From Paramacrobiotus metropolitanus (lineage: Eukaryota; Tardigrada; Eutardigrada; Parachela; Macrobiotidae), in assembly GCF_019649055.1 (NCBI RefSeq), contig NW_026570271.1:930001-994000 (forward strand): 64,000 bases of DNA. Reading direction: 5' to 3'. Below the pieces are notes generated by a model, which saw only the letters and a program-made list of their open reading frames with translations, did no database searches and was not told where the DNA came from. The position numbers and the translations under genes are program-made. This document shows, one piece after another, positions 1-64,000 of the stretch; the first letter of the stretch is position 1, and each line of letters begins with the position of its first letter.

Positions 1-209
1 AATGCATATACACTGCACATTACCACTTAGTTTTCGATCTGCTGTTGCCATGCTGACGCGTGAGAGATCGACATCCGCAAATGTGGACAGGTTTTTCAGT
101 TTTCACTTTGCAATATATCGCTTAAGTTCCCAGTTTGCCGTATTGCAAGCATCTGTACGGTAAGCCAGCAAGGACTGACCAATATCAAAACAAAAAGAAG
201 CGCAAATAA

Positions 210-3200
210 TTACTTCTTGTTTTTTGGCTCACTTCCGCGCAGAAACTGTTCGATGGGGCCTAATCTCTCAGTCACTCGTTCCAGCACAGCGTCGGCTTTC
301 TCGACTTCCTTGGAGTTATTCCCGAACAGAATAACAAGGATATCTTTGCCCTCCTGACAATAATTGAGCACAAGATGACTCATATGAGTAGCAAATGTTT
401 TCAGCTCCTTTTTTGGTGGTCGCGACAGCAGGCCGGTCTCACTCAGCACTCGCTGGCGCAGCGCTATAGAGCAAGACATTCCTTGTCCCATCAGTTGAAG
501 AGCATAAAAACCATCATACTTTGGATATACGAGTATCTTCCTAAAAAAAGCTTTGAGTTGTCATAATTATTACTAGTGAATTGGTAACAACAATTGAACA
601 ATTAAAGATGTGAAAGGTATAAAATATCAAAGATATAATTGTAGGTAGATAAACATCCTCATGGTATTACTTTGTATTGTTCTAAGCACTAATACTTGTA
701 CTGAATACTAGTATTAAAACCGCAAATTTACCGCACACAGTCGGTGAGTTCTTCCATCATCTTCCAGCCATCTTCTAAGCGGTTCCCAGTGAAATACTTG
801 TGGGGCAGCTTCCAGCCGCAGACAAAACGGAAATGTGCATCCGGATGCAGGATACCCGCCGATTCCATCGCTTGGCTGATATCCGTAGCAACGGGCATGA
901 ATCGTTCGCCCTGCGTCTTAATGCTCTCGTACTGATGCACAAACCGAAGAAACTGCGTCAAACGGTCACCATTGAGGGCGCCGCATTCCGAACAGGCTGC
1001 CAGTGCACGGCTGTCGCTGGGAATTCGGTTGGCGCACCCCCGTGTCACACATCGGAGCGGATTAATGTCAGCATCCTAAAAAAGATCATAGATGTCGAAC
1101 AGCGTTTCAATGGTGGGTTAAAGACGTATGTACATCTTCCTCGGTGCATTTGTGGCAAGTACACGGATAGCCGTGATGCCGCTGGAATTCAGCGCGGCGC
1201 TGCGCTCTTGTATTCCGTGATGGTTCCAGGTTTTCACTGTATCGCAACTACAAGCAGCCGAAATTGTTAATTAGCGTGATTGTCGCTTCGGCATTTCGTC
1301 GTCAAAGATGGCCCACGGTCAAACTCTGAACCTCAATCTGACCTCTCAAATCAGCGCCACTGGCTCTAAAACGCCTATCCGTTCTTGCTATGTTCTAGCA
1401 GTAGCGACAATGTACTAGGAAATAATGACCTTTAAGCCTGGTAGTCAAACCACCTGGTCCTAAATTTTAATGACAAACCCGAGGTTGACTCCGAGTTTGC
1501 TTACTTGATATAGCCCAATTTACCCTTTAATCGCATTATACACATTAGCGAGCTTCGCTCAATAAAAACACTCAAATAAAGAATTTGTCCCGGTTAAACA
1601 TGAGATGGGACTGTAACTTAACATAACCCAATCTATTTCAGTTTTTACCAACAATTTCAAGATTACCAACAATTTTAAAATGCCGGGAGCAGATTATTCT
1701 AAGAAACAGGACAGATTTACCTGCACTAAGAAAAACCTGATTTTTCTAGTACGTATTTGAATTACAATTTTTTTGTCGATGAAACCCTGCAGCTAAAACA
1801 GCCGTTTAAATGGTAATTGTGGCTAAGTGGTTGGTTGCTCTTCAGAACCAGGTCTGAAAAATCAGCCAGGTTTCGAAACAATGGTGTATGTAAAATCGAA
1901 AATACTATTAAAGTTCCTGCTCCCGAATTTCACGACAACGCGAATCAAGAGTGCGGAGTCTGTATCAGAATTTCTGCTTCGTTGTCAGACATGGCAGCTA
2001 GAATTGACCATTTCTATACGGTAAACAAAACTCGAAATAATCCGGCTACCCAAAATAATAATATGACAAACATTAATTTACATAGTCGAGTACCTCCATT
2101 GTTAATTTTAAAATGGTATCATTCAAAACCACCCATTGTTTTCAAAATAATGCAGAACAAATTCAAACTTCAGAGTGGAACGTTCATAAAAAATGTCCAA
2201 AGGATAGCGGTGACAAAACTGGGGAGTTGTAAATAAGAGATCATCAACTGAAAGGGAATAATCTGCAAAATCAGCTAACCTTTATTACTGTGCAATGGCG
2301 GTCAAGCCAGCTACTGTAGGTTACTTGAATAATCTAATAATCGAACACATATTTTGCCGAATATATTGCCGAAGCCTAATAAGGAAAAAAACCTAATAAG
2401 TTTATTATCTCCATGAAAAGGATTTCATAAGAGGGTTGAACTTTCTTTGTTGTCCTAAAACATTCAAGGGTTTGAAGCCGGAAATACCGCTCTCAGGGCT
2501 AAAGTTCGTATGAAATACTAGTACTCAAAATCAGTAGCGTGTGATTTAGGATCTGGCAACGTTAGAATTCGCGCAAACTTTACGTATTTAAAATTTATAA
2601 ACTGTAGCATGTGAATCAGCGAGAGGGACAAAAGAATTGATTGCTTCTCCGCAGAATTAGTCTGGTCCCCACTTGTAGAGCTTTTTCAGGTGAAAAGCGA
2701 TAGTAAACCACACGAAACGCGGAGGCGAAGCCGAAGACGTTTCTGTTCGATAATATGGGCCATTGAAGTCTCTTTAACAATCAGCAGAAGTTTTTTTAGG
2801 CTTTTTTATTAGGCAGCCAACTGGCAAAATTGCGCTTTCCTTTCGGTTGTCTTACCTGAATTTTATAGTCCAATTTGGACATCATGTCACCAATGGTACA
2901 GAGTACAACTAGTCTTGGTAAGGTCGTTTGATGTTACGCGACTCGCAGGACCGCTTGGCATCGTAGAAAACGTGTATTCCGTTTCGCTAACGTCTGCAAT
3001 GAACTGCTTCAGCACATTGCATTCCATTTTATGCTCCATTTTCCAGTCAGCTGCCTACATTGAACCAACCACAAAACAATTAATTTCCATTGCAACGATA
3101 TCTTGGGCGTACACCCATGGCTGGGAATTGTCGCCATGCTGCCAACAAAGGCAAAGGCACACATTCCAAACCTTGCGCACTGATTCTTAATACACTACAA

Positions 3201-3636
3201 CGTCCTGCATTACAATAAATATTGAACTGATTCACAATGTACTCTTCGTAGAAAATCAATACGAGGTTGAGACACTTGCAACGCAGGCTCTCGTTTCCAT
3301 AAATTCCAAAAGACTAAAAGTGTCGCTGATGATCTCTGGTGAATGCCTAGGTCTCTAGTTTTCCAGGTCCATTATGAACCGAAACGGTTTTACATTCTAG
3401 CTTATAGACCGTTTTTAGCAGTCTTTTTATCGCACCTGGCACGTAAGGTTGCAGTAGTGGTGCAGTTGACATCCCGAACATTTCCGCAGCTCCTTACTCT
3501 CGTACAAGCAAAAGGCGCAGTGTGTTTTGTAGGCGCTGCGCTCCAGAACCCAAACCAAAGGGTTACAGGCCATTACAACGTCGCCAGCAGCGAAGGAACG
3601 GATGCCACCGCTCGGCAAAGCTTCCTGAATTTCCAT
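210..3636 (-). CDS. SMYD-like MYND/SET-family protein, multi-exon (SET core not resolved)
   Basis: SMYD proteins are SET-domain lysine methyltransferases with an inserted MYND zinc finger and a helical C-terminal region. Exons seen, 5' to 3' on the minus strand: 3636-3440 (M start, then CAFC, KCSGC, HHYCNLTC zinc ligands); 3054 to about 2891, continuing the finger with DWKMEHKMEC; 1247-1134, with a post-SET-like CTCHKC after a Y-x-E-N-L-E-P-x-R-N stretch as in SMYDs; 1075 to about 740, with RCVTRGC and a C-x-E-C-G pair; 540-210, the final helical exon ending at a stop. Acceptors are clean (tag/GCAGCTGAC, tag/TTGCGATAC, tag/GATGCTG, tag/GAAGATAC). I could not find the catalytic SET core (N-H-S-C region) between about 1.25 and 2.89 kb, so the gene may be diverged or non-functional. 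The MYND and post-SET assignment is strong by motif; enzymatic activity is not supported. Confidence 0.6.
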
Positions 3637-4404
3637 TCTATCTTAGTCCGAAGGATAAAAACAGCTGCTTAAAAAACCGAAAACAGCTGCTTAAAATTAA
3701 AAAGATGGGGTATGGTCCACAAAAATAACATAACGAAACCATACATGTGCCGCATTGGCTTTATAACATATGACTTTTGAGTCTATTTAAGCTTTCGATC
3801 GTTGGGAAGAGATGCCTGCAGCAAGATGAAAACTGATTTAACGAAGAGTATGACCTACAGTAGTTCAATCCCGTTGTCATGCAGTCAAATCCGGTTGCTG
3901 TCTCCTCGATCTGACAATATAGCTGGTCTAATTTATTTGTGCTGCAATTCAGTGCACGTAGCAGTATTCGTCTGCAACGGATGGACAATACTTTACTTTT
4001 TTGTGACTGCACCAATCTTCAGTTTCATCTACGAGGTGTGGATCATTTAAAAATTAAACGTACTAAATTAATTTGTGACCATTATATCGACGTTTTGGCA
4101 AGATCAAGATCGTTGCATGGGCCCATGATTCCATGCACTAACTGTTGGTCTGTGCGAAATAAAACCGGTACGAAGATCTAACGAGAAAATGCCTTGCCTA
4201 ATTCCACTCTACATTATATTGGGTATTACATATCATCACGCATTATAGCTAACGAAAGTTTTTATTAATACCGACGGAAGCAATACAGATTATCGGGCTA
4301 ACGTATCTCCGTAAAACTTGCTATTCATAAAATTAAATAAATTCCCATCCGGACGAAAACTAAGTTAACGAAAAGGTTGAGACTGTCCCCTGGATGGTCG
4401 TTTA

Positions 4405-5780
4405 TCAATTAGGATCAAGCAATTCGAATGGACAGTGTTGCAAGTAAATTATTTTTATAGTGCGTAAAACTACCGGCGTTCCGAAGTAGCAGATTCCATC
4501 TGGGCACAAACATAACCTAGAAAACAACAAAAAATCATTCTTTGATGCCGCAAAACGACGGCTTAATTCGGTAGTCGCCTGCTGCATCACGGCTTCTTGC
4601 GACCCCATACCAAACAGTACACCAAAATTATTGTTCGCTTCCTGAGCGCAGTCTCGAATGAGGCAGCACACTTGAACAGTTAATGATTTCACCTGTTGCT
4701 TCGCCGGTTTCGGCAGGTTACTGAAACCAATCAGAACTCTTTTTTCCAGCGCTGCTGTGGTAGTCATGCAGCGCAACAATTACCAGCAGAAGAGCGCGAA
4801 AGTCTGCACACTTCGAATAGATCTCCGTGAAACAACTCCAATCATAAGTATTGTTACTGCAGATAATTATTAAATCTACGTATAATTAGATCATTAAACC
4901 AAATTATTTTTAATCAATAATTAACTACCTGCATTTGCTCAATTTACCGGGGCCTTTTACCCCACACGAGCTGCAAACCCCTTGATCATCTTCCAGCCAT
5001 CTCGAAGCGGTTGCTGTTGTAATACTTCAGCGAAATTACTCCACCGGAGATATATCGTAAAAGAGCTCCAAGTTTTCTTGGTGTAACCGGGCTTTTCCAC
5101 CTAAAAACGTTGATAGTACAGTGGCCAATGTAATACAAGCCCATCCAACAATTCTTTGACCGCTGAAAGCGGGAATTTAAAGAAACGTGGGCTTGAGCCA
5201 TTTAATGTGCTTCGACACGTCACGCCACATGGGTCTGCGTATTCAGCGTAAATAAGCAACAAATCTGCATGTGTTGCACTTACTGTATCTGTGATATACA
5301 ATGTAATATGTTTAGCATTATTTATTGCCATCATAATTTATATTAATTTTATACTTTTGTGACAGTATTATCTTTGCTTTGTAATACAATATCGCGGTGG
5401 TACTTAATATCCATATTACTTTCAAATTACTGATTGCAACATGCCCGGGCTAAAGATGATTGATTCCACGTTGGTCTAATAATGGTCTATTAATTGTGAT
5501 CTAATATATTATTATTGATTGAATATTTATAAATATATCTGCCACTACACTACAGTACGATGCGTATTTGCATTACTGTGCGCGATTTATATGCGCTGCG
5601 CTTACAGCGGTCAAAGAATTGTTGGATGGGCTTGTACTTGGAATTGCAACAAGACATACTGTACATATGCAGCTCTGTGCATCTGCGACAAGAACACAGG
5701 TAGCCGTGACGTTTTTCGAACTCGGCCCGCCGTTTCAATCTCGTAATAAAGGAGGGTTCCTTCGTGTTCTTGTAACGCAA
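4405..5780 (-). pseudogene. Broken second SMYD-like copy, interrupted by a MITE
   Basis: Paralogue of the SMYD-like gene at 210-3636, same strand. Recognisable pieces: 5780-5637 contains RRAEFEKRHGYLCSCRRC, matching RRAEFQRHHGYPCTCHKC of the neighbour; 5133-4980 contains the equivalent of the KYFTGNRLEDGWKMM segment; 4779-4405 matches the last exon (AALEKRVL against IALRQRVL, then LFGMGSQEAV against LFGNNSKEVE). Three lesions are visible. The TA-flanked element at 5136-5634 separates the first two pieces. A one-base deletion relative to the neighbour shifts the frame just before the GATGGCTGGAAGATGAT block near 5000. In the aligned frame a TAA lies upstream of the last-exon block near 4785. 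No MYND exon was recognised upstream; a retroelement fragment (5795-6349) lies there instead. I infer a decayed tandem duplicate. Confidence 0.6.
5136..5634. mobile_element. TA-flanked MITE, copy 1 (Tc1/mariner-like ends)
   Basis: About 499 bp bounded by inverted ends starting CAAGCCCATCCAACAATTCT and continuing TTTGACCGCTG (30 bp, nearly perfect), with TA dinucleotides directly outside both ends (5134-5135 and 5635-5636). The same element lies in opposite orientation at 16654-17158. The two copies match well over the outer roughly 120-130 bp at each end and less in the middle. No transposase is encoded, so it is non-autonomous; TA duplication with short TIRs is typical of the Tc1/mariner superfamily. 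It is inserted inside the broken SMYD-like copy. Confidence 0.8.
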
Positions 5781-5794
5781 TTTAAATCAACACT

Positions 5795-6349
5795 TTATAC
5801 TAAAGTGCCGAAATTCCCACATAACGGAACTAAATGCAAGAGTATGCAGCCAAAATCGTTATTGCTATCAAAAACCCTAGGACGCATATTCAAGGTGCCC
5901 AAAACAGCAGCAGCATTTCCTTTCACTACAGCTAGACTTAATCTCTGCTTCAAAAACGCAGTAGAACGAGGTTCCCCTGTCACGTCGCGAATCTTTCTGC
6001 CAGCGAAACGAATGAGCTCCATAAAATCAGAACCAAAAGTGCCAAAAGTTTCGACTGCCAGGGCGTAAAACAGGTAACCCATCCTTTCCACGTAAGCGTA
6101 TTTACGGCGTTTAACGTCTTCGGCCATATGCGCAACACTACCGGATGCACTCGCACTTGCCCGGACATGCGATGCGGCTACCGTGTCCCAGCATGTAGCG
6201 TCCCATACCAGCGCCTTACCATCCCGTACCGGGACGAGAGTCATGCCGTCTGGCCGCGTGTTGTTTATGCCTGACAGTCCGAGTGGCTCGCTTTGACATG
6301 GATACCCCGCATGTTCCAAAGCCCGCTTTGGAACATGCGGGGTATCCAT
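5795..6349 (-). pseudogene. Retroelement polyprotein C-terminal fragment (endonuclease-like region)
   Basis: A 184-codon open frame resembling the region downstream of the reverse transcriptase in multicopy animal retroelements: ALEHAGYPCQSEPLGLSG, then PDGMTLVPV, VWDATCWDT, a V/A-S-H segment, an A-E-D-x-K-R-x-K-Y-A helix, AVETFGTFG, TGEPRSTAFLKQRLSLAV and a G-N-A-A-x-V-L-G-T end. The PDG..VWDAT spacing is like a PD-(D/E)xK nuclease centre. No reverse transcriptase is adjacent, so this is a 5'-truncated fragment. Its 5' edge lies exactly in the perfect palindrome at 6289-6358. The family assignment rests on remembered motif patterns, not a search. It sits where upstream exons of the neighbouring SMYD-like copy should be. 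Confidence 0.6.
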
Positions 6350-6358
6350 GTCAAAGCG
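6289..6358. repeat. Perfect 34-bp palindrome with 2-bp spacer
   Basis: Bases 6289-6322 are the exact reverse complement of 6325-6358, separated by CC. The core reads ATGGATACCCCGCATGTTCC on the minus strand and returns inverted. The left arm encodes the start of the retroelement fragment (DTPHVPKRALEHA region), so the inverted arm looks like a copied piece of the same element at its truncation point. Perfect arms imply recent origin or continued homogenisation. It is also a potential hairpin or assembly artefact. Confidence 0.9.
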
Positions 6359-7182
6359 GTTTTTTTAACGTTTAAATTTGAATCATTTTAAGTAGTATTA
6401 CGCGAATGCACTTTTTGTAACACTGATGGCCTTTGCCCAATAAACAGCGCAAGAGTATGCAGCTCACTCACTATCTCCAAGTCCAGTATACAGCGAAGTA
6501 TTTTCTCGTCCGCGGTGATTTTGCACCACACTGATATCCCAGCACACCGGCCCACCGGCGTCATCCGCGGCATCCGGGTCACTGCACAGTACTTCCGTAA
6601 GGCTCGAGCATAAAACCCTAAAAGAAGAAAATAAGTAATTACGAACGCGCACTGTCAGTTCCGAACATTGAACGACCACGGCCGATGTCTAGTCAAACGG
6701 TTACAGGGCTGTAAAATTGTTGTATAAAAAAAAGTAGTAAATCGGGTGACCAAAATCAATGCATTATTGAGTCGCATTTTAATGCTGTGTATTGTATTCC
6801 GCGAATGTCGTGCACGTAATTAATACAATCAAGTGGAAATTAGGATAAATTTATCGTTTTTTCATACAGACCGCTGATCGTTGATGGAAAAATAATTGTT
6901 TATTGTTTCGGATATTTTGGAAAATCAACAGATAATTAATAAATATTATGTTCATTTAAAATGTGTTGAAAGTATATTTTTAATTAGTTATGTTTACCCA
7001 TCATTACAAAGCCGTTTGTAAAGTGAGATCTTTGCCAACAGGTTGTGCTTGGTGCTCAGAAAAACAAGAGCCCGAGGCTGTGCGGATCATCCCAATAAAA
7101 CCGGCGTTCTGTTCGCACAGAAAAATGCACAGCCGGCATTTGCTTTGTTATCGCGAACGGTTAGCAGCCAGCGTTAGTCACA
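6359..7182. other. Intergenic, no confident gene
   Basis: AT-rich, especially 6720-7000. On the minus strand around 6470-6620 there is an open stretch with biased composition (for example ADEKILRCILDLEIVSEL) that could be an old exon of the SMYD-like copy, but I see no MYND or SET motif in it and do not call it. Confidence 0.3.
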
Positions 7183-9834
7183 ATGCATCTCCTGTTGTTA
7201 GCGGTCTTGTTGGCCGTTGCCGGCGTTTCCAACGGGCAACGTGGACGTGGCAAGGGCGGTAAGCGAAGATTTGCTTGTTACTGCTTTAGCGTCAACCTGC
7301 CATTTTATTAATTATCTTTCAGACTGATAAATTATTTACTCAGTACTCGTATTCCAGTTTTTCCTTTTAGATGAAAACATTATACAATAAATTAAGTGAG
7401 AAGTTAAGGAATGTTCTTTATTGCATTCACTTGTCTGCTGTTTCTAAATCTTTAAATGCTGTACTTTAATGGACACTTTTAATTTGGGATTGCGGTGTTG
7501 TTGTAAATGTGCTTGGCTTTTAGAGTTATTTTTTCTTGTCAGATGTGCAGACAGTGCAGGTACCCGGTGCTTCACATGTTGTTGTTAACCTCGCCCCTGA
7601 TGCTGCAGATTCCGCCGACAATTTCCCCCCATACTACCGTGTAGAGGTAGAGATAATCAAGTTTTCTAACCCCGGTAGCGTGGATCTGTCCAACCATTGG
7701 TGCGATTCAACCAGCAAATGCGATACCGGCATTTCCGCTTACCTTGACTTGTAAGTGAATTCGGAAGGCCCCGAACTGTTACCACAGCTTTTATCTAGTG
7801 TATGTGGCAGTTGGCACTCACAGTAATATTGCACATCCATTTGTACCTGTTTAGCTGCAAAGTTTCCGGTTTGCCATTTACAGCAACCGGCATTTTTATA
7901 TGCGAGTGCATATTTTACGTATTGCTCATATCACACAGTTCCATTTGAGCATTGATAGTACCAAAAACAACCTACGGCAAGAAAAAAGCCATTCTGCTGT
8001 CAGGTTTTTGCTCTTATAATGGGTGCAGCGAGTAATTAATGAGGGCTTCGCGTGGAGCATTGCCCGATTTATGTGATTTTCTCCGCATCATAACTGCTTG
8101 TTTACTGTAACTTATAATTGATAAGTCCAATGTAGCAAATTTTCCGGGCGTTGTTTCCCATTATTTGGCGTCACCAGTTAAATAAATCGTTGGCACAATA
8201 TTTTTTTTTCCTCAACAGGGACAAACCCTTGAAGCCCTTTGAATCCGCCGCAAAAGCCAAAGTGGTATTCACCAGCACCGATAACGACAGTCCGACTGTT
8301 AATGCTATCGTCAACCACGATGTCTGCGGTGGCGCTTCCAGTGTAAGCAGTATTGTCATATACGAGAAAAGATCTGTTCACAATTGGAAAGTACTAATTA
8401 AAATTTTGGTAAGGCAAATTTAAACTGTTCGGGATTTTTAGCAAGTCACGCTACGTGCCTATATCTACGATACCGACGTTGGCGGAATCTGGCAGACAAT
8501 CGATGACATTGACTGCAAATTCATCATCAATCCAAGTGACGTGGCCAGTGATGCCAAGAACGCCAAATGGGGGCCGACAACAACTTGCCAAGCTAAATAC
8601 CGCAACAGTGATCACGTGTATGTATTACCGTATTGTGTACTGACAGCTCTTAAGCATTTCGGAATTTTTTAATGTAAGTTGACAAAAATAAATTGATAAA
8701 TGTCGCAAAATGTTTTAAGCACTCGTGCATGTAAGAAAGGCTTCCCAACTTCAACCTAATTTCCAGCTCGTTAAATTCTTTTGTAGCAGCATAGGCGGCA
8801 GTAGATAAGCTGTCGGATATATTCACGCACAATTAATTGGGGATACATTTTTTAACAAGTTTCGATATAGAGTTATATTTGTACGTGGTTGCAGTTTAAT
8901 TAAACAATAAATAAAGGCATACCTATTTCGGTGCTTGTAGACTGACAGCACACATTCGCGCATTCAAAACCGATGAAGCCACGTGCCATGTTGACCACGC
9001 CCAGCTGATGCAGCTCCAGTCTGACAGCAGCAAATCCTCCTCTAAACCCAAGCCGCACGTTCCCGGCGAGCACGAAATCATCAATCTGGAACTGCAGCTA
9101 GTCCAACTGAACAATCCCAACGGCAAAACGTACAAAGGAGACTTTTGCGATGTGGCATCGCCCTGCGATCCGTTCTTCATGGCCAAACTGGACACGTACG
9201 TATACAATTTAACGAGTTGACTAGTTGATACACTTTACACCGTTACACCAACTAGAATAATTTAAAAAAATATTTTATTTTTGACTGATTTCTTAATATT
9301 AGTGAGAACTCGTTGTGGAAATGGCCCGGTATTGACGGCGATAATGGCTACAAACAAGTGGGCAACTTCTGGGATAATAATTCACCGCAACTCAACCAGA
9401 AGATGCATCGCACTATCTGCGGCGGAGCCTTGAACGTACTAGATAAGACTTCCCTTCTACTTCCTTACTGGCGTTTTATAGTACAATGGCTAGTTTGCAC
9501 GTTGACTTTTCGTAGTGGGTGAACCTGCGCGTGGAAGTGAAAGATGGTGATCCGACGGCGCTCCTGCACTATACTTTGATCGAATCTTTCCAGTGCGTCT
9601 TCCAGTTTGACTACGGCACGGTCGCACCGTCCGAGTCCAGCTCAGAGTGGGGACCCACTATGGACTGCACTCCCAATCATCCTGGTCACGATATCAGGTA
9701 AATGTCGATTATTTTATTTATAAGCAGTACAGTACAAGTACATGCACAGCTGAGCTTTGATAGAAACTGATGTTTTGCTTTACAGACTTCAGTATCGCGT
9801 TCGTGCCTATGATTCCGAGCTCAGCAGCTGTTAA
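7183..9834 (+). CDS. Secreted protein with two tandem copies of one cysteine-containing domain
   Basis: Eight exons with consistent phases total 1203 bp (400 aa): 7183-7258, 7543-7750, 8219-8342, 8442-8617, 8941-9195, 9303-9435, 9516-9697, 9786-9834. Residues 1-18 form a clear signal peptide (MHLLLLAVLLAVAGVSNG) followed by a short basic linker, QRGRGKGG. Domain 1 (about residues 27-212) and domain 2 (about 235-400) align: EIIKFSNPG..WCDSTSKC against QLVQLNNPN..FCDVASPC; VCGGASSQVTLRAYIYDTD against ICGGALNVWVNLRVEVKDGD; WGPTTTC against WGPTMDC; AHIRAFKTDEATC against YRVRAYDSELSSC. The opening motif (F.NP.G ... CD ... C) faintly recalls the C2-like N-terminal domain of Notch ligands, but there is no DSL or EGF module. 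Function unknown; extracellular. Isolated in the window, no paralogue seen. Confidence 0.8.
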
Positions 9835-10274
9835 AATGCCAGTCGACGATAAACGCAAGCATATGTTTCTGAAATGTCAAGAAGGAAAATCTTATATCAG
9901 CTGTTACTAACTCTAATCCAGATTCAAATTTGTTTTTATCGCTTAAAAGATTCTGTTGGCTGCGTTCTTAGTTTGACCGTCATTTACCGTCAAAATGGAG
10001 AGTTTTTGCGACTTTGTGGCTTTACAAATTTTAGCACTCATCAGATATTTTAAAAGGCCAAAATTGGTTTGTTGTAATTTGCGGTAACGGTTGTGCGGAA
10101 TAAATGATATCTTCGGTGTACTGTGCGCAAAACGAATGTTTTAGACGCTTTGTTTGACAATACGATAGGGCAGTTTCGTTGCAAAGACCCCGTAATAAAA
10201 CTACACACACTTTTACACAACACATTATAACGGTAATTTCAAAGGACTTTTTTTTATTGACTTGCGCTTAAGAT
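9835..10274. other. Intergenic, nothing recognised
   Basis: The 3' flanks of two convergent genes (plus-strand gene ending at 9834, minus-strand gene ending at 10275). No further coding or repeat signal was identified. Confidence 0.4.
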
Positions 10275-10660
10275 TCAAGGATAGTCATCACTTGAGGAAC
10301 CCGGAATACTGACAATTAAAGCATTTTGGATATTGATATGTGCTGACATGATGGTTTTAACGTCCTTCTTGATCGAGCCAAAAACCATTCTGCTGACAAT
10401 TATAACTGTTGACTGTTGACCGGTAACTTCAAAATCACTTAGCTGACGAAGTATCTGACTGGTGGGACGGAACCCAAGATTTCCGACGTATTCAACATAT
10501 TCGGGATTCTACCTTGCTTTCCACGGACATTCGCGGGTAGTATAAGCGGACTTACCGGACTGTGGTGATAATACACTTGCAGTCCATGAATAATTTGTTT
10601 CTGTTCTTTTTCATCCGGCGCGGCGTTTCCGTTACTATCGTCTTCGTCTACGAGCTGACT
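10275..10660 (-). CDS. Unrecognised gene, last two exons
   Basis: Two minus-strand exons join in phase across a 47-bp intron (10555-10509, gtaagt...gtag). The upstream piece (about 10660-10556) encodes an acidic segment with LVDEDDSNGNAAPDEKEQKQ and then IIHGLQVYYHHSP. The final exon (10508-10275) reads NPEYVEYVGNLGFRPTSQIL and continues with VTGQQSTVIIVSRMVFGSIK to a TGA at 10275. Codon-like composition and the exact phase match support coding. An upstream exon is expected beyond 10660 but I could not place it. I do not recognise the family; no signal peptide or membrane helix is visible in this part. It lies just downstream of the retrotransposon relic. Confidence 0.45.
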
Positions 10661-10976
10661 TGACCTGGAGCTACGGTCTTAGATACTGCCGTTTATATAC
10701 CGTCGATCGCTCTTCGCGAACTTCAACTGTATTTAATTTAGAAAACAGTTTTTATGGTTACACTGAGCTCTCGCTACCTTTCATCATGTCATCAGGTGAT
10801 GCACAATAATGAGAGCATAACTGGCCACATAGATGATTATATTAATAATTACGCTCTGATAGTGATAAAATTGGACAATGCTGTTCCGGCGCCGTTCTCG
10901 GGTATGGATATTTATCCACAAATATATTTATGCAGTTCGTACCTGGTCACTCTTTAGTCAGGAATTTCTTCAGCCT

Positions 10977-12530
10977 TACTATTATTATTATTATTATTAC
11001 GGCACAAGAGCAGACAACCCCAAAGGGACTTCAAGTCTGGTCGAACAAAAAACATTTGAGCGCTAATGTAAGTATTTAAGACAGATCGACAGATTTGAGT
11101 AGGAATTTAAAGGCAGGTACAGAACTTGCATCAAGAATTTTAGGGTTAACAGCAATAATTTTATCAAGCAGACGCTTTAATCGAAATTCCATAGTCGCCT
11201 CTCCAATAACTCTCCTTGCCCGTGCAGCGTCGACTCTTGCCGGTTTTCGTAAATTGTAGTGCATGGTGTTGTCTTTCACTTTGATCATGTCCAGGAGGTA
11301 AGCGGGAAGAGAAAACTGACTCTTGTTCCAGATCTTGTACAGCCACACCGCATTGCTCTGACGCCATCGGTCGAATATGTGAGGGATACCCAACTTCTGA
11401 TACAGTTCCGGAGTAACCGGCATCTTGTAATCAGTGATGGTTTTCAGAGCTTTACGTTGTAGTCCGGCTAGCTTGTTGCGCTCAGTCGAAGACGCTGCAG
11501 ACCATACCGGCGACTGGTGTGCGATATGGCAACCGAAGCAAGCGTGATAAAGACCTTTGCGCTGTGACATGCTGAGCCCTTGTTGTGCGCGTTTAATCAT
11601 GGCAATGCCGAAATTCCCTTTCCGCTGTACCTTTCTGAACTGATCGTTCCACTTCAGGTGGTTATCGATCTCAACGCCGAGGTACCGTACACATTTTGAT
11701 ATGCCGACAACTGACCCATTGATGACGACTTCTGGATCCGGCTGCATATTGCGATCGGAACATATGTATATCGCTTGGCATTTCTTTTCGTTTATATGCA
11801 GCATATTTTCTTCCATAACCTGGCCAACACGTACCAGTCCATCGTTCAGTTTAGCGGCAGCTATGCTTTTCGTCTTTCCGGTAGCATGAACAATTGTGTC
11901 GTCTGCAAAACAGTCAACATCACAATCTCCTGCGTTAACAGTAAGCACGTCGTTGATGTAGATGGTGAACAGGATTGGACCTAACACAGTGCCCTGCGGG
12001 ACACCAGATGTTAGTGGCAACCAGTCGGATGTTCGCTTGCCATCTCGCACCCTTTGTACTCTGCCAGTGAGGTAACTATGTAGCCACTGCACCACGATGT
12101 CCCCGGCCCCAATTTTTCTCATCTTTTCTAGCAGTCGCGAGTGGCTTACACTATCGAAGGCTTTCTTCAGATCTAAAAAACACACTGCCGTCACACTGCT
12201 ACTATCAACTGCCTTCTTCCACTTCTCCGTTGTTTTCAGTAACAGTGTTTCGCAAGAATAGCCATCTCTGAATCCAGACTGGTTTGGGGACAGAATGTCG
12301 TGTTCTTTTAGGAAGCGCACAATTTGCAATTGCACACATTTCTCGAATAGTTTCGAGAAATTGCAAAGTAACGAAATCGGACGGAAGTCATCAGCACACT
12401 GCGGTGAGGTGCTTTTCGGCAAGGCAAATACTTCAGCTCGCTTAAACACGGAAGGAAACACTCCCTCCCGCAGCGATTGGTTTACCATCTGCGTTAAGGC
12501 TGGGGCGATTACTATGACATCTGACTGTAT
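10977..12530 (-). mobile_element. 5'-truncated non-LTR retrotransposon (Jockey/I-like)
   Basis: Minus-strand insertion with the reverse-transcriptase part of ORF2 (12488-11076) and a 3' (TAA)n tail, seen on the plus strand as (ATT)n at 10977-10999. In the coding frame a stop occurs just upstream, near 12528, and there is no endonuclease domain or ORF1, so the copy is truncated at its 5' end as expected for incomplete reverse transcription. A simple TAA repeat at the 3' end is typical of I-factor-type elements, whereas Jockey elements usually end in poly-A. Target-site duplications were not found by eye. Confidence 0.75.
11076..12488 (-). CDS. Non-LTR retrotransposon reverse transcriptase, partial ORF2
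   Basis: A 470-codon frame, uninterrupted to its stop, with the ordered motifs of a non-LTR reverse transcriptase: FRPISLLCNFSKLFEK, the catalytic Asp motif FLDLKKAFDSV, the SGVPQGTVLGPILF motif and the active-site FADD box (CFADDTIVHA), followed by the ISKCVRYLGVEID thumb segment and a C-terminal region. The true start of ORF2 is missing: the frame remains coding upstream of the first ATG (IAPALTQ) and then hits a stop. The AP endonuclease is absent, so the copy cannot mobilise itself. Lack of internal stops suggests a fairly recent insertion. It belongs to the element annotated at 10977-12530. Confidence 0.9.
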   Translation of the reverse strand: MVNQSLREGVFPSVFKRAEVFALPKSTSPQCADDFRPISLLCNFSKLFEKCVQLQIVRFLKEHDILSPNQSGFRDGYSCETLLLKTTEKWKKAVDSSSVTAVCFLDLKKAFDSVSHSRLLEKMRKIGAGDIVVQWLHSYLTGRVQRVRDGKRTSDWLPLTSGVPQGTVLGPILFTIYINDVLTVNAGDCDVDCFADDTIVHATGKTKSIAAAKLNDGLVRVGQVMEENMLHINEKKCQAIYICSDRNMQPDPEVVINGSVVGISKCVRYLGVEIDNHLKWNDQFRKVQRKGNFGIAMIKRAQQGLSMSQRKGLYHACFGCHIAHQSPVWSAASSTERNKLAGLQRKALKTITDYKMPVTPELYQKLGIPHIFDRWRQSNAVWLYKIWNKSQFSLPAYLLDMIKVKDNTMHYNLRKPARVDAARARRVIGEATMEFRLKRLLDKIIAVNPKILDASSVPAFKFLLKSVDLS

Positions 12531-12737
12531 GATTTATCATAATATTATCGTTAGCATGTTTAGGCATTAAATTATTGTTCTATCAGAGCTTGGTTGCCTA
12601 ATGTTCAGTTTTCGGGTTTCTGTGTTCTGGTTGCACCGGTGCAGTTCATATTGATAAGTCCAACATAATGTCGATATCAATAAAAACAATCAATGTCCGT
12701 AGCGGGTCAACACATTTGGAATGTGGCAGCTGCTCAA

Positions 12738-14463
12738 TCAATTCCCGGTGCCATTCAGTACAAAAATGGCCGGCAGTTTTGGATAGCGAGCAGATATCTG
12801 CTCCAGTGTGGGAAGTCGTGATAAATCTTGCTTTTGATCTTGCATTTGATACACGAAGAGCACATACGTCACCAACAGTCCAAAAATCTATTAACAAGAA
12901 GCCGCTAAAAATGTTATATCGGTTTTACGGAGGTGCAGTACATGGCATATTATTGAGGGTAGGTACAAAATGGTCCAAATCTAATTTTAAAACTATTAAA
13001 ACTAATAAAACCAAACGTTTTAATTAATTAATAAATACATCGCATCGACAGTGATTTCTCAAAAAGTTTTAATGGTTTTAAAAGTTTTAAGAGTTTTAAA
13101 GGTTTTAAGAGTTTTAAAGGTTTTAAGGGTTTTAAAGGTTTTGAGGGTTTTAAAGACTTGGACCACTTTGTACCTACAGTGTATTATTGTCGAATTACCG
13201 TGAATGCGGCTTCGCGCGTGATGTACATAAACCCTCCAATGGTCATGGCCACACGGTTATTCTCCAACCTTGACACGAAATTCCCCAGAGCAAACCGACC
13301 TTCGTTGCTCTTCATATTCAATGTCATCTTATGAAGATGCGGGAGCACAGCATGGGCCTGCACAACACACGGTTATTCGGAGTAATACTTATCACACTTC
13401 AAATTGATCGGACTCGTACCTGCTCGCTCATCATAATTGCCAGTCCCGTCCGCATGGAGGAATTTACCGCAGATACAATTACCAATACACAGGCAAAGAG
13501 GATGATATCATTCTCTTGATAACTACTGAAATGCACTCCATGCTTATACATCGCAAAGGACGTCAAACTGATGAATCCCATCAGATCCACTCCGTACAGC
13601 ATGAATATCAACAGTGACACCAGGCGATCAAAATCCAGTACCAACTGGGACAACTCCAAGTGCACTGCGGCTAAACACTTAATCCTGTCTTCATGATACT
13701 CCAAGGGAATAAAAGGATTATGGACGATATTCCGCACATTCTCCTTTACATTCTTGAAACACAGAGCCAAGGCGAACATAATCAAGCAGATAAGCAGTTG
13801 TGGATAAACATCAAGACCTTCATCAAAGAACATCATGATGGCGTACAGCACACAGATCATCCAGATCGGGATATCCAACATAACCGGATGGTCAACCGTG
13901 CACGACCAACAGTGGGTGGCATTAAGCGGGATAGCGCGTTTTGTCGCGGCTAAAGAGAAAGTCTTAGCCACCGCCCAGATAATCCCAGCGATGGCCATCC
14001 CGCTCCACACCGTCAATCCAACGGCTAAATAATTAATTGACGATTTGATTTGCGACAACGCACCAATTTGCTTTTCACACACTCGCGCAACCGCCTTCAG
14101 GATCCGCCGGTATTCTTTGCGCCGACGGAGAATGAGGACGATGGTGATGGCGGCTTTGGAGATGTAGCATGCCCGGAAGATACTCATCGTCACCGCGGTG
14201 AACTCCAGTTTGGACAGCTGCACCTGGTAGCGTTTCCATGAGCGTAGTGAATCGACCACCCCGATCCCGATGGCGAAGATCAACAGGATGGCTTGTAAGC
14301 AGCGCCAGGCGAACACAGCGGTGTAGCGTTTCTTGGTGCGGATAGATTTCAAGCTCTCGGTACGGATGCCGAAGATCTTGGCGAGATGGAAAAGAATGCA
14401 GACTCCGCGCGACTGCCAGACGCCGGGCTTCATTGGAGAACGTGAATCCTTCAAGACGAGCAT
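12738..14463 (-). CDS. Insect-type gustatory receptor-like 7TM chemoreceptor
   Basis: Three exons on the minus strand: 14463-13420, 13357-13199 and 12887-12738, all phase 0 (gtacga..gcag; gtaatt..aatag), giving about 450 aa. Several hydrophobic segments are visible (for example AVGLTVWSGMAIAGIIWAVA and IPIWMICVLYAIMMFF). The last exons carry the signature C-terminus of the gustatory receptor family: RVAMTIGGFMYITREAAFT, spliced to IFGLLVTYVLFVYQ, matching the TYhhhhhQ motif of the last helix. These receptors are odorant/gustatory-type ligand-gated channels in the plasma membrane of sensory cells. The cytoplasmic-type N-terminus includes TKKRYTAVFAWRCLQ. After the TY..Q motif there is an unusually long polar tail of about 35 residues ending LPAIFVLNGTGN. 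Intact throughout. Ligand unknown. Confidence 0.85.
13066..13160. repeat. Degenerate (G)TTTTAA tandem repeat in an intron
   Basis: About ten imperfect 9-10-bp units of the form GTTTTAA(A/G)(G) within the second intron of the chemoreceptor gene. AT-rich satellite-like tract; no function implied. Confidence 0.8.
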
Positions 14464-15602
14464 GGTATCAGAAAGGTCAACTTTTTATTATAGGGAAATT
14501 ACATGTTAGATATGGCATAATGACGAATTGAGCGGGTTGTTTCTCATGGACAAATGTTTATAAGGACCAATGAGTGCTGACTTAGCGAGAATTAGTTGGA
14601 CATTGCTGGCAGGAATTCAGACGTTTCTCGTCCATGCGTGATCTGTTCTTGTACGCGCTTTAGTCCCTAAGGAACCATGACTGACAAAGAGCGGCAGCCG
14701 CATATTCTACGTACATATTCGAGTTTAGTGGCCCCAGTGGCGCTCATGGTACTTCCAGTGTCAGAGAACTTGTAGGAAAATTCGAAGTACTCGCATGCAT
14801 CTGCTCCTGAAATACCTTACGATGCAGTAGCAAATGGTGACTTCAGTTAGCGTTTAAAATAGCCAATCGGAAAGGATTCATTGCATGTATTAATAATTTT
14901 TATTTATAAATAATGTATAAAATATTTGCTGTGAGGTACCTCCATGCGGTAGCATGGTTACAGTATGATCAACTGATGCAGCTCGCATAAAGTGGGTGGG
15001 CGGTAGTTTCTGATGTATGGACTATGAGTGGTTGTTGAGAAAACTGGAAGTGCCAGTCCAGTGGTCCACTATTTTTATTCCTACGTGAAATATTTACCAG
15101 GGAATTAGAAACCGATGATCCGGCAAAAATTTTCTATGGCAGGCTTCTTGCAAACTATCGAAAGCAGCTCTATGAAGTCATGTTTAAACAATTAATATAA
15201 ATCTGTTCAGTTAATATTCTGGTGTCCGACTGATACTGCGATATGGGAACAGAACCAAAATAAGACTGCTATAACATAAACACCATTTTTAATTATCATG
15301 ACATAGTGGGTTTATCTGAACTGGACATACTCATCAAGACACTTTTATAAGAATGAAAACTAAGGATATGACACGTTAAATTATACAAGATTGCGGACCA
15401 GCCAAATGGAACCATTCAAATAGACTAGAGTCACTACACTACAAAGTACTTGCAGCTTATCATAGTTATTCAAAACTCCAGAATTTATTCCGGATATTGC
15501 AACGGAAGCATCAACCATAATGCCAGACACGCAGGTCCACGTTTCAACACTCCTAGGGTAGGGTCAGTTAGTCAAGTTACTGCAGCATTCATTTGTTGTC
15601 AC
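14464..15602. other. Intergenic, no confident gene
   Basis: Upstream flank of the chemoreceptor gene. A 32-codon plus-strand frame begins at 14677 (MTDKERQPHILRTYSSLV) but has no supporting context. The rest is AT-rich with stops in all frames. Confidence 0.3.
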
Positions 15603-16043
15603 TTAACGGTCACACTTTCCATTTCCGTTGACATCTCCTGCAGCGATTTTCATAATCGCAATGGCCAACTGCATCTTCAGGAGGATTTTTTGCGATCCAG
15701 GGCAAGGAGGCAAGTGGAAAGCATGGTGATATTGCCTATTGATGAACAAGTTGGTGGATTCCGGACGTACCCCCAAGTAGCGTTTGGCCGATTTCAAAGC
15801 TTCCGGTTTCGGAAGCTCGAACAACTCCCGCGTCCATTCGTCTGAAAGGGCCCGACGCAAATCAGCAACCGTCACCGCTCTCCTGTCTCCAGTTAGCATG
15901 CTAACACCGGCATCTGTGAGGATCTTAAATAAAGCTCGCCCGTCGATTTCTCCCTTCCACCAAAGAACGAGGGTCTTCATCGTCTCATCGGTAAATGGCA
16001 TTTGAGCCAGCGGTACATTCTCCGAAGCTTTCCCTCCGTCCAT
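15603..16043 (-). CDS. Degenerate member of the glycine-zipper/J-domain family
   Basis: Single-exon frame; the start is either M at 16043 or an in-frame M at 16085. It is a clear paralogue of the plus-strand gene at 44154-45585: TLVLWWKGEIDGRALFKILTDAG against ITRWWKGEISGQRVAKNLID, then ELFELPKPEALKSAKRYLG against KLFDIPRDEALEKAYTFFG, and LLKMQLAIAIMKIAAGD against FLKVQACMAIIKVARGE. Two features are lost. The glycine-rich hydrophobic stretch between WWKGE and the J-like part is replaced by a short segment, and the J-domain loop HPDKGG is replaced by HLPPCPG, so the Hsp70-stimulating HPD tripeptide is gone. The first exon of the family was not found upstream. It may be a decaying or neofunctionalised copy. 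Confidence 0.6.
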   Translation of the reverse strand: MDGGKASENVPLAQMPFTDETMKTLVLWWKGEIDGRALFKILTDAGVSMLTGDRRAVTVADLRRALSDEWTRELFELPKPEALKSAKRYLGVRPESTNLFINRQYHHAFHLPPCPGSQKILLKMQLAIAIMKIAAGDVNGNGKCDR

Positions 16044-16653
16044 GGCACACGCATACACTTCGCTAAAATACAAATTCTTGAACAACTATCACTGAAAATG
16101 CTTAGCTGATCTGACACTGAACAAGCTCAGACAAACTAAATGATGCAAATTGCTCAGGATTTGTAAATGCAACAACGCGCTTTACTCGTTGCGACAGAAT
16201 GATTGCTTAAATAGCCCTCGTTTCTAAGCCACATGCAAGCGAGCATACATCGGGAGGTACATCGAAAACGGATCTTTTCAGTAATTGATTCCGGATATAA
16301 ACGCAACCGGCGACTAATAGCTTCTGTACACTCTATTCACAAATGTATTCGTGTGTTCTTTCCTCAGACGAAAACATTATCAATGCTATAATAATATTGT
16401 CTCTGCGCAGAAGTGCAGGATTATCAGGATTAAAATTTCTGACAGGCAGCTATATTGTTTTATCAACAACGTACTTTAAGAAATTCTTCTAGACGGCTTG
16501 TGTCATCGTTGTAATTTGTAAACGATGCACATACTACGCGCTAATGACACACGGCACCTATAACAAAATATTTTTAGCAAAGCAATCCTGGAAATCTTTT
16601 CAAAGCAGGCAAAAATCCGAGGTGCGGTTGAGCCTAATTAAATGCGTTATGTA

Positions 16654-17158
16654 CAAGCCCATCCAACAATTCTTTGACCGCTGTAAGCGCAGCGCATATA
16701 AATCGCGCACAGTAATGCAAATACGCATCGTAGTGTAGTGGCAGATATTTTTATGAATATTCAACCAACAATAATATATTAGATCACAATTAATCACCGA
16801 TAAAGCATCATCACAGTTAAAATTATCAGGTTAATCAACAAAACCAAACAGATCGCAGTTAGAATTATCATAGTTAAATTACCAGTAACTACAAAAGAAA
16901 CAGATCAGTTTATGAACTACCATTCATGAAACGAAATATGGAACAAAATATCAGTACTCAGTTCGAGCGCCACCTGCGTGGAAGACCTTCTCATATCGCA
17001 CTGGAATAGATTTGTAAAGATTCTGGCAGATTTGTTGCTTATTTACGTTGAATACGCAGACTCATGTGGCGTGATGTGTCGAAGCACATTAAATGGCTCA
17101 AGCCCACGTTTCTTTAAATTCCCGCTTACAGCGGTCAAAGAATTGTTGGATGGGCTTG
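16654..17158. mobile_element. TA-flanked MITE, copy 2
   Basis: Second copy (505 bp) of the element at 5136-5634, in opposite orientation. TA dinucleotides flank it at 16652-16653 and 17159-17160. Terminal inverted repeats begin CAAGCCCATCCAACAATTCT. The block 17030-17158 matches 5136-5268 (reverse complement) closely, including the outward-facing segment with GCAGATTTGTTGCTTATTTA. Confidence 0.8.
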
Positions 17159-17709
17159 TACATACTTGTATTTGCGGCGCAGGTATTGAGGCATTAATGT
17201 GCAAATAAAGCAGTACTTATATTTTTTTAATGCGCAGGTTAAGAACTGAAAATGACCTTTTTAGCGTAATACCGAAAATGAAACACTGAAATTTCGTTAA
17301 TATTGTCACGATAGTCATTTAGTGACAGTCTGACAGAAAGATCAGGTTTTCATTAGGTTATGACCCACTAAATTCCAACATACTCGCAAGTCCAAAATAA
17401 GCTGCATGATTCAATGTAATCGAAGTCAATCAAACCTTCTAAGTTCTAACCCCATGGTTAACACGGTGTACGGTTTTCAGCTTATGCTGTCGAATTTTTA
17501 TTGTTTCCATCTCTTTTGCCTTACGAAAATTAAGAAAGCATGACTTTGCTTTCATGCTCGCATTTATTTACGGGTAATTTCAATATCCCATCGGTTATCT
17601 GGGCAGCATTCAGCTTCGTTAGGAAAGTGTTCAACATGAGGTGCCTTAAAGTTCAGGAACTTCGTGGCAGAATTCACGAACCAAAAAATTAAAATCCGAA
17701 TGACTCCTA

Positions 17710-18373
17710 CTACCCGCCGACACCGGCCTGTTTGCCTACATACAGCGGCAGGCACGGATCATTCGGGTCGGCGTTCTCGGGCGTCATAGCATAGGGCTTG
17801 AGCGGGTTTTCGGCTGTTGGCACCGGAAGACACTGATATCGGAGGCTGTAGTGCGTCGTCGGGCAACGGCTTTCTTCGTCCGGCTTTGCAGGGATAAATG
17901 AACAGCTGCCATGGGCCCCGGAACATTCATGGGCAATCCACAGCGTGTACGGACAGCCGTTGTAGTGGAAACCTCCCTCGCATGTGCGATTGATCTCCAC
18001 CCATCCTTCGTAGAAGATCCAAGTGCCCCCCAAAAACCACACGATTGGGTTTTCCGGGTTTAGACATTTCATGGAATCAATCGACGAACCTACGTTCCAT
18101 GTTGCGATGGATAATTCGTGAGCGATAGGTTTTCCGGCTCTTGTAGTCCGATTCGTCATCTCGATTTCGAGATCGATGTCCTTGTGGATGGCTTTATTTG
18201 TTGTCACTGGTATGGCATCACTGTAACCCCAGGTGATATGCATGACGACAATACCCTGTAAAGCAAAGGAAAGCATTGAGTCAACCGAAATTAACGAACA
18301 ATTCCAGAGGAGGGTTTTCGTTACTGACTAGCAAAGAGACGGTAGCCGCCGAAATCTGTTGGCTGTTTCTCAT
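17710..18373 (-). CDS. Secreted cysteine-rich family protein, copy 1
   Basis: Two exons: 18373-18329 (15 codons, MRNSQQISAATVSLL) and 18255-17710, joined in phase 0 (gtcagt...ttacag). The small first exon plus GIVVMHITWGYSDA form the signal peptide. The mature part has the family core: an N-terminal NKAIHKDIDLEIEMTNRT segment, IVWFLGGTW, CEGGFHYNGCPYTL, AHECSGAHGSC, a PDE tripeptide, CPTTHYSLRYQCLP, NPLKPYA and DPCLPLYV. At least eight cysteines in conserved positions and several N-x-T sites suggest a disulfide-stabilised extracellular glycoprotein. First of seven same-strand paralogues extending to 32.8 kb. The family is not one I recognise. Confidence 0.75.
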
Positions 18374-19317
18374 TTCAATTTGAAAGTTGTTGATGTATAT
18401 AAATTTATTAAGGACTCATTGAACATCGGCAGCAATTAGAATCTCACACGTGCTGGACCTTGTACAACTACTAGTAAGTTAAAAGTAATGCCGTTTAATT
18501 CTGACAACCGCTCGACTCGGGCTGCGGAAATGCAAGGCAAACCGGCAAATGGCTTTTTTTTATATCACCGCAGCTTTTGCTTTTCTTCGGCGTAAAAGCA
18601 ACGGGAAACGCGGACTTTGGTTAAGCCAGTCTGATCACACACCAGATATGCGGCATTGAAGTAACCCAACAAATCTTGAAATATTGTTTTCACGAGTATA
18701 AGTATTGGTGCTGATGAAAACTAGTCACTATCACCTAACCCGAAAGCTCGTAAACGGCCCCGGTCAGCACCTCCCGCTTAAGTGTCTAAATTTTCCCAGT
18801 ACAAATAGAAATAGTTTCTATATTACAAATATTTCAGTATATTACTCAGGATTCGTCTTTTGCTGTTACAGTTTTGCGAGTTGCACGGTGACCTGCCGAT
18901 CGCCAGCCAAATAATTTTTGATTTTGTTTCTCTGTGAGATTCATACCATGACCAAGCACATTTTGTGCATAAATAATGTCAAAAGACTTAAGAGTAGTGA
19001 CTACTTAAGACTGCTACATATAAAGGCATTATGCGTTCAATAAATTTAAAAAAGCAGTGAGGCATTGTTTGTTCAAATGGAAACTATACCAGTGCACATA
19101 GTGACAGTGTGGTTTCAGTTCTGGAGACATGTTGACGGTTGACAGAGTTTACTAACAGAACGATATTTTCTCAAGCCGCTCGGTACATCGACAGCAAGCT
19201 GCGGAAAGCGAGTGCACGGTGCTCTATCGAAAAACATCACTGGCAGTAATAAAAGCGCAGCGAAATCTAAGTACGTAGAAAATTTCGGCAGAAATTTGAA
19301 GATGTACAGATATGTTG
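18374..19317. other. Intergenic between copies 1 and 2
   Basis: Presumed promoter of copy 1 and 3' region of copy 2. No further gene or repeat recognised. Confidence 0.35.
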
Positions 19318-19993
19318 CTAATGGCCAGCAACACCGGTATGTTTGGCAACATACAACGGCAGGCAAGGATCATTGGGATCGGCGTTCTTCGGCGCCACCG
19401 CGTAAGACTTGAGCGGTTTATCGGCTGTTGGCTCGGGCAAACACTGATACGCGAAGTTGAAGTGCGTCGTTGGACAGCGGCTCTCTTCGTCCGGTTTGAC
19501 TGGTTTGAACGGGCAGTTTCCCTTGAATCCAGAGCACTCATGGGCCAGTCGCAGCGTAAAGGGGCATCCCTGGTAGTGGAAGCCTCCCGGGCAGGTCCGG
19601 TTAATGGTATCCGATTTGTCCATGAACGTCCAAGTACTGCCCAGGATCCACACGATCGGGGTCTCAGGATGGATGCAGTTGATGGAACCGGACGACTCAA
19701 TGATCCAAGTTGAGTTGGACAGTTCGTACGGCATAGGCTTTCCGGTTCTCTTAGAAGTCCGGTTAGTCACTTCGGGCTCGAGACTGATGTCCTGGTGGAT
19801 GGCTTTATTGGCTGTTACAGGTGTGGCATCAGTGTAACTGTAGCTGCACAGCATCATGGCGACACTCTGAAACAAAAATTAAGGAAAGTTCACGATGCAC
19901 TAACAAACGAAAACTGTTTAAAATTCTGTGAACTTGCTCGTTACTGACCAGCAGGACTGCAGACGTCGTTAAGAGAGCTTGCTTGTTTGCCAT
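19318..19993 (-). CDS. Secreted cysteine-rich family protein, copy 2
   Basis: Exons 19993-19949 (MANKQALLTTSAVLL) and 19866-19318, phase 0, with the same 15-codon first exon and gtcagt donor as copy 1. Closest relative of copy 1: ATPVTANKAIHQDI, IVWILGSTWTF, CPGGFHYQGCPFTL, AHECSGFKGNC, EESRCPTTHFNFAYQCLP, KPLKSYA, DPCLPLYVAK. Conserved cysteines are all present. Predicted secreted; function unknown. A recent tandem duplicate pair with copy 1, judging by shared splice sites and about half of residues identical by eye. Confidence 0.75.
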
Positions 19994-21027
19994 TTCTCAC
20001 GTGGAAAGGTTGCTAAACGCACTTGAATCAACAAATCAGTGCATACCACTAGCCACTAGCGCCTTAATCTTATAAGCTTTTACACAATATCAAAGGTGCC
20101 CGTTAAATTGCTGCTGCAGCTTGCAAGGCCTGTGAAATGCAAGGTAAACAGACAGGTTCTTTTTATACCGACTAATGTAGTCTGATTACTGAAAAATCTG
20201 CTTTCCTTGGCAGTGGAAACAATTTTAAAAATTGGACTTCGGCAGAATTAGACCGATCACGAGTTAGATACGTGGCCAGTAGCCATAATTTGATCCATTA
20301 ATCATGCCAAGGTTTTGGCACCCAATTAAACTTTATAACAAACCGCGGAGTCGCCGACATAGTAGTCATACTACTCGTATTTTATGCTAACCGCAACATT
20401 GTACAACTGCAAAAGAAACTGCACTGAATTACGGAATACTGTGGTATAAAACCTGCTTTTGGATGTTCACTGTTAGCGGTACCGGTAAATATGTATGGCT
20501 CGACCGTTGCGTTTTTCTTCGGTAGTGGCTTATGCGTTTATGAGATTACAAGCTTTTTCCGTTCACCCGTTCCTGAGACGGGCTTGTATGCATGTCACAG
20601 TTCTGTTCGCCTGTTTTAATTTACGAAAATCTAAGTGTGAAAACGGATCTGTTTGTTAATTTTGATTGAAAAAATTATTTTGCATTCAAATACTAATAAC
20701 CGGTGCATTAACCCAATAAGGTTGGGCAAACTGGTTACAGCATGGCTTTGTGTCAGTTAATCACCTAGGTTGGGCCAACTGGTTTGCTACGGTGTTGTGG
20801 CGTGAAAGAACTAATAAATCAAAGCCACCTGTGCAAAGCTGAATAGTATAAGTGCATACCTACAAACCTACAGTAATTGGTGAAACGGATCGAGAAGAAA
20901 TTTAGGTAATTTAGCACGAACCGCTGATGGTACCTATGGATTCTTATAAATATGGTAATGTGGATGCTTATAAAACCTTTTAGTACACTTTTGAATTTTT
21001 TCGGACCGATACAACGGTTTAACCCCC
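19994..21027. other. Intergenic upstream of copy 2
   Basis: No gene recognised. A short direct duplication (GTTGGGC(C)AACTGGTT) occurs at about 20721-20738 and 20770-20787. Confidence 0.3.
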
Positions 21028-21105
21028 GAAAACCAGCAGTTTCCTTTGAATACAGAACATTCATGGGCTACTTTCAGCATGACGGGGCATCCTTGGTACA
21101 AGTAG
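21028..21105 (-). pseudogene. Relic of a secreted cysteine-rich family gene
   Basis: A short decayed fragment that aligns at the DNA level with the cysteine core of copy 2 (its 19510-19580 region). Shared blocks include CAGTTTCC(T/C)TTGAAT, CA(T/C)TCATGGGC and GGGGCATCC(T/C)TGGTA. No surrounding exon is conserved. It shows the array was once larger. Confidence 0.6.
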
Positions 21106-21873
21106 TGATGCTCGCTTACCTACAGAAACCTTGTTTAGCGACGAAATTGTTTTCCGCCTTTATTTTTGCTACTTATATATTTTACTACTTATATATTTTT
21201 ACTACTTATAGACTACTTATATAGTATACGTTACGATATTTTAATAAATTTGCTGGACAATGTTTTTCAGTCAATTTGCTTCCCACAATAACAATGAGAT
21301 TATTGTTAGTTATAGTACGCACTCCACCCAGTTTAACTGGTCGATTTGGCTGCTCGGCGAGGGTGGAGCGGATGGGGGCGGCGTCGGCAACTCGCATGAT
21401 AATATCAGCGCTTGCAGCAGTACTCTGTACAGATCTGTATTTTCAATGGATGGTCTGTGTTCGGTTCGTTTTAGGCGACGCCTTAAGGCTTCACTTTCTA
21501 AAAAGTCTCCATTGCGTTATCTACGGATAGTCTAATCAGTACAGATGTATCAGACGGCGACATTATTAATGCATAAGGATTTGTCAAAACTTCGTTTGGG
21601 TTTGTCAAAGTTTACTTTAAACAAAGAAACATATTTCAGAAAGCAGGTACAAGCAAAAACAAAAGTAAAAAGCACAAAATGTCTTAAAAAATTTTTTTAA
21701 GGCGGAAGATATGACAGAATAGCGAAGGAACAAATACGTTTTTTTCTTTTTGTCTCAAAAGGGGTACCTATAGTTTTTACGTATAAGATGGTGTGGGCAA
21801 TAGAGAACACAAAAAGAGCATCAACAAGGGTGCAGAAGGGGATGGCTACAGATAACGGGAGTGAAAAGGGGTG

Positions 21874-22262
21874 TGTAACCGTCCAGAACCATTGGTCGTC
21901 TGAGACTTCCGCCGGCCGTTTTTGGTCTCTAAACCGTGCAAAACGACCGGCACCGCCTAAACAACTACTGTAAATTTCGCCAGCTCAGTTTTTTTGCGTA
22001 TTCGATTGTGAACAGGGAGTGTAATTTCGTATCCGGTCGTTTCTTCCCGAGAAAACTTCGTATTTCAAATATGTAGCAGAAACGATCCAAAGTTTATCCA
22101 AAATTACATTCATTCCTCTTGTTGACGATCGAAAACTCCAAGAAAAAACAGGTGCGGAAAATCTACTGCGGTCGTTTCGGCGGACCCCGGTCGTTACGGA
22201 CGGTTTTGTGGGCGAAACGACCGGCGGACGTCTCAGACGACCTGTCGTTTTGGACGGTTACA
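21874..22262. mobile_element. TIR element with ends TGTAACCGTCC
   Basis: Imperfect inverted repeats of about 50 bp: the left end TGTAACCGTCCAGAAC continues to GGTCGTCTGAGACTTCCGCC, and the right end is its approximate reverse complement (GGTCGTCTGAGACGTCCGCC). The 4 bp GGTG flank both ends (21870-21873 and 22263-22266) and could be a target duplication. 389 bp, GC-rich compared with its surroundings, no coding capacity. Superfamily not identified. Confidence 0.6.
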
Positions 22263-22813
22263 GGTGTGCCTTTAGCAGTTCCAAAATTAAGGTACTAACT
22301 GCTTGTGCAAGGGTTGCACACTTAAATATTTTAGCCCGTAATCCATTTCGATAATGCGGCAACACACAGGTGCGCGCGAAACTGTGTAATTACTGGAATC
22401 CAGCCGGTGTTACATGCGGTCTTGTTAGTTGTACTGCGGCACCTTCAACATTCCGCACACAAGCGCAACGTTTCATGAAATTATGGAATTTTTTTAGTTC
22501 ATCGTTTTGTTTTATTTTCTTTGCACTTTACAGCCCAACCATAATTTTTGTTGAGACACTTGGGTTTTTTTGAAGTTAATTTGCAGACGAACAGCAGAAA
22601 TTATTTTTTTTCGTTTCCCATGGTAATCTATCTAACAAAACAAACAACAGTGAGAATCATAATGACCCATCATGCATGGAATTTTCCGAACAAGGTATCT
22701 ACTCGCCTCTGATAAATTTTTTTCAAGTTCATCCAACGGTTGGGCACTCTTTAAAAGCCACTTATTGGATCTCGCAATAGCGCTCATTGAGCGACGCTTC
22801 GGCATACACATTC

Positions 22814-23662
22814 TCAAGCAAAAAGGGGAACGTTGAAACTTCCAGTTAAACTTGGTGACGGGCTCGGCACGTATAACAAAGCACAAGGACCACTTCCATC
22901 GCTTCCAGGTGGCAGCAGGGTATACGGTTTCAAGGGATTATCCGGTGTCAGTGGGGGCAGGCACTGGTACCGCACCTCGTAGTACGCTACCGGACACCGT
23001 GCCATTTCGTCCGGCTGCTCAATGAAAACGGTGCAGTTCACCGAGGCACCGGAGCACTGGTGCGCCAGCCGCAAGGTATACGGACACGCACGCCCATGGA
23101 AACCTCCCTCACACGTCATATTCAGCCAATGGTCGGCGGTGGTGTTAACATTCTGCTTAGATTCGGTGGTCAAATTCACGAATTGACCGCCCAGGATGCG
23201 GATCATGGGGTACTCGGGTAAAGGGCAGTCTATAGTGCTGGGGAAGCCGATAGACGTGATCATGACGGATGTCATTCCGATGGGTTGAATTTCAGGGTCG
23301 TCCGCGGTGGCATTGCGCATTTCAAACGGTAGATTTATATCTTGAACTGCTTTTCCAGTGGTACGATTAGCTGATTCGGAAAAAAGACCAGCAGCGTCGA
23401 TGTGGTGAATAACGAGCGCGGTCGAGTCGATTGCGTCGAAATTGGTGGAGTTGGATGGGCGGTCAATTTGGTCTCTAGTGGAATTTTGATCGGACACTGC
23501 GGCAGTGCCATGAAGTGTGAATACCAGGAGCAGTACGTACTGGGAATACGAAAATCGTTGGAATTATTTCAGTTATTTACCCGGTACTGTTTGCTTACTT
23601 ACCGGGATACGGATTACACGTATCAACGTTTCAGTTGCAAACCCATTTCGCTGGCCAGCCAT
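22814..23662 (-). CDS. Secreted cysteine-rich family protein, copy 3
   Basis: Exons 23662-23603 (20 codons, MAGQRNGFATETLIRVIRIP) and 23539-22814, phase 0 (gtaagt...cccag). Exon 2 opens with YVLLLVFTLHGTAA, a hydrophobic signal segment, then an extended low-complexity N-terminus rich in N, T and D (several N-x-S/T sites). The family core follows: FEMRNATADDPE, IRILGGQFVN, CEGGFHGRACPYTL, AHQCSGASVNC, EQPDEMARCPVAYYEV, RYQCLP, NPLKPYT, CALLYVPS, and a C-terminal tail of about 15 residues not shared with copies 1-2. The start in exon 1 is chosen because it gives an in-phase join. Confidence 0.7.
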
Positions 23663-24095
23663 GGTTCTGAATCCTTTCGCTACACTTATCGGTATTACGG
23701 CAGCAATGCACTATTTATTCCTTTTTGGGATGCATAAATACTAAGATGATAATTTATGTGGCTTCTTTCTATTGCATTAGACCAGGTTTTCAGTGTATTT
23801 ACGGCTTCTCGCACAACGATGATATAATATTATCGGAATGCTGGAATGTGCTTTTGCTCGAGGGACCATTGACACGAGAAGCATTACTAACGAGACCATG
23901 CTATTGCTGCCGACTGCTGTTCAAAATTATGTACAGATATTTGTACTCGTATGTGAGCTCTACAGGCCTTTCCAGGTACATCGTTTATGCATTATCGTTA
24001 GGCGTTATGAAATACTCAGAAATAGTTTAGGGCAGTGTTTATTATAAATGCGGCACTTACCACATGGACCGTCTGACCGCACAACGTACATATGT

Positions 24096-24751
24096 TTAAG
24101 GGATTTGGCCCGGGACATAGCACTGAATTCGTGTACATTGGCGGGAACTTTCGCTGTCGCGCACTCCCAAACACTTTTTTGCATTGCTTTATGAGATTTT
24201 GTAGCCAGAAGAATTGTATATGTAGTTGTGAAATCCGTTTGCGCGCGCAACATGCGGTAGCGGAGTTATGAGGGCAACAAAATTCCAAAAAGTTTAAATG
24301 CATTCAGGTGTACCAAAAGTCTCATTATGCACCGATCCCTTTCAAATTTTGCACGTAAATGCACATAACCATGAAGATTGTTTTGGTACGGATGCAGACT
24401 TCTACAATTTTTTTCGAATTTTAAAATGAATTTCAAAAATTTTAAAATTCATTTTAAAATTTAAAAAAAATCCTAGAAGTCTGGTTCCGTACCAAAACAA
24501 TCTTCATATATGCATTACGTGTTGAGGAGATCGGTCCATAATGAGACTTTTGGTACACTGAACAAAACTTTGGAATTTTGCCCTCATAATTCCGCAACCG
24601 AAGCGCGCAAACGGATTTCACAACTACGTACAATTCTTCTGGCTACAAAATCTCATAAGCAATGCAAAAAAGTATTTGGGAGTGCGCGACAGCGAAGGTT
24701 CCCGTGGATGTACACGAATTTGGTGCTATGTACCGGGCCAAATCCCTTAAT
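24096..24751. mobile_element. Foldback (long inverted repeat) element
   Basis: Two arms of about 300-350 bp are near reverse complements. The left arm begins TTAAGGGATTTGGCCCGGGA and contains CTTTCGCTGTCGCGCACTCC; the right arm ends with the inverse (GGAGTGCGCGACAGCGAAGG, CCGGGCCAAATCCCTTAA). The centre, near 24410-24480, is an AT-rich palindrome of AATTTTAAAATGAATTT type. No coding capacity. A diverged relic of one arm lies at about 27690-27930. Confidence 0.75.
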
Positions 24752-25192
24752 AAGTACTGGCGTACCTACAAAATCTACTTAGCCAACCAGTGCCATAACA
24801 TAAGTTGTCCGGTTGTAATTTTGCTGATTTATCGTCAGCGTTCGCTATAATTCCACAGCTTGATCATTAATTATAAAGTGGCTTTAGTTGCAAACATCCT
24901 GCGGTCACCGGCTGTCTCTCAAGCAGAAAAATTGCCGTGCGTCTCATTTTATTAGTAAATAGCGAACAAATGCTGACCTTGGCAGCTGCCACTGACCTTG
25001 CTGTTCCGCTGCAGCTTGACCTGAACAACGAATTCACTGTTTTGCAACCGCGAATATTCGCTAACTCTAAATATTTATTGCTTGATTTGTCTGAGTTGGT
25101 TTGAATTTCAATGAATTTTAGCTGCAATAGATGCGATGCATTATACTGTACTGTAACTTTTAAGCAGCAACACAGAAGCCACATTCTTAACA

Positions 25193-25822
25193 TCAATACA
25201 CGAGGCTACGGGCTAGCGGCGACCACCTTTGGCATACTTGCTTGCTAACGTATAAAGCTAAACAGGGATCACGCGAGTCGATATTCGGCGGAGGTATGGC
25301 GAAGGGCTTCAGCGGATTCTTCGGTAAACACTGATACCGGAAGCGGTAATGTGTCACTGGGCCACGACTTACCTCATCCGGTCTCTCCAGATCCAGTCGG
25401 CACTGGCCGCTGGCACCCGAACAATCGTGGGCGATGCGCAGTGAGTTCGGGCAGCCTGGTACATGGAATCCACCCACACAGGTTACATTTTGCATGTGGA
25501 TTCCTTGCATGCTGATAAAACCACCACTTAGAAACCAGATAATGGGGTACTCCGCATCGATACTGTCAATTGTGCCGGAAGTGCCCAGAAGCCATGTGGA
25601 CTGCGCGGTGAATCCCAGGGGAAGCGGTCGCCCGTGTTTGGATGTCCGGTTGCTCAGTTCCGGCTGCAGATCGATGTCTTTATGGAATGGACCGCCGCCG
25701 CTCAGTGTTGTCGCCGTAACGACACCATAATAAAACCAGAGAGTTGCGTTCTGTCAAATAACAGCTGAACTCACCAATAACAGATACCCTGACAGTAGCT
25801 GCTCACTACCGCGTTTTCGCAT
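25193..25822 (-). CDS. Secreted cysteine-rich family protein, copy 4
   Basis: Exons 25822-25775 (16 codons, MRKRGSEQLLSGYLLL) and 25750-25193, phase 0, with a very short intron (25774-25751, 24 bp: gtgagt...gacag), which is shorter than most spliceosomal introns and makes this junction less certain. Core: NATLWFYYGVVTATT, then FHKDIDLQPELSNRTSK, IIWFLSGGF, CVGGFHVPGCPNSLRIAH, CSGASGQC, RPDEVSRGPVTHYRFRYQ, CLPKNPLKPFA, DPCLALYVSKQ. Compared with the others, the C of the RCP motif is replaced (SRGP), so one disulfide cysteine is lost, and the segment between CLP and NPLKP is shortened. The C-terminus (about 15 residues after YVSKQ) is unique. Confidence 0.65.
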
Positions 25823-26523
25823 GATTTTACAACCGTTGCAGTGTGACAAGTTAACTGCAGTTGTTTTCGTGCAAGCTACATACAGCGCCGCTTAGTACTC
25901 GGAACGGTACGGATGCGGAATTAAACCTCTATTTACCGATTGGCATCTCTCTTATGGACTAAGCAGAATTTCCACGAGTGCATCGTTGCAGTGTGGTACC
26001 TGCGTGTAATCATGTCGAGAGAACCGCTGCTTTGATGTTACATTACTGGTTAACCACGTTAAACTCGCCGATCTTGAAAATGAAAATCTTCTGAGATCTC
26101 TTTGTTAGTGTTTACTGCTTTGGGGCATTTGTTACTGCTTCTAATAACTGCGGTGAACGACCGGCATTATTAATTAATGCTCGATCCTATTAATCTCTAA
26201 AGTGTCAAGTCAAGGCATACTGTTTTCGCAGGTCGCATCTTCCTTAACCATTTTGATTACAGCTAACATAATGTCAAAACCGATTGGTTGCTTTTTTGGC
26301 ATTTTATTTCAATAAACCTCAAGATAACTGGCTGACTGCTTAATCTGTGATGCTCATCCGTGCACACAAGTACACCGTATCTTTTCCTGTAAACAATGCC
26401 AACCGCCAAGCTTTTTTAGGCGTACATTTTAAAGCTCATTATTTTGACTTCACGCCACGTTGTGACGCGATGAATCAAGCCGTTACGTAGACGATAAAAT
26501 TATCAGCGCAACGCGAAACCGTT

Positions 26524-27189
26524 TTACTGACTCGGCACGTACAACGCAGCGCATGGATCGCTGGCGTCGACCCCCGGCGGGAGCGTGGCATACGATCTGA
26601 GCGGATCGTCCGACGTCATCTTGGGCAGGCACTGGTAGCGAATCTGGTAATGCGCAACCGGACAGCGTTGCATTTCATCCGGCTGTTCAATGGACACGGA
26701 ACAGTTCCCGGAGACACCCGAACACTGGTGCGCGATCCTCAGCGTGTAAGGACATCCGCGCACATGGTAGCCGCCCTCGCACGTCACAATCTGCGTGGCA
26801 TTAGCGGTGACATTGGCATACTGCCCGCCCAGGATGCGGAGAATGGGATACTCGGGAAAAGGACAGTCAATCGTCAACGGGGAACCAATAATCCAAGAAG
26901 ATAACCAGGGTGTTTCGATGAAACGAACGCTCCCGTCATCCGCGGTGGCGTTGCGCATTTCAAAGGCCAGATCAATATCCCGGTGCACATTCTTAGCTGC
27001 TTCCTCAGCTGGCGCGGTTATCGCGTTTGCTCCAGCCGCCGTAAGCAGCAGTACGTCAATACACTGTGGATATGCAAACCGCCGTAATAACATATTCCTT
27101 ATAATTATAATTATGTATTTGAACTGACATCGTTTTTTATCAAACCTGTGCAAAAAGTACGCATGCCAGTGCTTTCGCCGTGCATCCAT
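26524..27189 (-). CDS. Secreted cysteine-rich family protein, copy 5
   Basis: The family core is intact: KNVHRDIDLAFEMRNATADD, FIETPWLSSWIIG, ILRILGGQYANVT, CEGGYHVRGCPYTLRIAH, CSGVSGNC, EQPDEMQRCPVAHYQI, RYQCLP, DPLRSYATLPPG, DPCAALYVPSQ. It is very close to copy 6 (30068). The 5' end is ambiguous: the frame runs open from 27189, but the first exon of copy 6 (MHGESVGLRIFVQ) has a counterpart here with one extra base, which shifts phase. Alternatively translation starts at the internal M near 27093 (MLLRRFAYPQ, then CIDVLLLTAAGANA), which itself makes a good signal peptide. I give the longest span; the true start is uncertain. Confidence 0.65.
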   Translation of the reverse strand: MDARRKHWHAYFLHRFDKKRCQFKYIIIIIRNMLLRRFAYPQCIDVLLLTAAGANAITAPAEEAAKNVHRDIDLAFEMRNATADDGSVRFIETPWLSSWIIGSPLTIDCPFPEYPILRILGGQYANVTANATQIVTCEGGYHVRGCPYTLRIAHQCSGVSGNCSVSIEQPDEMQRCPVAHYQIRYQCLPKMTSDDPLRSYATLPPGVDASDPCAALYVPSQ

Positions 27190-27689
27190 AATATCGATAA
27201 AACATTTTTACCACGGTAACCTTTTCCGGTCCAGTGCAATACCAAGTTATTGTGGCTGAATTAACAAATATATTAGTCTATGCTTTATTATCTAAATTAC
27301 GTTTCTTTACTGATTGTTATATACACTCTACAGTGTTTCGCGGAATGTCTTTTGCTCGAGGAAATAATTACGCGTGAAGCTGTATGAATATTTCGTTAGT
27401 TATTGGAACCCAACCAGTATTACAAACAATTTGACAAACGTACCGGCTAGGCTGATGCCGCACCTTCTACATTTCGCAAATTGCATAGCCCCACAGCGTG
27501 AATTATGATTTGCTGATTCATGGCAGTCCTCTCGTTGCATTTTACAGTAGGAATGAATGATTTATCTTCGTGCTTGTTAATATATTTTACCCTTAGTTTG
27601 GCCTTTTATCCATGATTATACTGACACGTAGTACTTATACTGACCTTATACTGACACTTACTCGTAGTACTTAAAGTAGTGGCCTGGAT

Positions 27690-27930
27690 ACTTAATACCA
27701 AAATCCGGCACATGGATTTGAACTTTCGCTTTTGCGCACTCCAAGATACTGTTTTTATTACTGTACATTCTGCAGCCAAGTGATTTCTCTACGCTTGTGT
27801 GAAATCCGTTTGTGCGAGCAACATTTGCTTGGGAGATTATGAGTGAAACAAAATTTTAAAAATATCAAATGCATTGTGGTGTATCAGCAGTTTGATTATA
27901 CTGTAAACCGATTTGCTTCAGATTTTGCCT
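27690..27930. repeat. Diverged relic of the foldback element arm
   Basis: Shares ordered blocks with the left arm at 24096-24320: TTTTGCGCACTCC, GTGTGAAATCCGTTTG, GAGCAACAT, ATTATGAG and CAAATGCATT. Too diverged for boundaries to be set. Confidence 0.5.
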
Positions 27931-28167
27931 GTAAATACGCATCAGTATCAAGATCACTTTTACACACAACCAGATCCTGACCAGAGTCGCCCATTTTCCA
28001 AATTTTAGGAGCCACATTTAACCGCCGAAGTCTCCACACACCGCCTGTTACTACCACCAGGGATCAGGCTCCGCGCACCACTGTTCGCATCACGTTTCGT
28101 TTTGAGCCACCATTTTTGCGACAACACTATGTACAGAAAATTATCGGCAGTCTCACGACACTACTTA

Positions 28168-28636
28168 CCGTAATTATCGAATTTGTGGCTCCCCCCGCAA
28201 TAAGAGCTCCCCTGAAATAAGACCCCTCCCCGATCCCGTTTGAAAAATAATGCCACCCCCCGAAATTACGCCCCAGGGGGCCGTTATTAAATGTCAAGCG
28301 CTGCAAAATGATAGGTATACCACAAATTTCTTCCTAATAATTGTTATGATTCGATGGGTAAACAGTAAACGGACATCAACATAATGTGGTATTTGTTGGC
28401 GAACAGTTGCATATGTAGAAAACTAGGAATATACTACCGGAGTACCGGTAACTATTGCGTTCAATTCCACTAGAACAACATTCGCAGTTGTTTGAAATAT
28501 AATGCCCCTCTCCAAAATGTGCCGTTTGAAAAATAATGCCACCCCCCGAAATTGCGCCCCCTCCCCGAAATAAGCCCCCCTCCGCCATGACCTTCAAACT
28601 ATTTGCACCCCAGGGACACAAATTCGATAATTACGG
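28168..28636. mobile_element. TA-flanked MITE with C-rich interior
   Basis: 469 bp. Ends CCGTAATTATCGAATTTGTG and its inverse CACAAATTCGATAATTACGG, each with TA outside (28166-28167, 28637-28638). The interior contains a duplicated C-rich block, AAAATAATGCCACCCCCCGA, at about 28242 and 28531, and GAAATAAG(A/C)CCC(C)CTCC near each end. No transposase. TA target plus TIRs suggest Tc1/mariner-type mobilisation. Confidence 0.7.
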
Positions 28637-28639
28637 TAT

Positions 28640-30067
28640 ACTCGTGGTTTCGAGAACATACAGTGGGTGGTTATATACGACTAATATGACCTTTGTTTCT
28701 GGGCTGATAGGGGCATACGGAATTTTCCGGCAAAAGTTCCGAGGTTTAGATCTGGAGAAACTTTGCGGGAGAAATTTTGTGTGCCTACTTTAACTACGTG
28801 AACCCCTTCCTGACCACATGCTGGTATCGCGAGGTTAAAGAAGTGTGGGCATATGACAGTTCGCCGGTGGAGCTTCATTTGAAAATTAAAAAAAAACAAA
28901 TATGGCTGCTTTATGGGACGTCCATGCCGGAAAAGCGGATAACGGTTGGTTATTTAGACCAGCTGTCAAAAGCGAAGGAAACGAAATCGACTGTGCCCTC
29001 TAAGATTTCGCGTTTGCGCACGAGTTGCTCAATGGAATTGACCCTCAGAAGAATTTTCTGGAAAAACTTTGAGAGGGTGGGTCATAACATCATTGGTGAC
29101 CTTTTCCATATGTGCTGACGCTGCTGCAGGTGTATGCTTTGATGGACTTTGGAAGCTAAGCGTGTGCAAAAAGCTCTAATACCGTCCTGGCCGGGCGGCC
29201 GAGCGAGTAAAACCGAAAACTCCCTAACCATAACTGAAGCGGAGGCCCCTGAATGGTATGAAAAAAGAGGAGCCATACCGCGAGACGAAAAAGCTGTCTT
29301 TTTTCCGTCTGTAATAAGAAATAACTAATTTTTTTAAAAACAGTGATGTCCAGAGACTTGGTGATGTGCACTCTGCCATTGGTGGTGTTAGGAGATTTCG
29401 GTGGTTTTTGTAAAACATTAAAAAAATAATAAAAGTGGTGTACAGGGCTTGGTGGTGGTGAACGGTGGTTTGCGGAGACTTTGATGGTTATACGTGGTGT
29501 GCGGAGCCTTCCCATCTTAAAACTTATATGTACAGAAGTTTTCGGAATTCATGACAAAATTTGAAAAAAATGCTAAGACCTTGATTTGGTATAATGACGA
29601 TGTTTGAAACAAATGATACGGACGCTGCATTACAGATTGAAACGCATGAGACTCGACGATCTTGACAATGAAATTTTCAGTGATCTATGTCTGTGGTTGA
29701 TGCGCAAAAAATTCGATCCTCACCGTAATGGATTAATTAATCGCGCTAGGAGGTCTAACCGGTGACCTTAAACACAAACGTATCCGTGAAAGTTAATGTT
29801 TGGCATCATTCAAAGGAAAAAAGACGCTATACCTGCACACAGTGGTGAGAATCACGAATTAAGAAGTCCGTCAAACTTTTCGCGTTCAGTCAAATAAAAT
29901 GCTAAAAAGCAACCAATCATTTCTGTCGTCTGTAATGCTAATGTAATCAAAATGGCAAAAGAATGATGTAGCTGAAGTGATCGAGCAATTATCTAAGAAT
30001 GCCGGTCGTTCACTGCTGCCAAGATTGCATATTAGAAGCAATTTAAAATGCCCCAAAGGGCCATTTT
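28640..30067. other. Intergenic, no confident gene
   Basis: A 113-codon plus-strand frame at 28777-29118 and a 119-codon minus-strand frame at 29156-29515 have no recognisable domain or splice context. The plus-strand sequence 29430-29500 is GGTGGT-rich. I see nothing I would call a gene. Confidence 0.3.
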
Positions 30068-30714
30068 CTATTGACTCGGCACGTATAACTCGGCACACGG
30101 ATCATTTGGATCTGTTCCTGGCGGCAGCACTGCGTACGATCTGAGCGGATCTTCCGGTGTCATCTTGGGCAGGCACTGATATCGAACCTGGTAATGCGTT
30201 ACCGGACAACGCTGCATCTCATCCGGCTGCTCAATATCCACGGTACAGTTCCAGGAGGCGCCCGAGCATTGATGCGCGATCCTCAACGTATACGGACAGC
30301 CGCGTACATGGTAGCCGCCCTCACATGTCACATTCACCGAAGCAATGACGGTTTCATTAGTATACTGCCCGCCCAGGATACGAAGGATGGGGTACTCGGG
30401 GAAAAGGCAGCCGAAAGTGATATTTTCGCCGATAAGCCAAGAAGAAAGCCAGGGATTTTCGATGAAACGAACTGTCCCTGTCCCGTCTTCCGCGGTGGCG
30501 TTGCGCATTTCAAAGGCCAGATCTAGATCCCGGTGCACATTCTTAGCTGGCTCGAGTATTGCGTGAGTGCCAAGGATTGTAATCTGCAGGAAATTATGCA
30601 ATGTGAATATGCAGGCCATCATCCGTGTTTTTCAGGGTTTAAACGTTGTTTCGCATACATACATACCTGTACAAAAATACGCAAGCCAACGCTTTCGCCG
30701 TGCATCCATAGTTG
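30068..30714 (-). CDS. Secreted cysteine-rich family protein, copy 6
   Basis: Exon 2 runs from about 30583 (after a cctgcag acceptor) to 30068. Exon 1 reads MHGESVGLRIFVQ and ends at a gtatgt donor near 30665, joining in phase 0 to ITILGTHAILEPAKNVHRDL; an overlapping upstream ATG does not keep phase. Core: AFEMRNATAEDGTG, FIENPWLSSWLIG, ILRILGGQYTNET, CEGGYHVRGCPYTLRIAH, CSGASWNC, EQPDEMQRCPVTHYQV, RYQCLPKMTPEDPLRSYA, DPCAELYVPSQ. Nearly the same as copy 5 across the coding region and its flanks, so the two arose by a recent segmental duplication. Confidence 0.75.
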
Positions 30715-31060
30715 TGGCTGACCATGCTTATTACAATAGATTTGTTACTGTACAGCAAAATCCAGGAATTAATGTTTTGCCTCCTTACATAAGTCACGTT
30801 TGCTTAGTGTCAGTTATATACTTTTGTACGCTTTTTTGTGGAATGTCTTTACGCCCGAGGAAATAATTACGCGCGAAGCTGTCTGAATTATTAACTTAAT
30901 TATCGGAACCTTACCAGTATTACAGACAACTTAGCAAGCATACAGGCTATGCTGATGCCGCACCTTAAACATTTCACAAACTGGCGACAAAAAGTGAATT
31001 GTTGTTTTGCTGATTCATCAATATATCTTTTGCTCGCATTTTACCGTACGGTGCATTATC

Positions 31061-32114
31061 GTGTTTATTAAAATGGAAGTTCGACACTTTTGCATAATCA
31101 TATCGTACTAAGTTACTAACGTAGTTGTACGTATTGTGGACGATTTACTAATATTCGCAAGTCCCGATATTATAACTCTACGATGAACAAGTTTTTTAAA
31201 TTTACAGCTAATTAACAACGTTAATTTAAGTTAATGTTACGTCGACGGCGCTTCCCTTCTTAACGCCGCATCGGCAGAGCCGGACCACCATTCGCGCGCT
31301 TTGATGTGGACCGGCGCCGGCCGCTTTGTGTGTTGTCTCTGTTTAGCCGCTTTCCGCGCACAGTTCACACTGCACACGCTCGCTTGCCAACACGAGTTTT
31401 CATTTTGCTCGCTCGCTGGTATAGCCTTACGAGTTCTCATTTCGCACTCGTTCACTTCTCGATCAGCACGTCGAGAATTTTGTTTTCCCGCCCACCGCGC
31501 ACCTGTTTGTTTTTCGTTTCGTTATTTTGCTCCTACCGAATCAAAATAAAGGGGTTGCCTGTGCGGCTGGAGCGACCAGAGGTGGCCAACGCATTCGCAT
31601 TCACGCACCTTGCTTGCGCTTCCGATCAGCAGCATCTTCAGTTCTCCCCACTTGGCGTTGTGTGGTCGCATAGGAGACGTAGAACATTAAAATAACAATA
31701 TTAAAATTATTATGCTACTAGAAAGGAAGATTTGTTGGTTTTTAGGTGTCAAGGTAAACTCATTATGCGAGACTGCTTTTATCGTTTACTTATCGTGTAT
31801 CGATTATAATAAAGAACGTCAGGAAAATAATACCGGATTTTCAGTTACACGACAACATCCGCGTTCTAGTGTATAAGTATATACCGTGGTATGTTTTCGT
31901 TAATCAGGGCGCTTTCGACGTTAGTATTTGCATACCGAGGCTGCTAACTAAAAAATGATCAAAGCGCCTTGAAGGTCAGGCAAAAGCAAATAAGCATCAA
32001 ACTGTCGGATTATGTACGAGTATTTACATGCGCTGTTCCAGTATCGCACATATTGATTACAGTGTGCCAATATTTTTGACCCGATAATATGGAGAAACCG
32101 GGTTGAGTATTACG
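31061..32114. other. Intergenic with a GC-rich island (31240-31690)
   Basis: A compositionally distinct GC-rich stretch with repeated CTCGCTCGC-like motifs. A 129-codon plus-strand frame (31306-31695) looks compositional rather than genic. The motif CAGAGGTGGCCAAC at about 31579 resembles a hAT terminus, but I found no matching opposite end. Confidence 0.3.
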
Positions 32115-32815
32115 CTAGGCATACTTTCGGCTGTAATACTGATAACAGCGATCGTCCCGGTTCTTTGGAGCCTTCGCGTACGGCTTCAGGGGATGTTCAG
32201 CCGGCAAGCACTGGTATCCTATGCTATAATGCGTCGCTCCGCAGTCGTCGGCTTCATCCGGGGTTTTAATGTGCACACTGCAGGATTCCGTCGCGCCCGA
32301 GCATAAATGTGCCGTCATGAGGGTGAACGGGCAACCCCGGACACTGCGAGCCACTTCACAACGGACCGCATCATCCTCGTTGACCGACATATGCTGGTAA
32401 CTGCCCTCCAAAACCCAGATTTTTGGGTGGTCTTCCGATGGGCAGGACAGCAAGCACAAGGATTTGATGCGGCAGGTGCGGTGCTGAATGGAGCCGAGGG
32501 TGTGGTTCTCCGCGTCCCATTCGGGAAACAGTTGTACATCCCCTTGTTTAAGGGTGGCAGGGCCGCTGAGCTGGTCCGGATCGGAAATGCGGAATGTGCT
32601 GTCAGAATTGGCGAGTCGGAAAGAGCTTTTCTCCGTGGTGGCAGTGTATGTCGCTCGGCGGGCGGCGGTCAAGTGGATCGCCTGTTAAAAGCAGTGCCAG
32701 TTAGTTAATGTTTTCGACTTTAGGTTGTTTTGAAACAAATAATATTGTTACTGGTTTACTGTCATTTAGGAAGTGCCTGTGCGCTTACTAGACAAATAAT
32801 AAAGGAGAGAAACAT
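32115..32815 (-). CDS. Secreted cysteine-rich family protein, copy 7 (divergent)
   Basis: Exons 32815-32789 (nine codons, MFLSFIICL) and 32681-32115, phase 0 (gtaagc...taacag). The join makes a textbook signal peptide, MFLSFIICLAIHLTAARRA. It is the most divergent member: C-x-x-K-S-L-C-L-L-SC, PKIWVLEGSYQHM, CEVARSVRGCPFTL in place of CEGG..GCPYTL, AHLCSGATESC, KTPDEADDCGATHYSI, GYQCLPAEHPLKPYAKAP, then a basic C-terminus, RCYQYYSRKYA, in place of DPC..LYV. The conserved CSGA, PDE, THY and YQCLP landmarks make membership certain. Confidence 0.75.
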
Positions 32816-34232
32816 TCTAGGAGCAGTTTGCAGTTGGAAAATCGGTATTTCTACTAGACAAATGCGGTTTGTTTTCAGAAGTAGAATCGTAATCTACAAC
32901 TGTTTGATGCGCACAGTTTATGAAGTTGACTAACTGTCAATAAGATGTGTTAGGCTGTAAAGGGAACACCCAAACCGGCAGCATAGGTTTCAAATCGAAC
33001 TAAATCGAAGAAATGCTTTGAAACATGTGCATCACATTCATAGTGTATAACTCTGTACATATTATGCTCTAGTACACGGTGCAGCTGATGAATATCATGC
33101 TTGCTAATGTAATCTACCAATCTTTCGATCCTTGCAAAAGCGGTGAGCTGCTGTAATTTTAGCAAATAGCAGCTGTAACTTCTGTAACATGGCTCGCATA
33201 AAGTAAATTTATTGAAATGGAAGTTTAGGTTACACTTACTTATCGGATTGTAAATCAGTCAGAAGGTGGCTGTAAGTTGTAGCTACTGCAGTACAGCAAT
33301 CGAAGCCGCAGCGTAAACAACTGCGTACCCTGTCGTACTCGTATGAGTACAAGTACAGGATATGACTGTACAGACTGTAGCTGGCTGGAATGACCCAACC
33401 AAGAGGCTGGAAATACAGTACTTCACTGTAATGTGCATAATGTACGAGTATAAACGTGATGTGTTGGTGTATCCACCAAATTTACATGCTTCCGCTGAAT
33501 TCCATGCTCGTGTTCTTCGTGGACCGCGGTAATATGGTTGTGGAAGTTTTTTTTAGCGTTGAAAATATGTTTTTTGATGATATTTCTGGTAACAGTTATA
33601 ACAGTCGTTTTTTGTTTCATGATTCTGCTTAGTAACCATGATATAATCATGATCATGATTCTGCTTAGTGTTGAGAATAATTATTATGGAAATCAAATAC
33701 ACACTACATATCCCGGGTAGTGTTAGATGCGTTTATTATATGCATGCAACTTCTTCCTGTTACGGAAACGGCCAGAGATGCAATATCAGTACGAGGAAGA
33801 AATATTTGTTAATAATGTTATCCCATCATCTTGAAACAAGTTAGGACTGAGAATAACAGAAGCCGAGAAAAGACAAGTAAATTTAACACAACCGAGAAGC
33901 CGGAACATATTCAGGTAAGGAGAACAATAAAGTAAGCGCCATGACATAACTGTAATTATTACAAATAACAGAATATTTGCAACAGTGCATCGAAAAGCAA
34001 AAACAATCATGCAGATGATTGAGTTATTAATGTAGGTAGGTTCGCGCATTTGAACGGGCAGATGTAAGCAGAGAAATAAAAGCTTCGTAATACGTATAAA
34101 AACAAAACGTGATACACTAACCGGAACAGTACTCATCCAAGCGACAAAAAGTAGTGCATGATTATAACTGTTACTACGGTCACGTACTATGTAGTTCTGT
34201 GTGCCATAGCGTGTTGCGTGCAGCTCTAGTGT
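32816..34232. other. Intergenic, one hydrophobic minus-strand frame
   Basis: A 116-codon minus-strand frame at 33786-34136 contains a long hydrophobic segment (NILLFVIITVMSWRLLYC) and could be a piece of a membrane protein, but it has no family signature or splice partners. The rest is AT-rich with small inverted repeats at 33615-33670. Confidence 0.3.
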
Positions 34233-34931
34233 TTAGGCGGCGCATTGATACCATCCATTTCTGTAGGTACAAAAGCTGGGACTCGGGAAGGTCCGTCCCG
34301 TTATGCCGCACAGAGTAGGATATCGGGCGCACAGACCCACAAAACGTTTTCCACGACCTCCCTGACGTGTGCATAAGCGGGGAAGCCAAGTGCAGATATT
34401 AGGTAATGGCCCGGAAGGGATGACCATCCTCTTGTGGCGACCGGTGAGAGAGCACAGATTAGGATAAGCCAGACAAAAGTGATCTGCCGGTCCCAGTATC
34501 AGGTCACGTTTGCGACGTCCATTGCAGTTGTAAATGCGTCGACGGGACGCATCCCAGCAGAGATAATGCTTCGCTCTTGGAGGAAAATGGTCCGGCATCG
34601 CTATATAGCGGTTTGCTGGGTGTCGAAGGCTGGGAGTTTTGAACTGCATCTCCAGATTGAAGCCTGTTCCAAACTGTTCGAGGAATTCCCGACATTTGTC
34701 CTGGAACGCATTGTGTGTCGGCTGCACCTCGGTCCAGTTGATATTCTTCACGCTGGCCTTTCCCAGGAACGCTTGCAGACAACTGGCATAGTCAGGATCG
34801 GAAAGGAATATAGCGTCAGCTTTAGCAGCGAAGTCCACAAGCGATGGTGAGAAATCAGAATTATTAGAATCCGCACTGCAGCGAAGGACAATGCCCCCAA
34901 GCAGAAACAGTAATTCAGATACAGTTTGCAT
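34233..34931 (-). CDS. Candidate prohormone with three C-x-x-[FYL]-P-x-L-C peptides, copy A
   Basis: Single-exon frame. I choose M at 34931 (MQTVSELLFLLGGIVLRCSA) rather than the in-frame M at 34958 because the paralogue at 36604-37485 begins with the same MQxV pattern followed directly by a signal peptide. The N-terminal half carries CLQAFLG, NWTE, and KCREFLEQFGTGFNLEMQ shared with the paralogue, then YLCWDASRRRIYNCNGRRKR. The C-terminal third is a series of basic-site-delimited segments: RRKR ... FCLAYPNLC; RHKR ... ICTWLPRLC; RGKR ... LCARYPTLCG, and a terminal FCTYRNGWYQC. Precursors built this way are usually cut by furin/prohormone convertases into small disulfide-ringed peptides. Known peptide families with this motif do not come to mind; the hormone role is inference. 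Confidence 0.65.
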   Translation of the reverse strand: MQTVSELLFLLGGIVLRCSADSNNSDFSPSLVDFAAKADAIFLSDPDYASCLQAFLGKASVKNINWTEVQPTHNAFQDKCREFLEQFGTGFNLEMQFKTPSLRHPANRYIAMPDHFPPRAKHYLCWDASRRRIYNCNGRRKRDLILGPADHFCLAYPNLCSLTGRHKRMVIPSGPLPNICTWLPRLCTRQGGRGKRFVGLCARYPTLCGITGRTFPSPSFCTYRNGWYQCAA

Positions 34932-35147
34932 GGTATAGCAGTTTTGGTTTGAAGGCAAAAGCTTAGCAGTTGACGGTTAGGCAAAACTTTAGTTATAAAA
35001 AACAAGGCAACAATACGTAGCTGCCGTACGTGTATTCTCTTAAGCGTTAAAAGTGGAAAGATTTGGATCATGGACAGGCAGAAACGTCGAATAGCGAAGT
35101 ATTCTCATGCACCGGCTTATATTCTCTTACGAAGTTTACCTGAGGAA

Positions 35148-35228
35148 AAATCGTCCCGTTTGATCGAACACCAACGTAAGTTGAACAGGATGCCCGAGCG
35201 TCGTGAGATCAATCTATGGCATCGGCCT
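35148..35228 (-). promoter_or_regulatory. Conserved upstream block shared by the prohormone-like paralogues (copy A side)
   Basis: About 80 bp upstream of the gene at 34233-34931. It matches 38501-38573 upstream of its paralogue: AAATCGTCCCG, TGATCGAACA, AACAGGATGC, and then AATCAATCTATGGCATCGG with few mismatches, while the surrounding DNA is not alignable by eye. This could be a retained promoter element or a leftover of the duplication. Confidence 0.4.
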
Positions 35229-36603
35229 GCAGATCATTAAGTGGACTTCAAAATGCCTGCCGACGACATTTATGGCACATGATTATAGAATCTAGATACT
35301 GGATTTGAGAAAACGTTTATTTAGATGGATAATGGTGGGCTATAGATATCAAACGTTGCTGTTTACTTTTACCTAGTTTCAACTGAAAGAAATCAGCCGT
35401 CCAGAACTACGCTGATCGACAACTTTTCGCACGACGGTAAGCATTTTACGCGGTTTGTGTGTCTGATGCACATAATATTTGAAAATAAGTGATAAACCAA
35501 CGATAACAGCACACGCTGCCGCCAATAGTTTTGCTGACCTCGTTTTATGGGAACTATCGTCACATAATGATGCTAAACTGCATCATGTGCACGCGCAACG
35601 GCAGTCCTCCCAATGAGAGATAACCCTTATTATTTGTTTTCGTAAACGCTGAGCACAGATGACCTTTGTTATGTCTTGATCTTTAACCTTTATTGGAATT
35701 TTGGCGAATATTAGAACTTATTTCTACATTCATATTTCTACATAATTTTACATATTTGTACATACACTTTCCCAATTTTCATGTAACAATTTTTTGCGCA
35801 TCCTGCGGATACATTTCCTGAAGTACAGAATAGTTAAAGCTGTGTTTTGCTCGTCACACCTTTTACTACAAGCGCAGAGACGCTACACTTGTAAGGCTGT
35901 CACATCTGGAAATTTTTTGTTGATTTTAACATCAATTTTACATTTTCGCAACATTCGCGGTTTCTGTGGTTGTTCGAAGGTTTAAAATTGAGAACACGTT
36001 TCGTTGGCTTCCGTGAATGAAATTACGTCAACTGGTGCTCATGTTTTATGGTATAAAGCCTTAGTTATGGCTATGATGTTACGAACTATCAGTATATGAC
36101 AGCTCATAATTATAGTTTCTTTATCATGTATGCGTTTCCATGATATCTAACCAGCTATGTCCTGGTAATAAAATTAAGAATTGAAATGTTTTGTAATTAC
36201 CAGGGAGTGCCCTAGAGACACATATTGACAGCCGCTAAAACAATATTTAGGCGCACATTACTGAAGATAACGCAATAAACTGAAACTTGAATAACAGAGA
36301 ATAGTTTGTTAGAATTAATGCACATCCAAAATGGTCACACCAATTACGTATTACAAGCATAAAGGTTATGTATAACCATGAAAAGAGTTATTACAGCAAT
36401 GCAACCGGTACACTCACAAACAACGAAAAGCATGCAAATGATTGTGTATAGTCGAAAAGGCCATTAGAGTAGCAATCCTAATAAAAACATGCTATAATCA
36501 GAAAAATTTACACAATGAAAAAAATTGGCTGAAAAGCGACAATTAGAGTAGTATAAGTAAGCGATCTATGACATGTACCGTGACCCCCGCGTGTCTGCGG
36601 TAT
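35229..36603. other. Intergenic between the two prohormone-like genes
   Basis: AT-rich; no gene, TIR element or tandem repeat recognised. Confidence 0.4.
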
Positions 36604-37485
36604 TTAGGCGCACTGGTAGTGCACAAACTGGTGTCCGTTCCAGTAGGAACACCATTGGTTCTTTGGCTCCCTCCAGCGCCGATACTCATCGACGGCGATG
36701 CCTCCCACCGTACTCCCGACAACGCTTCCCCCAAACCCGCACAGGGTTGGAAACCTCGCGCAAAAGCTGACAACCGGGCCTGCAAACCGTTTTCCGCGGC
36801 TGCCCGGATGTGGAAAACTTCCTCCTCTTCCACATAAGATGGGGAATACGTAGCAAACACCCAATCCTGTTGTCACCCACCGTTTTTGGCGAGCGCCGGT
36901 ATTTCCGCTTGTGAGGGCGCACAGACGAGGAAAGGCCTGACAAAAGCGATATACCGGCCCCGGAATTACTACTTGGCGCTTGCGACGTCCATTGCAGTTA
37001 TAATAGCGTCGACGTGTCGCATCCCAGCAGAGATACTGTGGGGGTGCAGGAGCATATGCTGTCTGACCACCGAAGACCAGTTCAGCAGCAAGGGAACCCA
37101 GAACAATCGGAACCAACGGCAGACTGCGTTTTGTTCGGCGCAGGAGGCTGGTGTTGTAGGCCATGAGCTGAATCTCTAGATTGAAGCCGGTTTCAAACTG
37201 CTTGAGGAATTCACGGCATTTGCCTTCCTGTGCGTCGGCCAGTCGGTGAATGAGCGTCTGGTATGCACTGTATGTCCGCATCGGCTCGGTCCAGTTGGTA
37301 TGCTCTGCAGTAATGTTCGCCACGAGTCCGTTCAGACAGTCAGCAGAGGCGGGATCGGAAGCGAGTGAGGCCTCGGCTTCAGCAAAAATGTCCAGAAGGG
37401 TGGACGGGAAATCGGGATTGTCAGGATCTCCATTGCAGCTCAGGATGCCCGTACAAAGCAAGATCAAATAATGTACGATCTGCAT
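36604..37485 (-). CDS. Candidate prohormone with three C-x-x-[FYL]-P-x-L-C peptides, copy B
   Basis: Single-exon frame of 293 codons with signal peptide MQIVHYLILLCTGILSCNG. Shared with copy A: CLNGLVANI, NWTEPM, KCREFLKQFETGFNLEIQ, YLCWDATRRRYYNCNGRRKR. An extra hydrophobic, glycine-containing stretch (LPLVPIVLGSLAAELVFGG) follows an RRTKR site and is absent from copy A. Segments bounded by basic sites: RRKR-QVVIPGPVYRFCQAFPRLC; RQKR-WVTTGLGVCYVFPILCG; RGKR-FAGPVVSFCARFPTLCG, then a glycine/valine-rich segment and a C-terminal WCSYWNGHQFVHYQC. The third peptide is the most similar between copies (CARFPTLCG against CARYPTLCG). Predicted secreted; role as a peptide precursor is inferred from architecture only. 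Confidence 0.65.
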   Translation of the reverse strand: MQIVHYLILLCTGILSCNGDPDNPDFPSTLLDIFAEAEASLASDPASADCLNGLVANITAEHTNWTEPMRTYSAYQTLIHRLADAQEGKCREFLKQFETGFNLEIQLMAYNTSLLRRTKRSLPLVPIVLGSLAAELVFGGQTAYAPAPPQYLCWDATRRRYYNCNGRRKRQVVIPGPVYRFCQAFPRLCALTSGNTGARQKRWVTTGLGVCYVFPILCGRGGSFPHPGSRGKRFAGPVVSFCARFPTLCGFGGSVVGSTVGGIAVDEYRRWREPKNQWCSYWNGHQFVHYQCA

Positions 37486-37606
37486 GGTAATAAATTCTCT
37501 CTGAAGGCAAGCACCAAGCGTTTAAAGAAAGGTCAGTCTTCAAAATGGATACGCACCCGCACGTAACGCGATTAATGTTAAGTGCAAACAATTAGTTACT
37601 TTGTAT

Positions 37607-38436
37607 TAGAGCCCTGCACGAGCAGCAAAAGTGCTGCTCGGCTCACTCGTTTAAGCATTTTGAAACTTGCTGCTCGCTCAGCTCGCTCGCGTCCAAACCG
37701 CCGCTCGCTCGGCTCGCTCGTTTTAAGATTTTTCTTTGCTTCCGCTCGCCCTACTCGCTCGTAATTTTAATTTTGCAAATCGGCTCGCTCGTGAGATCGG
37801 CAAAAATTTTAGGTATCAATTTGTTGCACGAATCATATTAATATAAAAATTTTTACACTCACAAAAACGCAGTAAGTAAAATACGGTGTCCAGAGACGAC
37901 CACTTATACAGTCCCTCCATACGAGACTTATACCTCGTACAGGTAGTCCATTTCTTAACAATTTCATTTTTTCGCTAATACCTTTCAGTAATTTGTAACT
38001 GGATGTGGTTCTCTTGATTTAGTTTGAAATAATTAGAATAGAATGTTTGAAATTTGAAATGTACCTTGTTTTTTTATAAATCAGGCAATTGATTACTTAC
38101 GTGATTACGTCCCGAGTTCCAACAGGTGAAAGAAAACTTTAGCTTTTAATTTTTTTATGTTTCGCGCGAAAGCGCGAAGGTGACGGTGGTTTAAGACCGT
38201 TTTCTAGTCGGTCAATGTAATTCTGTACAGGAAACTTCTCCAGTTCGCACAATGTCAGGACGTAGGCTCGCGATCGCTCGCACCAAATCATCCCGCTCGC
38301 TCGGCTCGCTCGCAATTTTTTTTCTGTTGCTCAGCTCGTTCGAAAATTTGCAAAACGACGCCTGCTCGCTCGAAGTGCTCGCGAGCTGCGAGCGCTCGTG
38401 AGCCGAGCCGAGCGGCTCGGCTCGTGCAGGGCTCTA
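37607..38436. mobile_element. Non-autonomous hAT-type element with 8-bp TSD
   Basis: 830 bp with terminal inverted repeats TAGAGCCCTGCACGAGC and its exact inverse GCTCGTGCAGGGCTCTA, flanked by a perfect 8-bp direct repeat CTTTGTAT (37599-37606 and 38437-38444). An 8-bp duplication plus this end type is diagnostic of the hAT superfamily. Both subterminal regions (37620-37800, 38270-38420) are packed with CGGCTCGCTCG-like units, which could be transposase-binding repeats. No transposase frame. It lies upstream of prohormone-like copy B. Confidence 0.9.
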
Positions 38437-38500
38437 CTTTGTATATGAAATATTTCGTACCACTATATCAGTTTTTATTTACCTACAATTGACTAGATGG

Positions 38501-38573
38501 AAATCGTCCCGTGTGATCGAACATTACCTTACGTTAAACAGGATGCACGGGAATCAATCTATGGCATCGGTCT
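38501..38573 (-). promoter_or_regulatory. Conserved upstream block shared by the prohormone-like paralogues (copy B side)
   Basis: Counterpart of 35148-35228. It is now about 1 kb upstream of its gene because the hAT element at 37607-38436 lies between them. Confidence 0.4.
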
Positions 38574-39917
38574 GTTCACTGGTGAACGTCAATAATGTCT
38601 GTTGACTGCATGTACCGTACTGGGTAATGTCTGCCTGTCTGGCATGGATATTTCGGATAATCATACGCCCAGTTCCAGCAATTTCTTAACCGTTATTACT
38701 TTTATCTGACTTTTTTTTCGACTGTTGCGTGAAATTTGAACTGTACGGCATCGGCAATACAGGCTGGTATACTCGGGTTTACAGATAATACCTACATATG
38801 TACCGCACTCTCTGTTCATTAAAACTGGGCTAAAATAATCATGAAAATATGCTTTAAAACTAGGAAGAGGTATGAGTAAATGGCATATACACCTGTTTTT
38901 CTCTTGCTTGTACAATATATTTAGTCGCACTTTAAAAAATGAAACAGTTATACAGCACTCGAAGCGGTTTTTCATCACAGTAAATTATACAAGGTAATCT
39001 GCAGAATGGAGTCGTTTTTATTCGGCGCTTTCTTTACTTTCCAGTCAGCTTTCCAGATTGTATTAAAAGATATGTGTGCAATGGTAAGTAAAAGTGCAGG
39101 AACGAGTATAGCCCGCCAGATTTAATGGGCCCGATGTCAAAATGCTTGATTGAAAATTATTCGATCCCGTTGCAGTGAATGGGCACTGCACTAACTGTAA
39201 AGCTTCCGCGATTCAACGATTTTACAGAAGAGCAAAATGAAACAAATCCCTTCCCTAACCGCTAATTATTGGCAAGCATGCAGCCGTCGTAACTCGCAAT
39301 GCTTTTGGTACAGTGTCACTCGTGGCATTTAGACTCATTTGGCAGCAGAATATATTAGTAAGTACGTAAAAATTACATGGAATCTTGAATCTCTAAAAAT
39401 ATGTATTTAGGAACTGAGAGAATTCCTTTTGCTGGTTTGGGATCCTGATTTGTAAACCGCTTAATAAGTTACTGCTATACAGGTGCAACATACAGACTAC
39501 AGAATAAAATTTTGTAAATGAAATAGACACAAACTGGTAGGGTTTTGTGAACAAGAGGCATGCTGTTAAACCTTGCCCACTACAGATTTCCACACTGGCG
39601 ACATTCCCATCTAAAATTGTATTAGGCCACTTATAGAATCAGATGTATCATGTGTCCTTCACAGTTTCGCCTATTTCAAAGGGAATAAAAGTTGTCCGAT
39701 ACAGTATGACGTCGATACTCGATGTACTAATTTTTATGTCGGCTTACTACTGATACTCAGTTTTGGTTCATCGGTTACGCTTATCGTAAACAACAGATGA
39801 ACGAACGATAGCAGCAGAAAGCGGATGTCACTCTGACATTACAAACGAGGTTACGGGAACTTTCGTCACAAAGATAGACACACTACTCAGGGCGGAAGCT
39901 GATACTCTCAAAGCCTA
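38574..39917. other. Intergenic, nothing recognised
   Basis: AT-rich flank between the prohormone-like pair and the glycine-zipper/J-domain family array. Small frames only. Confidence 0.35.
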
Positions 39918-40509
39918 TTGGCTTTGGCCAAACCAGATACAGTTTACGCTTTAGTTACTTACCTATTCCACTGGCTGGCTATTCAAAATATTCATCAGGG
40001 TACCTTACGGTTAGTTCAACAGTTGCAGAATAATTTTAAATTGAGTGGCGACCTTCCCACTTTAGCACTTTTATTTATCTGGAATCCACCAGAAAAGGAC
40101 GACTGGAGGGTGGCGGCTACAAGTTGTCAAGAGACTGAACTCATAACCGACGAAGAACAGTATGCGGAGATTTTCTACTGCCTGGCACAGGCTGAGGATG
40201 CCTATAATGGCTGCGAAAGCTCAGGAATCTGGAAGATGTTGAGGGATGTTCTCGTTTCCGATAAGGTACAATCGTTCAAAATTTGATTATAAACAATTTT
40301 AACCAAACTTTGCGTTACTGTGTAATTTAAATCTACTTTATGTTCATGATGCAAATTTAGGAATTTGATGGCATCCTACTTTGACAGATTTAAACTGTTG
40401 ACCAATGTAGCAAGACCATGTTCAAAATGAGAAAACTGCAGTAAACAAAAACGCGTTTGCAGAAGCACTTATTGCCCATGGAATCGGTTCACTTCCCAAA
40501 ATAAAATAG
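39918..40509 (+). CDS. Glycine-zipper/J-domain family, short member 1 (N-terminal exon only)
   Basis: Exon 1 (39918-40265; the true start may be later than the first in-frame ATG) ends with the family N-terminal module: DDWRVAATSCQETELITDEE, QYAEIFYCLAQAEDAYNGCE, SSGIWKMLRDVLVSDK, then gtacaa. The same module with the same phase-0 donor opens the genes at 41031 and 44154. A possible second exon is 40411-40509 (aatgtag acceptor, 33 codons ending TAG), joined in phase 0, but it shows no similarity to the glycine-rich/J exon. So this copy lacks the J domain altogether. It could be a truncated functional gene or a pseudogene. Confidence 0.5.
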
Positions 40510-41030
40510 AACATGTTACAACCCTTTTCTCAAACGCTGCTGGCACATTTGGTCTATTCAGGCACACCCGATGCCTCGTTATGTTAAAATTATGTTTTGC
40601 GCCTAGAAGCGTTGCCACTGCCAGCGATATCCGGGTCATGCAGACACGAAACCATAATACATTTCTGATGTCGAATAAATTTGTTTTTTTCTATCAGTGT
40701 CAGCACTGCCAGGTGTATCCTGTGTACGCAACGATAACAATCATTTTTCATCGATATCCGCAATGGCTGCTCTATACATTTATCCTGCCAGCATAGCCTC
40801 TACAGCTTTTCAATTAGCATGGATAGCGTTGCTTTTACATAAATTATTGCGGTTTTTTTATACTTATGAAATGTCCCACGGCCACGGGTACAATACGCGC
40901 CCATTCTAGACGATGTTTTACGGCTCTTGTAGTTTCGGTAAGGTTTGTGGCGATATTTACCCCTATCACGTATACGACATTGGTAATATTGTTCGTACTA
41001 GTTCATGCTGACTGTTTCATCAAAAGCAAA

Positions 41031-41625
41031 ATGATTAACCTAACTGCGGAATGGCCATGGCGATGCCAAGTCCTCACCAAACTGCGCATTATCGTAAAGG
41101 ACAAAAAACAACATGCTGAAATTATCAAGTGCCTTGTCCAAGAAGACGCCCATGCCTTCAATGGCTACGAAAGCACAAAATTGTGGACAATGTTCAAGGA
41201 TGCTCTAGATTCCGATGAGGTATAAGAACTGCGATGATTTTTTCTACGTTATAGCGCGTTTTCTCTTCGTATAACAAGTAGAAAATTAAGCAAGTTTTTT
41301 TAGTTAATAATGAGAGTTCAGAGCCATATCAGACATAGAATAATTACTCTATGTGTTAAGCTGTTGTTTTTAACCTTGTGTGCAACGTTATGAGAAACCG
41401 TAACGGCGCCGCCGCAAACTAGGGTAGGTACTGAAAACAGTAATTTTAACTTGTCTTTTATAGGATTTCCGGCTGTGCGCAGAAGTTTTATTACGGGACA
41501 TCAAGAGTAAATGCGCTCCGACCCCAAATATGTTTTGTCGAATACGATCATGGCTTTCCCGAATGGCGCAGGCAATGAAGAGAACCGTGCTTCAAGCCGG
41601 ACGAAACTGCCGTTTGTTCTGTTAA
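41031..41625 (+). CDS. Glycine-zipper/J-domain family, short member 2
   Basis: Exon 1 41031-41219 (63 codons): EWPWRCQVLTKLRIIVKDKK, QHAEIIKCLVQEDAHAFNGY, ESTKLWTMFKDALDSDE, donor gtataag. Exon 2 41464-41625 (acceptor ttatag), phase 0, reads DFRLCAEVLLRDIKSKCAPT and stops after 54 codons. Its opening resembles the start of exon 2 of the full-length gene (YKQRFRACVKRIKRDIGSF), but the glycine zipper and J region are missing. About 116 aa. It keeps the module that may do the binding and lacks the chaperone part. Confidence 0.55.
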
Positions 41626-42376
41626 TATTCGTTCTAAATTCTACTGTCGCTGGGCTAGAAATGGTTTCTGACTATGTTTTATTTTGCGGGTCTTGACTGG
41701 CATGGTGTGGATCGCCATTATAGTTAAAGCCCAAAGGTCGAATTACAGCTGAATTACTGGAATTAAATTTTACAAGGTCGTTTGTTGCTTTTCTTATTAT
41801 ACTACCGTATCATATGTTCGCACTGCGGAAACTGAGGAGTTGTTTATGTCCCCTAGAGCCTTCTGCTACTGTCATGTTACATACATCATTCGAATAAACC
41901 TGCAAGTTACAGCGGTACGGTATTATAACTGACCACATTTTATTGGCCCAGTTGAAAAGTGCTTGATGGCATGTAATAAGAAATCTGCTGTAAAGTGATC
42001 CTGCTACGCGGGAAGGCAAGGATATCCTCCAATGACCGAATGACGATATAGGCAAATCCATTTTCAACATTAATCACATAAAAAGAATGAAAAACCACAG
42101 CGAGGTCCGTGGATTCAGTGGACTGATCTTTTCCCTATGGGCTGCGCTTTCACCTCAATCAGAGAAAATCTAATCTATCGCTTTTAAACATTCTCTTGCT
42201 TATATGTTTGTATTCTTTCTAACGAAAAATGATTCGAGATGTGCATTGTGGGTCAATCGTAGTGAACGATGCTTCTGCGTTTGTTAGCTGGTGTAACTAA
42301 TTAAAAGTTATCACATTGTAGCGCTATTACACGTACGTATGCTTAGCTTTCATTGCATTAATGGGAATGATTGTTA

Positions 42377-43351
42377 CAATGGACGACAAAAAGAAGTTGA
42401 ACCGATCAGTCGGTACGCGGTTCAAAAATAACCTCGCAACGACACGCCACCAGTAAAATTTGGACGCTTACACTTTGCATGCTACTTTCAGACGCTCGCG
42501 GTCCGTGAATATCGAAGTGCAACTATACTAATTGCATATCATAAGGTGTAGAAAAAAATTCTTAACTTTTTGGTGCTGAACATGTGGCTGTTTATGGCGA
42601 ACAGCACAAATTCTAGCCATTTTGCTTTGTCGTAGGCACAGCATAGGACCTGTGCGCAAAACCGTTTGGCTTGCAATCTATGCTTAAGTCTATGAGAAAG
42701 CAAAATGGCTAGAATTTGTGCTGTTCGCCATAAACAGCCACATGTTTAGCATCAAAAAGTTAAGAATTTTTTTCTACACCTTTGATATGTATTAATTACG
42801 ACAAAAGGTTGAACCGATCAGTCGGTCCGCGGTTCAAAATAACCTCGCAACGACACGCCACCGGCCCACCACTAAAACTTGGATGCTTACTCACTACTTT
42901 CAGACGCTCGCGCTCCGTGAATATCAAAGTGCAGCTATACTAGTTGCATATCAAAAGGTGTAGAAAAAATTTTTAACTTTTGATACTAAACCTGTGGCTG
43001 TTTATGGCGAACAGCACAAATTCTAGCCATTTTGCTTTCTCGTAGGCACAGCGTAGGATCTGTGCGCATAACCGTTTGGCTTGCAATCAATGCTTAAGTC
43101 AATGGGAAAGCAAAATGGCTAGAATTTGTGCTGTTCGCCATAAACAGCCACAGGTTTAGTGTCAAAAAGTTTAAAATTTTTTTCTACACCTTTTGATATG
43201 CATCTAGTATAGCTGCACTTTGATATTCACGGAGCGCGAGCGTCTGAAAGTAGTGAGTAAGCGTCCAAGTTTTAATGGTGGGGTGTCGTTGCGAGGTTGT
43301 TTTCGAACCGCGGACCGACTGATCGGTTCAACTTCTTTTTGTCGTCCATTG
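42377..43351. mobile_element. TA-flanked nested foldback element
   Basis: Outer inverted repeats CAATGGACGACAAAAAGAAG continuing TTGAACCGATCAGTCGGT (left) and the exact-looking inverse at the right end, with TA outside both (42375-42376, 43352-43353). Inside are two tandem units, each containing a hairpin built from GTGGCTGTTTATGGCGAACA and GCACAAATTCTAGCCATTTT facing their inverses (about 42587-42742 and 43003-43158). A second TIR-like start (GACAAAAGGTTGAACCGATC) at 42800 marks the unit junction, so one copy appears inserted in or fused to another. 975 bp, non-coding. Confidence 0.8.
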
Positions 43352-43353
43352 TA

Positions 43354-44153
43354 GTTTATTTTACCGCAGTTAGGTATCTTGAAATTTAGATTTTTGAAAA
43401 TATTGGAAGCGCATCGTGTAAGTTGAGCTGAGTTATCATTTTATTTAAAAAGAGAAGTTTCACATGGAGGTGCGCCGAGTTGCAAAAATGCTATGCGCTT
43501 GCGGCATTTTCTCCTAAACATTATCCAAACAACCAGTTCAACTCGTAACACGCCTTAAATACTACCTGCGCGAAACACCATTCTGACAATACAATACTAA
43601 GAATTGCAATCCTGCGTATTAATGAATAATATTTTAATGCTGAATCTCATGGAATATTTTTGTGGTGATCATTATGTTGTTATTTGCCGGGAACTGAGTT
43701 GTGTAAACCAGTACAATTCCATTATAAAACCGTTACCATCGTAAGCAAAATAATAAGAATAAAGTTTGGAACAATGGCACGCTGAATCGCCTGAACACCT
43801 CCGTAGCGACCAGCAGAACACTAACCTTTGGCCTGTGCTCTAGAAAAACATAAAAGGTTCACGTATATCCGCAATCGTAGCTCCAAATCACTCATCAGTC
43901 CACATAAACTGCCGGTCGTGAGCGCAGCTATGAAAGTGGCTTAGTGGGTTATACCACAGAGCACACATCCGGACTCAATAAATAGAGAAAAGGTACATAA
44001 TTTGAGTTTGATCATACTTATTTCAACTGTTAACGTTTTAGAAGGTCCCAGCTAATAGCTGACTCTTGCCCACGCTGCTTCGTTCATTTCTGAAGTGTGC
44101 ATAATTCTTGGGCTTTGTTTTTCGGATTACTCCGAGTCTCATCGTTTCTCAAA
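43354..44153. other. Intergenic, nothing recognised
   Basis: Upstream region of the J-domain family gene at 44154. No repeats or frames of note. Confidence 0.4.
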
Positions 44154-45585
44154 ATGACTGACGGAGAATGGCGCTCACAAGTCAACAGAAAGTTGCAAAC
44201 TATCATAACTGATCCTAACGAATATGCGGAAGTTGCTAGTTTTCTGGCAGCCGAGGAGGACAGAATGCATGGGTATAAGAATTCCGGAAAGTGGAATATG
44301 CTACATGATGTCGTGGGTTCGGATGAGGTAGGTTACCGTTTGGACAGAGTACGTACCCTAAAAAAAGCTGTCAGTGAAGTAAATTTTTGCGTAATTTCAT
44401 TTATTTTATTATTTTATCTGAGTTTGTTTATTTGTCTTATGAATTTCCTTCGGATTTTTTTTTTCACACTAAACATCGAGACAAAAATTAATGCAATATT
44501 TTGGTACAATGTACCATGCAGGTTAATCACTTACTCGTACATGCGGTCTCTACGTTATCTGTGTTTGATCATTCACAATTTATACAGCGTTGCCTTCATT
44601 CGGCGGGCTACATGAATAATCATGTCTTGCGCCTTCCGTATTTAAAAGTTCAATACATGAAAAACATAGTTACTTATCGACCGAAATTTCCATATGCGGA
44701 TTTAAAAAAACAGTTAAAACCGACGCACGGCTAGTGTTTCAGTCACCTATTCTGTATAAACAGAGATTCCGCGCCTGTGTGAAACGTATTAAACGCGACA
44801 TTGGGAGCTTCAACTCCAAAGGCGCCAGGAACAGCTCGGTGCCGGATATTGACCACTCTTTACCAACACCGGAGTGCACAACTGGATATTCTCACTGGGG
44901 AGCACCAGACACAAAAGACCTGGCTCTGTGCGGTGCCATGGGATGCGCCAGTGGCTTAGCGGCCTATCCGGCCGCCCAAGCCGGCATTCTACAGGTGGCT
45001 GAACACCTGGTTATCCCGGCGCTAATGCCCGCCCTCCACCGGGCGGCGACCGTGGTGCGGGCCGTGGGTCGGATGGCGCCAGTGGCGCTGGCGGCTGTGG
45101 CGCTCTCGCTGGAGGCGATGCAAAATATTACGCGCTGGTGGAAAGGTGAGATCAGCGGCCAACGCGTGGCAAAAAACCTGATTGATTGCAGTGTAACGCT
45201 GGTCGCGGGAGGCAGTGCAGGCTTGGCTGGAGCTGCTATTGGCGGATTCTTGGGCCCTCTGGGAGCGGTGGTTGGCGGGGTTATCGGTGGACTGTTGGTG
45301 GGGGGCGTAACGTCCTCTTTGACGGATTGGCTGACGGAGAAGTTGTTCGATATCCCTCGGGATGAAGCGCTGGAGAAGGCGTACACTTTCTTTGGCTGCA
45401 GCATGCGTTCATCTAATGAACGTATCAATGCCAGATATCATGCTGCCTGCAAAGCGTACCATCCGGATAAGGGGGGATCCCATGATATGTTCCTCAAGGT
45501 GCAGGCGTGCATGGCTATTATCAAAGTCGCCAGAGGGGAGCAGTATGGAATGGTGGACCAAGTACGATATCTAGCTGAGAGCTAA
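44154..45585 (+). CDS. Glycine-zipper membrane-type protein with C-terminal J domain
   Basis: Two exons, 44154-44327 (58 codons) and 44743-45585 (280 codons plus stop), phase 0 (gtaggt...gtttcag); 338 aa. Residues 1-58 are the module shared with the genes at 39918 and 41031 (EWRSQVNRKLQTIITDPNEY, GYKNSGKWNMLHDVVGSDE). Residues 59-120 are basic then neutral. The middle has A/G-rich hydrophobic helices (PVALAAVALSLEAM), WWKGEISG, and a glycine zipper (GSAGLAGAAIGGFLGPLGAV, VGGVIGGLLVGGV) that should insert in or span a membrane. The C-terminus is J-like: LFDIPRDEALEKAYTFFG, YHAACKAYHPDKGGSHDMFL, with the HPD tripeptide needed to stimulate Hsp70 ATPase. Function and partner are unknown; a membrane-tethered co-chaperone is the simplest reading. 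Confidence 0.75.
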
Positions 45586-48433
45586 TGCCCGTATAAATTC
45601 CGTGTTCATCCAAAACTGGATCCATGACCCTCGTTCGCATTTTTTAAATTATTAAACGTGTGTTAATGCTTTCGTTAGCAATTGCATTAGGGCAAACATA
45701 ATGATTATAGAAAATACAGGATGAATCAAATTACAGCACACACCACGTAGTACGTACTACTGAACATCTTTGGGGGCGAACAACCACTCGCGCACCCCAA
45801 TGTTAGCATTATAATATTCGCCCTCATACTTTTTCTTCGGGTTTCTTAAGTGCAAGCGGTGGCGGTTGATCTTTAGTAAGCCATTATTTTTTAAATTTAC
45901 GTAGACGATTGTGCCGCGTTATTTTCAGTTTTGCTACGCAAGAATTGGAGGTTACTTCGGGATAATAGGCTCAAGGTACTGCATAATAATGTGTTACTGT
46001 ACTGTGACTCTGCGAGAGTTTACGCTAATTTAATCAGGCTCGCAGTTTTTGTTTTAATTCAATGGGTTGTTGAGAGCATCTCTCTTATACAATTCTGTAC
46101 ATTCCTTTGGATCATAATGCTGTCAGGGTACACTTTGAGTGTTCTTAGTAATAAATCACTTCAAAATAGAAGCATTGCACGTACAGTAAATCTGAAATAA
46201 GAAAAGCTACCTACAGTAAGCACTTCATTTTCTACATTCCGGGATATTAAAAGTCTGTAATTATTGCAACTACAATTACTATACGAGTATCTGTCTGTAG
46301 TCTGTACAATGGATATTAGTACCTATCTTCAACTGCCTTGTTACTAGCAAAAGTTGCATTATAACACTGATGTTGTTTTATACTGTACATTTGGACCCGT
46401 TTGCGTCTAAAAAAGTTTTTCTGCTGAATGATCGGCTCTGTACCACTGCATCGCACCCTTTGCGTTCTGAGCTTATTTTAGTAAATAAGGATTTCAAAGC
46501 GGCTACATTATTAGTGTTAAACGGCTCAAAGTATAAGGTTTTACATAGTTTTATTTTTAACTGTATATTTGTACAAGATCGGCACCTATGTAAAATTTTC
46601 AGCGCAGTAATACAGAAACTAAGCAGTCAGTTAAACATGTTGCCAAAATAAACGATCCTAACTTCCCTAACCTATGTTACCAGGTTACTAATCATTGTGA
46701 AAACACAACAATTATATAAAATACTGACGATGTTCCGCTGTCGAGTCCCCAGTTAGGTTGTTCTTTTAACCTAAAATTAAGTATAGAAAAATGTCATTCA
46801 GCGTTCCGTATATGTTGTACTAGAATTACATTTTCACACTCCTGCACTGCCAGTTTGATTGTCATATCTCAGATGAGTGATAAAGTACATAATCAGATGG
46901 TCAGATCCGGTGAATGACTGTCCATGAACAACACTGCGCCCGGCGCCGGCTATGGTTTACACCACGGACAACGGACGAGCAGCAATGCGTTCGACGCTGA
47001 CCACGATGCCGCATTCTTCTGGTCAACCAGTGAATTTCGTGCTTTTGTTGGTATTACTAAGTGTGAGTGATGTCAAAGCCGTTTTCTTAAAGTTCCGTCG
47101 CTTAATTGTAGCAGCGATAATGAATTCATCGGCGCCGGTACCATCTGGTCAGTGTCGTGTGCGTTGTGCCACAATCATCCGCAATCATCACTCGTAGTCA
47201 TCGGTTTAAGAAAACGCCACTTAGTTGGCTTTTGTAAACCTCTCCATCATTTCAACAAGGTTCGGCGCGAGTGAAAGTGATGAGTTGGGTGATTTCCGCA
47301 TAACTGCAATTAGAAACGCTTTATGAATCTGGACTGTGGCCACTGTCGACATGTGTCTACCCGTTATAATCGGTGCTGTTTTTGGGACCATCGTTCTTTC
47401 ACCAACGGTATAGTATTACGCTTTACCAGGAATGTTGTATCGGATGTACAGTAATGCATATTTAATTAAAATTTTAATACGGTTATCAACTTATCACTGC
47501 TGCACAAGGCTACTAATTATCAATGTCTTCCCTACATAATTTTCTTAATAATTCGGCTCGTAGACTGCAACTTCGCTGGAACGCCAGAATGTGATCTGTA
47601 TTCTGGCGCCAAATGAAGCCGACAAAAGTGCTACCGATGGTGCTCACGGGCAGTTATCCCATGGACAACCTTTGTCCATTTCATCTCATCAAACGTCCAG
47701 CTCTGCAATAACCGGTCTAGGTAACTCAAAATGTATCGCTTTTTGTCAGTCTGTAACCAACTGCGATCAAGCTGTTGGGGGCTGATTCTTATAAAATTTT
47801 GATTGTAATATGCATATGTACTTATCTTTGTTTATTTTATTTATTGGTTTATTTTCTTTAATTTTCCTTTTTCACCTTTAAATTGCTTTTACTTGTTCGA
47901 TAACTCTACGTAATTTCAGTTACATTTTGAATTTACTCTAACATTACAAGAACATTAACAACAGTCTTGAATGCATATTCAGATCAGGTGAAATATTTAG
48001 AAGTTCCACTTTTATGAAATTATGTATCTCGTGTGTATGCTAATTTCTGCTAACTGTATGCTAATTCCCTGGACTGTTTTTGTTTTGCGACGTTTGGATT
48101 TCCCGTTAATTATATTTATTCAAACGCATCTAATAAATCGCGTAATTGTGGCTTTGTATGGAGGTAGTATAAACGGTATTTGTGTTTATGGCGTATTATG
48201 AATGTCCGGTACGATAATTGCCTAACGATTATTCATGTAAACATGCGGCTACGGACAAAACAATCGCTCTCGGTAAACACACCGCTGAATGAGAGCGACA
48301 AGCTGTGAAACAAGCCTCATACACGCGCTTGAGCTATTCAGTTTTGTGACAGCACCCATCATTAAGTATTCGCACTGACAAGTTTGATGTAATACAGCGA
48401 TAACTATATTAAGCGGTATTTATTCGATATTCT
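45586..48433. other. 2.8-kb stretch without a confident gene
   Basis: Only short frames, for example 45931-46200 with a hydrophobic run (LIRLAVFVLIQWVVESISLI), and no splice-supported continuation. First exons of the CBM14 gene at 48.4 kb could lie here. Confidence 0.3.
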
Positions 48434-48435
48434 CT

Positions 48436-50115
48436 TCGGCAGATAATGATCATGATTTGGCAACCCCCAGATCCTCGGCAACAACAGTTCCTCCGGTAAA
48501 ACTGCAATCCGCTGCCATAGACAAAATGTCTGACCGAAAACGGAGAAGGAAAACCCATAAAAAGAATGCCCTTTCGTTGGAGCGACGTTTAGAGACAAGT
48601 CAGACTACCAACGCGCCGTTGCCAACAACTGAACAATTTTCCGCAGCGGAGATGACCACACTAACATTGGCACGTCAAGAAGGTAAACATGTGCTTTTGT
48701 ATTTATGTACTTTGTAACCACTATCCATCAAAATCCCAGTGATACTTGACCGAATTTCAAATTAAAGTCACTTGTATCTTGAAAACCAGAATCAGACAGC
48801 AGCCGTTTGAGCACAACATTCTTCGGAAGAGCAAACAGTCGGATGTCACAAAAACAGTCACTTCTAACACGCTCGAGGTGCATTCGAACGAACCAAAGAT
48901 GCACTCAAAACAAAACGGTATTTTTGTTGATTACACTCCATGCTTGTTAATGCTAAGTGCTAACAACGAATGTTGTCTTCCTACCATAGATGAAGAAATG
49001 GGATCCCGTTGCTGTATCCCGTGATCGATTAAGTAAAGCGCGAAAAGCACAAGAAAGTTCCCTGGACCAATTGGATGGGAAAGTCACGATGTCCACCATT
49101 CCCAGATTCGGCAACATGGTGCCGTCAACTACAGAACCATCAAAAAAGATTGTTTCGGACGAACTAGTGCGGGTAATGATCAGCTACTGTGGCGAAGCAA
49201 TGCCGGTAGGAGCTGCAGCAGTGTTCAGGTTTTTACTGTTATTTAAATCTGCTTCGCTGCTAAGATTCTTACATCGTTTTTTTCTTCCAGTACTCCGTTC
49301 TTATTTTGGCTCTAAATACAAATTTTCTTGATGACAGATTCAAGCTTTGTTGAGACACGCGATCGGTTTAACCGTGAATTTGCTGTCGAATCCGCTGCAA
49401 AAGATAAAAATGCAAACTCTGCAGCGATGCCAAAAAAGACCACCGCTAGTCATGCTGTTCCTGGCGCAATTTTGGTATCCACAGAGCATGACCCAACGCA
49501 GGACTTTGCCCAACGTTTTAACATCACTTGGTCCGAGCAGAATGACAAGAACCATCAAGGCAACGTCTGGGAGGAACTGGAGAAACTGCGAGGGAAAGCG
49601 GCTCTGTCCGCCGGCGAGATCCAGGAGATACTGGCGCGATCGGTTCCTGGAGTGGATTACCCGACGTATACGTGGATTCCCAATACGAAGTTCAGCTGTA
49701 ACAATGTGAATCAGCCCGGGTTCTACGCCGACCCGGAAGCGCGCTGCCAAGTGATACGACGGTGTGATTATAACGGAAATAAGTGGAATTACTTGTGTCC
49801 AAACGCCACAGTAAGGATGATCTTATTTTAGGCACCAGTTGTCAGTATCAGCAACAGATCGAAATAAACTTCAATGATTTTTTTATTTGCAGCTTTTCAA
49901 TCAGATAACGTTAGTGTGCGATTGGTACTTCAACATTGATTGCTCCAAGTGAGTTTTAATTTAAAATTTGTCATTAAAAATCGTCCGGGGACTATATCTG
50001 ACCATTTTCATTTTTTGGCAGAGCCGTTCAGTATTATGACTACTCCAACTCGCGCTTGTACCATTCCGATTGGGTCTTGTTGGATTCCGTGGCGGAGGCC
50101 AGTCTAGCCGGATAA
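48436..50115 (+). CDS. CBM14 (peritrophin-A) chitin-binding protein, CPAP1-like
   Basis: The C-terminal part is well supported: exons 49338-49810, 49893-49948, 50022-50115 join in phase and end at TAA. They encode one type-2 chitin-binding domain with six cysteines: KFSC, PGFYADPEARC, QVIRRC, NKWNYLC, PNATLFNQITLVC, DWYFNIDC, followed by a short tail KAVQYYDYSNSRLYHSDW. Such single-domain proteins bind cuticular or peritrophic chitin. Upstream, 48436 to about 48682 (KMSDRKRRRKTHKKNAL), 48797-48922 and the exon beginning MKKWDPVAVSRDRL at about 48990 look coding, and the first junctions keep phase. I could not find an in-phase junction from the MKKWD exon to 49338 with certainty (a donor at about 49035 fits). 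The basic N-terminal region is unusual for a secreted protein, so the first exons may belong to a longer N-terminus starting before 48.4 kb. Confidence 0.65.
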
Positions 50116-50796
50116 TACAAATTTATTGTGTATTTTTAAGAGGATATTGCATAATACGAGTATTGTCTTCAAACGTTATGCGCCTCTGTCAGATTTGTGT
50201 TGTTCTGTTTTGTTTGTGTCTGGTACACAAAGCATGTTACCAAAAAACCCATGTATCTGTACGCAGAGGCGATATTGCCATAATTATTATATTATTAAAA
50301 GCCCTCACTAGCTAAATAACGTGTAATTTCAAATGCAAATTGGAACGCCCAATGATAATGGCTAGCAATATGGCAATTACAGCATAGGGATAATCATAAA
50401 AGTTTTACAGCTGGACTTATAGCAAAAATACGTACAACACGTTTCGGCAATTTCGTACCTATTATACGCACTGTACCTGTACGTACGATTCAAGCGGTAT
50501 AATCCATTTGCTGAAAGAGTTCCCTTCCCACGCATTATCTTCTGGTCGATCGATTTCTTCCATAAAAAATTCTAAAGCCGATCACAATTTCTGATACGGA
50601 TCAGACTATCGCAGCTGTTTACAACCGCGCCGCTTTTAGTACTGTATATGCATACAACCAATCTACTTTACTTGCAGTCTGGCGTAAGGTATTTCCTGGG
50701 AAAACAGTCTGGCAGCCTTTCGTGCACAAAACTGCCGTAGGTTTTTGCACAAATACCGGCGACTTGAAACCAAAACAACGAACAAAACTACAAAAG

Positions 50797-53700
50797 ATGG
50801 CTTTCAGAGTGATTTGTCTTTGGACACTCATTGGACTAACATGTTCATCATGGGCGACGACATCGAATACCGCACTTCCAAAGGAATTCCTCGGTATCTT
50901 TCGCAATCCTCGGGATAAAGCCAATCATGTTAAAGCAATGTCGACTATCATTGGTACGCTTTATTGTGATAATGATTTCAGTAAAAAAGTATTACAAGCA
51001 TTAAAGCCATTAAGCCGTTTTATAATAAAAAACACGGGCGTATGTTTTGTCTTCCAGACATGTCGCCAGCAAACCTTACTTCATCGGATGGAAATTTCCT
51101 GCATTTTCAAAAACACGACGGCGGCTACTTGTACTGCGTGGTTTTCTTCGACACCGGCTCCGACTTTGTCAAAGCTTGTGTGCAGTTTAAGCTGGGCGAA
51201 AAGCATACGGTTCCGGTCAGAGACCAACATTTGGAGGTGCGTATACATACAGAGTACTGCATTGTATCAAGTTTTGCTGAAGCCGGTAGAGATATTTCGT
51301 GTATCCTAAACTGGGCTTTGAATTATATTATTTCTTGCCAATGGTCGTTGCAGGTGTTGTTTGAACTCTCCTCTCCGTCCGGATCGCTTACGGGAACCAT
51401 AAAAAACCTCGACAAGCCCGGCAACCCGACGCTGAATCTGTTTTTCACTGCCAAGGATGAAGGCCTTCAAGTTGTACGTTAAAATTAATAAACATATTTA
51501 ATCGTCCTTAAATAATTCTAGTATGACAAATAGTGCGCGCGCATGTTGATGCTGGTAGTTAGCATTGATATACAGATACGAGTACATACTAATACGAGTA
51601 TAAACAGGATTCTAAGCCAAATTTTACCAACAGCAACTAAGCAAATAACTGAAAGCTGTTTTAAACGGAAAGTTTTGTTGAGCCTAAACCAAAATGCGAC
51701 GGCAAATTCCTAGTTTTATAAAATAACATTAAATTTCGTTTAATTCCGCTTAGCTTTACAGTTTTGTATAAAGCTGCAGCAAATTCATGCATTGTTCAAT
51801 TCGCTGCAAAAACTGCAAAAGGTCTATGTGCTTGCAGAAATTCAGCACCGCGGACGGCAGTGAACATACCGCGTTCTACACCCGGAGTCTATGGGCGTAC
51901 ATGCAGGGGGTTTTTTGAAATCGACCCTGTCCGCACCGGGAGCGAAAACGTCAGCATAGCGAATACAATATTCCATTGTAAGCCGAATTAATCCAGCAGA
52001 GCCGCTTACAACGCAGTTATCTTAATTTATATGGTGCTTTTGTATTGCAGCATTCGGGGAAATTTACACAGTAACGAACAGCACGCTTCTGCGGATTACG
52101 AAGATGTTCGCCGAAGAAGAAGGTTACGGCTACTCCCACTCCCAAGTTTTTCATCCTGCTTATCAGATGGGTGTTTCTTTTGTCCTGAATAAGATCTACA
52201 GTGCACATTCGGCGATGTTCAACGGCACACTAGAAGTAAGCGAAACCCTGCTTTTAGCTCACTAGATGCGACTACACATTTTCGGTTTGGGTACAGCACC
52301 ATTTTAGTTTGGAGAATTCGACACCGTCGTCGGCGCTGCTGACTGGTCGGTTCAAATTGCCTGACGGAAAAGGCACATTTACCACCTACATGTTGTTTGA
52401 GGGGAGCAGCGTGCAGCAGGTAAAGATAAACCGGCATGACTGTGGTTATATAATTTTCGAAATAAATCCGCACTCGCTACATGCGTATTGTTATGTTGCA
52501 GACCATTAAGTTCAACGACAAAGAGACAACCATATTTTATACACGAACCATTCCAGACTGGTTCTATGGAGCGTTCGAAGAAGTTGGTGAGCAGGATTAC
52601 GCCCGGGAACGTTTTGTCGATCATGGTACACGTATAGTACAATCATATCATCGTGCCGAAAATTTTAGTTGTACGTTACCGGTTACAGCGAAGAACCCCG
52701 ATAAGCCTTGTCCGGCCAAAAGTGGCGGTCTGCGATTAAACATTAGCCGCAGTCCCGACACACGGGAATTTATCCTGACCATGGCGCCATGCGAGGGAGC
52801 TGAACCCGCCGCCATTCCGTTCAAATTGAACGGAACGACGGAGTTGAATGATTATAATCATTTATACAGCAGCCTAAAGGTTCGCGTATTTACTGTATTA
52901 TAGATTGGCACAACACATGTAGCGATTTTGGTACTTGCTTGCACACGATTGACACGAACATTGGTTATTCGTTATCGCTTGACAAGGACGAGTGCCGATT
53001 TTCAGGCAACAACCTTCATCAAATCACGGGGAAGCTTGCTCGTTGATCTGACTTATACTCCGCGCAATTCAGTATCCGAGGCGCAAAAGGTTTCGCTCGA
53101 TTTGACCATGGCTCCCTTCGATCCTTCGACGGGCATAAGTTGTGTGCGTTAAGTTCACAACTAAAATTTGCTGATCGATTTTGTTGTATACAAACTGAGT
53201 TTATGGAATTAAATTGATAATAATTTTTATTCACCAGATAGTGAAGTGTTTATTTGCAAAAAATAATATGTCTTTATGGTGTCCTTAATTAGATATGTAT
53301 GTAGGTTGCGTTCGATGGCCGATCAACGCGAGCTATCCGAATGCGGCGCCTGTTCTCCCCGTTAATGTTTGGAAAATTTGAAAATGCGGAAACGCCAACG
53401 ACTGTGCTGCAAATCGCGCCGGTCAACAGTACACACTTTACCCAGACAATTACATTGAGGGATTCTGTCACGAAGGAGTCATTTGCTTTTAATACGCCGA
53501 CAAAAGTGTTGTTAGAAGGGGCAAACCATCCGGTACCTGCTACACATATTCCTAGTTGGTCATGCCTGGCAATTAATCTGCTGCTGTTGGTATTGCAGCT
53601 TATACGCCATTATTTCGAGCACAGCGGAAACGGCAGACCTACGCTGATGACGTTAACTTTCCACCCACCGCCTCCTGGGGCAGTGGTGGGCAAGCTGAGG

Positions 53701-53805
53701 CATGCCAACGTGAAAGTTTTCCGGGCCGAAGGAGTGGACGTCTACCAGAATGCAATTGACACACACAAACATTCGCAGCAGTTTTACGCTCGTAAATCGA
53801 GTTGA
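50797..53805 (+). CDS. Secreted multi-exon repeat protein (family unknown), with one likely frameshift
   Basis: Signal peptide MAFRVICLWTLIGLTCSSWA. Exons: 50797-50953, 51058-51236, 51354-51473, 51838-51977, 52051-52235, 52297-52419, 52502-52879, 53006 to about 53145, about 53305-53541 and 53599-53805. Exon trios repeat: the 51354 exon (FELSSPSGSLTG) matches the 52297 exon (SLENSTPSSALLTG), and the 51838 exon (KFSTADGSEHTAFYTRSL) matches the 52502 exon (KFNDKETTIFYTRTI). Each unit probably forms a beta-rich domain of about 130 residues. In the 51838 exon the frame changes at a G5T6 run near 51905-51920, so 140 bp is one base off the phase its neighbours need. The later junctions (53145 to 53305) are not resolved. 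N-glycosylation sites are frequent. I do not recognise the family. Confidence 0.55.
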
Positions 53806-55082
53806 CAATAAAATAAATAAAATCAGGCAGTGAAATATACCGAACTAGGAAACTTATTCCATAAATACTTCTGCTTATACACGTAACAGGAAGCTAAAAG
53901 GGCGGTTAAAAAGGTAAAACCCACACTTCAAAATTAAGTGTTATTCAGAAATTATTTGTCCCAGATTTATTCTTTTGCTCTAAGGATATTTTCTAAACCG
54001 CAAGCAGTTTTACATGCATATGGCACTATGCTGTCGTACGGCGTACGTACGAGTATCTGAACACTGCACTGAACAGGTAAATAAGACATGATACACGTTC
54101 AGAAAATATACTGTTTTTGAGATTATGTTATTATTGATTATATTATTATTTAGGGTACTCTGTATACGATTATTGCGATTATCACTACTTAGTTGTACTG
54201 CCTCATGATGATTACTGTACACAATCATTTCAGTGCCAAGCTTTATCACAAACGTTACATACCAGTATCTTTATGTATTAAGTACTTTGTAATGGTTTAT
54301 ATGTAGTTTATTATATAATGCAAATGTATGTTACGGTATGTCCAACGTAAAAATCGTGCATGTCATCGAAAATGCTTTAATAATATATGCTTTACTAATA
54401 CGTATGGGATGTGTGTGATGTGATGTATGCTTTATTAATACAGGCGCACATCGGTGTACAGGGAGGATGGGAGGACGTAAAACTAGGAAACATCGTTCTA
54501 TATGCAAAACCCTTTTTCGGGTTTCATTTAACATTCATGTGACATGTCGTCAGCGATCAGCAAACAGTACTTGACGATTCTGCATGTATAAATTATAATG
54601 AATATTGCTGCTTTTTATATTTTGCAACGAGCAGTTGGGTTATCGGCGAATGAACGGTGGGGTAGGCTAGCGTGGGTGCATCCGTTCATATGATGCAGGG
54701 CGGGTGATCTGCAGCATTCATCGCCTACACAAACGGAATTGGCACCGGGTTAATGTGGGACCACTTATGTATATAGATTACTCTTTTATGACTATACCGC
54801 CCTCACACACCTACACTTCAATCTCCGTTGCAAAATGACGCAGCACACAATAGTAGTTATTCACTAACCGGGCACATCGTTCACCTCCGTCGCAAGTACT
54901 ATATTTGCTAACGCGATGCTGAATGTGCTTGCAGCGCCTGAAATTTAATTATTCCTGTGAACATTCGGCCTGGTAAAAGGCTTTATACGGCAGTCTTTCA
55001 CAGTAAATAAAGACTGTGTATGGTAACTCTTGTTCGAATTCAGTTATCATGTTTTTGCATTAAAGCAAAGCTGTTCCTCATT
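53806..55082. other. Intergenic, upstream of the guanylate cyclase gene
   Basis: Strongly AT-rich at 54100-54450, with short direct repeats of TATGCTTTA(C/T)TAATA at about 54387 and 54426. No gene recognised. Confidence 0.4.
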
Positions 55083-58000
55083 ATGCGTCCACCATTTGAG
55101 CAAAATAGCGTATTGCTGTTGTACGTGAGCCTGCTGAATTATGCATGCTGTCTGAATATCAGCATTGCCGCTGTGATGATGACAAAAAGCGAAGTCTATG
55201 GGTACGAGGTTTTGTTACCGGCATATGACGCCACACTGTCTTCCATCGCCAAGAAATATCCGTTGGTTTATTCCCATCTGACGGTCATGCCGACGTTGAA
55301 CTTGGCCCTCAGCATGCCAAAGCAGGGTTATTCGTATCCCTGTGACTATGCGTACGAGGCTATTATGCCGAACATCGGAGCCTATTATCACCAGTATTCG
55401 CGAGTTTTTCTGGGGGACCATACCGAAACATTTCCACTGTTCCTTGCTCTGGGTAAATAAAAAAATTACATTTGATATAAGAATTAATAACGAACAAAAT
55501 TTTAAAAATTATAAAATCACTATTAAGCGCTGCTTTCTGGCGACATGAACAATGTATTGTTGGCTTTAATTCGGAATATTGGGTCATTTAAAACGGCAAT
55601 TCCTCTTGTAATTTCTTGCAGACTGGTGCGATCAGGCAACTATAGAACTGGCCAAGTTTACAACCGGTAAGTGTATAAAGTCTTTTTAATGTCGTGTTTA
55701 GGTTCCTTAGGTTTCTTAGCTTTTTTGGGACGATGAAAGTACAAGCAAAATTTATTACGCAATTTATAGTTTATTACGCAGGTTTCGCATAAATTTGCAT
55801 GCGCAGTTTAGTAAAACATGCCATCTTCCGTCACATATTATCGCAAGTGATTTCTGTATTCATAAAGACCCTGCGCAATGTAGGAATCGGTAACGACGAA
55901 ATTATGACATTTTCCAAAGTTAATTAATAAGAGAGCCTTCTTATGATGCAACCTGATGATGTAACATTGGTATTTATGTTAGCAGGACACGGGCAGTATG
56001 TTAGCGATCCATTGGAAGAATATTTATGTCCCAAATTCGAACGCGTATTTATACGGGCTCAATATGCAAGTTTGTTGTATTGCAGCAGCGGATGTGTTCC
56101 TTTTGAGCCTGGACCCCGCGAACGGAGCCGTGGCCCGGTTTCAAGATTACCCCACAATGGCGGAATTAGGACCGGTGCCCGGTGCGACCCTGGAAGCCGG
56201 TGTTGCCGCTCTCCTCTTACACTTCGGTTGGACCCGCGATATTGGTTTGTGGTGTCCAGCGCGTGGTATTTTTAACCCGGCCGTCTTCTGTGATGCCTTT
56301 ATCCGAAGCGAACTGTACAGTAAAGTCAGTGCTAACCAGTTTCATGTTTTCCGTCCGGAGATAACCGAGTTTTCCTCGGCACACTACCGCGAAGTCTTAA
56401 CCTTTATGCGCACGCGAACTCGAGGTACGTCTGCCCAACTCGTGAATTCTTCCTTCTTATGTGTATTATCATATATTATTGCTTTTGCAGTGATAATAGT
56501 TATCATGTTTCCGCAGCTTTTGCGTCAGTTCATGGTAATGCTTTTACATATTACTCCCGTGCAAAGCTTGCAGAATACGAGTATTGTCCGCGTATTACTC
56601 GTATACTTCTAGCTCATGCGTGTTGCAGATCACCGCCAATGAAATGAGCATGACCAACGGAAAATACGTGAGCAGTTTTTCGCTGTTTATTAAGCTGAAA
56701 TCCGCATCGTAGCACACTTTGTGTTCCTTTTGATAGGTGTTCTTAACGCTGGCATCCGATCTTAAGCCGGGGATCGCCTATCGAATTACGTGGAAAGAAA
56801 ACAAAGAAGACGATCAGGTAATTTTCCAAGTTAGAAAACAGGTTTTTCCTTGAAATCCTTGGGGATCAATATCATATTTCCTATTTGCAGTGAATTTACA
56901 TGCTATCCATAGTGGTGCCTACTGGCTGTTAATTTCACAGCACCGATGTATGTACAATTGTACATAAGCTTTACAGCTTTGCAGTGATGTATTGCAGAAA
57001 GCATTTCAAGCCTTTCAATCGCTGATCGCTGTATCTGAAGTTCCGATCAACTGGGGCGACTTACAGGATTTTCTTGACGATACCGCAAAAATATCAGCGG
57101 ATGTGTATAATATCACAGTTAAACCAGACAGAATCGTAAGTACGCTCACAGAAAGCACAACTAGGTTTGGACATGCAATCAAGAAGTGTCGTACATGCAA
57201 TCAAGAAGTGTCGTAGTTTGTCGGCTAAATTTAAGTATTGAATTGTTTTCAGCGTAACGAAGTCTCTGCTCTCATGTATGAGCTCATAATGAATTTCGCT
57301 GAGGTGAGCAAATATTATCACTTCCTATTATGATCATTAACACGTTGGAGCAAAGAGCTTTCGATCAGGCAGTGAACAGCTCGTGGGGCAATGTGGAGCA
57401 TTTCCGTCCTCGAGTGTTTGCTCAGCGCCTCAAAGAGCAAATGTACACTCGTCCATCTAGTGGGACAACATTGGCGCGAGATGGTAGCGCAGCTTTCCGA
57501 GTGCCAATTTTGCGGCTGAATACAGCCAACGGACAAATGGAGGTACAGAGTAGACAGTATGGTATACGATAATTATATGCCACATGCAAAATTGCAAATG
57601 AAGTCCATTTAAATTAGTACAACAAGAAAATGACTGATATTTTTGCAGACAGCCGCAATTTTTGATACCGAGAACCAAACCATTGTTATTGTCGCTAGTG
57701 ACCTTTGGGTGTGGCACAATCAGACGAGGTTTCCGTCTAATAATCCGATATGTGGTTTTGACGGTGAACATTGCCCGGAAAATTCAGGTTTGGATCTTTT
57801 GCTCAGTACATATTATGTATCTCCAGGGTCACAAGCATTACGGTAACAAGAGATTTTGATTTGCAGTAAACTGGGGACCGATGTTGGCCGGTGTTGCACT
57901 GACCGTTATAATTATAGTTGCGGTGTGCGCCGGGTGGTTGTATCGGTAAATAAGTAATTTACATACGCAGTCATTTTGTGAACTTACGTACTTGTGTTAA

Positions 58001-60889
58001 CAGTAAGATTCATCCTATCTGTAGATTGTGTTTGCATTGACTTTAGATTGAAATAGAATAAAATCAATCCGTAGATTTGTAAATAAAATTAATAATTAAG
58101 TAAATTTGTGATAAGAACATTTAATTACCCATGCTTTGCAAGTTCTGGTGATATAATCTATATGGTCTTGTAGACGAAAAGCAAACCGAATGACTGTGTT
58201 GCACATGTTTCTCAACGCCGCATCGCTAACCTACGAATCAACAAACAGTACGGTTGAGGGAAAGCAAACTGTATCATATAGCGACGGAAGCCTTCGCCTC
58301 GAACACCAGCCAGTTTATTGCATCCGGCTTCCAAGTAGTATTTCCAGAAGAGCGTGGTTTCGCAATCGCTTGCTTACTAGTCAACTACTCAGTGTAAGTT
58401 TTCTTTGTATGGTAATTACTTGAACTGAAATGTATTACATACCCTTTCTCTCGATTTTCGCATGTCAGCTAATCATTAACGGTGTTTAAATAGTCAAATC
58501 TTTCAGATGCACCGATTAACCAATGAAAACATCGGCAATTTTTATGGAGTGATAGTGAATGATGCCGGAATTCCACATCATCTGATGTGCGAGTATTCAC
58601 ACCGTGGGAGTTTACGGGACATAATGGCGCATCAAAACATCCTGAGCGATCTGTCCATCCGGCTCTCATTTTTACGTGATTTGATAAAGGTAAAGCCACA
58701 TAATATTCTGGATTTGCACTTTCACAACAGGATAATCGGCTATAATGACGTAAGCGCATAATATTTTTTTGAGAAGAAGTTGACCTATTGCAGGGCATGC
58801 ATTATATACACTCCTCACCACTGCATTATCACGGCGATCTGTCGATGCAAGCCTGTTTTATTAACAGCCGTTTCACATTAAAAATTGCTCAGTCAGGATA
58901 CCAGCGAATTTTTTCTTTGCTGGTGAAGAACAACAAAACACCACGGGGATCAAGGAGCGAAGATGTTTTCCGGTTCGGGACAATATGCAGCGATGTGATT
59001 AAGCAAACAAGTACCGCATGAGTTTTTCGGGAGATGCTAATGCTATGGTGCTTATTCTTAATAAGAATAGCTCTCTAATTACATAGAGTTTTTTTTTATG
59101 TCACAGTCGATGTCAAAGTGAAAGACCCTATTAATTTAACCCCACTAAACAATGTCATCGCCCATTGCGTTTCCACCGAGCCATCCCAACGCCCAACGTG
59201 CCAGACTATTCTTACTGTTTTTCGCAAACTGCCAAAACTACCGAAAAACGTCGTGTCACACATGCTCTCGCTGTTGGATCGACAAGCGCACGATCTAGAG
59301 GAAAAGGTCAAAATCAAGACTGCTGACTTATTGGATGAGATGCGCAAATCCGATTCGCTTCTTGCCGAAATTCTTCCGCAGTAACTATTGTTTTACGCAT
59401 AAACTCTGCGAATCGTACATTATTAACTATTAAGTAACTGTTTTTGGAGGTCGATTATTCAGCGTTTACGAAATAAAGAACCAATCACCGCGGAATCATT
59501 CAGCAGTGTGTCCATTCTGTTCAGTGATATTCCGGCTTTTGCCATACTTCTGCAACGCTGCACTCCCATTGAGTTGATAAGTATCCTGAATGATACCCAT
59601 TCAGAATTCGACGGCGTCGTCCACGATTTCAACGCATATAAAGTGGAAACCATAGGCGACTGTTATATGGTATATTGTCAAATTTTTGCAAAATCTCGAG
59701 AAACCATAAAATTAGGTCTTCAGGTTGGTGTTTCATTTTCCCACAGATCTCCAGTGGTGTCCCATTGCCAAATGATGACCACGCCGGAGAGCTTTGTCAG
59801 CTGAGTTTGGCATTGTTGGAAGCCCCGCTGACTTTTCAAGCAGCTCATGATATTGTTTTAACCGCACGAATCGGGATCAACTCAGGTGTGTCTGATCAAA
59901 CAGGCTGAAGCAGCATTTAGTTTGTCACCGGCAGCAATGTCTATTACCCGCAATGCTCAACATAAAAATTAGCGTGAAATACTAAATGATGGTTTTTTTT
60001 AATTTCTATGTAATTTTCAGGTCCTATTGTTGCCGGAGTGATCGGTACAAAGTCTCCTCGATACTGTCTGTAAGTTGTATGTTAACAAATTATTACCCTG
60101 CTAAGTTTGGGTCCCACTTTGCAAAATACCGCAAAAACCGAGGAGTAAACCCTTAATTTGCGCCATTCGACACGCTCGACCGTGGCTGATCATATCGCTG
60201 ATGTCACGCTTCCATTTTTCGAGCCTGTTTTCGTTAGCCTGTGACACTGGTATTTGATTTGCTATCGTATTAAATATTCATTTTTAACAAGGAAGCCAGA
60301 TTTACTACATCGTGCGTTTGGCAGATTTGGGGATACGATAAATACGGCCAGCAGGATGGAATCAACCGGGACCGGTATGTTGAATTAAGGATGTTCGTTA
60401 CTCTCGGCTTAACTATGAAACGATATCGATGTAGACTTAATAATGTGGTGTTAAGTAATGATGTGGAATTAAGACGCATGGATAAAGTTTCTGTACCGGT
60501 AGCTACGAGTATGTGACACATGCATTTGTAGCTTCATTTTCTCTCTTTATTTAGCTGGTAAAATTCATATCAGCCCGGAAACATACAAACTGGTTTCCCG
60601 AGACCATGCACTAAAATTTGTGGATCGAGGCGAAATACTTGTGAAGGTCAGCCTTAAATTTTTAACTTGCTGTAACAAGCACGTAGCGAATATTTCGATG
60701 CGTCTCCTTTGATGTTCCCCATTTCTTGATAACAACGTTTCTTTCCTTTAACTTATGCACAAATTGGTTTTACAGGGCAAAGGCGTGATTAATACTTATT
60801 GGCTCGAAGCAGTCCCTGAAAACCAGAGAAACGTGCCCATAATTAAATTAATTTTGGCCTATTACCGATTTATCGGCAAAGTCTCCTGA
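55083..60889 (+). CDS. Receptor-type guanylate cyclase
   Basis: A membrane receptor that makes cGMP from GTP. I place 21 exons with continuous phase and a total of 3075 bp (1024 aa): 55083-55452, 55622-55666, 56086-56424, 56491-56534, 56629-56667, 56737-56817, 56998-57135, 57253-57303, 57351-57542, 57649-57787, 57867-57945, 58174-58393, 58507-58689, 58794-59010, 59107-59380, 59450-59669, 59747-59885, 60021-60069, 60325-60374, 60555-60646, 60776-60889. Order: signal peptide; ligand-binding ANF-type domain (DYPTMAELGP, LLLHFGWT, VIIVIMFPQLLRQFM, PICGFDGEHC); one membrane helix (LAGVALTVIIIVAVCAGWLY, about residues 482-503); kinase-homology domain (EYSHRGSLRDIM, GMHYIHSSPLHYHGDL) without a normal DFG; coiled linker (LEEKVKIKTADLL); cyclase domain from about residue 805 with ILFSDI and YKVETIGDCYM metal and purine residues, SPRYCLFGDTINTASRMES and GKG..TYWL. 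Catalytic residues look intact. An in-frame ATG at 55020 is an alternative start. Confidence 0.88.
60014..60295. repeat. Source of a duplicated exon-18/intron segment
   Basis: Contains exon 18 of the guanylate cyclase gene and its downstream intron. The segment reappears about 830 bp downstream (60850-61085): TAAGTTGTATGTTAACAAAT, CCGAGGAGTAAA, AATTTGCGCCAT, CGAGCCTGTTTTCGT, ATTTG(N)TATCGTAT and AAATATTCATTTT occur in the same order in both. Confidence 0.8.
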
Positions 60890-61085
60890 TCGCTGTAAGT
60901 TGTATGTTAACAAATTAGTTACCCTGTAATTTTGTCCCACTTTAAGTTACCGATAACCGAGGAGTAAATCCCCAATTTGCGCCATCACAGCTCGCCGTGC
61001 CTATCTATCGTTGATTCGACGCTTATTGCGAGCCTGTTTTCGTCCTGTCCTGTATTTATTTGTATCGTATAAATATTCATTTTGC
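60850..61085. repeat. Duplicated copy spanning the end of the guanylate cyclase CDS
   Basis: Degraded direct copy of 60014-60295. It begins inside the last exon, where ATCGGCAAAGTCTCCTGATC corresponds to ATCGGTACAAAGTCTCCTCGATA of exon 18, so the final residues and stop codon of the gene lie within the duplicate. Confidence 0.75.
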
Positions 61086-62608
61086 CTTTACGTAATCGGA
61101 GCAGCTTCGTACTGTTCCGATCTTACTGTACTCTCACCCATAGCGCACGAACTGCATGGTAAATAAATTACACCTCTTCAAGCATCGAAGTCCGTGAACT
61201 TAGACAGCATGAATTATGTGAATCTGAAATGCGAATGCCATTTTATAAACATTTAATAAATTCAAACTCAAATAGATCGTATGTTACGTAACCGCATTGT
61301 GACAAAGTGTACCGAAATTATCAGGCATCCCCCCTCAAGGCCTCAAGTACTGCGCAACGCAGTAAAAAAATGCGTTTCAGTTTCCAAGCATCAGTACATG
61401 AAAAAAGGCGGCTTTTCTTAAACAACGTTTTTGTAAATGGGTTTTTTATTATTTTGTTTTTGAGCAGCCAGTTTAAGCATCAGGTTTTGGGTGCGTAACT
61501 GGTATCCGTACTGCCGTGCGGTTGGCCTGCTGCAGTACCGGAAGGGGCGATGATCATTCGGTTAGAAAAGCGTTTCATACTAGGTCTAGTTGACGCTCTG
61601 TAGAAAATAGTTAACACTGCAATAATTCCAGCAATAATCCAGATCTATCCTGGTACGTTTCGGCCCTGCAGTGGAGTGCCTGAAATACTTTAATGAAATC
61701 AACTTTCTTATTTTTATCAGCAAGTATGTATTTTTAAATTCGGTACGAGGAAGAGCAAGTTAATAGCCCGGTAACATAGGTATTGTCGTACTGCGTAATG
61801 TGTAGGAGTCGTGTCCATTCATTTTGGCCACCGTTAATTTTGGCCACCATTCATTTTGGCCACCATTCATTTTGGTCACCACTCATTTTGCCCACCACTG
61901 ATTTGGCTACCGCGTTCGATTTTCCTAGGTTATTCTTACGTTATTCTTAGGTTTTCATAAGTTTTTTTTCTTTGGTTTTATACTCGTACGTACATATTTA
62001 TATATATGTATTCTTAGGCTTTTTTTGTAGATTTTATGTGTACATACGTATATGTTTTCTTAGGTTTTTTTTTCTTAAGTTTTATAAGTAAGTACTCACA
62101 AAAGGCTGTGAGTCGAGAAATGTTTGTTTTATATGTTTATTCTTATGCTGGATTAATACTTATCTGTTTCCCTCAAAACAGTCGAAAAAGTCGAAACAGA
62201 TGAAAAAGTATGAGGATAAGAAAAACAGGTTTTCTGTGGGCATCTAAACAGAAAGTATGAACATGCTACACATTTTCGAAACAGTCATCTGTTTTGAAAA
62301 TGTTTCATCTGTTTTGCCAAATGTTTTGGAAAATCAAAATCATTTGCAAAACAGAAATGTTCTGCTTTCGACCAATCACGATCAATGTGGGCAATACAGC
62401 GGTAGTGTAAATTAAAACTATAGGATGTCGAACAATTAGAGTTCAGAGAAACTGATTCAAGTAAAATGCTCGTACGAAATGAATGAAAAACAACTCCATA
62501 TCCTGGTGCACCGTCAAATAGCGGATCTTTCGAAAATCGTGGATAAAAAATGCAAAAAGGTTCAGTCGTTCTTTTTCGTTTTGGATCGAATCGTGTACGA
62601 TATCTGAA
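61086..62608. other. Intergenic
   Basis: No gene recognised apart from the 16-bp tandem repeat at 61815-61909. Around 62150-62350 there are short repeats of GAAACAG/CTGTTT type. Confidence 0.4.
61815..61909. repeat. 16-bp tandem repeat, about 6 copies
   Basis: Head-to-tail units of CCATTCATTTTGGCCA with a few substitutions; the last units are more diverged (CCACTCATTTTGCCCA, CCACTGATTTGGCTA). Confidence 0.9.
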
Positions 62609-62840
62609 ATGCCACCGAAACGCAAAAACGCACCCGCATCCAGTGACCTTCCGCCTACATTACCAAAACCTCCTGCAAACTGGACGAAAGCTGAAAAGTT
62701 GCTCTTGATTGAAGAAGTACAGGAACTGCCGTTGTTGTGGAACAAAAAGACATGCGATTACAAGGAAGCCCACAAGAAATCCATGGCCTGGAACTTAGTT
62801 GCGGAAGCGGTTGCCGAAAAGGGACCAGTAGCCCGAACAG
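62609..62840 (+). CDS. MADF-domain protein, first exon only
   Basis: Starts MPPKRKNAPASSDLPPTLPK, then a MADF (Myb/SANT-like DNA-binding) opening: WTKAEKLLLIEEVQELPLLW, then YKEAHKKSMAWNLVAEAV, matching the family pattern of L-I-x-x-V ... P-x-L-W ... Y ... A-W-x-x-V-A. The exon ends at a donor, AACAG/gtacga, at 62840. MADF proteins are transcription regulators, and some are derived from transposases. No later exon was found before the minisatellite, so the gene either continues past the window or is a fragment. Confidence 0.6.
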
Positions 62841-63035
62841 GTACGACTATCTGAAACTTTAAAAAAAATTTCATTCTCAGTGACTTTCATTTATTAGTAA
62901 AATTTAAAAAAATTAATATGCAACATCGGAGAATACGTCATGCCATTCTTTAACGCCTACAAAATAGGTATGGCACGTTTTCTACACGTCAGTTTTTTAG
63001 AACGCGGAATCACGCTTGTAGTCTGCGTTGACCGC

Positions 63036-64000
63036 CGTTGTCAACCTGTTGCTTTGCGTTGTCCACCCGTTGTATTGCGTTGTCCACCCGTTGTCCTCCG
63101 TTGTCCACGCGTTGCCTTGCGTTGTCTATCCGTTTTCCTCCGTTGTCCACGCGTTGCCTTGCGTTGTAAACCCGTTGTCTTGCGTTGTCCACCCGTTGGC
63201 TTGCGTTGTCCACCCGTCGTCCTCCGTTGTCCACCCGTTGCCTTGCGTTGTCCACCCGTTGTCTTGCGTTGTCCACGCGTTGCCTTGCGTTGTCTACCGG
63301 TTGTCTTCCGTTGTCTTCCGTTGTCCACCCGTTATCCTCCGTTGTCCACGCGTTGTCTTGCGTTGTCCACCCGTTGTCCTCCGTTGTCCACGCGTTGCCT
63401 TGCGTTGTCTACCGGTTGTCTTCCGTTGTCCACCCGTTGTCTTCCGTTGTCCACGCGTTGCCTTGCGTTGTCCACCCGTTGTCTTGCGTTGTCCACGCGT
63501 TGCCTTGCGTTGTCCACCCGTTATCCTCCGTTGTCCACGCGTTGCCTTGCGTTGTCCACCCGTTGTCCTCCGTTGTCCACCCGTTGCCTTGCGTTGTCTA
63601 CCGGTTGTCTTCCGTTGTCCACCCGTTGTCTTCCGTTGTCCACCCGTTGTCTTGCGTTGTCCACCCGTTGGCTTGCGTTGTCCATCCGTTATCCTCCGTT
63701 GTCCACGTTGTCTTGCGTTGTCCACCCGTTGCCTTGCGTTGTCCACCCGTTGTCTTGCGTTGTCCATCCGTTGTCCTCCGTTGTCCTCGCGTTGCCTTGC
63801 GTTGCCTACCGGTTGTCTTCCGTTGTACACCCGTTATCCTCCGTTGTCCACGTTGTCTTGCGTTGTCCACCCGTTGTCCTCCGTTGTCCACCCGTTGCCT
63901 TGCGTTGCCTACCGGTTGTCTTCCGTTGTCCACCCGTTGTCTTCCGTTGTCCACCCGTTGCCTTGCGTTGTCCACCCGTTGTCTTGCGTTGTCCACCCGT
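63036..64000. repeat. 21-bp minisatellite running off the window end
   Basis: At least 45 head-to-tail units with consensus TTGCGTTGTCCACCCGTTGT followed by C. Variants alternate TTGCG/TCCG at the start, and CCACCCG/CCACGCG/CTACCGG in the middle. Unit length is a multiple of three and lacks minus-strand stops in more than one frame, so it reads as heptapeptide repeats (DNARQRV in one frame, TTGGQRK in another). I regard this as a satellite and not a gene: there is no start context or splice support, and the third-position pattern is not protein-like. Confidence 0.9.

Follow-up and report, generated by a model that had tools for sequence, protein, structure and literature searches.

A putative tardigrade family of furin-type precursors carrying repeated C-x-x-[FYL]-P-x-L-C rings

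Two neighbouring putative precursor genes and a third paralogue

The window examined here is a 64,000-nucleotide stretch of the Paramacrobiotus metropolitanus genome (contig NW_026570271.1, positions 930,001 to 994,000). Within it, genes A and B are intact one-exon frames, both on the minus strand, located where a sequence-only reading had previously placed them. That reading took them for two paralogous secreted-looking precursors, which our analysis bears out: both frames are intact, begin with a signal-like stretch and share an N-domain. Their modules follow the same order: after the signal-like start come the N-domain and a CWD..RRR.YNC module, then the three C-x-x-[FYL]-P-x-L-C rings, and finally another two-cysteine module (...YQCA). 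The features, in window coordinates, are as follows.

34233..34931, minus strand, gene A, 232-aa precursor, single open reading frame
34872..34931, minus strand, A signal-peptide-like start, residues ~1-20 (from sequence; end set by eye)
34641..34871, minus strand, A shared N-domain, two cysteines, sequon NWT
34524..34559, minus strand, A CW...NC module, C125-C136
34506..34517, minus strand, A RRKR site
34452..34475, minus strand, A ring 1, CLAYPNLC
34428..34439, minus strand, A RHKR site
34371..34394, minus strand, A ring 2, CTWLPRLC
34344..34355, minus strand, A RGKR site
34308..34331, minus strand, A ring 3, CARYPTLC
34242..34271, minus strand, A C-terminal two-cysteine module, C221-C230
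36604..37485, minus strand, gene B, 293-aa precursor, single open reading frame
37429..37485, minus strand, B signal-peptide-like start, residues ~1-19 (from sequence; end set by eye)
37156..37428, minus strand, B shared N-domain, two cysteines, sequons NIT and NWT
37126..37137, minus strand, B RTKR site, no counterpart in A or C
36994..37029, minus strand, B CW...NC module, C153-C164
36976..36987, minus strand, B RRKR site
36919..36942, minus strand, B ring 1, CQAFPRLC
36880..36891, minus strand, B RQKR site
36832..36855, minus strand, B ring 2, CYVFPILC
36787..36798, minus strand, B RGKR site
36739..36762, minus strand, B ring 3, CARFPTLC
36610..36651, minus strand, B C-terminal two-cysteine module, C279-C292

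The ring cysteines are C153-C160, C180-C187 and C201-C208 in A, and C182-C189, C211-C218 and C242-C249 in B. The R-x-K-R sites lie at residues 139, 165 and 193 of A and at residues 117, 167, 199 and 230 of B, the extra site of B being ahead of its CW module. Around this module, residues 151-171 of B are identical to A at 18 of 21 positions. It should be noted that the earlier reading had listed neither the CWD..RRR.YNC module before ring 1 nor the one ending in YQC at the C-terminus. It had also described a six-residue disulfide ring, which needs correcting: six residues lie between the cysteines (C-x6-C), and the ring itself comprises eight.

The three motifs announced for each of A and B were found, and shuffled sequences nearly never give one. 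When the residues of each protein were shuffled 20,000 times, the ring motif, slightly widened ([FYWLIM] at the fourth place), occurred on average 0.00115 (A), 0.00055 (B) and 0.0001 (C) times with a maximum of 1, compared to 3, 3 and 2 observed. Similarly, R-x-[KR]-R was observed 3, 4 and 1 times in A, B and C, against shuffle means of 0.20, 0.19 and 0.09. As a bare DNA pattern, the ring motif gave 314 matches (144+170) in the whole genome and the backward control 213 (108+105); in this form it is near background and not distinctive genome-wide. Neither AATAAA nor ATTAAA occurs within 500 bases downstream of A, B or C, nor TATAWA within 500 bases upstream.

The third gene, C, lies on another contig of the same genome (C92:88950-89384 plus stop) and encodes 145 aa. 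C was located through its N-domain (E 4.9e-26) and not through its rings; since it had no part in defining the ring motif, it serves as a partly independent test. It retains the signal-like start (hydrophobic in all three genes, as judged by eye), the N-domain and ring 1 (FCTAFPSLC), with a single RGKR ahead of ring 3 (LCLRYPTLC); the CW...NC module is missing, and so are ring 2 and the tail. Its ring 1 is preceded by KR only, without R-x-K-R. Identity among the three intact frames is 48-54%.

Protein searches of this genome (169.8 Mb, 533 contigs) returned A, B, C and two weak places, nothing else. Both were rejected as paralogues, C102 with stops inside (E 0.043) and C458 with an E of 2.6. 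Given that such searches score the best candidates only, exon by exon, three paralogues is a lower bound. By eye, the ~10 kb on either side of C hold no frame of at least 110 aa resembling A, B or the array of cysteine-rich paralogues that adjoins A and B at 17.7-32.7 kb of the window.

Conservation and predicted processing

Between A and B, identity reaches 18/26 in the rings and 11/12 in the basic sites, against 9/29 in the spacers and 37/77 in the N-domain (here and below, the columns counted for rings 1 and 3 include one neighbouring residue). Rings plus sites differ from the rest with a permutation p of 0.00045, bearing in mind that the rings were chosen because A and B share them. In C, the rings are identical at 14/18 positions to A and at 14/18 to B, and the basic site at 4/4 to each. 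The corresponding counts against A and B are 3/9 and 4/13 for the spacers, and 27/67 and 43/78 for the N-domain. From these small samples of conserved positions, the conservation of rings and putative cleavage sites, but not of spacers, is supported in A, B and C.

Using the Nei-Gojobori method, we obtained dN/dS ratios of 0.44 for A-B (227 codons; bootstrap 95% 0.29-0.64), 0.27 for A-C (128 codons; 0.13-0.50) and 0.24 for B-C (145 codons; 0.12-0.39). Being below 1, these ratios indicate that the three genes are protein-coding and under purifying selection. By region, the A-B ratio is 0.23 in the rings (24 codons), 0.25 in the peptide stretch and 0.50 in the N-domain (77 codons), as point estimates to which no significance is attached. 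For the peptide stretch of A-C and B-C, synonymous differences are near saturation (pS 0.78-0.97) and no ratio is obtainable.

The rings within one precursor are non-identical peptides. Of the six inner residues, two of which (Pro and Leu) belong to the motif definition itself, an average of 3.7 are shared by rings that occupy the same position in different genes (7 pairs), against 2.6 by rings within a single gene (7 pairs) and 2.4 by the remaining combinations (14 pairs). Ring 1 has the constant pattern x-A-[FY]-P-x-L and ring 3 x-R-[FY]-P-T-L. The order of the rings and their identity thus seem to predate the gene duplications, which suggests, from few pairs, distinct products rather than dose.

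A furin-like basic site had been noted before every motif, and R-x-K-R indeed stands ahead of all six rings of A and B. Over the three genes there are eight such sites, directly ahead of seven of the eight rings, ring 1 of C being the exception. Their P3 residue varies: R, H and G in A; T, R, Q and G in B; G in C. P3 is thus free at all eight sites, a pattern more in keeping with furin-type cleavage than with cleavage at KR alone. Cuts at R-x-K-R would yield 11 fragments (five from B, four from A, two from C), all 11 with an even number of cysteines, so that each could close its own disulfides. With randomly placed cuts, the chance of even counts is 0.22 for B, 0.30 for A and 0.57 for C, jointly ~0.04. 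Convertase P-domains gave eight matches in the genome at seven places, one with a stop inside. As read from the sequence, trimming of basic residues could leave a C-terminal Gly at five of the eight sites (three RGKR and two Gly-preceded RRKR), and an amidation Gly is possible for three of the eight ring peptides (A 2, B 2 and C 1, all before RGKR).

In the mechanism that we propose, the signal-like start would direct each precursor into the secretory path, the N-domain with its one conserved cysteine pair may act as a pro-domain, and a furin-type convertase would cut after the conserved R-x-K-R sites. A and B would each free three peptides of ~24 to 60 residues, each with a predicted C-x-x-[FYL]-P-x-L-C disulfide ring, and the CW...NC piece of B would also be released. 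In C, R-x-K-R would free the last ring only, and a small first-ring peptide would require a KR cut. The freed peptides would work extracellularly.

Overall, the reading of these genes as putative precursors of cyclic peptides is well supported by their anatomy and by paralogue C. Probably, these are secreted polyproteins of one family, with three members or more, which furin-type processing turns into cyclic peptides acting outside the cell; a hormone-like role is slightly favoured. As a precursor family it would be new, although of an established type, the furin-processed multi-peptide precursor, which is a kind and not a homology family.

Possible hormone-like or defence role

The layout had been read as that of a multi-peptide prohormone. 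The furin-type multi-peptide part of this claim stands; a neural prohormone is less certain, as R-x-K-R sites, differing rings and the Baramicin design fit defence too. Hormone and defence appear as two near-equal roles which sequence alone does not decide. A receptor-ligand role is slightly more likely, because rings and cleavage sites are conserved and because the sequence particular to each ring position recurs from gene to gene. In a more specific form, which we advance only tentatively, the products would be tardigrade lineage-specific cyclic signalling peptides. A precursor would hold up to three different rings, always in one order; after duplication, every ring would have been retained for a receptor or target of its own, and C-x-x-[FYL]-P-x-L-C would be a new hormone core. 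Should the peptides be ligands, tardigrades would own a cyclic peptide system that is not based on a known core.

By the same processing, the products could be host-defence peptides. The precursors would then resemble Baramicin, as furin-cut polyproteins that each hold several different peptides and have a truncated paralogue. We regard this as a substantial possibility, somewhat short of an even chance, and the evidence is about equally compatible with such a defence polyprotein and with a hormone precursor. Baramicin A is an insect defence polyprotein, cut by furin into tandem peptides, whose truncated paralogues are expressed in the nervous system (PMC8423362, PMC9246212). As an analogy, the layout of the Drosophila protein is the closest that we found, truncated sister gene included: a secreted precursor, tandem related peptides between furin sites, and paralogues differing by truncation. 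Its sites are R-x-R-R, whereas those reported here are R-x-K-R, and the passages describing it mention no such cysteine ring; the likeness noted here is one of layout. The Pfam scan gave no family above cut-off.

The furin-type sites and the different peptides held by one precursor are consistent with defence, as is the position of A and B side by side, adjoining the cysteine-rich array. Among the seven ring fragments freed by R-x-K-R, six have a net charge of +1 to +3, but the first of A is at net -1, and hydrophobicity is not uniform (GRAVY -0.11 to 1.11). Moreover, the A-B rings look more constrained than the pro-domain, and the cysteine-rich array has no match on the contig of C at E 0.01 or better. 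A kappaB-like site is absent within 1 kb upstream of all three genes, which argues weakly against defence, since the immune pathway of tardigrades is different. For this phylum, another Toll signalling axis has been suggested and novel antimicrobial peptides have been named as an open question (PMC7056985); if A, B and C encode defence peptides, these would be candidate effectors there.

A less probable reading, to which we give a low likelihood, is that the protein stays whole or its chains remain joined, with a structural, matrix or inhibitor function, small structural modules for rings and linkers for basic runs. The two other cysteine-pair modules and the long tails would suit it, as would the putative nature of the cleavage sites, one of which C is without. 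However, R-x-K-R is retained at shared sites while the spacers drift, and the cysteines would pair within the predicted fragments, both of which favour processed precursors.

Known two-cysteine peptides, database searches and genomic surroundings

The rings had also been likened to those of CCAP and allatostatin C, with a different sequence. In CCAP, five residues separate the cysteines (PFCNAFTGC, amidated), and in allatostatin C the second cysteine stands at or next to the C-terminus. CCHamide, which the earlier reading did not name, has a C-x6-C ring with an aromatic residue at ring place 4; in its spacing and in where the aromatic residue stands, this ring comes closest. The likeness to allatostatin C held for the spacing, with an FN core in none of the eight rings; that to CCAP did not, for want of any ring with five inner residues. 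Two rings, B 1 and C 1, share the FC-x-A-F start of CCAP, and membership was rejected on ring length (C-x5-C in 0/8). Membership of allatostatin C was rejected as well: none of the rings reads CYFN[PA]xSC, and tails follow them instead of an end right after the second cysteine. The lobster peptide, pQIRYHQCYFNPISCF (ring CYFNPISC), does share C-x6-C and Pro at ring place 5 (PMC4696782).

EP/CCHamide precursors usually carry a single peptide immediately behind the signal peptide; it has two cysteines and an aromatic residue between them, GG or GA past the second cysteine and an amidated end, and the passages on their layout describe no multiple copies per precursor; the peptide of the tardigrade Milnesium is an exception in that its amidation glycine is absent and it lies some residues after the signal peptide (PMC6617912). 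None of these usual features recurs in A, B and C, and the layout differs, the first rings being ~84-162 residues past the signal-like start, with 2-3 rings per precursor, Pro in each ring and long tails. CCAP has been reported from tardigrades (PMC6660194). The exact allatostatin C and CCAP cores gave no match each in the whole genome (controls 0), which introns or changed residues may explain. Even though the missing true orthologues leave room for a diverged one, and spacing, Pro and aromatic residue recall allatostatin C and CCHamide, it is very improbable that A, B and C are derived members of one of these families, in view of their lack of the FN core, the CCAP ring length and the single-copy CCHamide layout.

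The earlier statement that no described family is known to have such a ring agrees with our searches: there is no credible relative in Pfam, NCBIfam, PDB, or the viral and prokaryote genome collections. Pfam gave GemA alone for A, below cut-off (E 0.34), and the best NCBIfam match (E 0.047) was far under cut-off. In PDB, the search with B alone matched three HIV gp41 chains, all engineered, at E 0.0013-0.0033; each of these values adds up two repeats of one chain, and no single stretch does better than E 2.7. With a three-gene profile the chains fell to E 0.09-0.11, and they were treated as chance. Other matches of this profile were weak (C5a 0.069-0.29, YcaC-like 0.098-0.10, KKT4 0.55), as were two further ones of the B-only search (1.2 and 1.4). 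Searches seeded from two N-domain stretches, which rings-only proteins would escape, gave 54 pattern stretches in viral contigs and 41 in prokaryote genomes, none confirmed.

The six ring strings of A and B do not occur in any of 5.39 million papers searched. Among the papers listed for tardigrade neuropeptides, defence peptides, ring neuropeptides and furin, titles and abstract beginnings name no such family; Koziol 2018, a survey of tardigrade neuropeptides, may do so. Homology surveys miss such peptide families because few residues per peptide are conserved. The eight predicted ring peptides are open to direct synthesis and testing.

Upstream of B, we noted a box in common with C (18/20 bases), not clearly with A.

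37525..37545, minus strand, box upstream of B, common to C

The box stands 40-60 bases ahead of the start in B and 30-50 in C, and none of 60 mononucleotide shuffles was as good; the best places in A reach 14 and 15/20, with 12 and 5 of 60 shuffles as good. Genome-wide there is no signal, with three matches against four for the backward control, and the two exact ones are there by construction, the pattern having been written from the B and C sites. The third carries two mismatches; the frames around it resemble, by eye, a coiled coil and not a secreted peptide, and it was set aside. The neighbouring cysteine-rich array had no match in PDB or Pfam, and a lectin idea formed by eye was unsupported by this comparison. 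The window also encodes a 7tm_7 chemosensory receptor, and its GC content is 38-47% per 2-kb block.

A tandem array of cysteine-rich paralogues

A tandem array of seven cysteine-rich paralogues lies next to the precursor genes A and B:
17710-32684, minus strand, tandem cysteine-rich paralogues (n = 7)

These paralogues share the pattern C..GG[FY]H..GCP.TLR.AH.CSGA..C...PDE..RCP..HY..RYQCLP, and one additional copy of the family was found outside the window, at C132:129048 of the same genome. The array proteins gave nothing above a cut-off against Pfam and no match against PDB. By eye they resemble the rhamnose-binding (SUEL) lectin pattern, an assignment that gained no support from any search.

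Other frames and repeats

Domain searches indicated three further frames:
11079-12533, minus strand, reverse transcriptase frame (RVT_1 match), LINE-like by eye
13402-14484, minus strand, chemosensory receptor-like gene (7tm_7 match), single open frame
44620-45582, plus strand, frame with a weak DnaJ match, under the cut-off

By eye, a frame at 15603-16085 (minus strand) resembles the last of these. Another frame was also noted by eye:
63294-63833, minus strand, long frame of short Gln-Arg-rich repeats

As judged by eye, it probably represents DNA repeated in tandem. A repeat rich in GCTCGCTCG, likewise seen by eye, lies at 37620-37800 and 38280-38400, upstream of gene B.
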